A DNA stretch of 36,216 bases. Origin: Verrucomicrobiota bacterium (GTDB lineage: Bacteria > Verrucomicrobiota > Kiritimatiellia > UBA8416 > SLMC01). A model generated the notes under the pieces. It saw only the letters and a program-made list of their open reading frames with translations, made no database searches and had not been told where the DNA came from. The DNA is taken from contig JASEHE010000005.1 of NCBI GenBank assembly GCA_030018915.1, forward strand, positions 1-36,216, written 5' to 3'. The position numbers were made by a program, and so were the translations under genes. How positions within the stretch are numbered: the stretch's first letter is position 1; each line of letters begins with the position of its first letter. This document shows, in pieces, positions 1 to 36,216 of the stretch.

Positions 1-209
1 GCAAGTTGTCAATACATCTTCCTTCTTTTCCTGCTCTCCCATCACGGATCCAGGAATAGGGCATCCACCCCTCGTCCTCAACACATAATGCGCGTTTCGC
101 CCGCCAGGCGGGGCCCACGTGATTGACCCACACGGCCTGCCTTTCGCCTTGTGGCGCCGACCAGGATGAGCTATTGTGCCGCCAACATCGGCGAATTCGA
201 CCGGAATGA

Positions 210-1541
<1,332 letters not shown>

Positions 1542-1565
1542 TTCCTCTTGCGGTTCGCCGAGCAG

Positions 1566-1585
1566 CGGCCCTATTCTCCGGGCCG
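1566..1585 (+). other. Small inverted repeat just before the mnmE start
   Basis: Perfect 6-bp arms (1566-1571 and 1580-1585) with an 8-nt loop, lying in the metY-mnmE gap and ending 2 bp before the mnmE GTG. There is no T tract, so it is not a standard intrinsic terminator. It could weaken ribosome access to the GTG start or simply be chance in GC-rich DNA. Confidence 0.25.
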
Positions 1586-1587
1586 TC

Positions 1588-2970
<1,383 letters not shown>

Positions 2971-2987
2971 CAACGGAAAAGCTGATA

Positions 2988-4844
2988 GTGATTCAAAACA
3001 CGAAATCAAGTGTCATCGTTGTTGTCGGCGCTGGACATGCCGGATGTGAAGCTGCTCTGGCATCCGCCAGAATGGGTGTTTCAACGCTCTTGATCACGCA
3101 AGGCAGGAACGCTGTTGCCAAGATGTCCTGCAATCCGGCAGTTGGAGGGATTGCCAAGTCACATCTCGTGTTCGAACTCGATGCCTTGGGCGGCGAAATT
3201 GCGGCCAACAGCGATCACACCGGAATCCAGTTCCGAGTTCTCAACACCAGCAAGGGGCCGGCAGTCAGGGCAAACCGTGTCCAGTGCGACAAAGACGCGT
3301 ATAGCCGGCGTATGCTGGCTGTGCTCGATCGGCAACAGAATCTCTCCGTCTTGGAAGCCGAGGCAACTGGCGTGACTGTGAAGAATGGCCGACTCTGCGG
3401 CATCAGGTTGTCCGATAGGACCGAATTGAATTGCCATGCGGCTGTCTTCACCCCAGGCACGTTCCTGAATGGGATGATCTACATTGGACATGCCGCTCAG
3501 TCGGGTGGCCGAATCGCGGAGAAATCCTCTGTGGACCTCGCAATCGCCATTCGTGGACTGGGCATCCAAACGGCTCGACTCAAAACCGGCACCCCGCCCC
3601 GCCTGAAGAAGGACACCTTGGATTATTCGAAGATGCAGATTCAGCAAGGAATGATTCCTCCGCCAATGTTCTCTTGGAAAGCCGGACATGATCCGGCATT
3701 GTTCCACGTGGAACAATTCGATCCCGCGCTCCGCCCATGGCCACCAGGTTCGGATCAAATCCCGTGCTATTTGACTCACACCACTATCGAAACCCACACC
3801 ATTGTCCACGACAATCTAACCAGGAGTGCCCTGTACGGTGGTTTGATCACAGGAATAGGCGTCCGATACTGCCCCTCGATCGAAGACAAGGTCGTCAAGT
3901 TCGCGGACAAACAGGCTCATCATGTCTTCATCGAACCCGAAGGACGATTTACCGATCTGGTCTACCCGAATGGGCTATCGAACAGCCTCCCACCGGAAAT
4001 CCAGGCTGACATGATTCACTCTGTCCCCGGCCTGGAACAAGCCGAAATCATCATTCCGGGATATGCAATCGAGTATGACTTTTTCCACCCCACTCAACTT
4101 AACCCCACTCTCGAGACCAAGGCCCTCGAAAACCTCTACTTCGCCGGTCAGATCAATGGGACGACTGGTTACGAGGAAGCAGCTGCCCAGGGATTCGTCG
4201 CTGGAGTCAATGCCGCGTTGAAGGTTCTTGGCTGTCCGCCTTTTGTGCTCGGCCGCAACGACGCCTATATCGGAGTTTTGATTGATGACTTGGTCACAAA
4301 GGGAACTGACGAACCCTACAGGATGTTTACCTCGCGGGCCGAGCGCCGATTAATTCTGCGTCAGGACAACGCCAGGTTCAGGCTCCGACCATTTGCTGAA
4401 TCTCTGGGCATAGTCCCCGAGAGCTACGTCAAAGAGACTCGCTCTCTGGAGAATCAGATCATTGAGGGTCTTGACCGCCTTCGATCAACTCGCCGAGACG
4501 GACAACTGCTGAGCGATCTCCTCAGACGTCCAGAGATTCGGTATCAATATCTCGGGATTGCCGATGCCGGCATGTCCAACCTGGTAATTGAACAGATCGA
4601 GATTGCGCTCAAGTACGAGGGCTACATCAAGCAAGAGTTCACATGGGCCGAAAAATCCGCCGAGCTTGAGAAAGCCAGGATCCCCCCGGACACAGACTAC
4701 TGGACAATGCCGGCGCTCAGGCACGAGGCCCGGGAGAAACTAAGCCGAATTCGCCCGACAACGCTCGGTCAGGCATCCAGAATGCCTGGTATCACTCCTG
4801 CTGATGTTTCTATCCTCTCGGTTCTGATCAAAAGAAGCTCTTGA
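2988..4844 (+). CDS. mnmG: tRNA uridine-5-carboxymethylaminomethyl enzyme MnmG (GidA)
   Basis: FAD-dependent partner of MnmE in wobble uridine modification. An in-frame TTG at 2916 would give 642 aa and a 55-bp overlap with mnmE, but those extra residues do not look like the family. GTG at 2988 gives 618 aa, close to the usual length, and puts the dinucleotide-binding motif GAGHAGCEAA at residues 14-23, as expected. A GGAA lies about 9 nt upstream. Other family marks are SCNPAVGGIAKSH, TPGTFLNG and the C-terminal ENLYFAGQINGTTGYEEAAAQG FAD-binding segment. The gene begins 17 nt after the mnmE stop, so the two are surely co-transcribed. Base composition is moderately less GC-rich than most of the window, like the 3' part of mnmE. 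Confidence 0.95.
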   Translation: MIQNTKSSVIVVVGAGHAGCEAALASARMGVSTLLITQGRNAVAKMSCNPAVGGIAKSHLVFELDALGGEIAANSDHTGIQFRVLNTSKGPAVRANRVQCDKDAYSRRMLAVLDRQQNLSVLEAEATGVTVKNGRLCGIRLSDRTELNCHAAVFTPGTFLNGMIYIGHAAQSGGRIAEKSSVDLAIAIRGLGIQTARLKTGTPPRLKKDTLDYSKMQIQQGMIPPPMFSWKAGHDPALFHVEQFDPALRPWPPGSDQIPCYLTHTTIETHTIVHDNLTRSALYGGLITGIGVRYCPSIEDKVVKFADKQAHHVFIEPEGRFTDLVYPNGLSNSLPPEIQADMIHSVPGLEQAEIIIPGYAIEYDFFHPTQLNPTLETKALENLYFAGQINGTTGYEEAAAQGFVAGVNAALKVLGCPPFVLGRNDAYIGVLIDDLVTKGTDEPYRMFTSRAERRLILRQDNARFRLRPFAESLGIVPESYVKETRSLENQIIEGLDRLRSTRRDGQLLSDLLRRPEIRYQYLGIADAGMSNLVIEQIEIALKYEGYIKQEFTWAEKSAELEKARIPPDTDYWTMPALRHEAREKLSRIRPTTLGQASRMPGITPADVSILSVLIKRSS

Positions 4845-4848
4845 ATTT

Positions 4849-5120
4849 TTACAGCCCAAGTCGCGCGCGGTCGTCAGATCGGCGAGATCCCCGGACGACA
4901 ATGACAATGTCACGAACTTCATAACGCATTGTCCCGCAACATGATAGATAGTCTCCCTCGTAATGCGGGGGTAACGATTTTGATGTAAGCGCCTACCCGG
5001 CATGAAGATCGTCTGTTCCTCTGACATGCCGTTTGCCCGCAAGGCATTCGACACATCCGCTGGCGTCATTCGCCGGGCTGCAACGCCAACAGCGTGTCGG
5101 AGCACATCGCAGTCGCCCTC
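4849..5120 (-). pseudogene. Possible frameshifted small ORF, unknown family
   Basis: The 600 bp between mnmG and the next gene hold no intact convincing gene. On the minus strand one frame reads protein-like from 5120 to about 4990 (including TPADVSNALRANGMSEEQTI). A second frame reads from 4992 to a TAA at 4849 (including HYEGDYLSCCGTMRYEVRD). A single frameshift near 4985-4995 would join them into about 90 aa. I do not recognise the family. It could be a decayed small gene or chance. Upstream, 5121-5340 shows no choice of frame I can defend. Confidence 0.2.
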
Positions 5121-5354
5121 TTATGCCTCGCCGCGCGACGCAGCTTCGCATGGTGTGCCGAGAAGCGCGCCGGTTCCTGGGCGTCGAGCCGTCGTGGCAA
5201 CCCGACTGGCTGATGCTCACGCTGCCGGCGCCCGATGTTCGATGCGACGCGGCCGGAGCTTGAGGGACGAGGTAGTACTTTGGCGAAGGCATGAAGACGG
5301 AGAGCCGTCTCGGAACCTCCAGGCAGAGGTAGGCGCAGATTACCCCCCGTGAGA

Positions 5355-5367
5355 GGGGCGTTGCCCC
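5355..5367 (-). terminator. Short GC hairpin downstream of copy A
   Basis: Perfect 5-bp arms with a 3-nt loop, about 75 bp past the copy A stop on the minus strand. An alternative overlapping pairing with a CCCC tract at 5343-5348 is possible. There is no U-run, so it is at most a weak or factor-assisted terminator. Confidence 0.2.
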
Positions 5368-5441
5368 CAATGGAGGCTCACGCCCGAAAACGCCAACCTC
5401 CATCCCTGAACCCTCCTCAACCGCAAACCTCATCGGCCCCC

Positions 5442-7295
5442 TCACATCTTGACCTCGATATCGAGGTCCTTGGCCTTGACCGTGCCGTCCTCTTTCTTTC
5501 CACCCTCGGCGGCTGCCGTGTCGGCCGCGATTTCCTCCGGCTTCTGAAAGGTTGGCAGATAGCGGTAATAAACCTGCAGCATCAGCGCGCACAGGGTCGT
5601 GTCCATCACCAGGCCCCCCTTTCCGTTGTCGACGTCCCAGTAGCCGATGTCAACCATCTTCCCGCTCGGCGCCTGAATCGCCTGTGGAATCACAATCTGC
5701 GCCTTGACCATCGGCACGGAGAACGCCTTGTTCCAGGTCTTCCAACATTCGCCGCCCTCGTGAAACCGCGCCTGGGTGTTGTAGTACCAGCGGTAGACCA
5801 TGCGCCACCTATCGCCCTCAGCAGCGCGATTCCAGTCGAACTGATCGGTTGCCATAAGGTAGGCCAGAGCCCCTTTGGTCTCCGGCGATTTGCCAATCCC
5901 CAGCAACTGGTGGCTTAGAATACCCGCACCTGTCAATCCGTGCTTGCCCGGCCCATCGTATCCGAATCCGCCGCTGGCGCTGTCGCCCTGGAAATTACAT
6001 TTGAACCCTTCGATCGCTTTCTTCATCGCATTGTCGAGGTCCGGGCATTCCACGCCGGCGATCTTTCCGGCCTTCATGGCCTGGGCGGCCCAGCCCATGA
6101 TGGAGGTGTCGTTGCGCGGCGCGCCTGGCGTCAAACTATAGTCGAATCCGCCGCTCGGGTTTTGGCCGGCGATAATCACATCCATGCCCTTCCTGGCCGC
6201 TGCCTTGAGCGACGGCATCCCGATCATACTGAACGCCTCGCACACCGCATACGTGGCAATCAAATGCTCATACTGGACGTTCAGCCACGCCCCATCCTCT
6301 CTTTGGCGCTTCAGCAGCCATTTGATCGCCTTGTCCACAGTAGCCCCGAACTCCGGCGATGCCGGCGTCTCCCCGTGTGCCAGGTATGTCAGTAGCGCCA
6401 GGCCCGTGAGCCCGGCGGGGGCGTCCATCTTGCCGATACCGCCGCCCGACGTGCTGTTCCAGCTCCCGTCGCCCTCCTGGTTCTTCTTCAGCCACCGCAG
6501 CGCCCGCAGCACCGCCCCTTCCGTCACGCCGCTGCCTCCGTGCCGCCCCAGCGCGCTGCCGCGCGCGCCCGGACTGCGGCTTCCGAAGATTCCCTTCATG
6601 ATCACCGGACTCTTGATGATGGCCACGGAGTCCAGCAGCGCCGGCTGCGGGCTGAAGTCCGCGTCCGGCCCAACCGACGTTTCTTTGCTCGTCGAGGGAA
6701 TGAACGTCTCGTTCACCTGCGCGACGTCGGTGGGTTCCGGCGGCTGGATTTCCGGCTCCGGCGGTGGCTCGACTTCCTTGAGTTCCTCCACAACCTTCTC
6801 CTCCCGGATGCTGACCTGCACGGTGGTGTTCTTCGCCGGCGCCAGGGCGACGACAACCGTTGCGATCAGAAGCGCGAGAGAGGGAACGACGATCCCAGCG
6901 GTCGGCGCCCAGAGCCGCAGGACTTGCAGCCTGGCCCACTTGTAGTCGCCCGATTCCTTGGGCTGCCGGATCCCATGCAGAACCTTTCTGACTTTCTCCA
7001 TGAACGACATTTCATCGAACAGCCGGAGCCAGTCCGCTCGCGGCGGCAGGCTATCGGTTTCCAAGGCTTCTACTCGATCAAGCACCGCCGCCTGCGCGTT
7101 GGAAGTCATGAGAAGAGAAGTCGTTGTGCCCTTCAACATCTCGGTGATGGACTGGGAAAATTTGTTGAGTTGGTTGAGTTCAAGGCGGCAGGCGTCGCAG
7201 CCCAGCAAGTGCTCGCGCACCACTTTCCGCATCGCCGCGGGTAGCGATCGATTCGCGTAGTCGAGAAACAACTTCTGATATGTTTTGCAGCGCAT
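5442..7295 (-). CDS. Anti-sigma-like zinc finger fused to membrane segment and squalene-cyclase-like toroid (copy A)
   Basis: 617 aa. Residues 1-40 form a putative zinc-binding anti-sigma finger (zf-HC2 type): C3, H29, C33 and C36 in HLLGCDACRLE. A cytoplasmic linker follows, then one membrane segment at about 131-152. A TonB-like Pro/Glu stretch comes next (EVEPPPEPEIQPPEPTD, about 174-190). From about 255 there are repeats of the prenyltransferase/squalene-oxidase type, such as WLKKNQEGDGSW and WLLKRQREDGAW. No DxDD-TA protonation motif is seen, so cyclase activity is unlikely and the toroid may be a binding domain. The ATG at 7295 has GGAGG 8 nt upstream. The gene lies 55 bp after the ECF sigma gene, the standard place for an anti-sigma factor. 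I infer it holds the sigma at the membrane and senses something outside. The last 507 residues equal those of copy B. Confidence 0.85.
   Translation of the reverse strand: MRCKTYQKLFLDYANRSLPAAMRKVVREHLLGCDACRLELNQLNKFSQSITEMLKGTTTSLLMTSNAQAAVLDRVEALETDSLPPRADWLRLFDEMSFMEKVRKVLHGIRQPKESGDYKWARLQVLRLWAPTAGIVVPSLALLIATVVVALAPAKNTTVQVSIREEKVVEELKEVEPPPEPEIQPPEPTDVAQVNETFIPSTSKETSVGPDADFSPQPALLDSVAIIKSPVIMKGIFGSRSPGARGSALGRHGGSGVTEGAVLRALRWLKKNQEGDGSWNSTSGGGIGKMDAPAGLTGLALLTYLAHGETPASPEFGATVDKAIKWLLKRQREDGAWLNVQYEHLIATYAVCEAFSMIGMPSLKAAARKGMDVIIAGQNPSGGFDYSLTPGAPRNDTSIMGWAAQAMKAGKIAGVECPDLDNAMKKAIEGFKCNFQGDSASGGFGYDGPGKHGLTGAGILSHQLLGIGKSPETKGALAYLMATDQFDWNRAAEGDRWRMVYRWYYNTQARFHEGGECWKTWNKAFSVPMVKAQIVIPQAIQAPSGKMVDIGYWDVDNGKGGLVMDTTLCALMLQVYYRYLPTFQKPEEIAADTAAAEGGKKEDGTVKAKDLDIEVKM
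5444..6968 (-). repeat. 1525-bp direct repeat, copy A
   Basis: This segment matches 10109-11633 without gaps (constant offset of 4665) and, wherever I compared it, base for base. The overlapping reading frames on both strands also translate identically in the two copies, so silent differences are unlikely. It covers the last 507 codons of the copy A gene. One end is one base past the last sense codon, so the stop codons differ (TGA here, TAG in copy B). The other end is in the cytoplasmic juxtamembrane segment, after which the two genes are similar but clearly diverged. Confidence 0.95.
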
Positions 7296-7350
7296 GTTTT
7301 GATCCTCCCGACTATGAGTGTCGCGAACCTGTCAGGAGTTCAAAACAATC

Positions 7351-7995
7351 TCACTTTTTCTGGAGGGCCCGGCGGAGGTGTTTGACGGCGTAGTGAAGGC
7401 GGGACTTGGCGGTGCCCAGGCTTACCCCAGTCTGCTCGGCAATTTCCGGAACGTTCATGCCGTTGAAATAGTAGAGAATGACCGCGTCGCGGTGCTCGTC
7501 GGACAGCCCGCGCAGCGCCTGCATGAGCGCGGCCGGCGTAGCGTCCGTGTCTGATCCCGAGTCTCGGCCAGCGCTCTCGATCGCCGGCTCCGGCAGGTCG
7601 GCCGCATAGATCAACCGGCTCTGCTTGCGCCGGAAATTGCGGCTCACGTTGATGAGGATGCCGTGAAGCCAGGAGTAGAGCGACGACCGCCCGAGAAAAG
7701 AGCCGGCCGAACGGACGGCTTGGACAAACGTGTCCTGCGCGAGGTCCTGGGCATCCGCCTCGCTGCGGCCACACATCAGGTAGGCCGACCGGAGCAGCCG
7801 GTCGCCGTAGAGAGTCATGACCTCCCGGATGGCGACCGGGTCTCTGCGCTTCAGTCCGTCCGCCAGTTCGGCGTCGCGAGACCGGCTGCCGGGATCTTCC
7901 TCGCCGCCGGGCGCGGCCGAATCGCCGGGCGCCTCCGGCAGCCCGCCCGTTGCGCGCGCCGGATCATTCCCGTCCAAATCGCCGGTTGAGTTCAT
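7351..7995 (-). CDS. ECF-type RNA polymerase sigma factor
   Basis: 214 aa. Region 2 is seen around AYLMCGRSEADAQDLAQDTF and SLYSWLHGILINVSRNFRRK. Region 4 is in LRGLSDEHRDAVILYYFNGM followed by the helix-turn-helix IAEQTGVSLGTAKSRLHYA near the C-terminus. The first 45 residues are acidic and low in complexity. The ATG at 7995 lies inside the mutL 3' end (32-bp overlap), suggesting translational coupling or internal initiation of transcription. The next gene (copy A) begins with an anti-sigma zinc finger, so the pair should form a sigma/anti-sigma switch. Target promoters cannot be read from this window. Confidence 0.93.
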   Translation of the reverse strand: MNSTGDLDGNDPARATGGLPEAPGDSAAPGGEEDPGSRSRDAELADGLKRRDPVAIREVMTLYGDRLLRSAYLMCGRSEADAQDLAQDTFVQAVRSAGSFLGRSSLYSWLHGILINVSRNFRRKQSRLIYAADLPEPAIESAGRDSGSDTDATPAALMQALRGLSDEHRDAVILYYFNGMNVPEIAEQTGVSLGTAKSRLHYAVKHLRRALQKK

Positions 7996-9766
7996 GGAAC
8001 GAAGTGAAAATCAGCGTCGGCCGTCCGTGCGGGCACGTGTAGGGCATTTCCGCGAGCGCCAGGTCCACCACCAGTTTCTCGATTTCCGCGAGGTTCAACT
8101 TGTCGCGCGCCTTGAATGCCGACTTGCAGGCCGCCTGCGCGATCGCTTCCTCCTGCCATCGTCCTTTGCCGCCACGTGGTCCGGCCACTTCCAGGCTGCG
8201 CGCGATCTCGATCAAAATGGCTCGAGCCGAACCCTCCGCCAGACAGGTCGGCAGGGCGTCCACCAGAAACGCGTCTCCGCCGAACTCCGACAGGCCGAAA
8301 CCCATCTCCCGCAGCAGCTCCAGGCGCTTTCGGACGCGTTGCGCGTCCTGTGGCTGGAACTCCACGGTTTCCGGCGTCAACAGCCCCTGCGTCTGCACCC
8401 GCCGCCCTGTCACCTCTGCCATGAATCGCTCGAATAGTACCCGCTCGTGCGCCGCGTGCGGGTCCATCACCACGAAGCCGTCCTCCGTCTCGAGCAGCAC
8501 GTACAGGCCGCCGATCTGGCCGACGACCCGACACCACGACCACGGCGCCGTCGCGCGGCCCGCAACGCCGGTCGCCGCGTCGGGCCCGGCCGAGACCCCA
8601 CCCGTCTCCGGACCGCCAGGCCGCCCCGCAGCCGGGCCTAGCGGCGGCAGCCTTGGATACTGGAATGCGCGCGCCGCCGGCAGGTTCTCGATCGCCAGTT
8701 GGATTTGCGCCGGAGGCTTTGCGCGCGGGACCCCATTCCACGCCTCGGGCCGGATCACGGCCTGCAGCCCCGGCGACCCAAGCGCCAGGCGGATGGCGGC
8801 AACCACCGCATCCCGGACCTCGGAGGGACGCCGGAACCGCACCTCCTTCTTGGTCGGATGCGCGTTGACATCCACCAGCCCGGGGTCTAGGGCCACGAAG
8901 AGGAAGACCGACGGCTGGCGATCCGCGGCCAGCAGCGTGTGGTAGCCCTCACGGATGGCGTAGGCGATCAGGGCGGCCGTGGTGGCGCGGCCGTTCACAA
9001 AGATGAACTGCTCGGTCCGGTCAGACCGGCTCATCGAGGGCAAGCTGACGTGCCCGGAGATTCGGACGTCGCCGGCCTCGTGCCGCAGCGGGCGCAGGTT
9101 GGAGAGATACTCCCGGCCGAACAACTCACGGATGCGGTCCTCCAGGTTACTACCTGCGGCGAGGCGGCAGATTTCGGCTCCGTCCACGCGCAGGCTCATG
9201 CCGCGATCCGGATGCGCCAGGGCCTGCACGATGAACACGCCCCGCAGGTGCGAAAGCTCGGTGGGCTGGGATCGAAGGAACTTGCGCCGGACCGGCACGT
9301 TGAAGAACAGGTCTCTCACTTCCACCGACGCGCCGGCCGGCGCGCCGATGTCCCGCACATCCTGCAGCTTGCCGCCCGTCACACGGATTTCCGTTCCGAC
9401 CGTCTCGCCCCTGGCGCAGGTTATGAGGCGAAAGCGGGACACCGAGGCAATGGCCGCCAGAGCCTCGCCGCGGAAACCGAGCGTAGCAATCCGTTCGATG
9501 TCGTCCACGTCGCGGATTTTGCTCGTGGCGTGGCGCTCGATGGACAAGAGGGCGTCATCCCGACTCATTCCGCTGCCGTTATCCCGCGCGGCCACCAGCT
9601 TGCGGCCGCCTTCGACGATCTCCACGTCAACCTGTGAAGCGCCGGCGTCAATCGCGTTTTCCATGAGTTCCTTGACGACGGAAGCCGGCCGCTCGACCAC
9701 CTCACCGGCGGCGATCTTGTTGACGATGTGGTCGGAAAGCACCAGGATATGCGGCGGCGACACCAT
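7964..9766 (-). CDS. mutL: DNA mismatch repair protein MutL
   Basis: 600 aa from the ATG at 9766, chosen because the family-conserved IVNKIAAGEVVERPASVVKE begins shortly after it. An upstream in-frame start at 9823 would add 19 unlike residues. The N-terminal GHKL ATPase motifs are all present: ELMENAIDAGA, DNGSGM and GFRGEALAAIASV. The C-terminal domain keeps a near-canonical endonuclease motif, DPHA-x2-E-x4-E (Q replaced by P), plus an ACKSAF segment and the CPHGRP zinc-site motif. The protein is therefore probably a nicking MutL that makes the strand break in repair rather than relying on MutH. No mutS is in the window. A TATTCT close upstream is too near the ATG to be scored as a promoter. 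Confidence 0.95.
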   Translation of the reverse strand: MVSPPHILVLSDHIVNKIAAGEVVERPASVVKELMENAIDAGASQVDVEIVEGGRKLVAARDNGSGMSRDDALLSIERHATSKIRDVDDIERIATLGFRGEALAAIASVSRFRLITCARGETVGTEIRVTGGKLQDVRDIGAPAGASVEVRDLFFNVPVRRKFLRSQPTELSHLRGVFIVQALAHPDRGMSLRVDGAEICRLAAGSNLEDRIRELFGREYLSNLRPLRHEAGDVRISGHVSLPSMSRSDRTEQFIFVNGRATTAALIAYAIREGYHTLLAADRQPSVFLFVALDPGLVDVNAHPTKKEVRFRRPSEVRDAVVAAIRLALGSPGLQAVIRPEAWNGVPRAKPPAQIQLAIENLPAARAFQYPRLPPLGPAAGRPGGPETGGVSAGPDAATGVAGRATAPWSWCRVVGQIGGLYVLLETEDGFVVMDPHAAHERVLFERFMAEVTGRRVQTQGLLTPETVEFQPQDAQRVRKRLELLREMGFGLSEFGGDAFLVDALPTCLAEGSARAILIEIARSLEVAGPRGGKGRWQEEAIAQAACKSAFKARDKLNLAEIEKLVVDLALAEMPYTCPHGRPTLIFTSFHELNRRFGRE

Positions 9767-9820
9767 GCTTTCAGAATACCGGCGCAGGGTGGCGAGAAGC
9801 AAGACGCAAAGAGGTTCGGG

Positions 9821-9918
9821 CATGGTTCATGAGTTCACGGTTCACGGTTGAAGAGGTTGACCTTTTCGGCTTCATCTCCGCCAACCTGGAATCTCTGAAC
9901 CTGGAACCGTGAACCATG
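9821..9918. repeat. Inverted GGTTCACGGTT / AACCGTGAACC repeats between copy B and mutL
   Basis: The gap 9767-10106 holds no gene I can support. It contains short repeated GGTTCA/GTTCACGG units at 9824-9849 and their complement at 9905-9918, giving 11-bp perfect arms (9839-9849 with 9905-9915). CATGGTTCA at 9821-9829 is also matched by the right-hand unit. It could form a large hairpin between two minus-strand genes. Similar TTCCAG/GGTTCC-rich tracts occur in other gaps of this window (13817-13837 and 19836-19908). Confidence 0.5.
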
Positions 9919-10106
9919 TCGAGGTTCGTATTGGCTTCGGGGTCGGGGCTCCCAAAACCGCAGGTTCTGGCGGCGCGTCGAAACGGCAACGTTTCAGGGA
10001 CCCAACGCCGAGAGTTGACGAGCTGCGATGCGCGCGGGCCCAGGACATGGACACCCGTCGGAGACCGAAAAGCCTGCCGTTCGGCTTTACCCCTGCTGGG
10101 CGGGGT

Positions 10107-11747
10107 CTACATCTTGACCTCGATATCGAGGTCCTTGGCCTTGACCGTGCCGTCCTCTTTCTTTCCACCCTCGGCGGCTGCCGTGTCGGCCGCGATTTCC
10201 TCCGGCTTCTGAAAGGTTGGCAGATAGCGGTAATAAACCTGCAGCATCAGCGCGCACAGGGTCGTGTCCATCACCAGGCCCCCCTTTCCGTTGTCGACGT
10301 CCCAGTAGCCGATGTCAACCATCTTCCCGCTCGGCGCCTGAATCGCCTGTGGAATCACAATCTGCGCCTTGACCATCGGCACGGAGAACGCCTTGTTCCA
10401 GGTCTTCCAACATTCGCCGCCCTCGTGAAACCGCGCCTGGGTGTTGTAGTACCAGCGGTAGACCATGCGCCACCTATCGCCCTCAGCAGCGCGATTCCAG
10501 TCGAACTGATCGGTTGCCATAAGGTAGGCCAGAGCCCCTTTGGTCTCCGGCGATTTGCCAATCCCCAGCAACTGGTGGCTTAGAATACCCGCACCTGTCA
10601 ATCCGTGCTTGCCCGGCCCATCGTATCCGAATCCGCCGCTGGCGCTGTCGCCCTGGAAATTACATTTGAACCCTTCGATCGCTTTCTTCATCGCATTGTC
10701 GAGGTCCGGGCATTCCACGCCGGCGATCTTTCCGGCCTTCATGGCCTGGGCGGCCCAGCCCATGATGGAGGTGTCGTTGCGCGGCGCGCCTGGCGTCAAA
10801 CTATAGTCGAATCCGCCGCTCGGGTTTTGGCCGGCGATAATCACATCCATGCCCTTCCTGGCCGCTGCCTTGAGCGACGGCATCCCGATCATACTGAACG
10901 CCTCGCACACCGCATACGTGGCAATCAAATGCTCATACTGGACGTTCAGCCACGCCCCATCCTCTCTTTGGCGCTTCAGCAGCCATTTGATCGCCTTGTC
11001 CACAGTAGCCCCGAACTCCGGCGATGCCGGCGTCTCCCCGTGTGCCAGGTATGTCAGTAGCGCCAGGCCCGTGAGCCCGGCGGGGGCGTCCATCTTGCCG
11101 ATACCGCCGCCCGACGTGCTGTTCCAGCTCCCGTCGCCCTCCTGGTTCTTCTTCAGCCACCGCAGCGCCCGCAGCACCGCCCCTTCCGTCACGCCGCTGC
11201 CTCCGTGCCGCCCCAGCGCGCTGCCGCGCGCGCCCGGACTGCGGCTTCCGAAGATTCCCTTCATGATCACCGGACTCTTGATGATGGCCACGGAGTCCAG
11301 CAGCGCCGGCTGCGGGCTGAAGTCCGCGTCCGGCCCAACCGACGTTTCTTTGCTCGTCGAGGGAATGAACGTCTCGTTCACCTGCGCGACGTCGGTGGGT
11401 TCCGGCGGCTGGATTTCCGGCTCCGGCGGTGGCTCGACTTCCTTGAGTTCCTCCACAACCTTCTCCTCCCGGATGCTGACCTGCACGGTGGTGTTCTTCG
11501 CCGGCGCCAGGGCGACGACAACCGTTGCGATCAGAAGCGCGAGAGAGGGAACGACGATCCCAGCGGTCGGCGCCCAGAGCCGCAGGACTTGCAGCCTGGC
11601 CCACTTGTAGTCGCCCGATTCCTTGGGCTGCCGCAAGCCCGCGCGAATCTTCCGCCATCGCTTCCAGAACGGCATCTCCTCGAAGAGTTTCATCATCTCG
11701 TCGAGCGAATTCGACTCAACTATCTGCTGCGGGGTTTCTTCGCTCAT
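10107..11747 (-). CDS. TonB-shaped membrane protein with squalene-cyclase-like toroid (copy B)
   Basis: 546 aa from the ATG at 11747, which has AAAGGA about 7 nt upstream; a longer in-frame start at 11807 adds 20 residues without a clear ribosome site. There is a short cytoplasmic N-terminus (1-50) and one membrane segment (about 60-81). A Glu/Pro-rich periplasmic linker (about 100-120) resembles the spacer of TonB. Then comes an alpha/alpha toroid with prenyltransferase/squalene-oxidase repeats. It lacks the zinc finger of copy A. It is the last gene after exbB-exbD-exbD on the same strand, the position where a TonB would be expected, although 244 bp separate it from exbD. I infer that it receives energy from, or anchors to, the ExbB/D channel. 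No catalytic cyclase motif was seen. Confidence 0.85.
   Translation of the reverse strand: MSEETPQQIVESNSLDEMMKLFEEMPFWKRWRKIRAGLRQPKESGDYKWARLQVLRLWAPTAGIVVPSLALLIATVVVALAPAKNTTVQVSIREEKVVEELKEVEPPPEPEIQPPEPTDVAQVNETFIPSTSKETSVGPDADFSPQPALLDSVAIIKSPVIMKGIFGSRSPGARGSALGRHGGSGVTEGAVLRALRWLKKNQEGDGSWNSTSGGGIGKMDAPAGLTGLALLTYLAHGETPASPEFGATVDKAIKWLLKRQREDGAWLNVQYEHLIATYAVCEAFSMIGMPSLKAAARKGMDVIIAGQNPSGGFDYSLTPGAPRNDTSIMGWAAQAMKAGKIAGVECPDLDNAMKKAIEGFKCNFQGDSASGGFGYDGPGKHGLTGAGILSHQLLGIGKSPETKGALAYLMATDQFDWNRAAEGDRWRMVYRWYYNTQARFHEGGECWKTWNKAFSVPMVKAQIVIPQAIQAPSGKMVDIGYWDVDNGKGGLVMDTTLCALMLQVYYRYLPTFQKPEEIAADTAAAEGGKKEDGTVKAKDLDIEVKM
10109..11633 (-). repeat. 1525-bp direct repeat, copy B
   Basis: Second copy of the segment at 5444-6968, same orientation, separated from the first by 3140 bp that carry mutL and the sigma gene. 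No insertion, deletion or substitution was noticed. The homologous but diverged codons just upstream (LFEEMPFWKRWRKIRAGLR here, LFDEMSFMEKVRKVLHGIR in copy A) show that the two genes were already paralogues when this block was homogenised. Confidence 0.95.
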
Positions 11748-11817
11748 GCCGGCATCCTTTCGTGCTCGCCTCTGTTCATGGGCCTGTGTGGACAAGCTTT
11801 CGCCCACCGGAAGTTTC

Positions 11818-11834
11818 CGTTATTGGTCATAACG
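11818..11834. promoter_or_regulatory. Operator-like palindrome upstream of copy B
   Basis: Perfect 6-bp arms CGTTAT / ATAACG around a 5-nt centre, about 70 bp upstream of the copy B start within the 244-bp gap after exbD. Position and symmetry would suit a regulator site, and the unusually long gap leaves room for a separate promoter. No good -35/-10 pair was found next to it. A C-rich tract sits at about 11896-11920. Confidence 0.25.
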
Positions 11835-11991
11835 TTCCTCGACTTCAAAATTCTTAGGGCCATTGCGCGAATATTCGGCGTCCCTGGTCTCCGCCCGCCC
11901 CCCCGCCCCCCGCGCGTCCGGGAAGGCGCACAAGACCTTGCGAATAAATGAGCTACATCCGGCGCGAGAAGAGAATACCGAGGAACGGCGC

Positions 11992-12390
11992 CTACATGCT
12001 GAACACGGAAAGATTCCGGAGTTCGACCTCCCAGCAGATGTCCAGTACCGTGACGAGTTTCCCGTGCAGGGATTGGCCTGTGCACTTGATCACGACTGGC
12101 GCCTTTTTGTCGTAGGAGGCCAGTTCCCGCAGCCGCGCCTCAAGCTGGTCGCTGGTCATGATGCGGCCGTTCATGCTGAAGCCGGTTTGCAAGTGGCCCA
12201 CGAGAATCTCGATTAGGTTCTCAATCTGTTCCTCACGCTGGTTGGGGTCCGGGGCGGGCCGGGAGATGTCCAGGTGCGAGAAGATGTCCTCCTGTTTTAT
12301 GGTGACAATGAAGAAAATCAGGAGTTGGAAGACGACGTCAATCATCGGCGTCATCATGATCCGAGGCTTTTCTTCCAATCGCCTGGACAT
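11992..12390 (-). CDS. ExbD/TolR-family proton-channel subunit (second)
   Basis: 132 aa. A short cytoplasmic N-terminus is followed by one membrane helix beginning MTPMIDVVFQLLIFFIVT. D18 is the conserved membrane aspartate that carries protons in ExbD/TolR/MotB-like proteins. The remainder is a small periplasmic domain. The start at 12390 lies 36 bp after the previous exbD stop. Two successive ExbD paralogues differ strongly outside the membrane helix, so the channel may be a heteromer or each may serve a different partner. Family assignment is firm; the partner is inferred from the neighbourhood. Confidence 0.93.
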   Translation of the reverse strand: MSRRLEEKPRIMMTPMIDVVFQLLIFFIVTIKQEDIFSHLDISRPAPDPNQREEQIENLIEILVGHLQTGFSMNGRIMTSDQLEARLRELASYDKKAPVVIKCTGQSLHGKLVTVLDICWEVELRNLSVFSM

Positions 12391-12426
12391 ACCCCACCAT
12401 CCTTTCCTTGTCTGGCGAATTTCGGA

Positions 12427-12891
12427 CTACCGTCTGACCATGCCCCCGCCCTTGTCCCCCCGGTGCCGACCGGCCGTTGCCTTGTGTTCCTTGACAGCCA
12501 CGAAATCGAGCCGCCAGATTCCGACGTCCGTGCAGACATCCAGGACCTTGCGCACATCCTGGTGCTTGGCGCGGTAGTCGGCCCGGATCAGCACGGGAAA
12601 CTCCGCCGAGCCGTATCGCTTCCGGCGCGTTGCCAGGATGTTCCGGAGTTGGCTCGCGCCGTGGGTCTTTCCATGGATGCTGATCGCGCCTCGGCGATCC
12701 ACTTCGACAATGAACAACCGCGGGTCCTGGACGTCCTGGATCACCGGCCCGTGCACGGCGTCCTCGAGGATGATGTCTTCGTTTACCTGCTCGTTGAGCT
12801 TGATCGTGACGATGAAGAAGATCATGAGCTGAAACACGACGTCAATCATCGGCGTCATGTTAACCTCGGGATCGTCAAGTTTCTTCCTCAT
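12427..12891 (-). CDS. ExbD/TolR-family proton-channel subunit (first)
   Basis: 154 aa from the ATG at 12891, with GGAGG 4-5 nt upstream. The membrane helix NMTPMIDVVFQLMIFFIVT includes the key aspartate D17. The periplasmic part contains FIVEVDRRGAISIHG and PVLIRADYRAKHQDVRKVLD, the typical ExbD beta-hairpin and helix. The tail from about residue 137 is basic and Gly-rich (GRHRGDKGGG). It sits 43 bp after exbB. With ExbB it should form an inner-membrane channel that converts proton flow into movement or tension on a periplasm-spanning partner. Confidence 0.93.
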   Translation of the reverse strand: MRKKLDDPEVNMTPMIDVVFQLMIFFIVTIKLNEQVNEDIILEDAVHGPVIQDVQDPRLFIVEVDRRGAISIHGKTHGASQLRNILATRRKRYGSAEFPVLIRADYRAKHQDVRKVLDVCTDVGIWRLDFVAVKEHKATAGRHRGDKGGGMVRR

Positions 12892-12934
12892 AACGTCCTC
12901 CCCGCCGGATGCGGGAGTCCGGCAGTCGAGCCGC

Positions 12935-13744
12935 CTACTCCTGGACCACTTCCACGTTGCGCAGGTCCTTGATGAGTTCCATTGTAAGCGCTTCCATCCT
13001 GAGCACGATCTTGTTGGCCATGTTCCGGAAGAAAAAGAACCCGCCGACCGACGGCACGGAAATGATGAGCCCGACAGCCGTGGTATAGAGCGCCTGGCCG
13101 ATAGCCATGGCCAGGTACCCGACATCCACGCTGCCCTTGGAGATTTCCGCGAAGGCCCAGATCATGCCTTGCACGGTGCCGAGAAGACCCAGCATGGGCG
13201 ACACGTTCGACATGACCGAGATCCAGTTGACTCTTTGCATCATCCTCTCGGCCTCGAGGTCCGCCGCCGTGCGAATCGCCTCCTGAATGACGTCGAACCC
13301 TTCCTCCACGTGGCTGAATCCGGCTGTTAAGATGTTGGCCAGCGGCCCGGGGTCGTCTTCGCAATTCTGGAGGGCCTTCACGACATCGCCTTCGCCCATG
13401 GCCTGCGTGACGTTGGACACGAGGGCCGGAGACATGATTCGCCTCTCCTGAATCAGGATATAGCAGTCAACCATGAGGTACACCGCGATGCCGCCCGAAC
13501 CGAACAGCCCGATCCACAGGAGCACGCCCATCACTCCGGAGCCGCCGATGACCGCGAAAAGACCCCAGGACTGCGGCGCTCGCTCCGCAGCAACGGCTTT
13601 TCCGGACTCATCCGCCAGTTGCCCCACGCCACTGGCCCCGGAGGCGGGAGCGGCCGGCGCTTGAGCGGACGCACACATGGCAGCCAACCACAACGACGCG
13701 ATTCCGACAAGCATTGCGATCCCCGCGAACTTAGTCTTCCTCAT
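12935..13744 (-). CDS. ExbB/TolQ/MotA-family proton-channel protein with signal peptide
   Basis: 269 aa from the ATG at 13744. A signal peptide-like start (MRKTKFAGIAMLVG, cleavage possible after ASA at about 25-27) leads to an Ala/Pro-rich stretch. Three membrane helices follow at about 65-95, 182-202 and 213-240. The core signature MSNVSPMLGLLGTVQGMIWAF and the AIGQALYTTAVGLIISVPSV helix are typical of ExbB/TolQ. The extra N-terminal secreted segment is longer than in E. coli TolQ but common in ExbB relatives. It lies 130 bp after the TPR protein and directly precedes two exbD genes. The 13745-13874 gap contains a TTCCAG-rich tract only. Confidence 0.94.
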   Translation of the reverse strand: MRKTKFAGIAMLVGIASLWLAAMCASAQAPAAPASGASGVGQLADESGKAVAAERAPQSWGLFAVIGGSGVMGVLLWIGLFGSGGIAVYLMVDCYILIQERRIMSPALVSNVTQAMGEGDVVKALQNCEDDPGPLANILTAGFSHVEEGFDVIQEAIRTAADLEAERMMQRVNWISVMSNVSPMLGLLGTVQGMIWAFAEISKGSVDVGYLAMAIGQALYTTAVGLIISVPSVGGFFFFRNMANKIVLRMEALTMELIKDLRNVEVVQE

Positions 13745-13874
13745 TGACGATCCTGTCCTTTCTATGTCTCTCGTTTTGGTTGCGGTTGTCAGCATTATGC
13801 GCTTTTCGCTCTTCGCTTTTCCAGGTTCCAGTTTCACGCCGCTTCCGGGCGAAGTTCCGGACGCAGCGCAGAGA

Positions 13875-14705
13875 CTACTCCAATCCTTTGAGGTTTCTAC
13901 TGTAGGAGCTTTCGGGATAATCATTCAATAATTTTCTTTTCCATTTCTCCGCGTGCGAATGCTCGCCGAGTTTCTCATGGGCCTTCATGGCCTTGGCCAA
14001 GGCCTCGGGCTGGGCGTGTTTCACGTCCTGGAACAGCATGATGGTGCGCAGATAGCCGTCAACCAGCGCGTCCTTGGTGTTGCCCGCATCCATCTCGATA
14101 TCGCCGCGCGCAATCTGCGCCATGGCGACCGTGTCCCTGGGCCCGCTCTCGATGGCGTCCAGCAGCGTCTTCTTGAGCCTGACGATCAGGCCCGCCTGCC
14201 GCAAAGCCTGCCAGTAGGTCCGGCAGATTTCTCCCGAACGAATCGCGTCTGGGTTCGAGTCGGCAACCATATCCAGATATTCCACCGCCTCCTTGGGCTT
14301 CTTCATCTTTAGGTAGGCCTCGGCCAGCCACCGCGCTGCCGAGACGTCCCACTTGAGCATGGTGTATTCCTTGACAATGCCCTCCAGAGTCGGGATGGCT
14401 GACGAAGGCGTCCGCTGCGAATACTGAACGGCCGCGTCCAGATTGGCCGGCTTTGGAACATCCAGGCCCTTGACCTGATCCAGCGCAATCTGAATCGTCA
14501 CGCCGCCCGGCATGCCGATGAGGTACTTCTTTTGCGACGGCAGCCATCGAATCGGCGCCAGACCATTGTTGGGAACCCGCTGGCCATTGATCTTGATCAC
14601 GGCGCCGCGGACTTCGGCGCGCGCCGGCGAGGCGCCTAGAAGCAGCGGAGCCAAAATCAACCCGGCTAGGACGGCTCGCCAAGTTATGCGACAGGATGTG
14701 TTCAT
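13875..14705 (-). CDS. Secreted TPR-like repeat protein
   Basis: 276 aa. Signal peptide at 1-31 (MNTSCRITWRAVLAGLILAP, then ASPARA). After a short beta-rich region (VRGAVIKINGQRVPNNG), helical pairs of TPR type follow: AARWLAEAYLKMKKPKEAVEYL, then GDIEMDAGNTKDALVDGYLR, and a C-terminal AEKWKRKLLNDYPESSYSR typical of BamD/YbgF-like TPRs. Its ATG overlaps the stop of the larger TPR gene by 4 bp (ATGA), so translation is coupled. It is likely a periplasmic or outer-membrane-associated scaffold for the ExbB/ExbD machine encoded downstream. No enzymatic motif. Confidence 0.82.
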   Translation of the reverse strand: MNTSCRITWRAVLAGLILAPLLLGASPARAEVRGAVIKINGQRVPNNGLAPIRWLPSQKKYLIGMPGGVTIQIALDQVKGLDVPKPANLDAAVQYSQRTPSSAIPTLEGIVKEYTMLKWDVSAARWLAEAYLKMKKPKEAVEYLDMVADSNPDAIRSGEICRTYWQALRQAGLIVRLKKTLLDAIESGPRDTVAMAQIARGDIEMDAGNTKDALVDGYLRTIMLFQDVKHAQPEALAKAMKAHEKLGEHSHAEKWKRKLLNDYPESSYSRNLKGLE

Positions 14706-17700
14706 GGTTTGTTTTCCTCCGCTGGTTTTGCCAGCGCGGGTTGAGCCAGCGCCCTGGCGGTCGCATCTGGCTTCGGCTCGGCCGGTTTGCCATCGATCTT
14801 TGCCGGTTCGGCGGCCGGCGCGTTCGTGGCGGTTGGCGCCGCCGCGCCGGGCCCTTCCGCGCCCGTCTCCGGCGTCGCCACTGGCTTCCCGGTCGGAGTC
14901 TTCGGCGACTGGTCGGGCGAGATGCCTTCCAGGACCATCTTGGTTTGGGCCTCGCCGCGCCACTTCCGCACGTCGTCCACGTATTTTCCGCCGCTCGCAA
15001 AACTCTCCAAATACTCGTTGCAGCGATCCCAGCCGTCCTTCCACCGCTTGCTCTTCATATGGAGAGGGATCGCCAGATGAAACGCTTCTTCCATGCGCAT
15101 CCGGACTTTCGCGTCCTCCAGGTCGCCCGTGGTGCAGAGCGACCACAACGGCACAATCGCTTTTCCGATCGCCGCCTCGACGCTCTGTGGATCGCCCCAC
15201 TTTTCCTCGGCCTCCACCACGGACAGGAATATCTTGCCGATGGCCAGTTGCGCAAAGGCTTGCTCGCCGGCGGTCTTCATGTAGCGGCGGGCAAAATTGA
15301 CGTTCTTGACCGCCTCGTTGAAAAACTTGATCCGTTTCTCGCGATCCTGTTCCTTGGCGGCCTGCTCGGCGTAGGCGCGGCTCAGGTAGAATGCGGCGTC
15401 CACGATGCTCCTGGACTGCGGGTAGTCCTTCTTGACCGCTTCCAGCGCCTTGACGGCCTCGTCGCCTAGATTGAGCTCGGTCGCGCACTTGCCCTGCCCG
15501 AGCACGGCCAGCTCGTGGGCTGTCGCGCCTTTCTTGGCGTTTTCCACCACTTTGCGGAACGCCTGCAGAGCAATCTCGTGCTCCTTAGCCTCCGCCAGCT
15601 TCAGGCCCGCAATTAGAATCTGCATCTCGTTGTACTGGGCGCCACCGGCCGCAAACATGTCCTTGAACGCCCTGATGGCCTCGTCGCGCATACCGAGCTG
15701 GAGCAGGTTCATGGCGAGGATGAACTTGGAGTTCTTCGCCTCATCGCTCTCCGGGTATTGTTTCTGCAGCTTCTTCAGCGCCTCTTTCGCCTTGTTGGCG
15801 TCTTCGAGGATCGTGTGCAGTGTCCCGAGTTGCGCCAGGGCCGACGGCGCGAAACGGGAGTTGGGGAACTCCTGCGCCAGCCGCGAGTGGCTGGCGATCG
15901 CCATCTGCTTGAGCTCGCCCACCTTGTCCGCCGGCCGGGTCAGCATCGAGTAGCACATGCCCGTGTAGTAGAGCGATCCCTGGAGCATGATCTGGTTGTT
16001 TTCCTTGTCGTCCGGCTTCTGGGAGTTGTGCGGATGAGCGGGATCGCTCAGAATCTTGATTAGGTCGCCGAACCGCTTGATGGCTGTGGCCAGGTGCTTC
16101 TCGCCGGCTTCCTTCTTTGCGTCGTCGCCTTTGCGGACATAATCGGAGCCCAGCGACTCGTAGGCATAGGCCAGGCGGTACATCGAGGCGACCAGGAGCT
16201 GCCCCGGCGCCGTCTCTTTTTTCAGCGACTCGATCAGGGCCAGAAGCGTTTTGGTTTCCTGGATGAACTCCTCCTTCTTGTTGTAGCATTGCGCGATCTT
16301 GCTCAAGGCCGGGTGAAAAACGCGGTTGCCCGTGTAGTTGGTCTGAATCTGGGCGAAATAGGCGAGCGCGCCGTCCATGTTGCCCGCGTCGAAAAGTTGC
16401 CGGCCGAATTCGAAGAGCTTCTCCGGCGCGCGGGGATGACGCGCAAACGACTGGAAGAACGCGCTGTAGGCCACCGCTTTGCGGTCTGCTCGCTTCAGTT
16501 CCTCGCATTTGCCGGCGATCCTCAGCAACTGGTCGCCCGCCTTGACCGACAACGCCTTGTTCTTGTTGAAGCGCTCCGCGACGTATCGGACGATCATGTC
16601 CACGCAACGGTCGTTCATGACCCGGTCGTCTTCGGACACGTTTTCGAGCGCGTTCATTTCAATGTGGCAGGTCGCCAGATCGGCAAAGGCATAAACCGCA
16701 GGTTCGCCTTCAGGGAACATCTTGAGCGCCAGGAAGCATGCCTCGGCCGCATCCTTGTACTGATTCTGGTTCAGCAGGACCCGCGCCTCATGGAACTGGG
16801 CCTTCTCGATCTCGGCCAGTTTCTCCGGCGGAATGGTAAGAGCGATCGTCGCGCCGAGTTCCTCCAGCAATTTCCGGGCTTCTCCCGCCTTTTCCATCGC
16901 ATCCGGCGCCCAGGTCGAACTCGGATAGTTGTAGAAAACGTTCATGAAATGAATGTAGGCGCCGTCGCCACCCTTGCCCTTTTCGTCCTTGTTGGCCAGC
17001 AGATTGAACGCCTTTTCCTTGTCCCCGTCGTTCTTGATAGGAAAGAGTTTCTGGGCTTCCTTCAGCTTCATTTCGCCAAGCAGGTATCGGCATTGAGCCA
17101 GGGGACTGTGCTTGGTGAGGTTGACGCATTGTTTCTGTTCCTCGTGCCGCAGGGCGCCGTCCAACTGCACGATTTGCTCCCAGGAGTTTTCCACCTGAAA
17201 CATGGCCCCTTCCACGTCGTTCTCCATGACTTTCATGTGGGCCATCATGGTCATGGCCTTCCCGAACCACAGGTCGGTCGAAGCGCCGTAAAGGACTTCG
17301 TCCAGCAGTTTCTCGACCTCCCGGAAGATCGCCTTGCGGACGTCCGGCTTGGCCTCCTCGGCGTCCTTGAGCATCAGTTCCGCCGTCTCGGCCATGATTT
17401 GGCGCTTCACGTGCTTCTTGAGCTGAGCCTTGAGTGTCGCACGGTAGGCCTCGATGGCTGCCGCCCGATCCCCCATCAGTATCAGCAGCTGCGCGCACTT
17501 GTACGCGGAATCGCGAAAGAACTTGTTGAGTTCCTTCGGCGGGCCATCCTTGTATTTCCTGAAGAAACCGTCGTACAGGCCTCGCGCTTCCTTGTACTTG
17601 CCCCATGCGTAGTAGCCGTCGGCCAGCGCCAGCTTCATGGCCCAGGCCGCCGCGCTCTCCTGGTCCGCCTCCTGGGCGATGACGCGCTTGACCTCGTCGA

Positions 17701-18031
17701 ACTTACCCAGCGCAATCAGCCCCTGCAGTTGAATCACCTTAAAACGCGGTCCGACGGCGTCGGGATTCAAGCGGCCCAGAACAATCTTGGCGTAGTCGGG
17801 AAGGCCGTTGTTCGTGAGCATCTCGGCATATTTGAGCTCCAACTCGATAACCGCGTCGAGTTCAGCCTCCTTTTCCTTCTCCTCATCGTCACCCTCCGCC
17901 GGAACGGCCTCCTCGGCGACCGGTTCCTCCTCCATCGGACCGGCCTTCGCCGGTCCCTTGACAGCCGCGCCGGCCGGCGCGAAACTCAGGCAAAGGGAAA
18001 ATAGAAACAGGGAAGCCCACTTGGTCGGCAT
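14702..18031 (-). CDS. Large secreted TPR-repeat protein
   Basis: 1109 aa from the ATG at 18031 (AGGGG about 9 nt upstream; an in-frame ATG at 18049 is less likely). Signal peptide of about 25 residues ending APAGAA. A very acidic segment follows (about 35-60), then more than 900 residues of helical repeats with TPR features, for example ALKKLQKQYPESDEAKNSKF and VKKDYPQSRSIVDAAFYLSR. The tail is Pro/Ala/Glu-rich (about 1030-1109). Such YPxS repeats resemble YbgF, BamD and other envelope TPR proteins. It is the first gene of the operon leading through TPR2 and ExbB/ExbD to copy B, behind a good promoter. A periplasmic scaffold or outer-membrane partner is inferred. Confidence 0.85.
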   Translation of the reverse strand: MPTKWASLFLFSLCLSFAPAGAAVKGPAKAGPMEEEPVAEEAVPAEGDDEEKEKEAELDAVIELELKYAEMLTNNGLPDYAKIVLGRLNPDAVGPRFKVIQLQGLIALGKFDEVKRVIAQEADQESAAAWAMKLALADGYYAWGKYKEARGLYDGFFRKYKDGPPKELNKFFRDSAYKCAQLLILMGDRAAAIEAYRATLKAQLKKHVKRQIMAETAELMLKDAEEAKPDVRKAIFREVEKLLDEVLYGASTDLWFGKAMTMMAHMKVMENDVEGAMFQVENSWEQIVQLDGALRHEEQKQCVNLTKHSPLAQCRYLLGEMKLKEAQKLFPIKNDGDKEKAFNLLANKDEKGKGGDGAYIHFMNVFYNYPSSTWAPDAMEKAGEARKLLEELGATIALTIPPEKLAEIEKAQFHEARVLLNQNQYKDAAEACFLALKMFPEGEPAVYAFADLATCHIEMNALENVSEDDRVMNDRCVDMIVRYVAERFNKNKALSVKAGDQLLRIAGKCEELKRADRKAVAYSAFFQSFARHPRAPEKLFEFGRQLFDAGNMDGALAYFAQIQTNYTGNRVFHPALSKIAQCYNKKEEFIQETKTLLALIESLKKETAPGQLLVASMYRLAYAYESLGSDYVRKGDDAKKEAGEKHLATAIKRFGDLIKILSDPAHPHNSQKPDDKENNQIMLQGSLYYTGMCYSMLTRPADKVGELKQMAIASHSRLAQEFPNSRFAPSALAQLGTLHTILEDANKAKEALKKLQKQYPESDEAKNSKFILAMNLLQLGMRDEAIRAFKDMFAAGGAQYNEMQILIAGLKLAEAKEHEIALQAFRKVVENAKKGATAHELAVLGQGKCATELNLGDEAVKALEAVKKDYPQSRSIVDAAFYLSRAYAEQAAKEQDREKRIKFFNEAVKNVNFARRYMKTAGEQAFAQLAIGKIFLSVVEAEEKWGDPQSVEAAIGKAIVPLWSLCTTGDLEDAKVRMRMEEAFHLAIPLHMKSKRWKDGWDRCNEYLESFASGGKYVDDVRKWRGEAQTKMVLEGISPDQSPKTPTGKPVATPETGAEGPGAAAPTATNAPAAEPAKIDGKPAEPKPDATARALAQPALAKPAEENKP

Positions 18032-18059
18032 GTGACGGACCCCTGCCATGACGACGCCA

Positions 18060-18089
18060 TGTATACCACAATACGGTCGGCCCGGTCAA
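18060..18089 (-). promoter_or_regulatory. Sigma-70-type promoter for the TPR-ExbBD operon
   Basis: On the minus strand TTGACC (18089-18084), an 18-nt spacer and TATACA (18065-18060). Transcription would begin near 18052, about 20 nt before the TPR gene start at 18031. Both hexamers match 5 of 6 consensus bases. The divergent thpR gene has a TTGACA at 18173-18178 without a good -10. Confidence 0.6.
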
Positions 18090-18208
18090 GTAGAAGAAAT
18101 CGAAAAATGCGCCCGCTTCTTGCCATCCCACACCACGTGAATGACCCATTGCCGAAAATATCGCCAATTGCGTTGACAGGTCCGGACGCCCGTGAAAAAG
18201 TGTCGACT

Positions 18209-18796
18209 ATGCGGCAGGCCGATACGCGGGACGTCTTCATCCGCGCCTTTGTGGCGCTCGGTCCGTCCGACGACGCGCGCCGAAACCTCTCGATCGCGCA
18301 GGCTGCCCTGAAGAAAACGCGCGCGCGCGTCGGGTGGGTTCCGCCCGAAAACATCCACGTCTCGCTCTTCTTCCTCGGCAATATCACCCGGGACTTGGTG
18401 GCCCCGGTCGCCGCCGCGTTGGATCAGGCGGCCGCCCAAACCCGGCCGTTCTCCGCGCGCATTGTCGGCATCGGCTCATTCGGCGGTCGCCTGTCGCCCC
18501 GCGTAATCTGGGCGGGCGTGGCCGATCCCACCGAAATCCGCGCCCTGCATGAGCGCCTGGCCCTGCGGCTCAGGGGCGTGGGGCTCACGCTGGAAACGCG
18601 CGAATTCAAGCCGCACATCACCCTCGGCCGCGCGCTCTCTCCACGCGGCGCTCAGGACCTTGTGAAGGCCATGGAGGCGCTGGCCGCGCGCGATTTCGGG
18701 CCGGTCGCTTGCTCAGAGGCGCTCCTCATGCGCAGCGTTTTGTCGGCCGACGGCGCCCGCTACACCATCCTCCACCGGGCGGCGTTCGCCGCATAG
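18209..18796 (+). CDS. thpR: RNA 2',3'-cyclic phosphodiesterase (LigT/2H family)
   Basis: 195 aa from the ATG at 18209; the reading frame is open to 18032 but the earlier residues do not look like the family, and RDVFIRAFVAL should be the first strand. Two HxTx-like catalytic motifs are present: HVSL at 50-53 and HITL at 136-139, the pair that defines the 2H phosphoesterases. The enzyme opens 2',3'-cyclic phosphate ends of RNA. It is divergent from the TPR operon. Its last 84 bp overlap the 3' end of the oppositely oriented gene at 18713. Confidence 0.9.
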   Translation: MRQADTRDVFIRAFVALGPSDDARRNLSIAQAALKKTRARVGWVPPENIHVSLFFLGNITRDLVAPVAAALDQAAAQTRPFSARIVGIGSFGGRLSPRVIWAGVADPTEIRALHERLALRLRGVGLTLETREFKPHITLGRALSPRGAQDLVKAMEALAARDFGPVACSEALLMRSVLSADGARYTILHRAAFAA

Positions 18797-19396
18797 CGGC
18801 TTCACCGTCGGCGCGATTGACAGCGAGCGGCGGAACAATCCTTCGCTCAGGCGCCGGTTCAGCAGGCTGAACGTCATGTGATAGATGCGGTCGCGCTCTT
18901 GGTCTTCGGCCCGGATCGTCCCGCTGACTGCGCGGCTGTTCCACTGCGCCGCCGGCACCCGCGCCCACTCCAGGTGCCAGGCCACCAGGCAGGAAAACGT
19001 CTCGGAATCCACGCTGTCCATCGGCAGATCGCGAACCAGCATCTCCTCCTGGCCGTTAAACAGCCGCGCCCGCACCGGCGAGGGCGGCCCCAGCAGTTCC
19101 ATCTCGGCCAGGCATTCGCGCATCACGTCCGCCATGTCCGCGTCCCGGAGTTCTTCGAAGCCCTGCTGCAACGCCAGTTCGGGATGGAGATGCTCCCGAT
19201 TCAGGTGGCAGGCGGATGGCGCGGTCAATTCGATCAGCGAGCAGGCCGGCCAGTCCTCGCGGATTTCATCAATCAGACTGGGCCAAAATTTGGCGGCCGC
19301 ATTGACGTAACGCGCGCCGCGCACGGTCAACGACCGGGCCTGCGGACGCTCGTCAATCGGATCGTCCTTCTTGAAGTCGGTCAGCAGCCCAGGCAT
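18713..19396 (-). CDS. Uncharacterised 227-aa protein
   Basis: The ATG at 19396 has a good GGAGGG about 5 nt upstream, which with the open frame supports a real gene. No family was recognised. The protein appears soluble, without a signal peptide or membrane segment. It contains Trp/Glu-rich segments (LVAWHLEWARVPAAQW) and a segment SGTIRAEDQERDRIYHMTFS that looks like a beta-hairpin pair. The N-terminal LLTDFKKDDPIDERPQARSL is hydrophilic. It runs towards thpR and overlaps its last 84 bp tail to tail, so the true end may lie earlier, or the last part may be unimportant. Function unknown. Confidence 0.55.
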   Translation of the reverse strand: MPGLLTDFKKDDPIDERPQARSLTVRGARYVNAAAKFWPSLIDEIREDWPACSLIELTAPSACHLNREHLHPELALQQGFEELRDADMADVMRECLAEMELLGPPSPVRARLFNGQEEMLVRDLPMDSVDSETFSCLVAWHLEWARVPAAQWNSRAVSGTIRAEDQERDRIYHMTFSLLNRRLSEGLFRRSLSIAPTVKPLCGERRPVEDGVAGAVGRQNAAHEERL

Positions 19397-19929
19397 GTGG
19401 ACCCTCCGCGCCGGCTCCGTCCGACCGATTCGGATGCCCGGCTGGGCGGGGCCACAACTTCAAGCAGCCTATCACATCCGCCGATCCGCACCAACCGAAA
19501 TCCCGAAGCCTGAGTAGTGTGGCATGGAGCGAAACGGGGTTTTCGGGATCTGGGTGGCTGATTGACTCAAGCGCCTCCAATGGCTTGTGGTCTTGCGAGA
19601 ACTCATCACAAAGGCGCGGGAAAGTATTGTGTGGCGCGAACGCGCATGGCACAATGACCGCCGACAACAGGGAAACCGCCGGTCTCGGCGAGGGAGGCAA
19701 GACAGGGAAGATGAGGCTGGAAACTGGAGAGACATTCTCGAAGCGCCAGCAAGTTTGTGCTTCTCCTGCGCCCAAAGCAAGGATCCAGCGATGAGTTTGT
19801 CGTGTCCAAAGAGCGAACACTGCCGGTTGTCTTTGCCGGTTTCAAGTCTCCCGGTTTCGAGTCTCACGTTCCTGCTTTCCAGCTTCAAGTTTCCAATTTC
19901 CAGTTTCCTGAATTCCCTGAACCCTTCCC
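19397..19929. other. Gene-free stretch with TTTCCAG/GGTTTC tandem tracts
   Basis: 533 bp between divergent genes with no supportable coding frame. Two tandem 15-bp units, CCGGTTTCAAGTCTC and CCGGTTTCGAGTCTC, lie at 19836-19850 and 19851-19865. They are followed by degenerate TTTCCAG/AAGTTTCC units to about 19908. A complementary GGCTGGAAACTGGAGAG occurs at about 19713-19730, so a long imperfect hairpin is possible. Promoters for the M28 peptidase should be here, but none is convincing. Confidence 0.5.
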
Positions 19930-20955
19930 ATGCCTGCTGCCGCCATTAACGCTTTCCCGCGGCCGCGCTCGTTGAAGCGGTTTCTGGCGCGGATCGTCTG
20001 CTGGGTTTTCCTGCTGCTCGTGCTGCCGCTGGGCGTTATCCTGTGGGGCTGCGTCCAGCCTTTGCGCGCGGGCAGCGCCTCGTCTCGGCGCGTCGCGTCC
20101 CCCGACCGGCTCCGGAAACACGTGGTGACTCTCTCCGAGACATACCATCCGCGTTCCTGGGGCCACACGGCCAACCTGGACCTCTGCGCCGATTACATCA
20201 GCAGGCAGCTCGAAAAAACTGGCGCCCGGACCGAATTCCAGGATTACACCGCGCAAGGCGTCGTCTGCCGGAATGTGCGGGCATTCTTCGGCCCGGCAAC
20301 CGGTGAACGGGTGGTGGTCGGCGCCCATTACGACGCTGTGGCCGGCTCGCCTGGCGCGGACGACAATGCCAGCGGCGTGGCCGGCCTGATCGAACTGGCC
20401 GGTCTGCTGGCCGGCGAGACCAACCTGCCCCGGACCATCGAGCTGGTGGCATACACCCTGGAGGAGCCGCCGTTCTTCCGTGGCGAAGAAATGGGGAGTT
20501 TCAGGCATGCGCAGCTTCTGAAACGGGAAGGCGTCAAGGTCCGGGCCATGATCGCTCTGGAGATGATCGGCTACTACCGGGACGAGGAAAACAGCCAGCA
20601 TTTCCCGGTGTTCCTCATGCGCCCGTTCTATCCGAGCCGGGGCGACTTCCTTGCCGTGGTGGGCAACCTGAGCCAGAGCTCTCTCACTCGAGCGGTTCTT
20701 TCCGGCATGAAGGGCGCGACCGATCTGCCGGTCTACTCGATCAACGCGCCCTGGTTCGTGCCGGGCATTGATCTCTCCGACCACCGGAGCTACTGGCATC
20801 ACGGCTTCGACGCCGTCATGGTGACCGACACGGCCTTCTACCGCAACCGCGAGTATCACGGCGCGCGGGACACAGCCGACCGGCTCGACTACACGCGCAT
20901 GGCCCAGGCGGTCGTCGCGGTCCACCAGGCCGTCCTGTCCCTGGCGCGCGAGTAG
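19930..20955 (+). CDS. M28-family zinc aminopeptidase, membrane anchored
   Basis: 341 aa. One N-terminal membrane segment (about 21-44) would place the enzyme on the outer face of the inner membrane. The di-zinc ligands expected for family M28 can be followed: H133 in GAHYDAV, D144 in GADDNASG, the E178-E179 pair in LEEPPF (catalytic base and ligand), a later acidic ligand candidate near E211 or D300, and H310 in EYHGARDT. Substrate peptides are unknown. The start at 19930 has no clear ribosome-binding site. The gene converges on rnr with 21 bp between the stops. No hairpin terminator was found in that gap, only a TTTTTT run at about 20973. Confidence 0.9.
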   Translation: MPAAAINAFPRPRSLKRFLARIVCWVFLLLVLPLGVILWGCVQPLRAGSASSRRVASPDRLRKHVVTLSETYHPRSWGHTANLDLCADYISRQLEKTGARTEFQDYTAQGVVCRNVRAFFGPATGERVVVGAHYDAVAGSPGADDNASGVAGLIELAGLLAGETNLPRTIELVAYTLEEPPFFRGEEMGSFRHAQLLKREGVKVRAMIALEMIGYYRDEENSQHFPVFLMRPFYPSRGDFLAVVGNLSQSSLTRAVLSGMKGATDLPVYSINAPWFVPGIDLSDHRSYWHHGFDAVMVTDTAFYRNREYHGARDTADRLDYTRMAQAVVAVHQAVLSLARE

Positions 20956-20976
20956 CCCATTGGCCCGGATCGTTTT

Positions 20977-23235
20977 TTAGGAGGGCAAAATCCTGGTCCG
21001 CCAGCCTTTGGATGTGGACGGGCAGTCGCCGGCAGCCGTCTTGGCAGCCGGCGCAAAATCAATCTGCATCTTCTGCAGGTTCACCCGGCTCACCGTTACC
21101 CGGATCGGACTGCCCGGTTCCAAGACCCGGTCGCCCAGCCCGCATATTTCACGCTCCCGCGTGAAATATGCGCCCTTCGGGCCATGATGCGCCCGCCCGG
21201 CGGGCGCAAACGGGGCTAGAAAGACCCGCCGGCGATTGCGGTCAACCCGTGGTCGCTTCCCGATCGCCGAGAATGCCGCGGCCGGAATCAGCCCCTGCGT
21301 CTGCAGAGCCGGCGCCTCGACGAATACGCCGATGCGCATGATCCGAACCACCACCGCGTCGTATGTCTCGGCCTCAGGCGCCCGAATGCGAGCCGCCAAA
21401 TACCGGAACTTCATGTTGTCCACGACAAAGCGTTCCGCCTCCTCCGCGGTCCGCTCGCTTTCCGAACAGGCAAAGGCGACCCGAATCAGTTCCTCCTTTT
21501 CGAGGAGCCGCATCCCAGCGCCCAAATGGGTTGGTGTCGTGGCGCCGGCGGGCAATGAAGCGGCAAGTTGCCGGTGAAGAATCAGGTCCGGATAGCGGCG
21601 GATCGGCGAGGTGAAATGAGAGTAGTATCGCTTCGCCAGGCCGAAATGGCCACTGGCCCTGGCGGAGTACAGCGCGCGCTTCATGCTTCGCAGCGCCAGG
21701 GTCCGCGCGTAGTTGGCCAGTGGGTGTCCGCCGATTGCCTGGAGAAACCGCGCAAGGACTCTGGGTTGCGTGATGTCGCCGGGCGAGAATCCGAGTCGGC
21801 CGAGCGCAAAGGTCAGATCGGCCATTTTTTCTTCCGAAGGCGGTTCGTGGAGACGAGCGATGATCGTGACGCCGCGGTTGACCAGTTCGAGCGCCACGGC
21901 CTCGTTAGCGGCGACCATGCATTCCTCGATCAACTGGTGCGAGAGGTCGTTCTCGATCAGACGGAGGCCGGACACGGTCTGCTTGGAGTCCAGGATGATC
22001 TCCATGTCCGGCGCGTCGAGGTCGAGCGCCCCGCGCTCGAAGCGGCGCCGGCGCAGTTGCTGGGCGAGCGCGCTCAACTGAAGAAGCAACGCGCGCGCCG
22101 GCGTTTCGAGCGATGAGTCGTCCTCGAATGCGCGCGGGCGCGGCGGCGGCGGGACTTCGCTCGCCCCGCCGGCCGGCCGGCGCTTGCCGAGCATGTGGAA
22201 TGCCTGTTCATAGGTCAGGCGGACGCGATTTCTGATGATTGTCTTTGCGAACTCGCGGCGAACAACCCGTCCGTTCGGATCGAACGCAAGGAACACCGAC
22301 AGCGCCAGGCGGTCTTCGCCGGGCCGCAGGCTGCACACGCCGTTGGACAGCGAGGTCGGCAGCATGGGCAGAACCCGGTCCGGCAAGTAGACGCTGTTTC
22401 CGCGGCGCCGCGCCTCCCCGTCGAGGGCGCTTCCGGCCCGGACATAGTGACCGACGTCCGCGATGTGCACGCCGAGCACCCGGTTGCCGGACGAATCGGT
22501 GTCGAGGGACAAGGCGTCGTCGAAATCGCGGGCGCGCTCGGGGTCTATGGTAACGATCAGTTTATCACGCGCGTCCATGCGCGGACCCGGGACATGAACG
22601 AGTTCGAGCGCCTGTTCGGATTCCGCAATGACTTCATCGGAGAAAGTTTCGGCCAGGCCGTAGTGCCGGATGGCGGCAAGCGTCTCTGTCGAAAGCGCGC
22701 CTGCCGGTCCCAGCGCCTCTACGATATCGCCCTGCATGGAAGATGGCGCGCCCGCCCGGTCGGCCGCCGGGATGTGTCGCGCCGTAGCGTCTTCGCGAAG
22801 GCGGACGATCACACGGTCGCCGATACCGGCGCCGCGCGCGTCGGCGACGCGGATTCGCGCGTTGAGAGCGCGGTCCGCTGGCGTCACGAACAGGGCGGCG
22901 CCCTCATGCTGGAGAGTGCCCACACATTCGGCCGGCAGTTCCCTGCGGACGGCCGGTCGCCGATGGGCATGCGCGCGCTGGCCGGCGATACGGCCGCTGT
23001 TCCGCGCTCCGGCGTCGGTAGCGTGGCGCCGCGCCGCAGGCAGCGGCCGATGGTAGCGCTGCATGGTTTGGGCCAGGAGTCCCTCGACGCAAAGCCGTTT
23101 GAGCCAGCCGGTCAGTTTTTTCTTGGGCTTGCCTCTGAGGCTGAAGGCTGCGGCAATCTCGCCGGCCGAATAGGCGCGGTCGCATGCCTGCCGGAACAAG
23201 TCCAGGATCAATTCGCGCGCTTCGTTTTTCTTCAT
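20977..23235 (-). CDS. rnr: Ribonuclease R (RNase II/R family) with an in-frame repeat element
   Basis: 752 aa, a 3'-5' exoribonuclease that degrades structured RNA. A helix-turn-helix-like domain comes first (1-60) and OB-type RNA-binding domains follow. The RNB catalytic domain starts near 220, with TIDPERARDFDDALSL carrying the metal-binding aspartates. A C-terminal S1 domain begins around 630 (YDAVVVRIMRIGVFVE). Inside the S1 domain, residues about 672-699 are encoded by the palindromic element at 21137-21219. They sit where other RNase R proteins go straight into the final strand (LGDRV...VNLQKMQIDF), so the element is a 28-residue insertion that keeps the frame. The gene starts 11 bp after thrC and is the last of the rpoD-rrm-thrC-rnr series. 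Confidence 0.93.
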   Translation of the reverse strand: MKKNEARELILDLFRQACDRAYSAGEIAAAFSLRGKPKKKLTGWLKRLCVEGLLAQTMQRYHRPLPAARRHATDAGARNSGRIAGQRAHAHRRPAVRRELPAECVGTLQHEGAALFVTPADRALNARIRVADARGAGIGDRVIVRLREDATARHIPAADRAGAPSSMQGDIVEALGPAGALSTETLAAIRHYGLAETFSDEVIAESEQALELVHVPGPRMDARDKLIVTIDPERARDFDDALSLDTDSSGNRVLGVHIADVGHYVRAGSALDGEARRRGNSVYLPDRVLPMLPTSLSNGVCSLRPGEDRLALSVFLAFDPNGRVVRREFAKTIIRNRVRLTYEQAFHMLGKRRPAGGASEVPPPPRPRAFEDDSSLETPARALLLQLSALAQQLRRRRFERGALDLDAPDMEIILDSKQTVSGLRLIENDLSHQLIEECMVAANEAVALELVNRGVTIIARLHEPPSEEKMADLTFALGRLGFSPGDITQPRVLARFLQAIGGHPLANYARTLALRSMKRALYSARASGHFGLAKRYYSHFTSPIRRYPDLILHRQLAASLPAGATTPTHLGAGMRLLEKEELIRVAFACSESERTAEEAERFVVDNMKFRYLAARIRAPEAETYDAVVVRIMRIGVFVEAPALQTQGLIPAAAFSAIGKRPRVDRNRRRVFLAPFAPAGRAHHGPKGAYFTREREICGLGDRVLEPGSPIRVTVSRVNLQKMQIDFAPAAKTAAGDCPSTSKGWRTRILPS
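21137..21219 (-). repeat. Palindromic element, copy 1, inside the rnr S1 domain
   Basis: 83 bp, colinear without gaps with 27035-27117. It contains a perfect 14-bp hairpin (21141-21154 with 21159-21172, loop TCCC), a small GCCC/GGGC hairpin, and a perfect 9-bp hairpin (21188-21196 with 21200-21208). Its ends are roughly inverted (AGCCCG and CGGGGCTAG). The rnr frame passes through as APFAPAGRAHHGPKGAYFTR and following residues, with no stop. The arms here are perfect, while those of copy 2 carry changes. Confidence 0.88.
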
Positions 23236-23246
23236 AAACCGGGCGC

Positions 23247-24626
23247 CTACACACGCGCCGCGATGTAGTCACGTACGGCCGGCGTCTCCGCCGGCAGGAG
23301 GTCCCGGCGCGTTGGGAGGCCTTGCAGCGAATCCAGCGCCGGGTGATGCGCGAGGTCCCTGCCCGTGGCGCGGCGGATCGTCTCGGCGAACTTGGCCGGG
23401 TGTGCCGTGGCCAGGCTGATCATCGGTTCGGCCGGGTCCAGGTGGCGCGAGGCGACGCAAACGCCGACTGCGCCGTGCGGGTCCAGCAGGTAGCCATGCC
23501 GCTCATGGCACTCGCGGATCGTGGCCAGAGCATCGCTTGTGCCGGCCGTCCCGGCCACGATCAACGGGTCCACGGGGCCGGGCCCGGCCGGACGGTCTTC
23601 CATCCGACCGCGGGCGGCCAGGTCCTTCATGAGCCGGAGTACCCGCCCGGGGTCCTCCCCGGCGCGGTAGTAGAGGTATCGCTCGAAGTTGCTGGCCACC
23701 TGGATATCCATCGAAGGGCTGATCGTGGGTCTGGCCGGCATTGGATGATAGACGCCGGTTTGGTAGAATCGCGCGAGCACGTCGTTCTCGTTGGTGGCCA
23801 GCACGAGGCGGGCAATAGGCAGGCCCATGCGAGCGGCCAGGTAGCCCGCGAAGATATCGCCGAAATTGCCCGTGGGCACGGCGAATCGGACGCGCCGGGC
23901 GCCTGTGCGCTCCATGACGCGGAATGCCGCGTAGAAGTAATACACCACCTGGGGAAGGAGCCGCGCCCAATTGATCGAGTTGACGGACCCCAGGCAGGCG
24001 CGGTCCCGGAATGCCAGGTCGTTGAAAAGCTCCTTGAGAATGCGCTGGCAGTCGTCGAACGCGCCCTCGATGGCGAGATTGAACACGTTGCCGTCGAGCA
24101 CGGAGGTCATCTGTGCTTCCTGGATCGGGCTGACGCGGCCGTGTGGGTACATAACGAAAATGCGGAGCCGCGGCTTTCCGCGGAGGCCCTGGATGGCGGC
24201 GCTGCCGGTATCGCCGCTGGTCGCCGCCACAACGTTGAGCCGCCGGTCGCGCCGGGACAGGATGAAGTCGAAGAGGTTTCCGAGGAACTGGAGGGCTATG
24301 TCCTTGAAGGCGAGGCTCGGCCCGTGGGATAGCTCCAGGATGTGGATAGGGCCCACGGCGACTACCGGCGTGATGTCCGGGTGGCGGAAGGCGGCGTAGC
24401 TGCGCGCGACGAGGGTTCGCCATTCCGCGACCGGCAGATCGGCGAAAAGCCCCATGACCGCAGCGGCCAGCTCCGGATAGGCCAGCGCGCGCCACGCCGC
24501 AAGATGCGCGGAGGCGTCCGGAATGCGATCCGGCACGATCAGGCCTCCATCCCTGGACAACCCCATGAGAACGGCGTCCTGAAAGCCGATCGGAGCGAGG
24601 CCGCCTCTGGTGCTGACGTAGTTCAT
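23247..24626 (-). CDS. thrC: Threonine synthase
   Basis: 459 aa, the length of the long bacterial threonine synthase class. It converts O-phosphohomoserine to threonine with PLP. It begins MNYVSTRGGLAPIGFQDAVL, the typical N-terminal domain. The PLP lysine is in HGPSLAFKDIALQFL, and the phosphate-binding and core motifs ATSGDTGSAAIQG, SVNSINWARLLPQ and VPTGNFGDIFAGY are intact. It lies 24 bp after the RRM gene and 11 bp before rnr on the same strand. Together with metY elsewhere in the window it draws on the homoserine branch, but there is no regulatory link visible. Confidence 0.95.
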   Translation of the reverse strand: MNYVSTRGGLAPIGFQDAVLMGLSRDGGLIVPDRIPDASAHLAAWRALAYPELAAAVMGLFADLPVAEWRTLVARSYAAFRHPDITPVVAVGPIHILELSHGPSLAFKDIALQFLGNLFDFILSRRDRRLNVVAATSGDTGSAAIQGLRGKPRLRIFVMYPHGRVSPIQEAQMTSVLDGNVFNLAIEGAFDDCQRILKELFNDLAFRDRACLGSVNSINWARLLPQVVYYFYAAFRVMERTGARRVRFAVPTGNFGDIFAGYLAARMGLPIARLVLATNENDVLARFYQTGVYHPMPARPTISPSMDIQVASNFERYLYYRAGEDPGRVLRLMKDLAARGRMEDRPAGPGPVDPLIVAGTAGTSDALATIRECHERHGYLLDPHGAVGVCVASRHLDPAEPMISLATAHPAKFAETIRRATGRDLAHHPALDSLQGLPTRRDLLPAETPAVRDYIAARV

Positions 24627-24650
24627 GGCGCGGCGGCCTGAACGAGCGGG

Positions 24651-25058
24651 CTACTTGGCCTCGTTCACGACGATCTTGCGGCCGCAGATGTCCTTGCCGT
24701 TCATGGCGCGGATGGCCGTTTCGGCCTCCTCGCGATTGTCCATCTCCACGAAGCCGAAGCCTCGCGATTTCCCGGTGAAACGGTTGGAGATCACGCGAGC
24801 CGAGGCGACCGAGCCGTAGGCCTTAAAGGTCTTGAACAGTTCCTTTTCCGAAACGTCATAGGACAGGTTGCCCACGTAAAGCTCCACCAGGTCGGACTTG
24901 TCGCCGGCGTCGCCCGCGCGGCGGGAGGGCCCCTTGCCGCGGCTCGACCGGGCAGCGCGCATTCCGGACAGGACGCAGCCGATGACGATGCCAAGCGCGA
25001 ACCATACGGCGGATAACGAGACGGCGTATATGATCAATTCCCGCGTGGAAAGCTGCAT
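24651..25058 (-). CDS. Membrane-tethered RRM RNA-binding protein
   Basis: 135 aa. A hydrophobic helix at about 8-31 (IIYAVSLSAVWFALGIVIGC) is followed by a basic linker (34-52) and a single RNA recognition motif (about 58-135). RNP2 is LYVGNL at 60-65 and RNP1 is KSRGFGFVEM at 97-106, both with the aromatic residues that stack on RNA. Bacterial glycine-rich RRM proteins are usually soluble, so a membrane helix in front is unusual. The positively charged linker after the helix suggests the RRM stays in the cytoplasm. The ATG has AAGGAG 6 nt upstream. It lies 69 bp after rpoD and 24 bp before thrC. Confidence 0.9.
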   Translation of the reverse strand: MQLSTRELIIYAVSLSAVWFALGIVIGCVLSGMRAARSSRGKGPSRRAGDAGDKSDLVELYVGNLSYDVSEKELFKTFKAYGSVASARVISNRFTGKSRGFGFVEMDNREEAETAIRAMNGKDICGRKIVVNEAK

Positions 25059-25106
25059 GTCTGACTCCTTAGCTGTGTGGGGACTCTATCGCCGGATGCG
25101 CCCGGT

Positions 25107-25122
25107 CGGTCCCAATGGACCG
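25107..25122 (-). other. Hairpin between rpoD and the RRM gene
   Basis: Perfect 6-bp arms CGGTCC / GGACCG with a CAAT loop, 5 bp past the rpoD stop. There is no U-run after it on the minus strand. It may act as an mRNA-stabilising or processing structure, or as a partial terminator, within the rpoD-rrm-thrC-rnr series. Confidence 0.35.
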
Positions 25123-25127
25123 GACGC

Positions 25128-27029
<1,902 letters not shown>

Positions 27030-27034
27030 GCTCT

Positions 27035-27117
27035 AGCCCGCATATTTCACACTCCCGCGTGAAACATGCGCCCTTCGGGCCGCGATGCGCCCGCCCAGCG
27101 CGCACAAACAAAGCTAG
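27035..27117 (-). repeat. Palindromic element, copy 2, in the rpoD leader
   Basis: Same 83-bp element and same orientation as at 21137-21219, with scattered substitutions and no gaps. The first hairpin has 12-bp arms with one mismatch (27039-27050 with 27059-27070). The GC-rich third hairpin is degraded. The end nearest rpoD is 5 bp from the ATG, so the hairpin base stands about 10 nt upstream of the start codon, in the ribosome landing zone. The copy therefore lies within the transcribed leader if the promoter at 27208-27236 is used. Confidence 0.88.
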
Positions 27118-27207
27118 CCACGTTCGCGGCGTCTCTCGACACCACGTCACGGGCTAGAACCCTTGGGAGGCCCAGCTTTTCCCCGGTAGGACAAGACACT
27201 CCGGCGC

Positions 27208-27236
27208 TTCTTAGTGCGATCGGCCGGCATTGTCAA
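27208..27236 (-). promoter_or_regulatory. Sigma-70-type promoter for rpoD
   Basis: On the minus strand a perfect TTGACA (27236-27231), a 17-nt spacer and TAAGAA (27213-27208). The expected transcription start near 27200 gives a leader of about 170 nt that includes palindromic element copy 2. The rest of 27118-27321 shows no gene. Confidence 0.65.
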
Positions 27237-27321
27237 GCGTTTCCGCGAAAGAACGCCGCATCGTCTCTTCTTAGCGGCGAAAGTGCTAAACACCGTGCAG
27301 ACACGCGACTTGGGAACCAAT

Positions 27322-29793
27322 TTAGTCCTTGGCTCCCTGGACGCACTCCCCGTCCCAATCGGGTCCAGGCGGATGCTGCTGGTAGCGCAGGGCGCGGTCC
27401 CTGAGAATCGCCGAGGGCGGGTCGTCTTCCCGGGCCAATATCTCATCGAGCCGGCGGCGGCATTCGGCCCATTCCCGCCGCGTGAAACAGGCCCGCGCCG
27501 CCTCATAGTCGCGGATCACACGAAGCCCGGCCTCGCCCACGGACTCCTGCCGGCCTTCCAGCGCATAGGCCGTTGTGCTCAGGCTCTTGCCCAGCACGCG
27601 AATCTTGCCCAGGGCGCGGACCACGATTTCAGAGCCCAGAAGCGCTCGCGTCTGTTCGCCGATGATGATATCGGCGCCGAATTCCTTGTTGGCTGCTTCC
27701 AGCCGAAATGCCAGGTTGACGGTATCACCCAGCACCGTGTACTGGAACTTGCGCGCGGAACCAACGTTCCCAGCCGTCACCGTTCCAGAGTTGACGCCCA
27801 TTCGAACGTTCAAGGTCACGCCATACTCGACCTGGAGCCGGGCGTTCAACCGCCGCACTATTTCGCGGTGTTCCAGGGCGGCTTGGCACGTCTTGCGGGC
27901 ATGCTCGGGGTCCGGATACGGGGCGCCCCAGACCGCCATGATGCCGTCGCCGATGTACTTATCCAGATACCCCCCGTGATTGAGAATGCAGTCGGTGATC
28001 GGGGTCAGGTAGGCGTTCAGGAGTTCGATCAGCTTTTCCGGCGGCAGGTGTTCGCTGATCGAAGTGAAGCCCGCAATATCCGAGGTGAACACCGTGGCCT
28101 CGACGTTCCGGCCGGAAATCCCCAGCCGGTCGGGGTGCTCCTCCAGATAGGCAAGCACCTTGGCCGACACCATTCGCGAGAACATTCCACGGATTCTGCG
28201 CTTGGCCTTCTCTTCCGCGAAGAACCGATAGGATACCACCCCGAACGCGCATATTCCGATGTACAACAGGGGCCAGACGACTGGGAGAACGACGGCGTTG
28301 ACGTGCACATTGAGATAGCCGACCACGAGATAGAGGAGGCTGAAGAGGCCCGCCACAACACCGAGCCGCGGTGATTTCTCCACCTCGCAGAGCCCTGTGA
28401 ACAGAAGGAAGAGCACAACCATGAGCGCCCGGCTTTGAGCCGCGTTCAGCGGGGCGAGAAATCGTCCGGCCAGAATGTTGTCGATAGCGGTCAGATGCGT
28501 CAGGACCAACGGCGTCTGGGTGTCCAATGGACACGATCCGACGTCCATGCCGGTGCACGCAACCCCAACCAAGACCACGCGGCCGTCCAGGAGCGGGCGA
28601 AACCGGGCGGCGAGCTTCCGGGCCTGTTCGGCGGGAATCGTCGGGGAGGGCGCCACGTCGGCGAAGTCCAAGGCGGGGAAATCCTGGATGCGCGCGAAAT
28701 AGTTGAGAAACAGTTCGCCGTTGGCGTTGATGGGAATCCGCAAGGCCGGTCGGCCCGGGGGCCGGACAACAATCTCCTTGCCGAAGTGGACCTGAACCAC
28801 GCCTGGCTTCAGGGGAAAAGACACGCCCAGTTGAAGAAGGCTGGCGGCGAACGCGAACGAAGGGACAAAGGCGTCGGCCGGCCAGCCGGCCGACGCGTCC
28901 GCGTAGCTGAATCCCAGAACCATCGGCAGGCGCCGAATGACCCCATCAGGGTCGGGCCGCGCATTGATCGGCCCGAGCCACACGTAATCAATGAAATCCC
29001 TGGACGGCATCCTGGCGTTCGGCGAGAAGGCGTAGCCCTGCCGATTTGCCGGCTCAGGGAAATGAATGTCGTCCGCGGGGATCGCCATGTCCAGCACATA
29101 TCGAACCGCGTCGTCTGGCGCGGCTGCCGATCCCGTCCGGTCGCCATGAGCAGGGCCGCGCGACCACTGAGGAATCGCGTGAGGCTTGGGATCAATCCAT
29201 CCGCCTCGGAAGTAGAATGGAAACAGGATCGGAAACCGGTTGTTGCCCATGATCGTCGCCAGGCAATGGGCCAGTTGGTCGCCGCCCTGCTCGAACGACA
29301 ACCGGTTGATTTCGGCAATGGTCTCGTGGGAGAGCATTTGCCGGCCGTCCCGGGACACCCGGTCGAGATCGCGGACGATCTTTCCGATTCGCGCGGAATC
29401 TTCACTGACACGCGATTCCACCGTCGCGCCGGATGTGCCCAGGTCCTCCTGAAAAACGACATCGTAAGCCAGTACGCCGGGCCGGTAGTGCCGATCAAAA
29501 AACACAAGCTGGTCAAAAAACGGCTTGCGCGACAACCAGTGCCCCGCGCCAAATCGTCCCAGCCGGCTCTGGGTCTGCGCGTCGATTGCTAGCAACGTCA
29601 AGGGGACGCGACCGCGCGCGGCAGGGTTGCGCGCCAACGCGTAGCGCAAACGCAAGCGCATGTCGCCGGCGGCGGCTTCCCACGTTGTCAGCAATTGGCC
29701 GGCCGCGACGGCGAACCCCAGCGACAAGCCGGATATGGCCCAGACCACGACCCGACCGGCCACAGCCGATTTGCCTTTCCTATCGCGTCTCAT
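27322..29793 (-). CDS. CHASE2-domain adenylate cyclase (class III)
   Basis: 823 aa from the ATG at 29793; the frame is open further upstream but that part overlaps the divergent FecR-like gene. An N-terminal membrane helix (about 12-35) is followed by a large CHASE2-type extracytoplasmic sensor (about 40-440). A cluster of three membrane helices (about 466-521) leads to a class III cyclase domain (about 563-746). Catalytic features are intact: metal aspartates in FTSDIAGFTS and DKYIGDGIMAVWG, the lysine in the latter, and YTVLGDTVNLAFRLE with the D, N and R needed for ATP use. It should make cAMP in response to an external signal. A short helical tail (about 770-823) follows. It shares a 139-bp upstream gap with the FecR-like gene. 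Confidence 0.93.
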   Translation of the reverse strand: MRRDRKGKSAVAGRVVVWAISGLSLGFAVAAGQLLTTWEAAAGDMRLRLRYALARNPAARGRVPLTLLAIDAQTQSRLGRFGAGHWLSRKPFFDQLVFFDRHYRPGVLAYDVVFQEDLGTSGATVESRVSEDSARIGKIVRDLDRVSRDGRQMLSHETIAEINRLSFEQGGDQLAHCLATIMGNNRFPILFPFYFRGGWIDPKPHAIPQWSRGPAHGDRTGSAAAPDDAVRYVLDMAIPADDIHFPEPANRQGYAFSPNARMPSRDFIDYVWLGPINARPDPDGVIRRLPMVLGFSYADASAGWPADAFVPSFAFAASLLQLGVSFPLKPGVVQVHFGKEIVVRPPGRPALRIPINANGELFLNYFARIQDFPALDFADVAPSPTIPAEQARKLAARFRPLLDGRVVLVGVACTGMDVGSCPLDTQTPLVLTHLTAIDNILAGRFLAPLNAAQSRALMVVLFLLFTGLCEVEKSPRLGVVAGLFSLLYLVVGYLNVHVNAVVLPVVWPLLYIGICAFGVVSYRFFAEEKAKRRIRGMFSRMVSAKVLAYLEEHPDRLGISGRNVEATVFTSDIAGFTSISEHLPPEKLIELLNAYLTPITDCILNHGGYLDKYIGDGIMAVWGAPYPDPEHARKTCQAALEHREIVRRLNARLQVEYGVTLNVRMGVNSGTVTAGNVGSARKFQYTVLGDTVNLAFRLEAANKEFGADIIIGEQTRALLGSEIVVRALGKIRVLGKSLSTTAYALEGRQESVGEAGLRVIRDYEAARACFTRREWAECRRRLDEILAREDDPPSAILRDRALRYQQHPPGPDWDGECVQGAKD

Positions 29794-29848
29794 TTGGCTC
29801 ACTATAGCAGTCACGCTGGACGGAACCACAAAAAATCGGTTTTCGGCA

Positions 29849-29878
29849 TTGACTTGTTCGGCGGCGCTGGCATAGACT
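29849..29878 (+). promoter_or_regulatory. Sigma-70-type promoter for the FecR-like gene
   Basis: TTGACT (29849-29854), an 18-nt spacer and TAGACT (29873-29878). The start of transcription would be near 29886, about 47 nt before the ATG. AGGAG at 29921-29925 is the ribosome-binding site, 7 nt from the ATG. Confidence 0.55.
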
Positions 29879-29932
29879 GCCAAAATAATGATTGATCGCG
29901 TGTTGTTGGAAACCAACGCCAGGAGATAATGG

Positions 29933-30850
29933 ATGAAAACACCACTCGTCAAGGTTGTCGCATGCGTCGCTTTTCTCGGACCGATCCAATCGGTCGTCCT
30001 GATGGCGGCGCCGTTCAATCCCGAATTCAAGATCGAACGCATTGTCGGCGAATGCCGTGTGAAAACGTCCGGCGCCGGCGACTTTGTGGCAGCCGAGGCG
30101 GACAAATCGTACCCATACGGCACTGAGATCAAGACGGGCGCCAAGTCGTCCGTCGTCATCGTCTTGTCCGAAGGCAACGAATGCCAGGTGCTCGCCAACG
30201 CCCAGTTGACCGTGACCGAGGACGCGACCGACAAGAAGCTGAAGCGCATCAAGCTGGTCGAGGGGCGCGTGGATGCGTCGCTGGAGAAGGACTTCCGGAA
30301 CTCGAATGGGTTCGAGATCGAAACCCCGGCCGCCGTCTGCGGCGTGATCGGCTCAAAGGTCTCAGCCGCTGTCCGTTCGCAGTCCGACAAGAACATCGGC
30401 GCCTTCGGCTGCAACGAGGGGCGGATGAACGTTCGCGGGAACCCCTATTTCTCGGCGCCGGACATGGACGCCGGCGACCAGATCACCGTCGCTTGCGCAT
30501 TGGATCGGTCCTATATCTACCTGCGCAACTCCGCCGGCGAATATGAGGTCGAACTCAAGGGAGCCGACGGCGCCCCGCGCCGGGTCAAGACCAAGCCGAA
30601 CGTCGTGATCAAGATTCATATCCGCAAGGCGGTCGAGGAGGAGAAGGAGATCGTCACTACTGTGATCGAGGGGCTGGAAGAACAGCCCGAGGGCACAAGC
30701 TGGGTCTATGTGACTCTTCCCGGCGAGGGTGGCAAGCCAGTGGAGAAGCCCATGCCGCCCCCGGCGGAGGAAGGCGAGGAATTGCGGCCTTCCGTGATGC
30801 CGACCACCACAACGACGGCTCCCTCGCCCACTCCTGTCGGCGAGCGATAA
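29933..30850 (+). CDS. FecR-domain secreted protein
   Basis: 305 aa. Signal peptide at about 1-26 (VVACVAFLG then SVVLMAAP). A FecR-like beta domain spans about 33-150: VGECRVKTSGAGDFVAAEAD, then GTEIKTGAKSSVVIVLSEGN and the typical FEIETPAAVCGVIGSK segment. The part from 150 to 230 continues beta-rich. The C-terminus is Glu/Pro/Thr-rich (about 250-305) and probably unstructured. No membrane segment other than the signal is seen, so it is likely periplasmic or secreted, not a classical FecR anti-sigma partner. The divergent CHASE2 cyclase and a shared gap suggest the two work together. FecR-domain proteins beside CHASE2 cyclases are a recurrent association. Confidence 0.82.
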   Translation: MKTPLVKVVACVAFLGPIQSVVLMAAPFNPEFKIERIVGECRVKTSGAGDFVAAEADKSYPYGTEIKTGAKSSVVIVLSEGNECQVLANAQLTVTEDATDKKLKRIKLVEGRVDASLEKDFRNSNGFEIETPAAVCGVIGSKVSAAVRSQSDKNIGAFGCNEGRMNVRGNPYFSAPDMDAGDQITVACALDRSYIYLRNSAGEYEVELKGADGAPRRVKTKPNVVIKIHIRKAVEEEKEIVTTVIEGLEEQPEGTSWVYVTLPGEGGKPVEKPMPPPAEEGEELRPSVMPTTTTTAPSPTPVGER

Positions 30851-30893
30851 GTTAAGTCCTTGCTGGAGCGTTGTCGCCGGCCCGTAACGCGGT

Positions 30894-30940
30894 TTGCCCG
30901 CATGTTTCACACTTCACTTCCGCGCGAAACATGCGGGCAA
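30894..30940 (+). repeat. Palindrome related to the 83-bp element; possible terminator
   Basis: Perfect 15-bp arms (30894-30908 with 30926-30940) around a 17-nt loop, 43 bp after the FecR-like stop. The arms share GCCCGCAT.TTTCAC and GAAACATGCG with the first hairpin of the elements at 21137 and 27035, but the second half of the element is missing. It could end transcription of the FecR-like gene, although no T-run follows. Confidence 0.7.
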
Positions 30941-31021
30941 GGGACAACAATGGGTTGATGGCGCGCATCCCGCGAGTCTTTAACCTCGGGATGCGCTTTT
31001 GGGGGAGACAGGAATGCGGCC

Positions 31022-32707
31022 ATGCGGCTGATCACGAAGTTCAACACCCTGATTCGAAGCCGTCTTCTCTGGGGCGCTTTTGTCGTCGTCGTCAGCATCA
31101 CGTTCATCGGCGTTTTCTCACAGCAGGGCGGGTGCGAGAAATCACCGGCCAGCGGCGAGGGGCGGCTGTTCGACCGGGTGATCTCCACGGAGGAGTTCGG
31201 CGCCGCGCGGCGTTTCACGCTCGGATTCGGGGAGCAGATCGGCTTGACCCGGCCGCAGGCAAAGGAACTCAGGAAACGCGCCTGGCAGCGCCTCGCCCTG
31301 CTCGGCGCCGCCGAGCGCCTCGGCCTCCTGGCATCCGACAGCGAGGTCCGTGAACTCATCCGGCGCGACCAGGTCTTCACCCAGCTCGGCGCCCAGCGCT
31401 TCAAGAACCACATCGCGCGCGAGTACGGAATCGCTATAGAAACCTACGAGGCCTACCTGAAGGATCAGATCGTCCTGTCGAAGCTCTACGATTTGATGCG
31501 GGCCTCGGTGTGGCTCGCTCCGGCCGAGATGGACCTCGATGTGCGCGATTTCTCGGACCGGTTCAACGTCGAGTTTGCTTTTCTCTCGCCCACAAACATG
31601 CCGGTCTCCACGAATGTCACCGAGGAAGCGGCCCGCGAGTTCTACCGCGCCAACACCAACCTGTTTGCGATCCCCTTCAGGATGAATGTGCGGTACGTGG
31701 AATTCCCATTCTCCAACTACACCGGCGTCGTCGCCGCGCAGGAGACGGATATCAAGCAATTCTACGACGACCATTTGGAGGATTTTGCCGTCAAAAGCAC
31801 GAACGGAATCGAGTCGGCCAAACCGTTGGATGATGACGTCCGCGCGAACATCATGGCCCGGCTGGTTGCCGACATGGCCAGGGACAAGGCGCGGGAACAG
31901 GCCATGGCGCTCGTCCTCTCGCTGACAGGCGGGCGATACCAGCAGGCCATGCCGCTGGAGGAAGCCATTGCCAAGATGGGTTCAACGGCGCAAACCTCGG
32001 CCTTCTTCGCCGCCGACGAGACGATCCCCGGTCTCGATGTCGGCCCCGATTTCTACAGGGCCGCGTTCGAACTGGACCCCTCGCGCGCCCAGCACAATGT
32101 CAGCGACGTAATCACGGGCGACCGCGCCGCCTACGTCATGACGACCTGCGCGAACACCCCGGGCCGGATTCCCGAGTTCGCGGAAGTGGCCGATCGCGCC
32201 ACGGACCTCGCGCGCAGCAACGCGCAGCACGGGGCTTTTCTCGACAAAGCGCGCGGCATGAAAGACGCCATCTCAGACGCGCTGGCCGCCGGCAAGAGCT
32301 TCGACGCCGCCCTCAAGGACTTCAACCTGAACGTGGCCACCACGCGGCCGTTCTCCGTCTTCGAACTGTTTGGCGGACTGACCGAAGACTCGACCAATGC
32401 CGTCCCACATGCCATGAGCCTGGTCCCGGCAGTCATGCGTTGCGACCGGGGCCAGCTCAGCGATCTGGCCGAAGCCGAAGGCGGACTGCTTCTCGCGTTC
32501 GTGGCGGACCGGCGCCCAGGCGACCCAGGCATTCTGGACTACGCGCGCATGGACCGCCAGAACAAGACCGACCGGTTCCTCACCATGTTGGCTTTCGGCT
32601 CCTGGGCCGACTACTTCCTGGCACAGGCGACATTCGAGGACTTCCATCCTATGACCGGCGGCGCCGACTCGGAACAGTCGCCGGAAGACGAGGCCCATTC
32701 CGACTGA
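31022..32707 (+). CDS. PpiD/SurA-N-like membrane-anchored periplasmic chaperone, no parvulin domain seen
   Basis: 561 aa. Short cytoplasmic start, one membrane helix (about 15-33, LLWGAFVVVVSITFIGVFS), then a periplasmic part. The N-terminal topology, and the helices following it (RRFTLGFGEQIGLTRPQAKE, ALLGAAERLGLLASDSEVRE, FKNHIAREYGIAIETYEAYL), match the chaperone domain of PpiD/SurA. I cannot find the parvulin signature (ARHIL-like, then GGDLG) in the C-terminal half, so it may be a chaperone without isomerase activity. The C-terminus (about 340-530) repeats a helical pattern like that of PpiD. It starts 171 bp after the FecR-like gene and converges on the radical SAM gene with a 6-bp gap. 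Confidence 0.78.
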   Translation: MRLITKFNTLIRSRLLWGAFVVVVSITFIGVFSQQGGCEKSPASGEGRLFDRVISTEEFGAARRFTLGFGEQIGLTRPQAKELRKRAWQRLALLGAAERLGLLASDSEVRELIRRDQVFTQLGAQRFKNHIAREYGIAIETYEAYLKDQIVLSKLYDLMRASVWLAPAEMDLDVRDFSDRFNVEFAFLSPTNMPVSTNVTEEAAREFYRANTNLFAIPFRMNVRYVEFPFSNYTGVVAAQETDIKQFYDDHLEDFAVKSTNGIESAKPLDDDVRANIMARLVADMARDKAREQAMALVLSLTGGRYQQAMPLEEAIAKMGSTAQTSAFFAADETIPGLDVGPDFYRAAFELDPSRAQHNVSDVITGDRAAYVMTTCANTPGRIPEFAEVADRATDLARSNAQHGAFLDKARGMKDAISDALAAGKSFDAALKDFNLNVATTRPFSVFELFGGLTEDSTNAVPHAMSLVPAVMRCDRGQLSDLAEAEGGLLLAFVADRRPGDPGILDYARMDRQNKTDRFLTMLAFGSWADYFLAQATFEDFHPMTGGADSEQSPEDEAHSD

Positions 32708-32713
32708 TCGAAT

Positions 32714-33730
32714 TCACCGCCGGGACCTCGACCATTCGCCGATGATGTCCACAGCCCGTCCGCAGTGTCGGCAGCGGCCGTCGCGCGCTATGCCCGTCGC
32801 GGCCACGGCATAGCCGCGACGCTCGACCAGCATCCCCCGGCAGCCCGGACACCGGGTGTCCTGGCCGGTCGCCGTTCGTGCGTTGCCCAGGTAGACATAG
32901 TCGAGGTGCTGCCGCGCGATCTCGCAGGCCTGCTCCAGGAGCGAGACCGGCGTTGGGGGAATCCGCATCCGATAGTCCGGGTGGTAGGCGCTCAAGTGGA
33001 GAACCGTCGCGGTGCCGAGTTCCGTCCGTATCCATCGAGACAAGCCGTCCAACGCGTTCCGGCCGTCGTTCAACCCGGGAATGAGCAGATTGGTGATTTC
33101 CACGTGGCAACCTGCCTGAACCGCCTGCCGGCAGAACGCCAACACCGGCGCCAGGCCGGCCCGGCAGTGCTCCCGGTAGAAGGAATCTTCGAAGCTCTTG
33201 ATGTCTATGTTCAAGGCGTCTATGAGCGGAAGCAGCTCGGCGGCGGGCTCCGCCCGTGCGTGTCCGTTGGTCACCATCGCGTTGATCAGGCCTTTTCGAC
33301 GAGCCGCGCTGGCGCAATCGACGACAAACTCGAAGGCGATCAGAGGCTCGTTGTACGTATACGCTATGCCGGGCGAACCGCGCGCGACGGCGGATGCCAC
33401 CACCTCCTCCGGGCTTGACCGCTTGCCGTTCCGGTCCACCTGCTGCGAGATCGTCCAGTTCTGGCAGAACGAGCAGGAAAGATTGCAGCCCCAACCTCCC
33501 ACGCTGAATATCTCGGAGCCCGGATAGAAATGATAGAGAGGCTTCTTCTCGATGGGATCCACGCGCGCGGAGGAGAGCAGCCCGTAGCCGTATGCCCGAA
33601 GTTCCCCGCCCTCCGCCTGGCGGACCCCGCAGCGCCCCGCCTTCCCATCGGCGATCGCGCAGCCGTGCGGGCAGAGATCGCACACGATTTGTTTGCCCGA
33701 TTCCAGATGCCAATATCGAGCAGTCTTCAT
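32714..33730 (-). CDS. amrS: AmmeMemoRadiSam-type radical SAM enzyme (PflA-like)
   Basis: 338 aa from the ATG at 33730 (GGGA upstream); the open frame to 33880 adds residues unlike the family. The radical SAM cluster motif is C82-x3-C86-x2-C89 in GCNLSCSFCQNW. An N-terminal CDLCPHGC with a further C34 (C17, C20, C24, C34) is also typical of the AmrS subfamily. The C-terminus holds two more CxxC pairs (RCPGC and CRHC), a likely rubredoxin-like metal site and an addition to the usual core. AmrS usually works with MEMO and AMMECR1 proteins; neither is in the window. The substrate is unknown. Family confident; the gene name is by analogy. Confidence 0.85.
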   Translation of the reverse strand: MKTARYWHLESGKQIVCDLCPHGCAIADGKAGRCGVRQAEGGELRAYGYGLLSSARVDPIEKKPLYHFYPGSEIFSVGGWGCNLSCSFCQNWTISQQVDRNGKRSSPEEVVASAVARGSPGIAYTYNEPLIAFEFVVDCASAARRKGLINAMVTNGHARAEPAAELLPLIDALNIDIKSFEDSFYREHCRAGLAPVLAFCRQAVQAGCHVEITNLLIPGLNDGRNALDGLSRWIRTELGTATVLHLSAYHPDYRMRIPPTPVSLLEQACEIARQHLDYVYLGNARTATGQDTRCPGCRGMLVERRGYAVAATGIARDGRCRHCGRAVDIIGEWSRSRR

Positions 33731-33848
33731 ATCGGTTCCCACACGCCGCCGTAATCCGCCGCAATCACAGGTAAGCCCGGCCTGGCAGCACATATCGGTT
33801 TGCGCGGGGCATACGGCCGGATCGTTACCACGAAACGCCAGCCGTTGC

Positions 33849-33967
33849 GTTCGAAAAATGAGGCCCAAGGCCACCGGCAAACAACCGTTGCTGTTTCGGG
33901 AGTTGGAGGAACATCGCGAGCACCGTTACAGCGCGCTGGTGAGCAACAACACCGAGTTTCCGCCGGA
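33849..33967 (+). pseudogene. Transposase C-terminal remnant (IS1380-like)
   Basis: In a 456-bp gap (33731-34186) without intact genes, one plus-strand frame reads VRKMRPKATGKQPLLFRELE followed by EHREHRYSALVSNN. This resembles the segment of IS1380-family transposases just before the conserved RAD(V/A)ENRIKELK block, which is missing here; the frame is lost after the residue at 33967. I saw no terminal repeats or target duplication. It marks past insertion activity next to the composition change at the right end. Recognition is from memory of the family pattern only. Confidence 0.4.
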
Positions 33968-34186
33968 TGGGCCTCCGCCACTTCGAGCACAGTGAGCAGC
34001 AACCCCGCGACAGTCAGCGCCCGGGCTCGATTTCCAGCGTAGCGGTCCATTGCGTTTAGAGAAATCCCTTGCATCGTGTGCCGGCTTTGCCATGCTTCAA
34101 TTACGTCTTGAATTGAATTGCGACCGACTATCTTGATGTCTGCCGCGGAATGCAAGAGAAAAAGGCATGCGCGAGGAACCGATCCC

Positions 34187-35380
34187 ATGACAACTTGCAG
34201 ACTTGACCTGAACCTGATGCTCGTCGTGTTGTTCGGCGTCTCCCTCTCCGCGCTGGGGTGTCCCTATCCGAGCGGGGCGAAGGTCGTGCCGGAGGTCATC
34301 TGCGCGCATGGAACCGCCCAGTTGTTATTGTCCGTGGAACGGGGAGACGAGGATTACAAGATCGCGTCCGGGGGCGTTCAGGTGGACTACGTCATTCGGG
34401 GCGGAGGCCAGGAGATCCGCCCCCCTCCGGTCTTTCCCCCGATCACGGGACCGGGAGAAGATCAGTACGTCACGGATTTTCCGGCTCTGGGACCGGGCCG
34501 GTATGAAGTCACCGTTTCCGCCGGCGTGACGTCGTCCCCGAACGGCTCGCCGGTGACGAAATCGGCCACCTTCCCGCCTTTGCCGTTGATCGTCCTTAAA
34601 GTGGAGTCCCTTTTACCGGACAATATCGAACGCGAAGTTGATGATGGGGACGGAAATTCCGACACACGTCTCTTCGTTGTTGATATTTCAGCAACTGCTG
34701 GAGATGTCGTTACAGTAACAGCGACGCCATTCCCAAATGTAGCGGAGGCTGATCTTCCCTCTTGCTGGACACTTACAGGGGGAATCGGAGTGGGTAAATT
34801 ACAAAGGACGATCGATAGAACAACACCCTCAAAGACAGTGCTAAAATGTGAGTGTGGTACGTCCGGAAAAGAGACAACGGTGTATGTGGTAGCGTGCAGA
34901 TGGTCTGCATTGGCTGATGCTGTTGGAGCGATTGGACACGCTTGGTGGCATTTCGAAATAGAACCTGACTCAGCTATTGATGGTGTCATTAGGAAAATCC
35001 AAAATTCGTTAACGCCGTTCGTAGACCAGGATGGGGGATTTTATCCCGTGATAACGGGGTCCCCAATACTATGTCCAGGAAAAGTTGTTATCGGGCCCCA
35101 AGTGATTGGGAGTACTACAAATGTTCACGCCGCTACTGCCGGTCATGATTGGGAGATCGAAGAGGAATTCAAATTTGCGACATTGTTGTCCGGCCTGACT
35201 GAATGCAGGAGTTTCTGGGTTAACTCAGGCACCTATAACATTGCTGCTCGCAATTGTGTTTATGGCGTTTGTCGCATAGGTCGTGCTTGCCCAGTTGCAA
35301 ACCCGGAAATGCATGCCTTCAATTGCCCCGACTTTTGGACAACCCAGCACATTAATGATTGGCTCGAGACGTTGCCATAG
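34187..35380 (+). CDS. Putative lipoprotein effector with permuted NlpC/P60-like C-terminal domain
   Basis: 397 aa from the ATG at 34187 (GAGGAA 8 nt upstream). The signal ends in SALGC, a lipobox-like site with Cys25. Residues 30-135 form a beta-rich region encoded in GC-rich codons. From about codon 137 (near 34600) the codon use becomes AT-rich. The C-terminal 150 residues fit the layout of permuted NlpC/P60 (papain-fold) enzymes: H251 in IGHAWWHFEI, a second His/Trp pair in AGHDWEIEEEF (H320), and the likely catalytic C357 in YNIAARNCVYGV. Such domains are found as C-terminal toxin or hydrolase modules of secreted and RHS-type proteins. Substrate unknown; a peptide, amide or lipid acyl bond is possible. 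A small gene with YwqK-like repeats follows 17 bp later and may encode immunity. Confidence 0.6.
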   Translation: MTTCRLDLNLMLVVLFGVSLSALGCPYPSGAKVVPEVICAHGTAQLLLSVERGDEDYKIASGGVQVDYVIRGGGQEIRPPPVFPPITGPGEDQYVTDFPALGPGRYEVTVSAGVTSSPNGSPVTKSATFPPLPLIVLKVESLLPDNIEREVDDGDGNSDTRLFVVDISATAGDVVTVTATPFPNVAEADLPSCWTLTGGIGVGKLQRTIDRTTPSKTVLKCECGTSGKETTVYVVACRWSALADAVGAIGHAWWHFEIEPDSAIDGVIRKIQNSLTPFVDQDGGFYPVITGSPILCPGKVVIGPQVIGSTTNVHAATAGHDWEIEEEFKFATLLSGLTECRSFWVNSGTYNIAARNCVYGVCRIGRACPVANPEMHAFNCPDFWTTQHINDWLETLP

Positions 35381-35397
35381 CGTGGAGGAAAAGAGAT

Positions 35398-36177
35398 ATG
35401 AAACTATTCAGGATAGTCTTAATCACATTCGGCATCCTGATTGTGCTGATGGTTGTTGGATCTTTGATGTTGCAATTTAAGAAACGCGAGAATATCACAA
35501 CATGCGGTGCAGATGAGAAAAGAGAGACCATGTTGGATGGAAAAGAGGAAACAAAAAAGAAAGAACTTGTGTTGCCGAAATATGGTATTGAAAAACTTTT
35601 GTCTAATGAGGCGCCTTCATCACAAATTGCAGAAAGCCCGGTTGCTCAACAGCTTAGTAATCTTTCTTTTTCGTACGCGCTTGAATCTGTTGACTCTCTG
35701 AAAAATGCAAGCATGAGAGATAGACTAAGGCATAATTTGGAAGCGGCAAAGAAAGCCAAGGAGGAGCTTGAGGAATTGGAGAAAAACATCCAGGGAGGCA
35801 AGATCCAGAAAAAACTCGTCCACGGAAGGTGGCTTGTAGTTGTAATTAATGATAACGAAACGAAGTGCATATTCTATCATTCACCAGATGGTCCAATACG
35901 GACGTACACAAAAAACGTGTATGCAGAAAATGATCGCAAGAATGAATTACATGAATTGGGATATGAACTTGAGTTTCACCTCAACGGTCGTATTAAGTCA
36001 TCTGTTCGACGTGATTTGCAGGAAATGCTTGAGTATCATCCAAGCGGACGGCTGAAGAACTTCGCTGTTGAAACATGGGATGGAGGACGGTACACGGGAC
36101 AACAGTACATGGCATCGTGGGATATGAATGGGAAATTGCTTCACGAAAATATCGGTGATGTCCGATACTTCCTGTAA
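35398..36177 (+). CDS. Membrane-anchored YwqK/MORN-like repeat protein, candidate immunity or partner protein
   Basis: 259 aa from the ATG at 35398 (GGAGG 9 nt upstream). One membrane helix at about 5-25 precedes a Lys/Glu-rich coiled-coil-like segment (about 108-135). The C-terminal part carries short beta-repeats, LEFHLNGRIKSS, LEYHPSGRLKNF and a weaker ASWDMNGKLLHE, which resemble the YxxNGxLK units of YwqK/MORN-variant proteins. YwqK-like proteins are often encoded beside toxins. The helix would place the repeats in the periplasm, where the preceding lipoprotein's hydrolase-like domain should act. Codon use is strongly AT-rich, unlike everything left of 34600. The last 39 bp of the window (36178-36216) show nothing clear. 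An immunity role is inference. Confidence 0.6.
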   Translation: MKLFRIVLITFGILIVLMVVGSLMLQFKKRENITTCGADEKRETMLDGKEETKKKELVLPKYGIEKLLSNEAPSSQIAESPVAQQLSNLSFSYALESVDSLKNASMRDRLRHNLEAAKKAKEELEELEKNIQGGKIQKKLVHGRWLVVVINDNETKCIFYHSPDGPIRTYTKNVYAENDRKNELHELGYELEFHLNGRIKSSVRRDLQEMLEYHPSGRLKNFAVETWDGGRYTGQQYMASWDMNGKLLHENIGDVRYFL

Positions 36178-36216
36178 AAGTGGAGAAGGTGTAACCTCCT
36201 GAAAAACAACAAAAAA

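Follow-up and report, generated by a model that had tools for sequence, protein, structure and literature searches.

Two genes in the window, a stretch of 36,216 nucleotides from an uncultured Kiritimatiellae bacterium (Verrucomicrobiota), carry the same membrane and periplasmic half, letter for letter, under different cytoplasmic heads. An earlier note on this DNA had taken them for two regulators or machines with such heads, and they could be identified as a zinc-finger anti-sigma factor (AS) and the gene that closes an ExbB/ExbD operon (TB; Table 1). The best supported explanation, which we hold with good confidence, is an ectopic gene conversion of recent date in a gene pair whose concerted evolution has recurred; a working model, in which a sensor would be matched to its effector, goes with it.

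Table 1. Coordinates of the features discussed (window numbering).
Feature	Position	Strand	Basis or remark
Identical block, copy 1	5444..6968	-	AS codons 110-617 + first base of stop; exact match to 10109-11633
AS, 617 aa: zf-HC2 + TM + proline-rich linker + alpha/alpha toroid	5442..7295	-	Pfam, hydropathy
Unconverted juxtamembrane segment, AS codons 87-108, homologous to TB head (LFDEMSFMEKVRK)	6972..7037	-	Outside tract
ECF sigma factor, partner of AS	7351..7995	-	Pfam sigma70 r2/r4; sigma tree
mutL, between the two copies	7964..9766	-	Pfam DNA_mis_repair, MutL_C; TIGR00585
Identical block, copy 2	10109..11633	-	TB codons 39-546 + first base of stop; exact match to 5444-6968
TB, 546 aa, TonB/TolA-like: short cytoplasmic head, TM, proline-rich linker, alpha/alpha toroid	10107..11747	-	
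ExbD/TolR-like protein 2	11992..12390	-	Pfam ExbD 1.1e-18; TM aspartate in MTPMIDVVFQ
ExbD/TolR-like protein 1	12427..12891	-	Pfam ExbD 3.1e-21; ORF 12427-13125, probable start near 12891
ExbB/TolQ-like protein	12935..13924	-	Pfam MotA_ExbB 1.1e-23
TPR protein b	13875..14615	-	Pfam TPR; conserved part of ORF 13875-15488
TPR protein a, first gene of ExbBD cluster	14702..18049	-	Pfam TPR; synteny

Exact extension of the repeat gave 1525/1525 matching bases in direct orientation, with a start-to-start spacing of 4665, and when the whole assembly was searched at the DNA level, the block was placed at these two sites only, with no third copy in the genome. A chance origin of such a match is excluded. 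As the earlier note had stated, the identity includes silent positions: AS codons 110–617 showed 0 differences from TB over 508 codons, silent sites included. The block was also correctly described as ending one base past the last sense codon, with different stop codons in the two copies (TGA and TAG). Past both stops, the unaligned 150 nt seemed unrelated. The codons upstream of the block, previously called homologous yet diverged, are exactly that. AS and TB have 32/60 bases in common over codons 89–108, and over codons 86–108 pS was 0.80 and pN 0.38, which indicates homologous sequence with saturated silent divergence. The tract thus starts within homologous, saturated codons and ends at the stop codon, where the homology itself ends.

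AS gave Pfam matches to zf-HC2 (1.9e-6, above the gathering score) and to SQHop_cyclase_C (1.7e-10). Its N-terminal zinc-finger motif reads H29-x3-C33-x2-C36 (Hx3Cx2C), and hydropathy revealed one strong hydrophobic stretch only, a TM at about residues 128–152. The start of the adjoining ECF sigma gene overlaps the end of mutL, and the pairing of sigma and AS was found again at four loci of a relative from the same family (G002). By its Hx3Cx2C motif, single TM and adjoining ECF sigma, AS is predicted to be an anti-sigma factor of the class I zinc-binding type, and it would bind and inhibit its ECF sigma. Class I (ASDI) factors (PMC7406223) have, like AS, an N-terminal Hx3Cx2C, one TM, a C-terminal sensory part and a neighbouring ECF sigma; unlike theirs, the sensory part of AS is identical, letter for letter, to that of a motor-cluster protein. 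An anti-sigma plus toroid combination arose elsewhere in the same genome too, at C158.

In both AS and TB a TM helix, a proline-rich linker and an alpha/alpha toroid follow one another, and the cytoplasmic heads are the only difference. The AlphaFold2 model of TB has its TM helix at residues 45–80, a disordered region at 85–168 and the toroid from about residue 171. With a TM, a long proline-rich linker, a globular C-terminal domain and a gene next to ExbB and ExbD homologues, TB fits the plan of the TonB/TolA transducers. The gene order TPR-TPR-ExbB-ExbD-ExbD-TB-mutL is kept in many relatives, class-wide, with TB as the terminal gene of the ExbBD operon, and mutL adjoins the toroid gene in many of them. 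Synteny thus suggests that TB is coupled to the motor. In the cluster, residues 292–535 of TPR protein b are conserved in relatives, and the mutL ORF extends to 9823, with a probable start near 9766. TB as a canonical TonB was ruled out: the TM is without the motor-binding SHLS motif with its TM histidine, which was also absent in 22/22 relatives checked, and in TB an alpha/alpha toroid stands in the place of the TonB or TolA C-terminal fold. The toroid was likewise rejected as an enzyme of the squalene-hopene cyclase type, as TIGR01507 scored 28.9 bits against a cut-off of 431, AS has no DxDD, and no thioester motif was found.

G002 carries four AS fusions and a TB. In a search of 8 genomes, the best four matches of the window's sigma were those linked to AS in G002, all four of them and no others (E 5e-35 to 1.5e-29), followed by the next match at 1e-15, and in the sigma tree these sigmas and that of the window formed one clade (support 100/98). 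No sigma close to the window's was found in 8 further genomes (best match 5e-16), and no toroid-less member of the clade was seen in either set. Within the order, two genomes only, that of the window (G000) and G002, both of one family, were found to have the full AS fusion; outside these two, none was detected among 195 phylum genomes. A scan of genome contigs gave one locus, L006, which is G002:C256, and hence no new family member. All five linked AS genes of the window and G002 have the same architecture (5/5), and the heads from the two genomes are 37–42% identical over head and junction, the junction being too short for a tree. Since the AS fusion is limited to the family and the sigmas of G002 and the window fall in one clade, the AS sigma module most likely predates the split of G000 and G002. 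The age of the fusion is deduced from the orthology of the sigmas together with the common architecture.

The toroids group otherwise. In their tree, AS and TB of the window were paired with support 100/100, and all toroids of G001 and G002 formed their sister group, so that toroids cluster per genome and not per locus. This bears out the expectation that the copies would be more alike within a genome than between genomes. AU tests on codons 109–300 rejected a grouping of the window with AS of G002 (p=0.017) or with TB of G002 (p=0.001), and on codons 301–617 they gave no resolution of the G002 history. For linker codons 156–235, pN was 0.01–0.04 among the G002 paralogues vs 0.28–0.30 between genomes; within G002 the linker amino acids are nearly fixed while silent sites vary. 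In G002, AS and TB are matched from codon 109 to about codon 280, over the TM helix and the proline-rich linker, and in the toroid core the paralogues have diverged from one another. The earlier idea of one and the same exported toroid thus applies to the window's genome and fails as a conserved rule. Evidently, genes of the AS and TB kinds have been homogenised in G002 also, since the split, more partially and longer ago. Mosaic silent runs among the five G002 paralogues were not significant in a GENECONV-like test (lowest permutation p 0.06), and we do not claim a recent mosaic there. Trees of segments 109–300 and 301–617 placed the shared block no nearer to TB than to AS orthologues, and thus gave no direction of conversion.

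Taken together, the start of the tract in diverged homologous codons, the orthologous sigma modules and the discordant grouping of toroids by genome support conversion between pre-existing paralogues, as had been proposed. AS would have gained a TM, a linker and a toroid of the TB type in an ancestor of its family. Recently, an ectopic conversion, presumably of the RecA type, would have overwritten the membrane and periplasm half of one gene with the homologous half 4.7 kb away, over a tract from AS codon 110 (TB codon 39) up to the stop codon, where homology ceases. In G002, AS and TB would have been homogenised after the split, chiefly over the TM, the linker and the first toroid helices. 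Conversion likewise keeps paralogues alike in tufA/tufB of Salmonella and in other cases of prokaryotic concerted evolution, with gene-end-limited tracts and greater similarity within than between genomes (PMC5485169, PMC6053082). Those cases concern near full-length copies with one function, whereas AS and TB differ in head and role, and only their membrane-periplasm halves are matched.

A recent duplication with new fusion, in which the TB toroid was copied onto a toroid-less anti-sigma gene separately in G000 and G002, appears unlikely to us. Lineage-specific duplication would also make toroids cluster by genome, the C158 case shows that such a combination arose at another place in this genome, and the modest identity of the heads would suit an independent fusion in each genus. 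However, AS codons 87–108 are of TB type yet saturated relative to TB, which implies that the identical block is much younger than the joining of a TB-type segment to AS. The orthology of the sigma genes, the shared architecture of the five linked AS genes and the lack of a toroid-less clade member in the 16 genomes searched also speak against it.

Still less probable is an assembly artefact, in which a short-read assembler merged two similar toroids or duplicated one. The contig begins with about 54 nt that also begin C45, C63 and C49, which suggests short-read de Bruijn assembly on a small-k graph, and a repeat of 1.5 kb exceeds usual inserts. Since such an assembly can merge near-identical copies, the real figure for identity may lie slightly below 100%. 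At such k, however, copies that differ by several per cent would stay separate, and a direct repeat with one unique loop between its copies would leave a single path that uses every edge. No other contig holds the block, and its four junctions are biologically sensible: the orders ExbD2-TB and TB-mutL recur in relatives, and sigma-AS in G002. The argument that the coincidence with the reading-frame end speaks against mis-assembly proved weak, because homology ends there and, in bacteria, the bounds of the gene also confine conversion tracts (PMC5485169). Very strong constraint on both copies with no conversion, for which the nearly fixed linker of the G002 paralogues could be cited, is refuted for G000, since protein constraint cannot yield silent identity over 508 codons; it may contribute beside conversion in G002.

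For the function of the converted pair, TB would be a PMF-driven transducer like TonB/TolA with the toroid at its tip. AS, with the same motor-facing and periplasmic parts, could compete for the partner of TB or report on it, and a change in the state of this partner might cause AS to release its ECF sigma. We tentatively suggest that the membrane and periplasmic part of the anti-sigma factor is a conversion-matched copy of the TM, linker and tip of an ExbBD transducer, a decoy that senses motor state or load; the odds are somewhat against this specific reading. Such sensor-effector matching would be the likely reason why the converted alleles were kept, presumably under selection. In the literature searched, no description of a decoy-transducer signalling arrangement was found, and nothing relevant on a toroid with ExbD or on an anti-sigma factor with squalene cyclase.

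TonB-ExbB-ExbD with cell-surface signalling of the FecR/FecI type is the subject of PMC9249621. In such signalling, too, a transducer energised by ExbBD belongs to one circuit with an ECF sigma and its anti-sigma factor; AS and TB are linked in this way by gene neighbourhood and the common domain. In the Fec system, the anti-sigma factor has a periplasmic domain of its own with which it contacts the outer-membrane receptor; in AS, unlike it, the TM, linker and tip are a copy of those of the transducer. The vWA force transducers of PVC bacteria (PMC12204202), found via Tichowtungia, have the same layout of TPR, tolQ-like, two tolR-like and transducer genes, and the same plan as TB, with a TM, a proline-rich linker and a globular non-TonB tip. 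In TB, this tip is an alpha/alpha toroid and not vWA, and the TB-type TM is without SHLS; toroid, squalene and prenyltransferase domains are unmentioned in that paper.

In summary, AS and TB, one a regulator and the other part of a machine, have different heads and are matched only where they face the membrane motor and the periplasm. This suggests a testable principle, in which conversion matches sensor and effector. It also points to putative ExbBD transducers with a toroid tip, spread over Kiritimatiellae as a class next to the vWA transducers described recently.

Two genes of the window, AS, a zinc-finger anti-sigma gene, and TB, a toroid gene that ends an ExbB/ExbD cluster, carry the same block in direct orientation. 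As the earlier note had described, 5444–6968 and 10109–11633 correspond, and base-by-base match extension gave 1525 identical bases out of 1525. The block covers AS codons 110–617 or TB codons 39–546, in each case with the first base of the stop codon (TGA in AS, TAG in TB), and no third copy was found anywhere in the assembly. Upstream of it, codons 89–108 (AS numbering here and below) are clearly homologous, LFDEMSFMEKVRK in AS versus LFEEMPFWKRWRK in TB, yet share 32 of 60 bases; over codons 86–108 the proportions of silent (pS) and amino-acid-changing (pN) differences are 0.80 and 0.38. By inspection, the 150 nt past the two stops are not recognisably alike. Since AS/TB homology ends at the stop codon and conversion needs homology, the tract stops there, in keeping with bacterial conversion tracts, which are bounded by the ends of the gene (PMC5485169). 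A match with the end of the reading frame is thus to be expected, and this coincidence, previously offered as an argument against mis-assembly, does not by itself count against it. Just 3' of the AS stop, a stretch of about 52 bp (5345–5400) recurs at 84–88% in contigs C66 and C207 as a small dispersed repeat.

Coordinates and make-up of AS, its sigma gene and TB
Feature	Coordinates	Strand	Description
AS	5442-7295	-	N-terminal zf-HC2 anti-sigma domain (H29-C33-C36), one TM helix, proline-rich linker, C-terminal squalene-cyclase-like domain; 55 nt downstream of the sigma gene
ECF sigma gene	7351-7995		start overlaps the end of mutL
TB	10107-11747	-	short cytoplasmic head, then the same TM, linker and toroid parts as AS

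The cluster order TPR-TPR-ExbB-ExbD-ExbD-TB, followed by mutL, recurs in many relatives across the order and class, and TB is therefore the ancestral locus. Both ExbD homologues retain the TM aspartate. An AlphaFold2 model of TB, based on 22 sequences, comprises a TM helix (45–80), a disordered linker (85–168) and, starting near residue 171, a helical domain predicted with confidence; its Foldseek matches include alpha/alpha toroids of diverse types (GH76, AprG, squalene-hopene cyclase, farnesyltransferase beta and complement C3). Since neither a catalytic DxDD nor a thioester motif occurs in AS, we read the toroid as a putative binding domain. Upstream of the cluster, 27322–30414 encodes a protein with CHASE2 and guanylate/adenylate cyclase catalytic domains.

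Had the two genes evolved separately, toroids would be expected to group by locus, AS sequences together and TB sequences together. In the toroid tree, the window's AS and TB pair with each other at 100/100, not by locus, and all toroids of the compared genomes G001 and G002 form their sister group. Within the family, the comparison set comprised two genomes besides the window's own. G002, a family relative, has TB in its ExbBD cluster (C111) and four sigma/AS-toroid fusions (C399, C89, C7, C256). The best matches of the window sigma are the four AS-linked G002 sigmas (E 5e-35 to 1.5e-29; the next, among all sigma matches in eight genomes, 1e-15), with which it forms a clade (100/98); in eight further genomes the nearest match has 5e-16. 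Complete AS fusions were found in the order only in the window's genome and G002, and a survey of 195 genomes of the phylum yielded none further. Taken together, these findings indicate that the sigma/AS module most likely predates the split of the two genomes. Toroids thus cluster by genome although the module is most likely older, and this comparison with relatives, proposed in the earlier note, supports its reading of gene conversion between AS and TB. The AS gene at C256 in G002 is broken at 3071–3139, between codons ~276 and 297–307, by a frameshift or an assembly error.

We consider it quite improbable that the identical copies are an assembly artefact. The genome (2.1 Mb, 209 contigs, 90.5% complete) has a Kiritimatiellae MAG as its nearest named relative. 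Several of its contigs open with the ~54 nt that also begin the window's contig, pointing to a small-k graph built from short reads; usual inserts could not span a repeat of 1525 bp, and slightly differing copies could have been merged, so that "100%" means at least near-identical. However, a graph with a single direct repeat around one unique loop can be traversed along every edge in only one way, and synteny or the sister genome backs each of the four junctions. The ~54-nt sequence (window 1–55) is a dispersed repeat at which the assembly breaks: copies lie at the very start of C45, C49, C63 and C13 or close to it, and C6 and C190 contain it internally.

The G002 lineage offers a test of gene conversion independent of the window's identical block. 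Over codons 109–300, grouping the window sequence with the G002 AS set (p=0.017) or with G002 TB (p=0.001) was rejected, and all five G002 sequences fell in one clade (100/99); AS and TB of G002 have thus also become more alike since the split. For codons 301–617, the same tests did not resolve the G002 history. In the linker (codons 156–235), pN is 0.01–0.04 among G002 paralogues and 0.28–0.30 between the two genomes; in the toroid core (codons 341–470), pN among the G002 paralogues is 0.25–0.45, with silent sites mostly saturated. Silent mosaics gave no significant signal in G002 when tested by runs. Homogenisation in this lineage is thus incomplete and of earlier date, and the linker protein sequence is probably maintained in part by purifying selection. 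Hence the proposal that both genes bear the same toroid holds in the window's genome, but not as a recurrent rule, as G002 matches TM and linker instead.

Other toroid genes were also observed. At G000:C158:8725-10739, in the window's genome, a second, distant sigma gene precedes a 492-aa frame for a protein with zinc-finger anti-sigma domain, TM and toroid (28% to AS). Sigma and toroid matches lie similarly close together at G001:C202, G002:C363 and G013:C1, and anti-sigma factors with toroid sensors may therefore be a wider class in these genomes. In another family of the order, tandem toroid genes at the end of G013:C8 and on G013:C36, partly at contig ends, have 87–92% nucleotide identity; this gene family has recently been amplified or homogenised there.

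TB shares the three-part plan of TonB and TolA, and one ExbB-like and two ExbD-like genes lie in its cluster. Among published systems, the vWA class of transducers in PVC bacteria (PMC12204202) comes closest, with the same layout of TPR, tolQ-like and two tolR-like genes; in contrast to these transducers, TB has a toroid tip and lacks the SHLS motif (absent in 22 of 22 sequences checked). AS has the same TM, linker and toroid beneath an anti-sigma head, and on the simplest reading the two proteins would share their partners in the membrane and periplasm. AS might then report partner availability or motor state and free sigma accordingly. The recurrence of homogenisation would be explained if converted alleles keep AS and TB matched. 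Gene conversion itself is familiar; half-gene homogenisation of a regulator and a motor-cluster protein was not among the known cases found. The direct repeats (5444–11633) bracket mutL and the sigma gene, and if they recombined, these two genes would be lost and a single intact TB would remain, which could give rise to a mutator.

Follow-up and report, generated by a model that had tools for sequence, protein, structure and literature searches.

The window analyzed here, a stretch of 36,216 nucleotides, is an entire contig of a 2.1-Mb metagenome-assembled genome (MAG) of the Verrucomicrobiota, and the MAG consists of 209 contigs. On the minus strand, at positions 18031-10107, six genes follow one another: two encode TPR proteins (TPR1 and TPR2), one an ExbB, two ExbDs (ExbD1 and ExbD2), and the last a protein ending in an alpha/alpha toroid, hereafter copy B (Table 1). 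This is the series given in the preliminary description, and all six genes were found in their places. TPR1 resembles TPR proteins of the YbgF/CpoB and BamD types, and signal-peptide-like N-terminal segments were seen in the sequences of TPR1, TPR2 and ExbB. The ExbB family keeps the threonines of TM2 and TM3 (T250 and T281/T282 in the numbering of the extended ORF), and the aspartate of the TPMID motif is present in both ExbDs. mutL is followed by an ECF sigma factor gene and a second toroid gene, copy A.

Table 1. Features of the toroid operon and of its surroundings in the window
Feature	Position	Strand	Evidence and remarks
TPR1, large secreted TPR protein	14702..18031	-	Signal peptide; TPR/YfiO matches; NCBIfam tol_pal_ybgF 9e-28; conserved cassette gene 1
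TPR2, secreted, small N-terminal region and TPR	13875..14696	-	Pfam TPR_14 1e-7; conserved gene 2, profile A2
ExbB/TolQ-like subunit	12935..13744	-	PF01618 (MotA_ExbB) 1e-23; conserved threonines
ExbD1, ExbD/TolR-like	12427..12891	-	PF02472 9e-22; TPMID aspartate
ExbD2, ExbD/TolR-like	11992..12390	-	PF02472 1e-18; TPMID aspartate
Copy B, putative toroid transducer, 546 aa	10107..11747	-	PF13243 (SQHop_cyclase_C) 2e-10; model and fold search; operon-linked in relatives
Copy B, long head-to-membrane helix, residues 45-80, membrane part APTAGIVVPSLALLIATVVVAL	11508..11615	-	Model; homologue of the deep members' GPxxSxxxH helix
Copy B, disordered Glu/Pro linker, residues 81-170	11238..11507	-	pLDDT mostly <50
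Copy B, alpha/alpha toroid, residues 171-529	10161..11237	-	pLDDT mostly >90; sequence and fold searches
mutL, often found downstream of the cassette	7964..9823	-	Synteny marker, outside the system
ECF sigma factor upstream of copy A	7351..7995	-	NCBIfam sigma70-ECF 1e-22
Copy A, 617 aa, zinc-finger anti-sigma head joined to helix, linker and toroid as in copy B	5442..7295	-	zf-HC2 2e-6; PF13243 2e-10; HxxxCxxC
1,525-bp exact repeat, motor copy	10109..11633	-	1525/1525 identity with 5444-6968
1,525-bp exact repeat, anti-sigma copy	5444..6968	-	1525/1525 identity with the motor copy

The AlphaFold model of copy B (mean pLDDT 81) places a helical cytoplasmic head at residues 14-38, ahead of the membrane helix, linker and toroid. 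Thus, the plan read earlier from the sequence, with a short cytoplasmic head, one membrane helix, a Glu/Pro linker and a toroid of the squalene-cyclase fold, is borne out by the model and the fold search. The best solved match of the toroid was squalene-hopene cyclase (2sqc; Z 25.6, 276 aa, 2.8 A), which was also recovered by sequence with an E-value of 4e-17. Copy B shares the fold and the QxxDGSW-type repeat with the C-terminal domain of this enzyme, and the repeat motif occurs in 58 of 64 toroid homologues. Copy B differs from the cyclase in being a single toroid with a membrane helix and a disordered linker, encoded in a motor operon, and in having no DxDD(T) motif; the corresponding site reads P-R-N-D-T-S. 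Just three of the 64 homologues contain DxDDT, so that the absence of the catalytic motif noted in the preliminary description extends to nearly the whole family, and we dropped the cyclase reading for this reason. A thioester-type domain was also considered and rejected, because CGEQ-like motifs were found in none of the 64 homologues. Among the PDB neighbours of the toroid are GH76 and sugar epimerases, but so generic a fold does not allow a glycan ligand to be inferred. Pfam and NCBIfam gave no TonB match for copy B and no TonB_C or TolA_C domain, and no FHA domain was found with Pfam.

Conservation of the cassette and unlinked toroids

We compared gene neighbourhoods in related genomes and in contigs from Kiritimatiellae, Lentisphaerae and other Verrucomicrobiota; the named close relatives of the window MAG are Kiritimatiellae MAGs. 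Of 95 related genomes, almost all of which belong to the window's class, 85 have the toroid family; in a sample of 387 genomes from across the phylum, 196 have it. When only full-length distinct toroid proteins with at least 1 kb of upstream sequence were counted (n = 123), an ExbD was located within 3 kb upstream in 87 cases. The full order TPR1-TPR2-ExbB-ExbD-ExbD-toroid could be tested for the toroid proteins with at least 7.5 kb upstream (n = 88) and was found for 66 of them, often with mutL downstream in the relatives. The cassette occurs in several classes of the phylum (other-class loci: L267, L275, L277, L280 and L282). Given that dozens of genomes have the same gene order, the operon arrangement is not due to chance.

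The association was also seen at the genome level. Over the 95 related genomes, TPR2 and the toroid were both present in 82 and both missing in eight; three genomes, all of them assemblies that are 63-68% complete, had only the toroid, and two had only TPR2 (Fisher p 6e-8, not phylogenetically corrected for the kinship that these genomes share). Toroid homologues therefore do co-occur with ExbB/ExbD and the TPR genes, which was the check proposed together with the preliminary description. Two cassettes contain three consecutive ExbD genes (L306:8535-9847 and L310:14037-15443). A full cassette was also found on a contig labelled Neomarinimicrobiota (L166); this label is probably wrong, since the counterpart (G035:C196) is placed in the window's class.

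For 33 of the 123 toroid proteins, neither an ExbD nor a sigma factor gene was close by. We examined 15 genomes, picked mainly for such unlinked toroids, and found the TPR2 cassette elsewhere in the genome in all 15. None of the 12 cassettes fetched from unlinked-toroid genomes had a toroid gene after the ExbDs: in 10 of them the next genes were unrelated and no transducer followed, and the other two (L311 and L317) ran into contig ends. Cassettes lacking a transducer, accompanied by unlinked toroids, are what would be expected if the toroid protein is the transducer of the cassette and acts in trans. In one genome (G066, 93% complete) the cassette was present and no toroid was detectable, which speaks against this. 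Three tandem toroid genes, one of them frame-split, were observed in a single-contig genome of another class (L273:6091-11030), with no motor genes nearby.

The membrane helix and the force-transducer reading

The membrane helices of TonB and TolA carry the motif Ser-x3-His-x6-Leu-x3-Ser, in which the Ser and His define motor binding. This motif is absent from the window protein, which reads G-IVV-P at the site. In toroid members that do not belong to the window's clade (hereafter deep members), the helix reads GPxxSxxxH; 27 of 40 deep members also have Leu at +11 of Ser-x3-His, and the last Ser of the TonB/TolA motif is not kept. We built a Ser-His helix profile from 40 members with a strict filter against chance S...H matches in the cytoplasmic heads. 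When this profile was aligned with Escherichia coli TonB, its His met His20 and the strand following the helix met the segment ISVTMVTP, with a score of 23.3 that exceeded those of all 100 composition-matched shuffles (maximum 19.0). The score against TolA was 26.1, with a shuffle maximum of 27.9, and is not separated from chance. The ISVTMVTP segment of TonB lies within the peptide that was co-crystallised with ExbD (PMC10771500).

The window's clade has Ala or Gly at the Ser position and Pro at the His position, within a flanking pattern that is otherwise kept. The helix profile of this clade matches the Ser-His profile with a probability of 97%, and its direct match to TonB has a probability of about 1%. 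Hydrophobic strands after the helix were scored in this clade with a loose pattern. Positions 144 and 149 in the first helix of ExbB differ between operons of the Ser-His and Pro types, a difference that is inseparable from ancestry. By these comparisons, the ancestor of the window protein's helix was a motor-binding helix like that of TonB; docking, if any, would take place without the canonical His. As both Ser and His have been lost, TonB-like packing cannot be assumed for it.

Force transduction is the best reading, in view of the motor-binding helix and strand of TonB/TolA type in the deep members. We consider it likely that the operon as a whole encodes a proton-driven motor, a force transducer with a toroid tip, and a TPR scaffold. 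The motor would be of the 5:2 type, built from one ExbB/TolQ-like and two different ExbD/TolR-like subunits. The transducer would dock on it by its single inner-membrane helix, and the disordered Glu/Pro linker would span the periplasm, so that the non-catalytic toroid could grip a periplasmic or outer-membrane partner. TPR1 and TPR2, as secreted and constant partners, probably form a scaffold toward the peptidoglycan or the outer membrane. Proton flow via ExbB, ExbD1 and ExbD2 may then pull on, or release, what the toroid holds. A role in uptake would be speculation.

Alternatively, the toroid protein could be an enzyme or a binding protein that is anchored in the membrane and merely co-transcribed with the motor, which would drive something else, such as a transducer encoded elsewhere or, directly, the TPR proteins. 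Toroids of this fold are mostly enzymes (cyclases, GH76 and epimerases), the Ser-His motor-binding residues are gone in the window's clade, and one genome keeps the cassette without a toroid, all of which would fit. However, the near absence of DxDDT and the TonB-like helix with its ExbD-binding strand in the deep members are difficult to reconcile with such an enzyme, and so is the pairing of unlinked toroids with transducer-less cassettes within one genome. Moreover, the slot of the toroid gene can be occupied by other tips of the same topology, namely DUF4159 in the cassettes of family f17 and vWA in that of genome G014. We therefore regard mere co-transcription as unlikely.

Two further tip-related arrangements were observed. 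In the DUF4159-tipped variant (E 3e-30), an FG-GAP repeat protein follows (L268:5855-7465 and L269:10386-11957). In another locus (L282:6897-8240), the toroid gene is directly followed by that of a PA14 protein whose membrane helix is of the SxxxH type, perhaps a second tip on one motor.

Relation to known motor-driven systems

The preliminary description had placed the toroid protein in the position of TonB. However, the same genome encodes a TonB with its own ExbD (contig C44), a TolA-like protein adjoining TolB and Pal (C196), and a TPR-ExbD-ExbD-vWA operon whose transducer has an SxxxH helix (contig C182, L197). Because TonB and TolA are both encoded, the toroid system is an addition to TonB and not its replacement. 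It has the domain plan of TonB and TolA and adjacent ExbB/ExbD genes in common with those systems, and its deep members share the helix motif and the ExbD-binding strand. It differs from them in having no TonB_C or TolA C-terminal domain, and in its two different ExbDs and constant secreted TPR partners.

The closest composition in print is a TPR-TolQ-TolR-TolR cassette of the PVC group with a vWA-tipped, TonB-shaped transducer, published in Molecular Biology and Evolution in 2025; TonB-like docking was predicted for these vWA transducers, and no phenotype was given (PMC12204202). The earlier statement that no system of this composition has been characterised thus needs qualification: a vWA-tipped cassette has been published, though with no experiment, and its text mentions neither squalene, toroid nor prenyltransferase. 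Both the vWA transducers (Tichowtungia family) and the toroid proteins occur in the PVC group and combine one helix, a Pro-rich disordered linker and a globular tip with no relation to TonB_C, with TPR, tolQ-like and two different tolR-like genes upstream. The alpha/alpha toroid tip, the second conserved TPR gene and the anti-sigma twins are the toroid system's own. In addition, the helix of the vWA transducers is predicted to pack on the motor via a conserved His (PMC12204202); the window protein has no such His, Ser-His having been lost in its clade.

A second parallel is the Agl-Glt gliding machinery of Myxococcus xanthus, in which one TolQ-like and two TolR-like proteins (AglR, AglQ and AglS) operate with a TonB-like transducer, GltG, that contains FHA and TonB domains, and with the secreted TPR proteins GltD and GltE (PMC3169522). 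Both systems thus pair a single TolQ-like subunit and two TolR-like ones with secreted TPR proteins. In contrast, the Agl-Glt genes lie in separate clusters together with envelope proteins absent from the toroid operon; there is no toroid, and copy B has neither FHA nor TonB domains.

We found no description of the toroid-tipped form in the open-access literature, and in the literature related to Akkermansia mucin loci no link to ExbB/ExbD or to a toroid was found. The toroid-tipped variant of motor-driven force transducers is real, widely conserved, and undescribed in that literature. It shows that the tips of proton-motor transducers (TonB_C, vWA, DUF4159, toroid and perhaps PA14) are interchangeable on a common chassis. 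This form occurs widely in a major phylum whose members are mostly uncultured and in which motor-driven envelope work is almost unstudied, and the cassette offers a defined gene set for knock-out.

The anti-sigma twin

The N-terminal HxxxCxxC zinc finger of copy A and the adjacent ECF sigma gene are features of a zinc-binding anti-sigma factor. The 1,525-bp repeat shared with copy B begins shortly ahead of the membrane helix and runs as far as the stop codon, so that helix, linker and toroid are all included. In a related genome (G002), we found three sigma/anti-sigma-toroid pairs and one motor-linked copy. The motor and anti-sigma copies of this genome are 51-66% identical in the toroids, 79-91% in the helix region and 95-99% in the linker, with differences at about 50% of the fourfold sites in toroid and helix and at 22-25% in the linker. 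By this pattern, the helix is under selection, the linker is subject to selection and probably to gene conversion, and nothing comparable holds back the divergence of the toroids. Most simply, helix and linker would have a common partner, the motor, and the toroids different ones.

Since copy A and its relatives have helix and linker in common with the motor transducer, the ExbB/ExbD motor could pull on an anti-sigma factor as well. We tentatively propose, as a possibility for which the odds are somewhat against, that the anti-sigma factors are plugged into the motor, and that its pull, together with changes in toroid engagement or load, alters the release of the ECF sigma factor. In FecA-FecR-FecI, the signal is relayed via an outer-membrane receptor. 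If the proposal is true, the load or substrate of an envelope motor would be read directly as gene expression, without a receptor relay of this type. A direct transcriptional readout of motor force is thus made conceivable by the twin anti-sigma factors.

It might further be argued that the system is mainly a signalling device, in which the toroid proteins sense ligands on behalf of ECF sigma factors and the signal is tuned or reset by the motor copy. Copy A, with its identical helix, linker and toroid, does adjoin an ECF sigma gene, and the three further pairs of the related genome conform to this. However, a scan of 166 toroid ORFs yielded just four distinct proteins of the anti-sigma form with a helix and linker like those of copy B, all of them in the window's family, whereas the motor cassette occurs throughout the phylum, and we consider a mainly signalling function quite improbable. 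Even less probable is that the 1,525-bp identity is an assembly artefact and the fusion of anti-sigma head and toroid in the window not real: a long exact repeat with unique flanks in a MAG of so many contigs is a known assembly hazard, but three diverged fusions exist in another genome of the family, the juxtamembrane parts encoded just upstream of the repeat differ between copies A and B yet are homologous, and the stop codons differ.

The window's own genome contains a second, diverged pair of ECF sigma factor and zf-HC2 anti-sigma-toroid protein (489 aa, short linker; L202:8695-11078, contig C158), at which no motor genes were seen. We also observed in the window an 83-nt direct repeat with an internal palindrome-like core (positions 21137-21219 and 27035-27117, 88% identical), which is possibly a dispersed repeat element.
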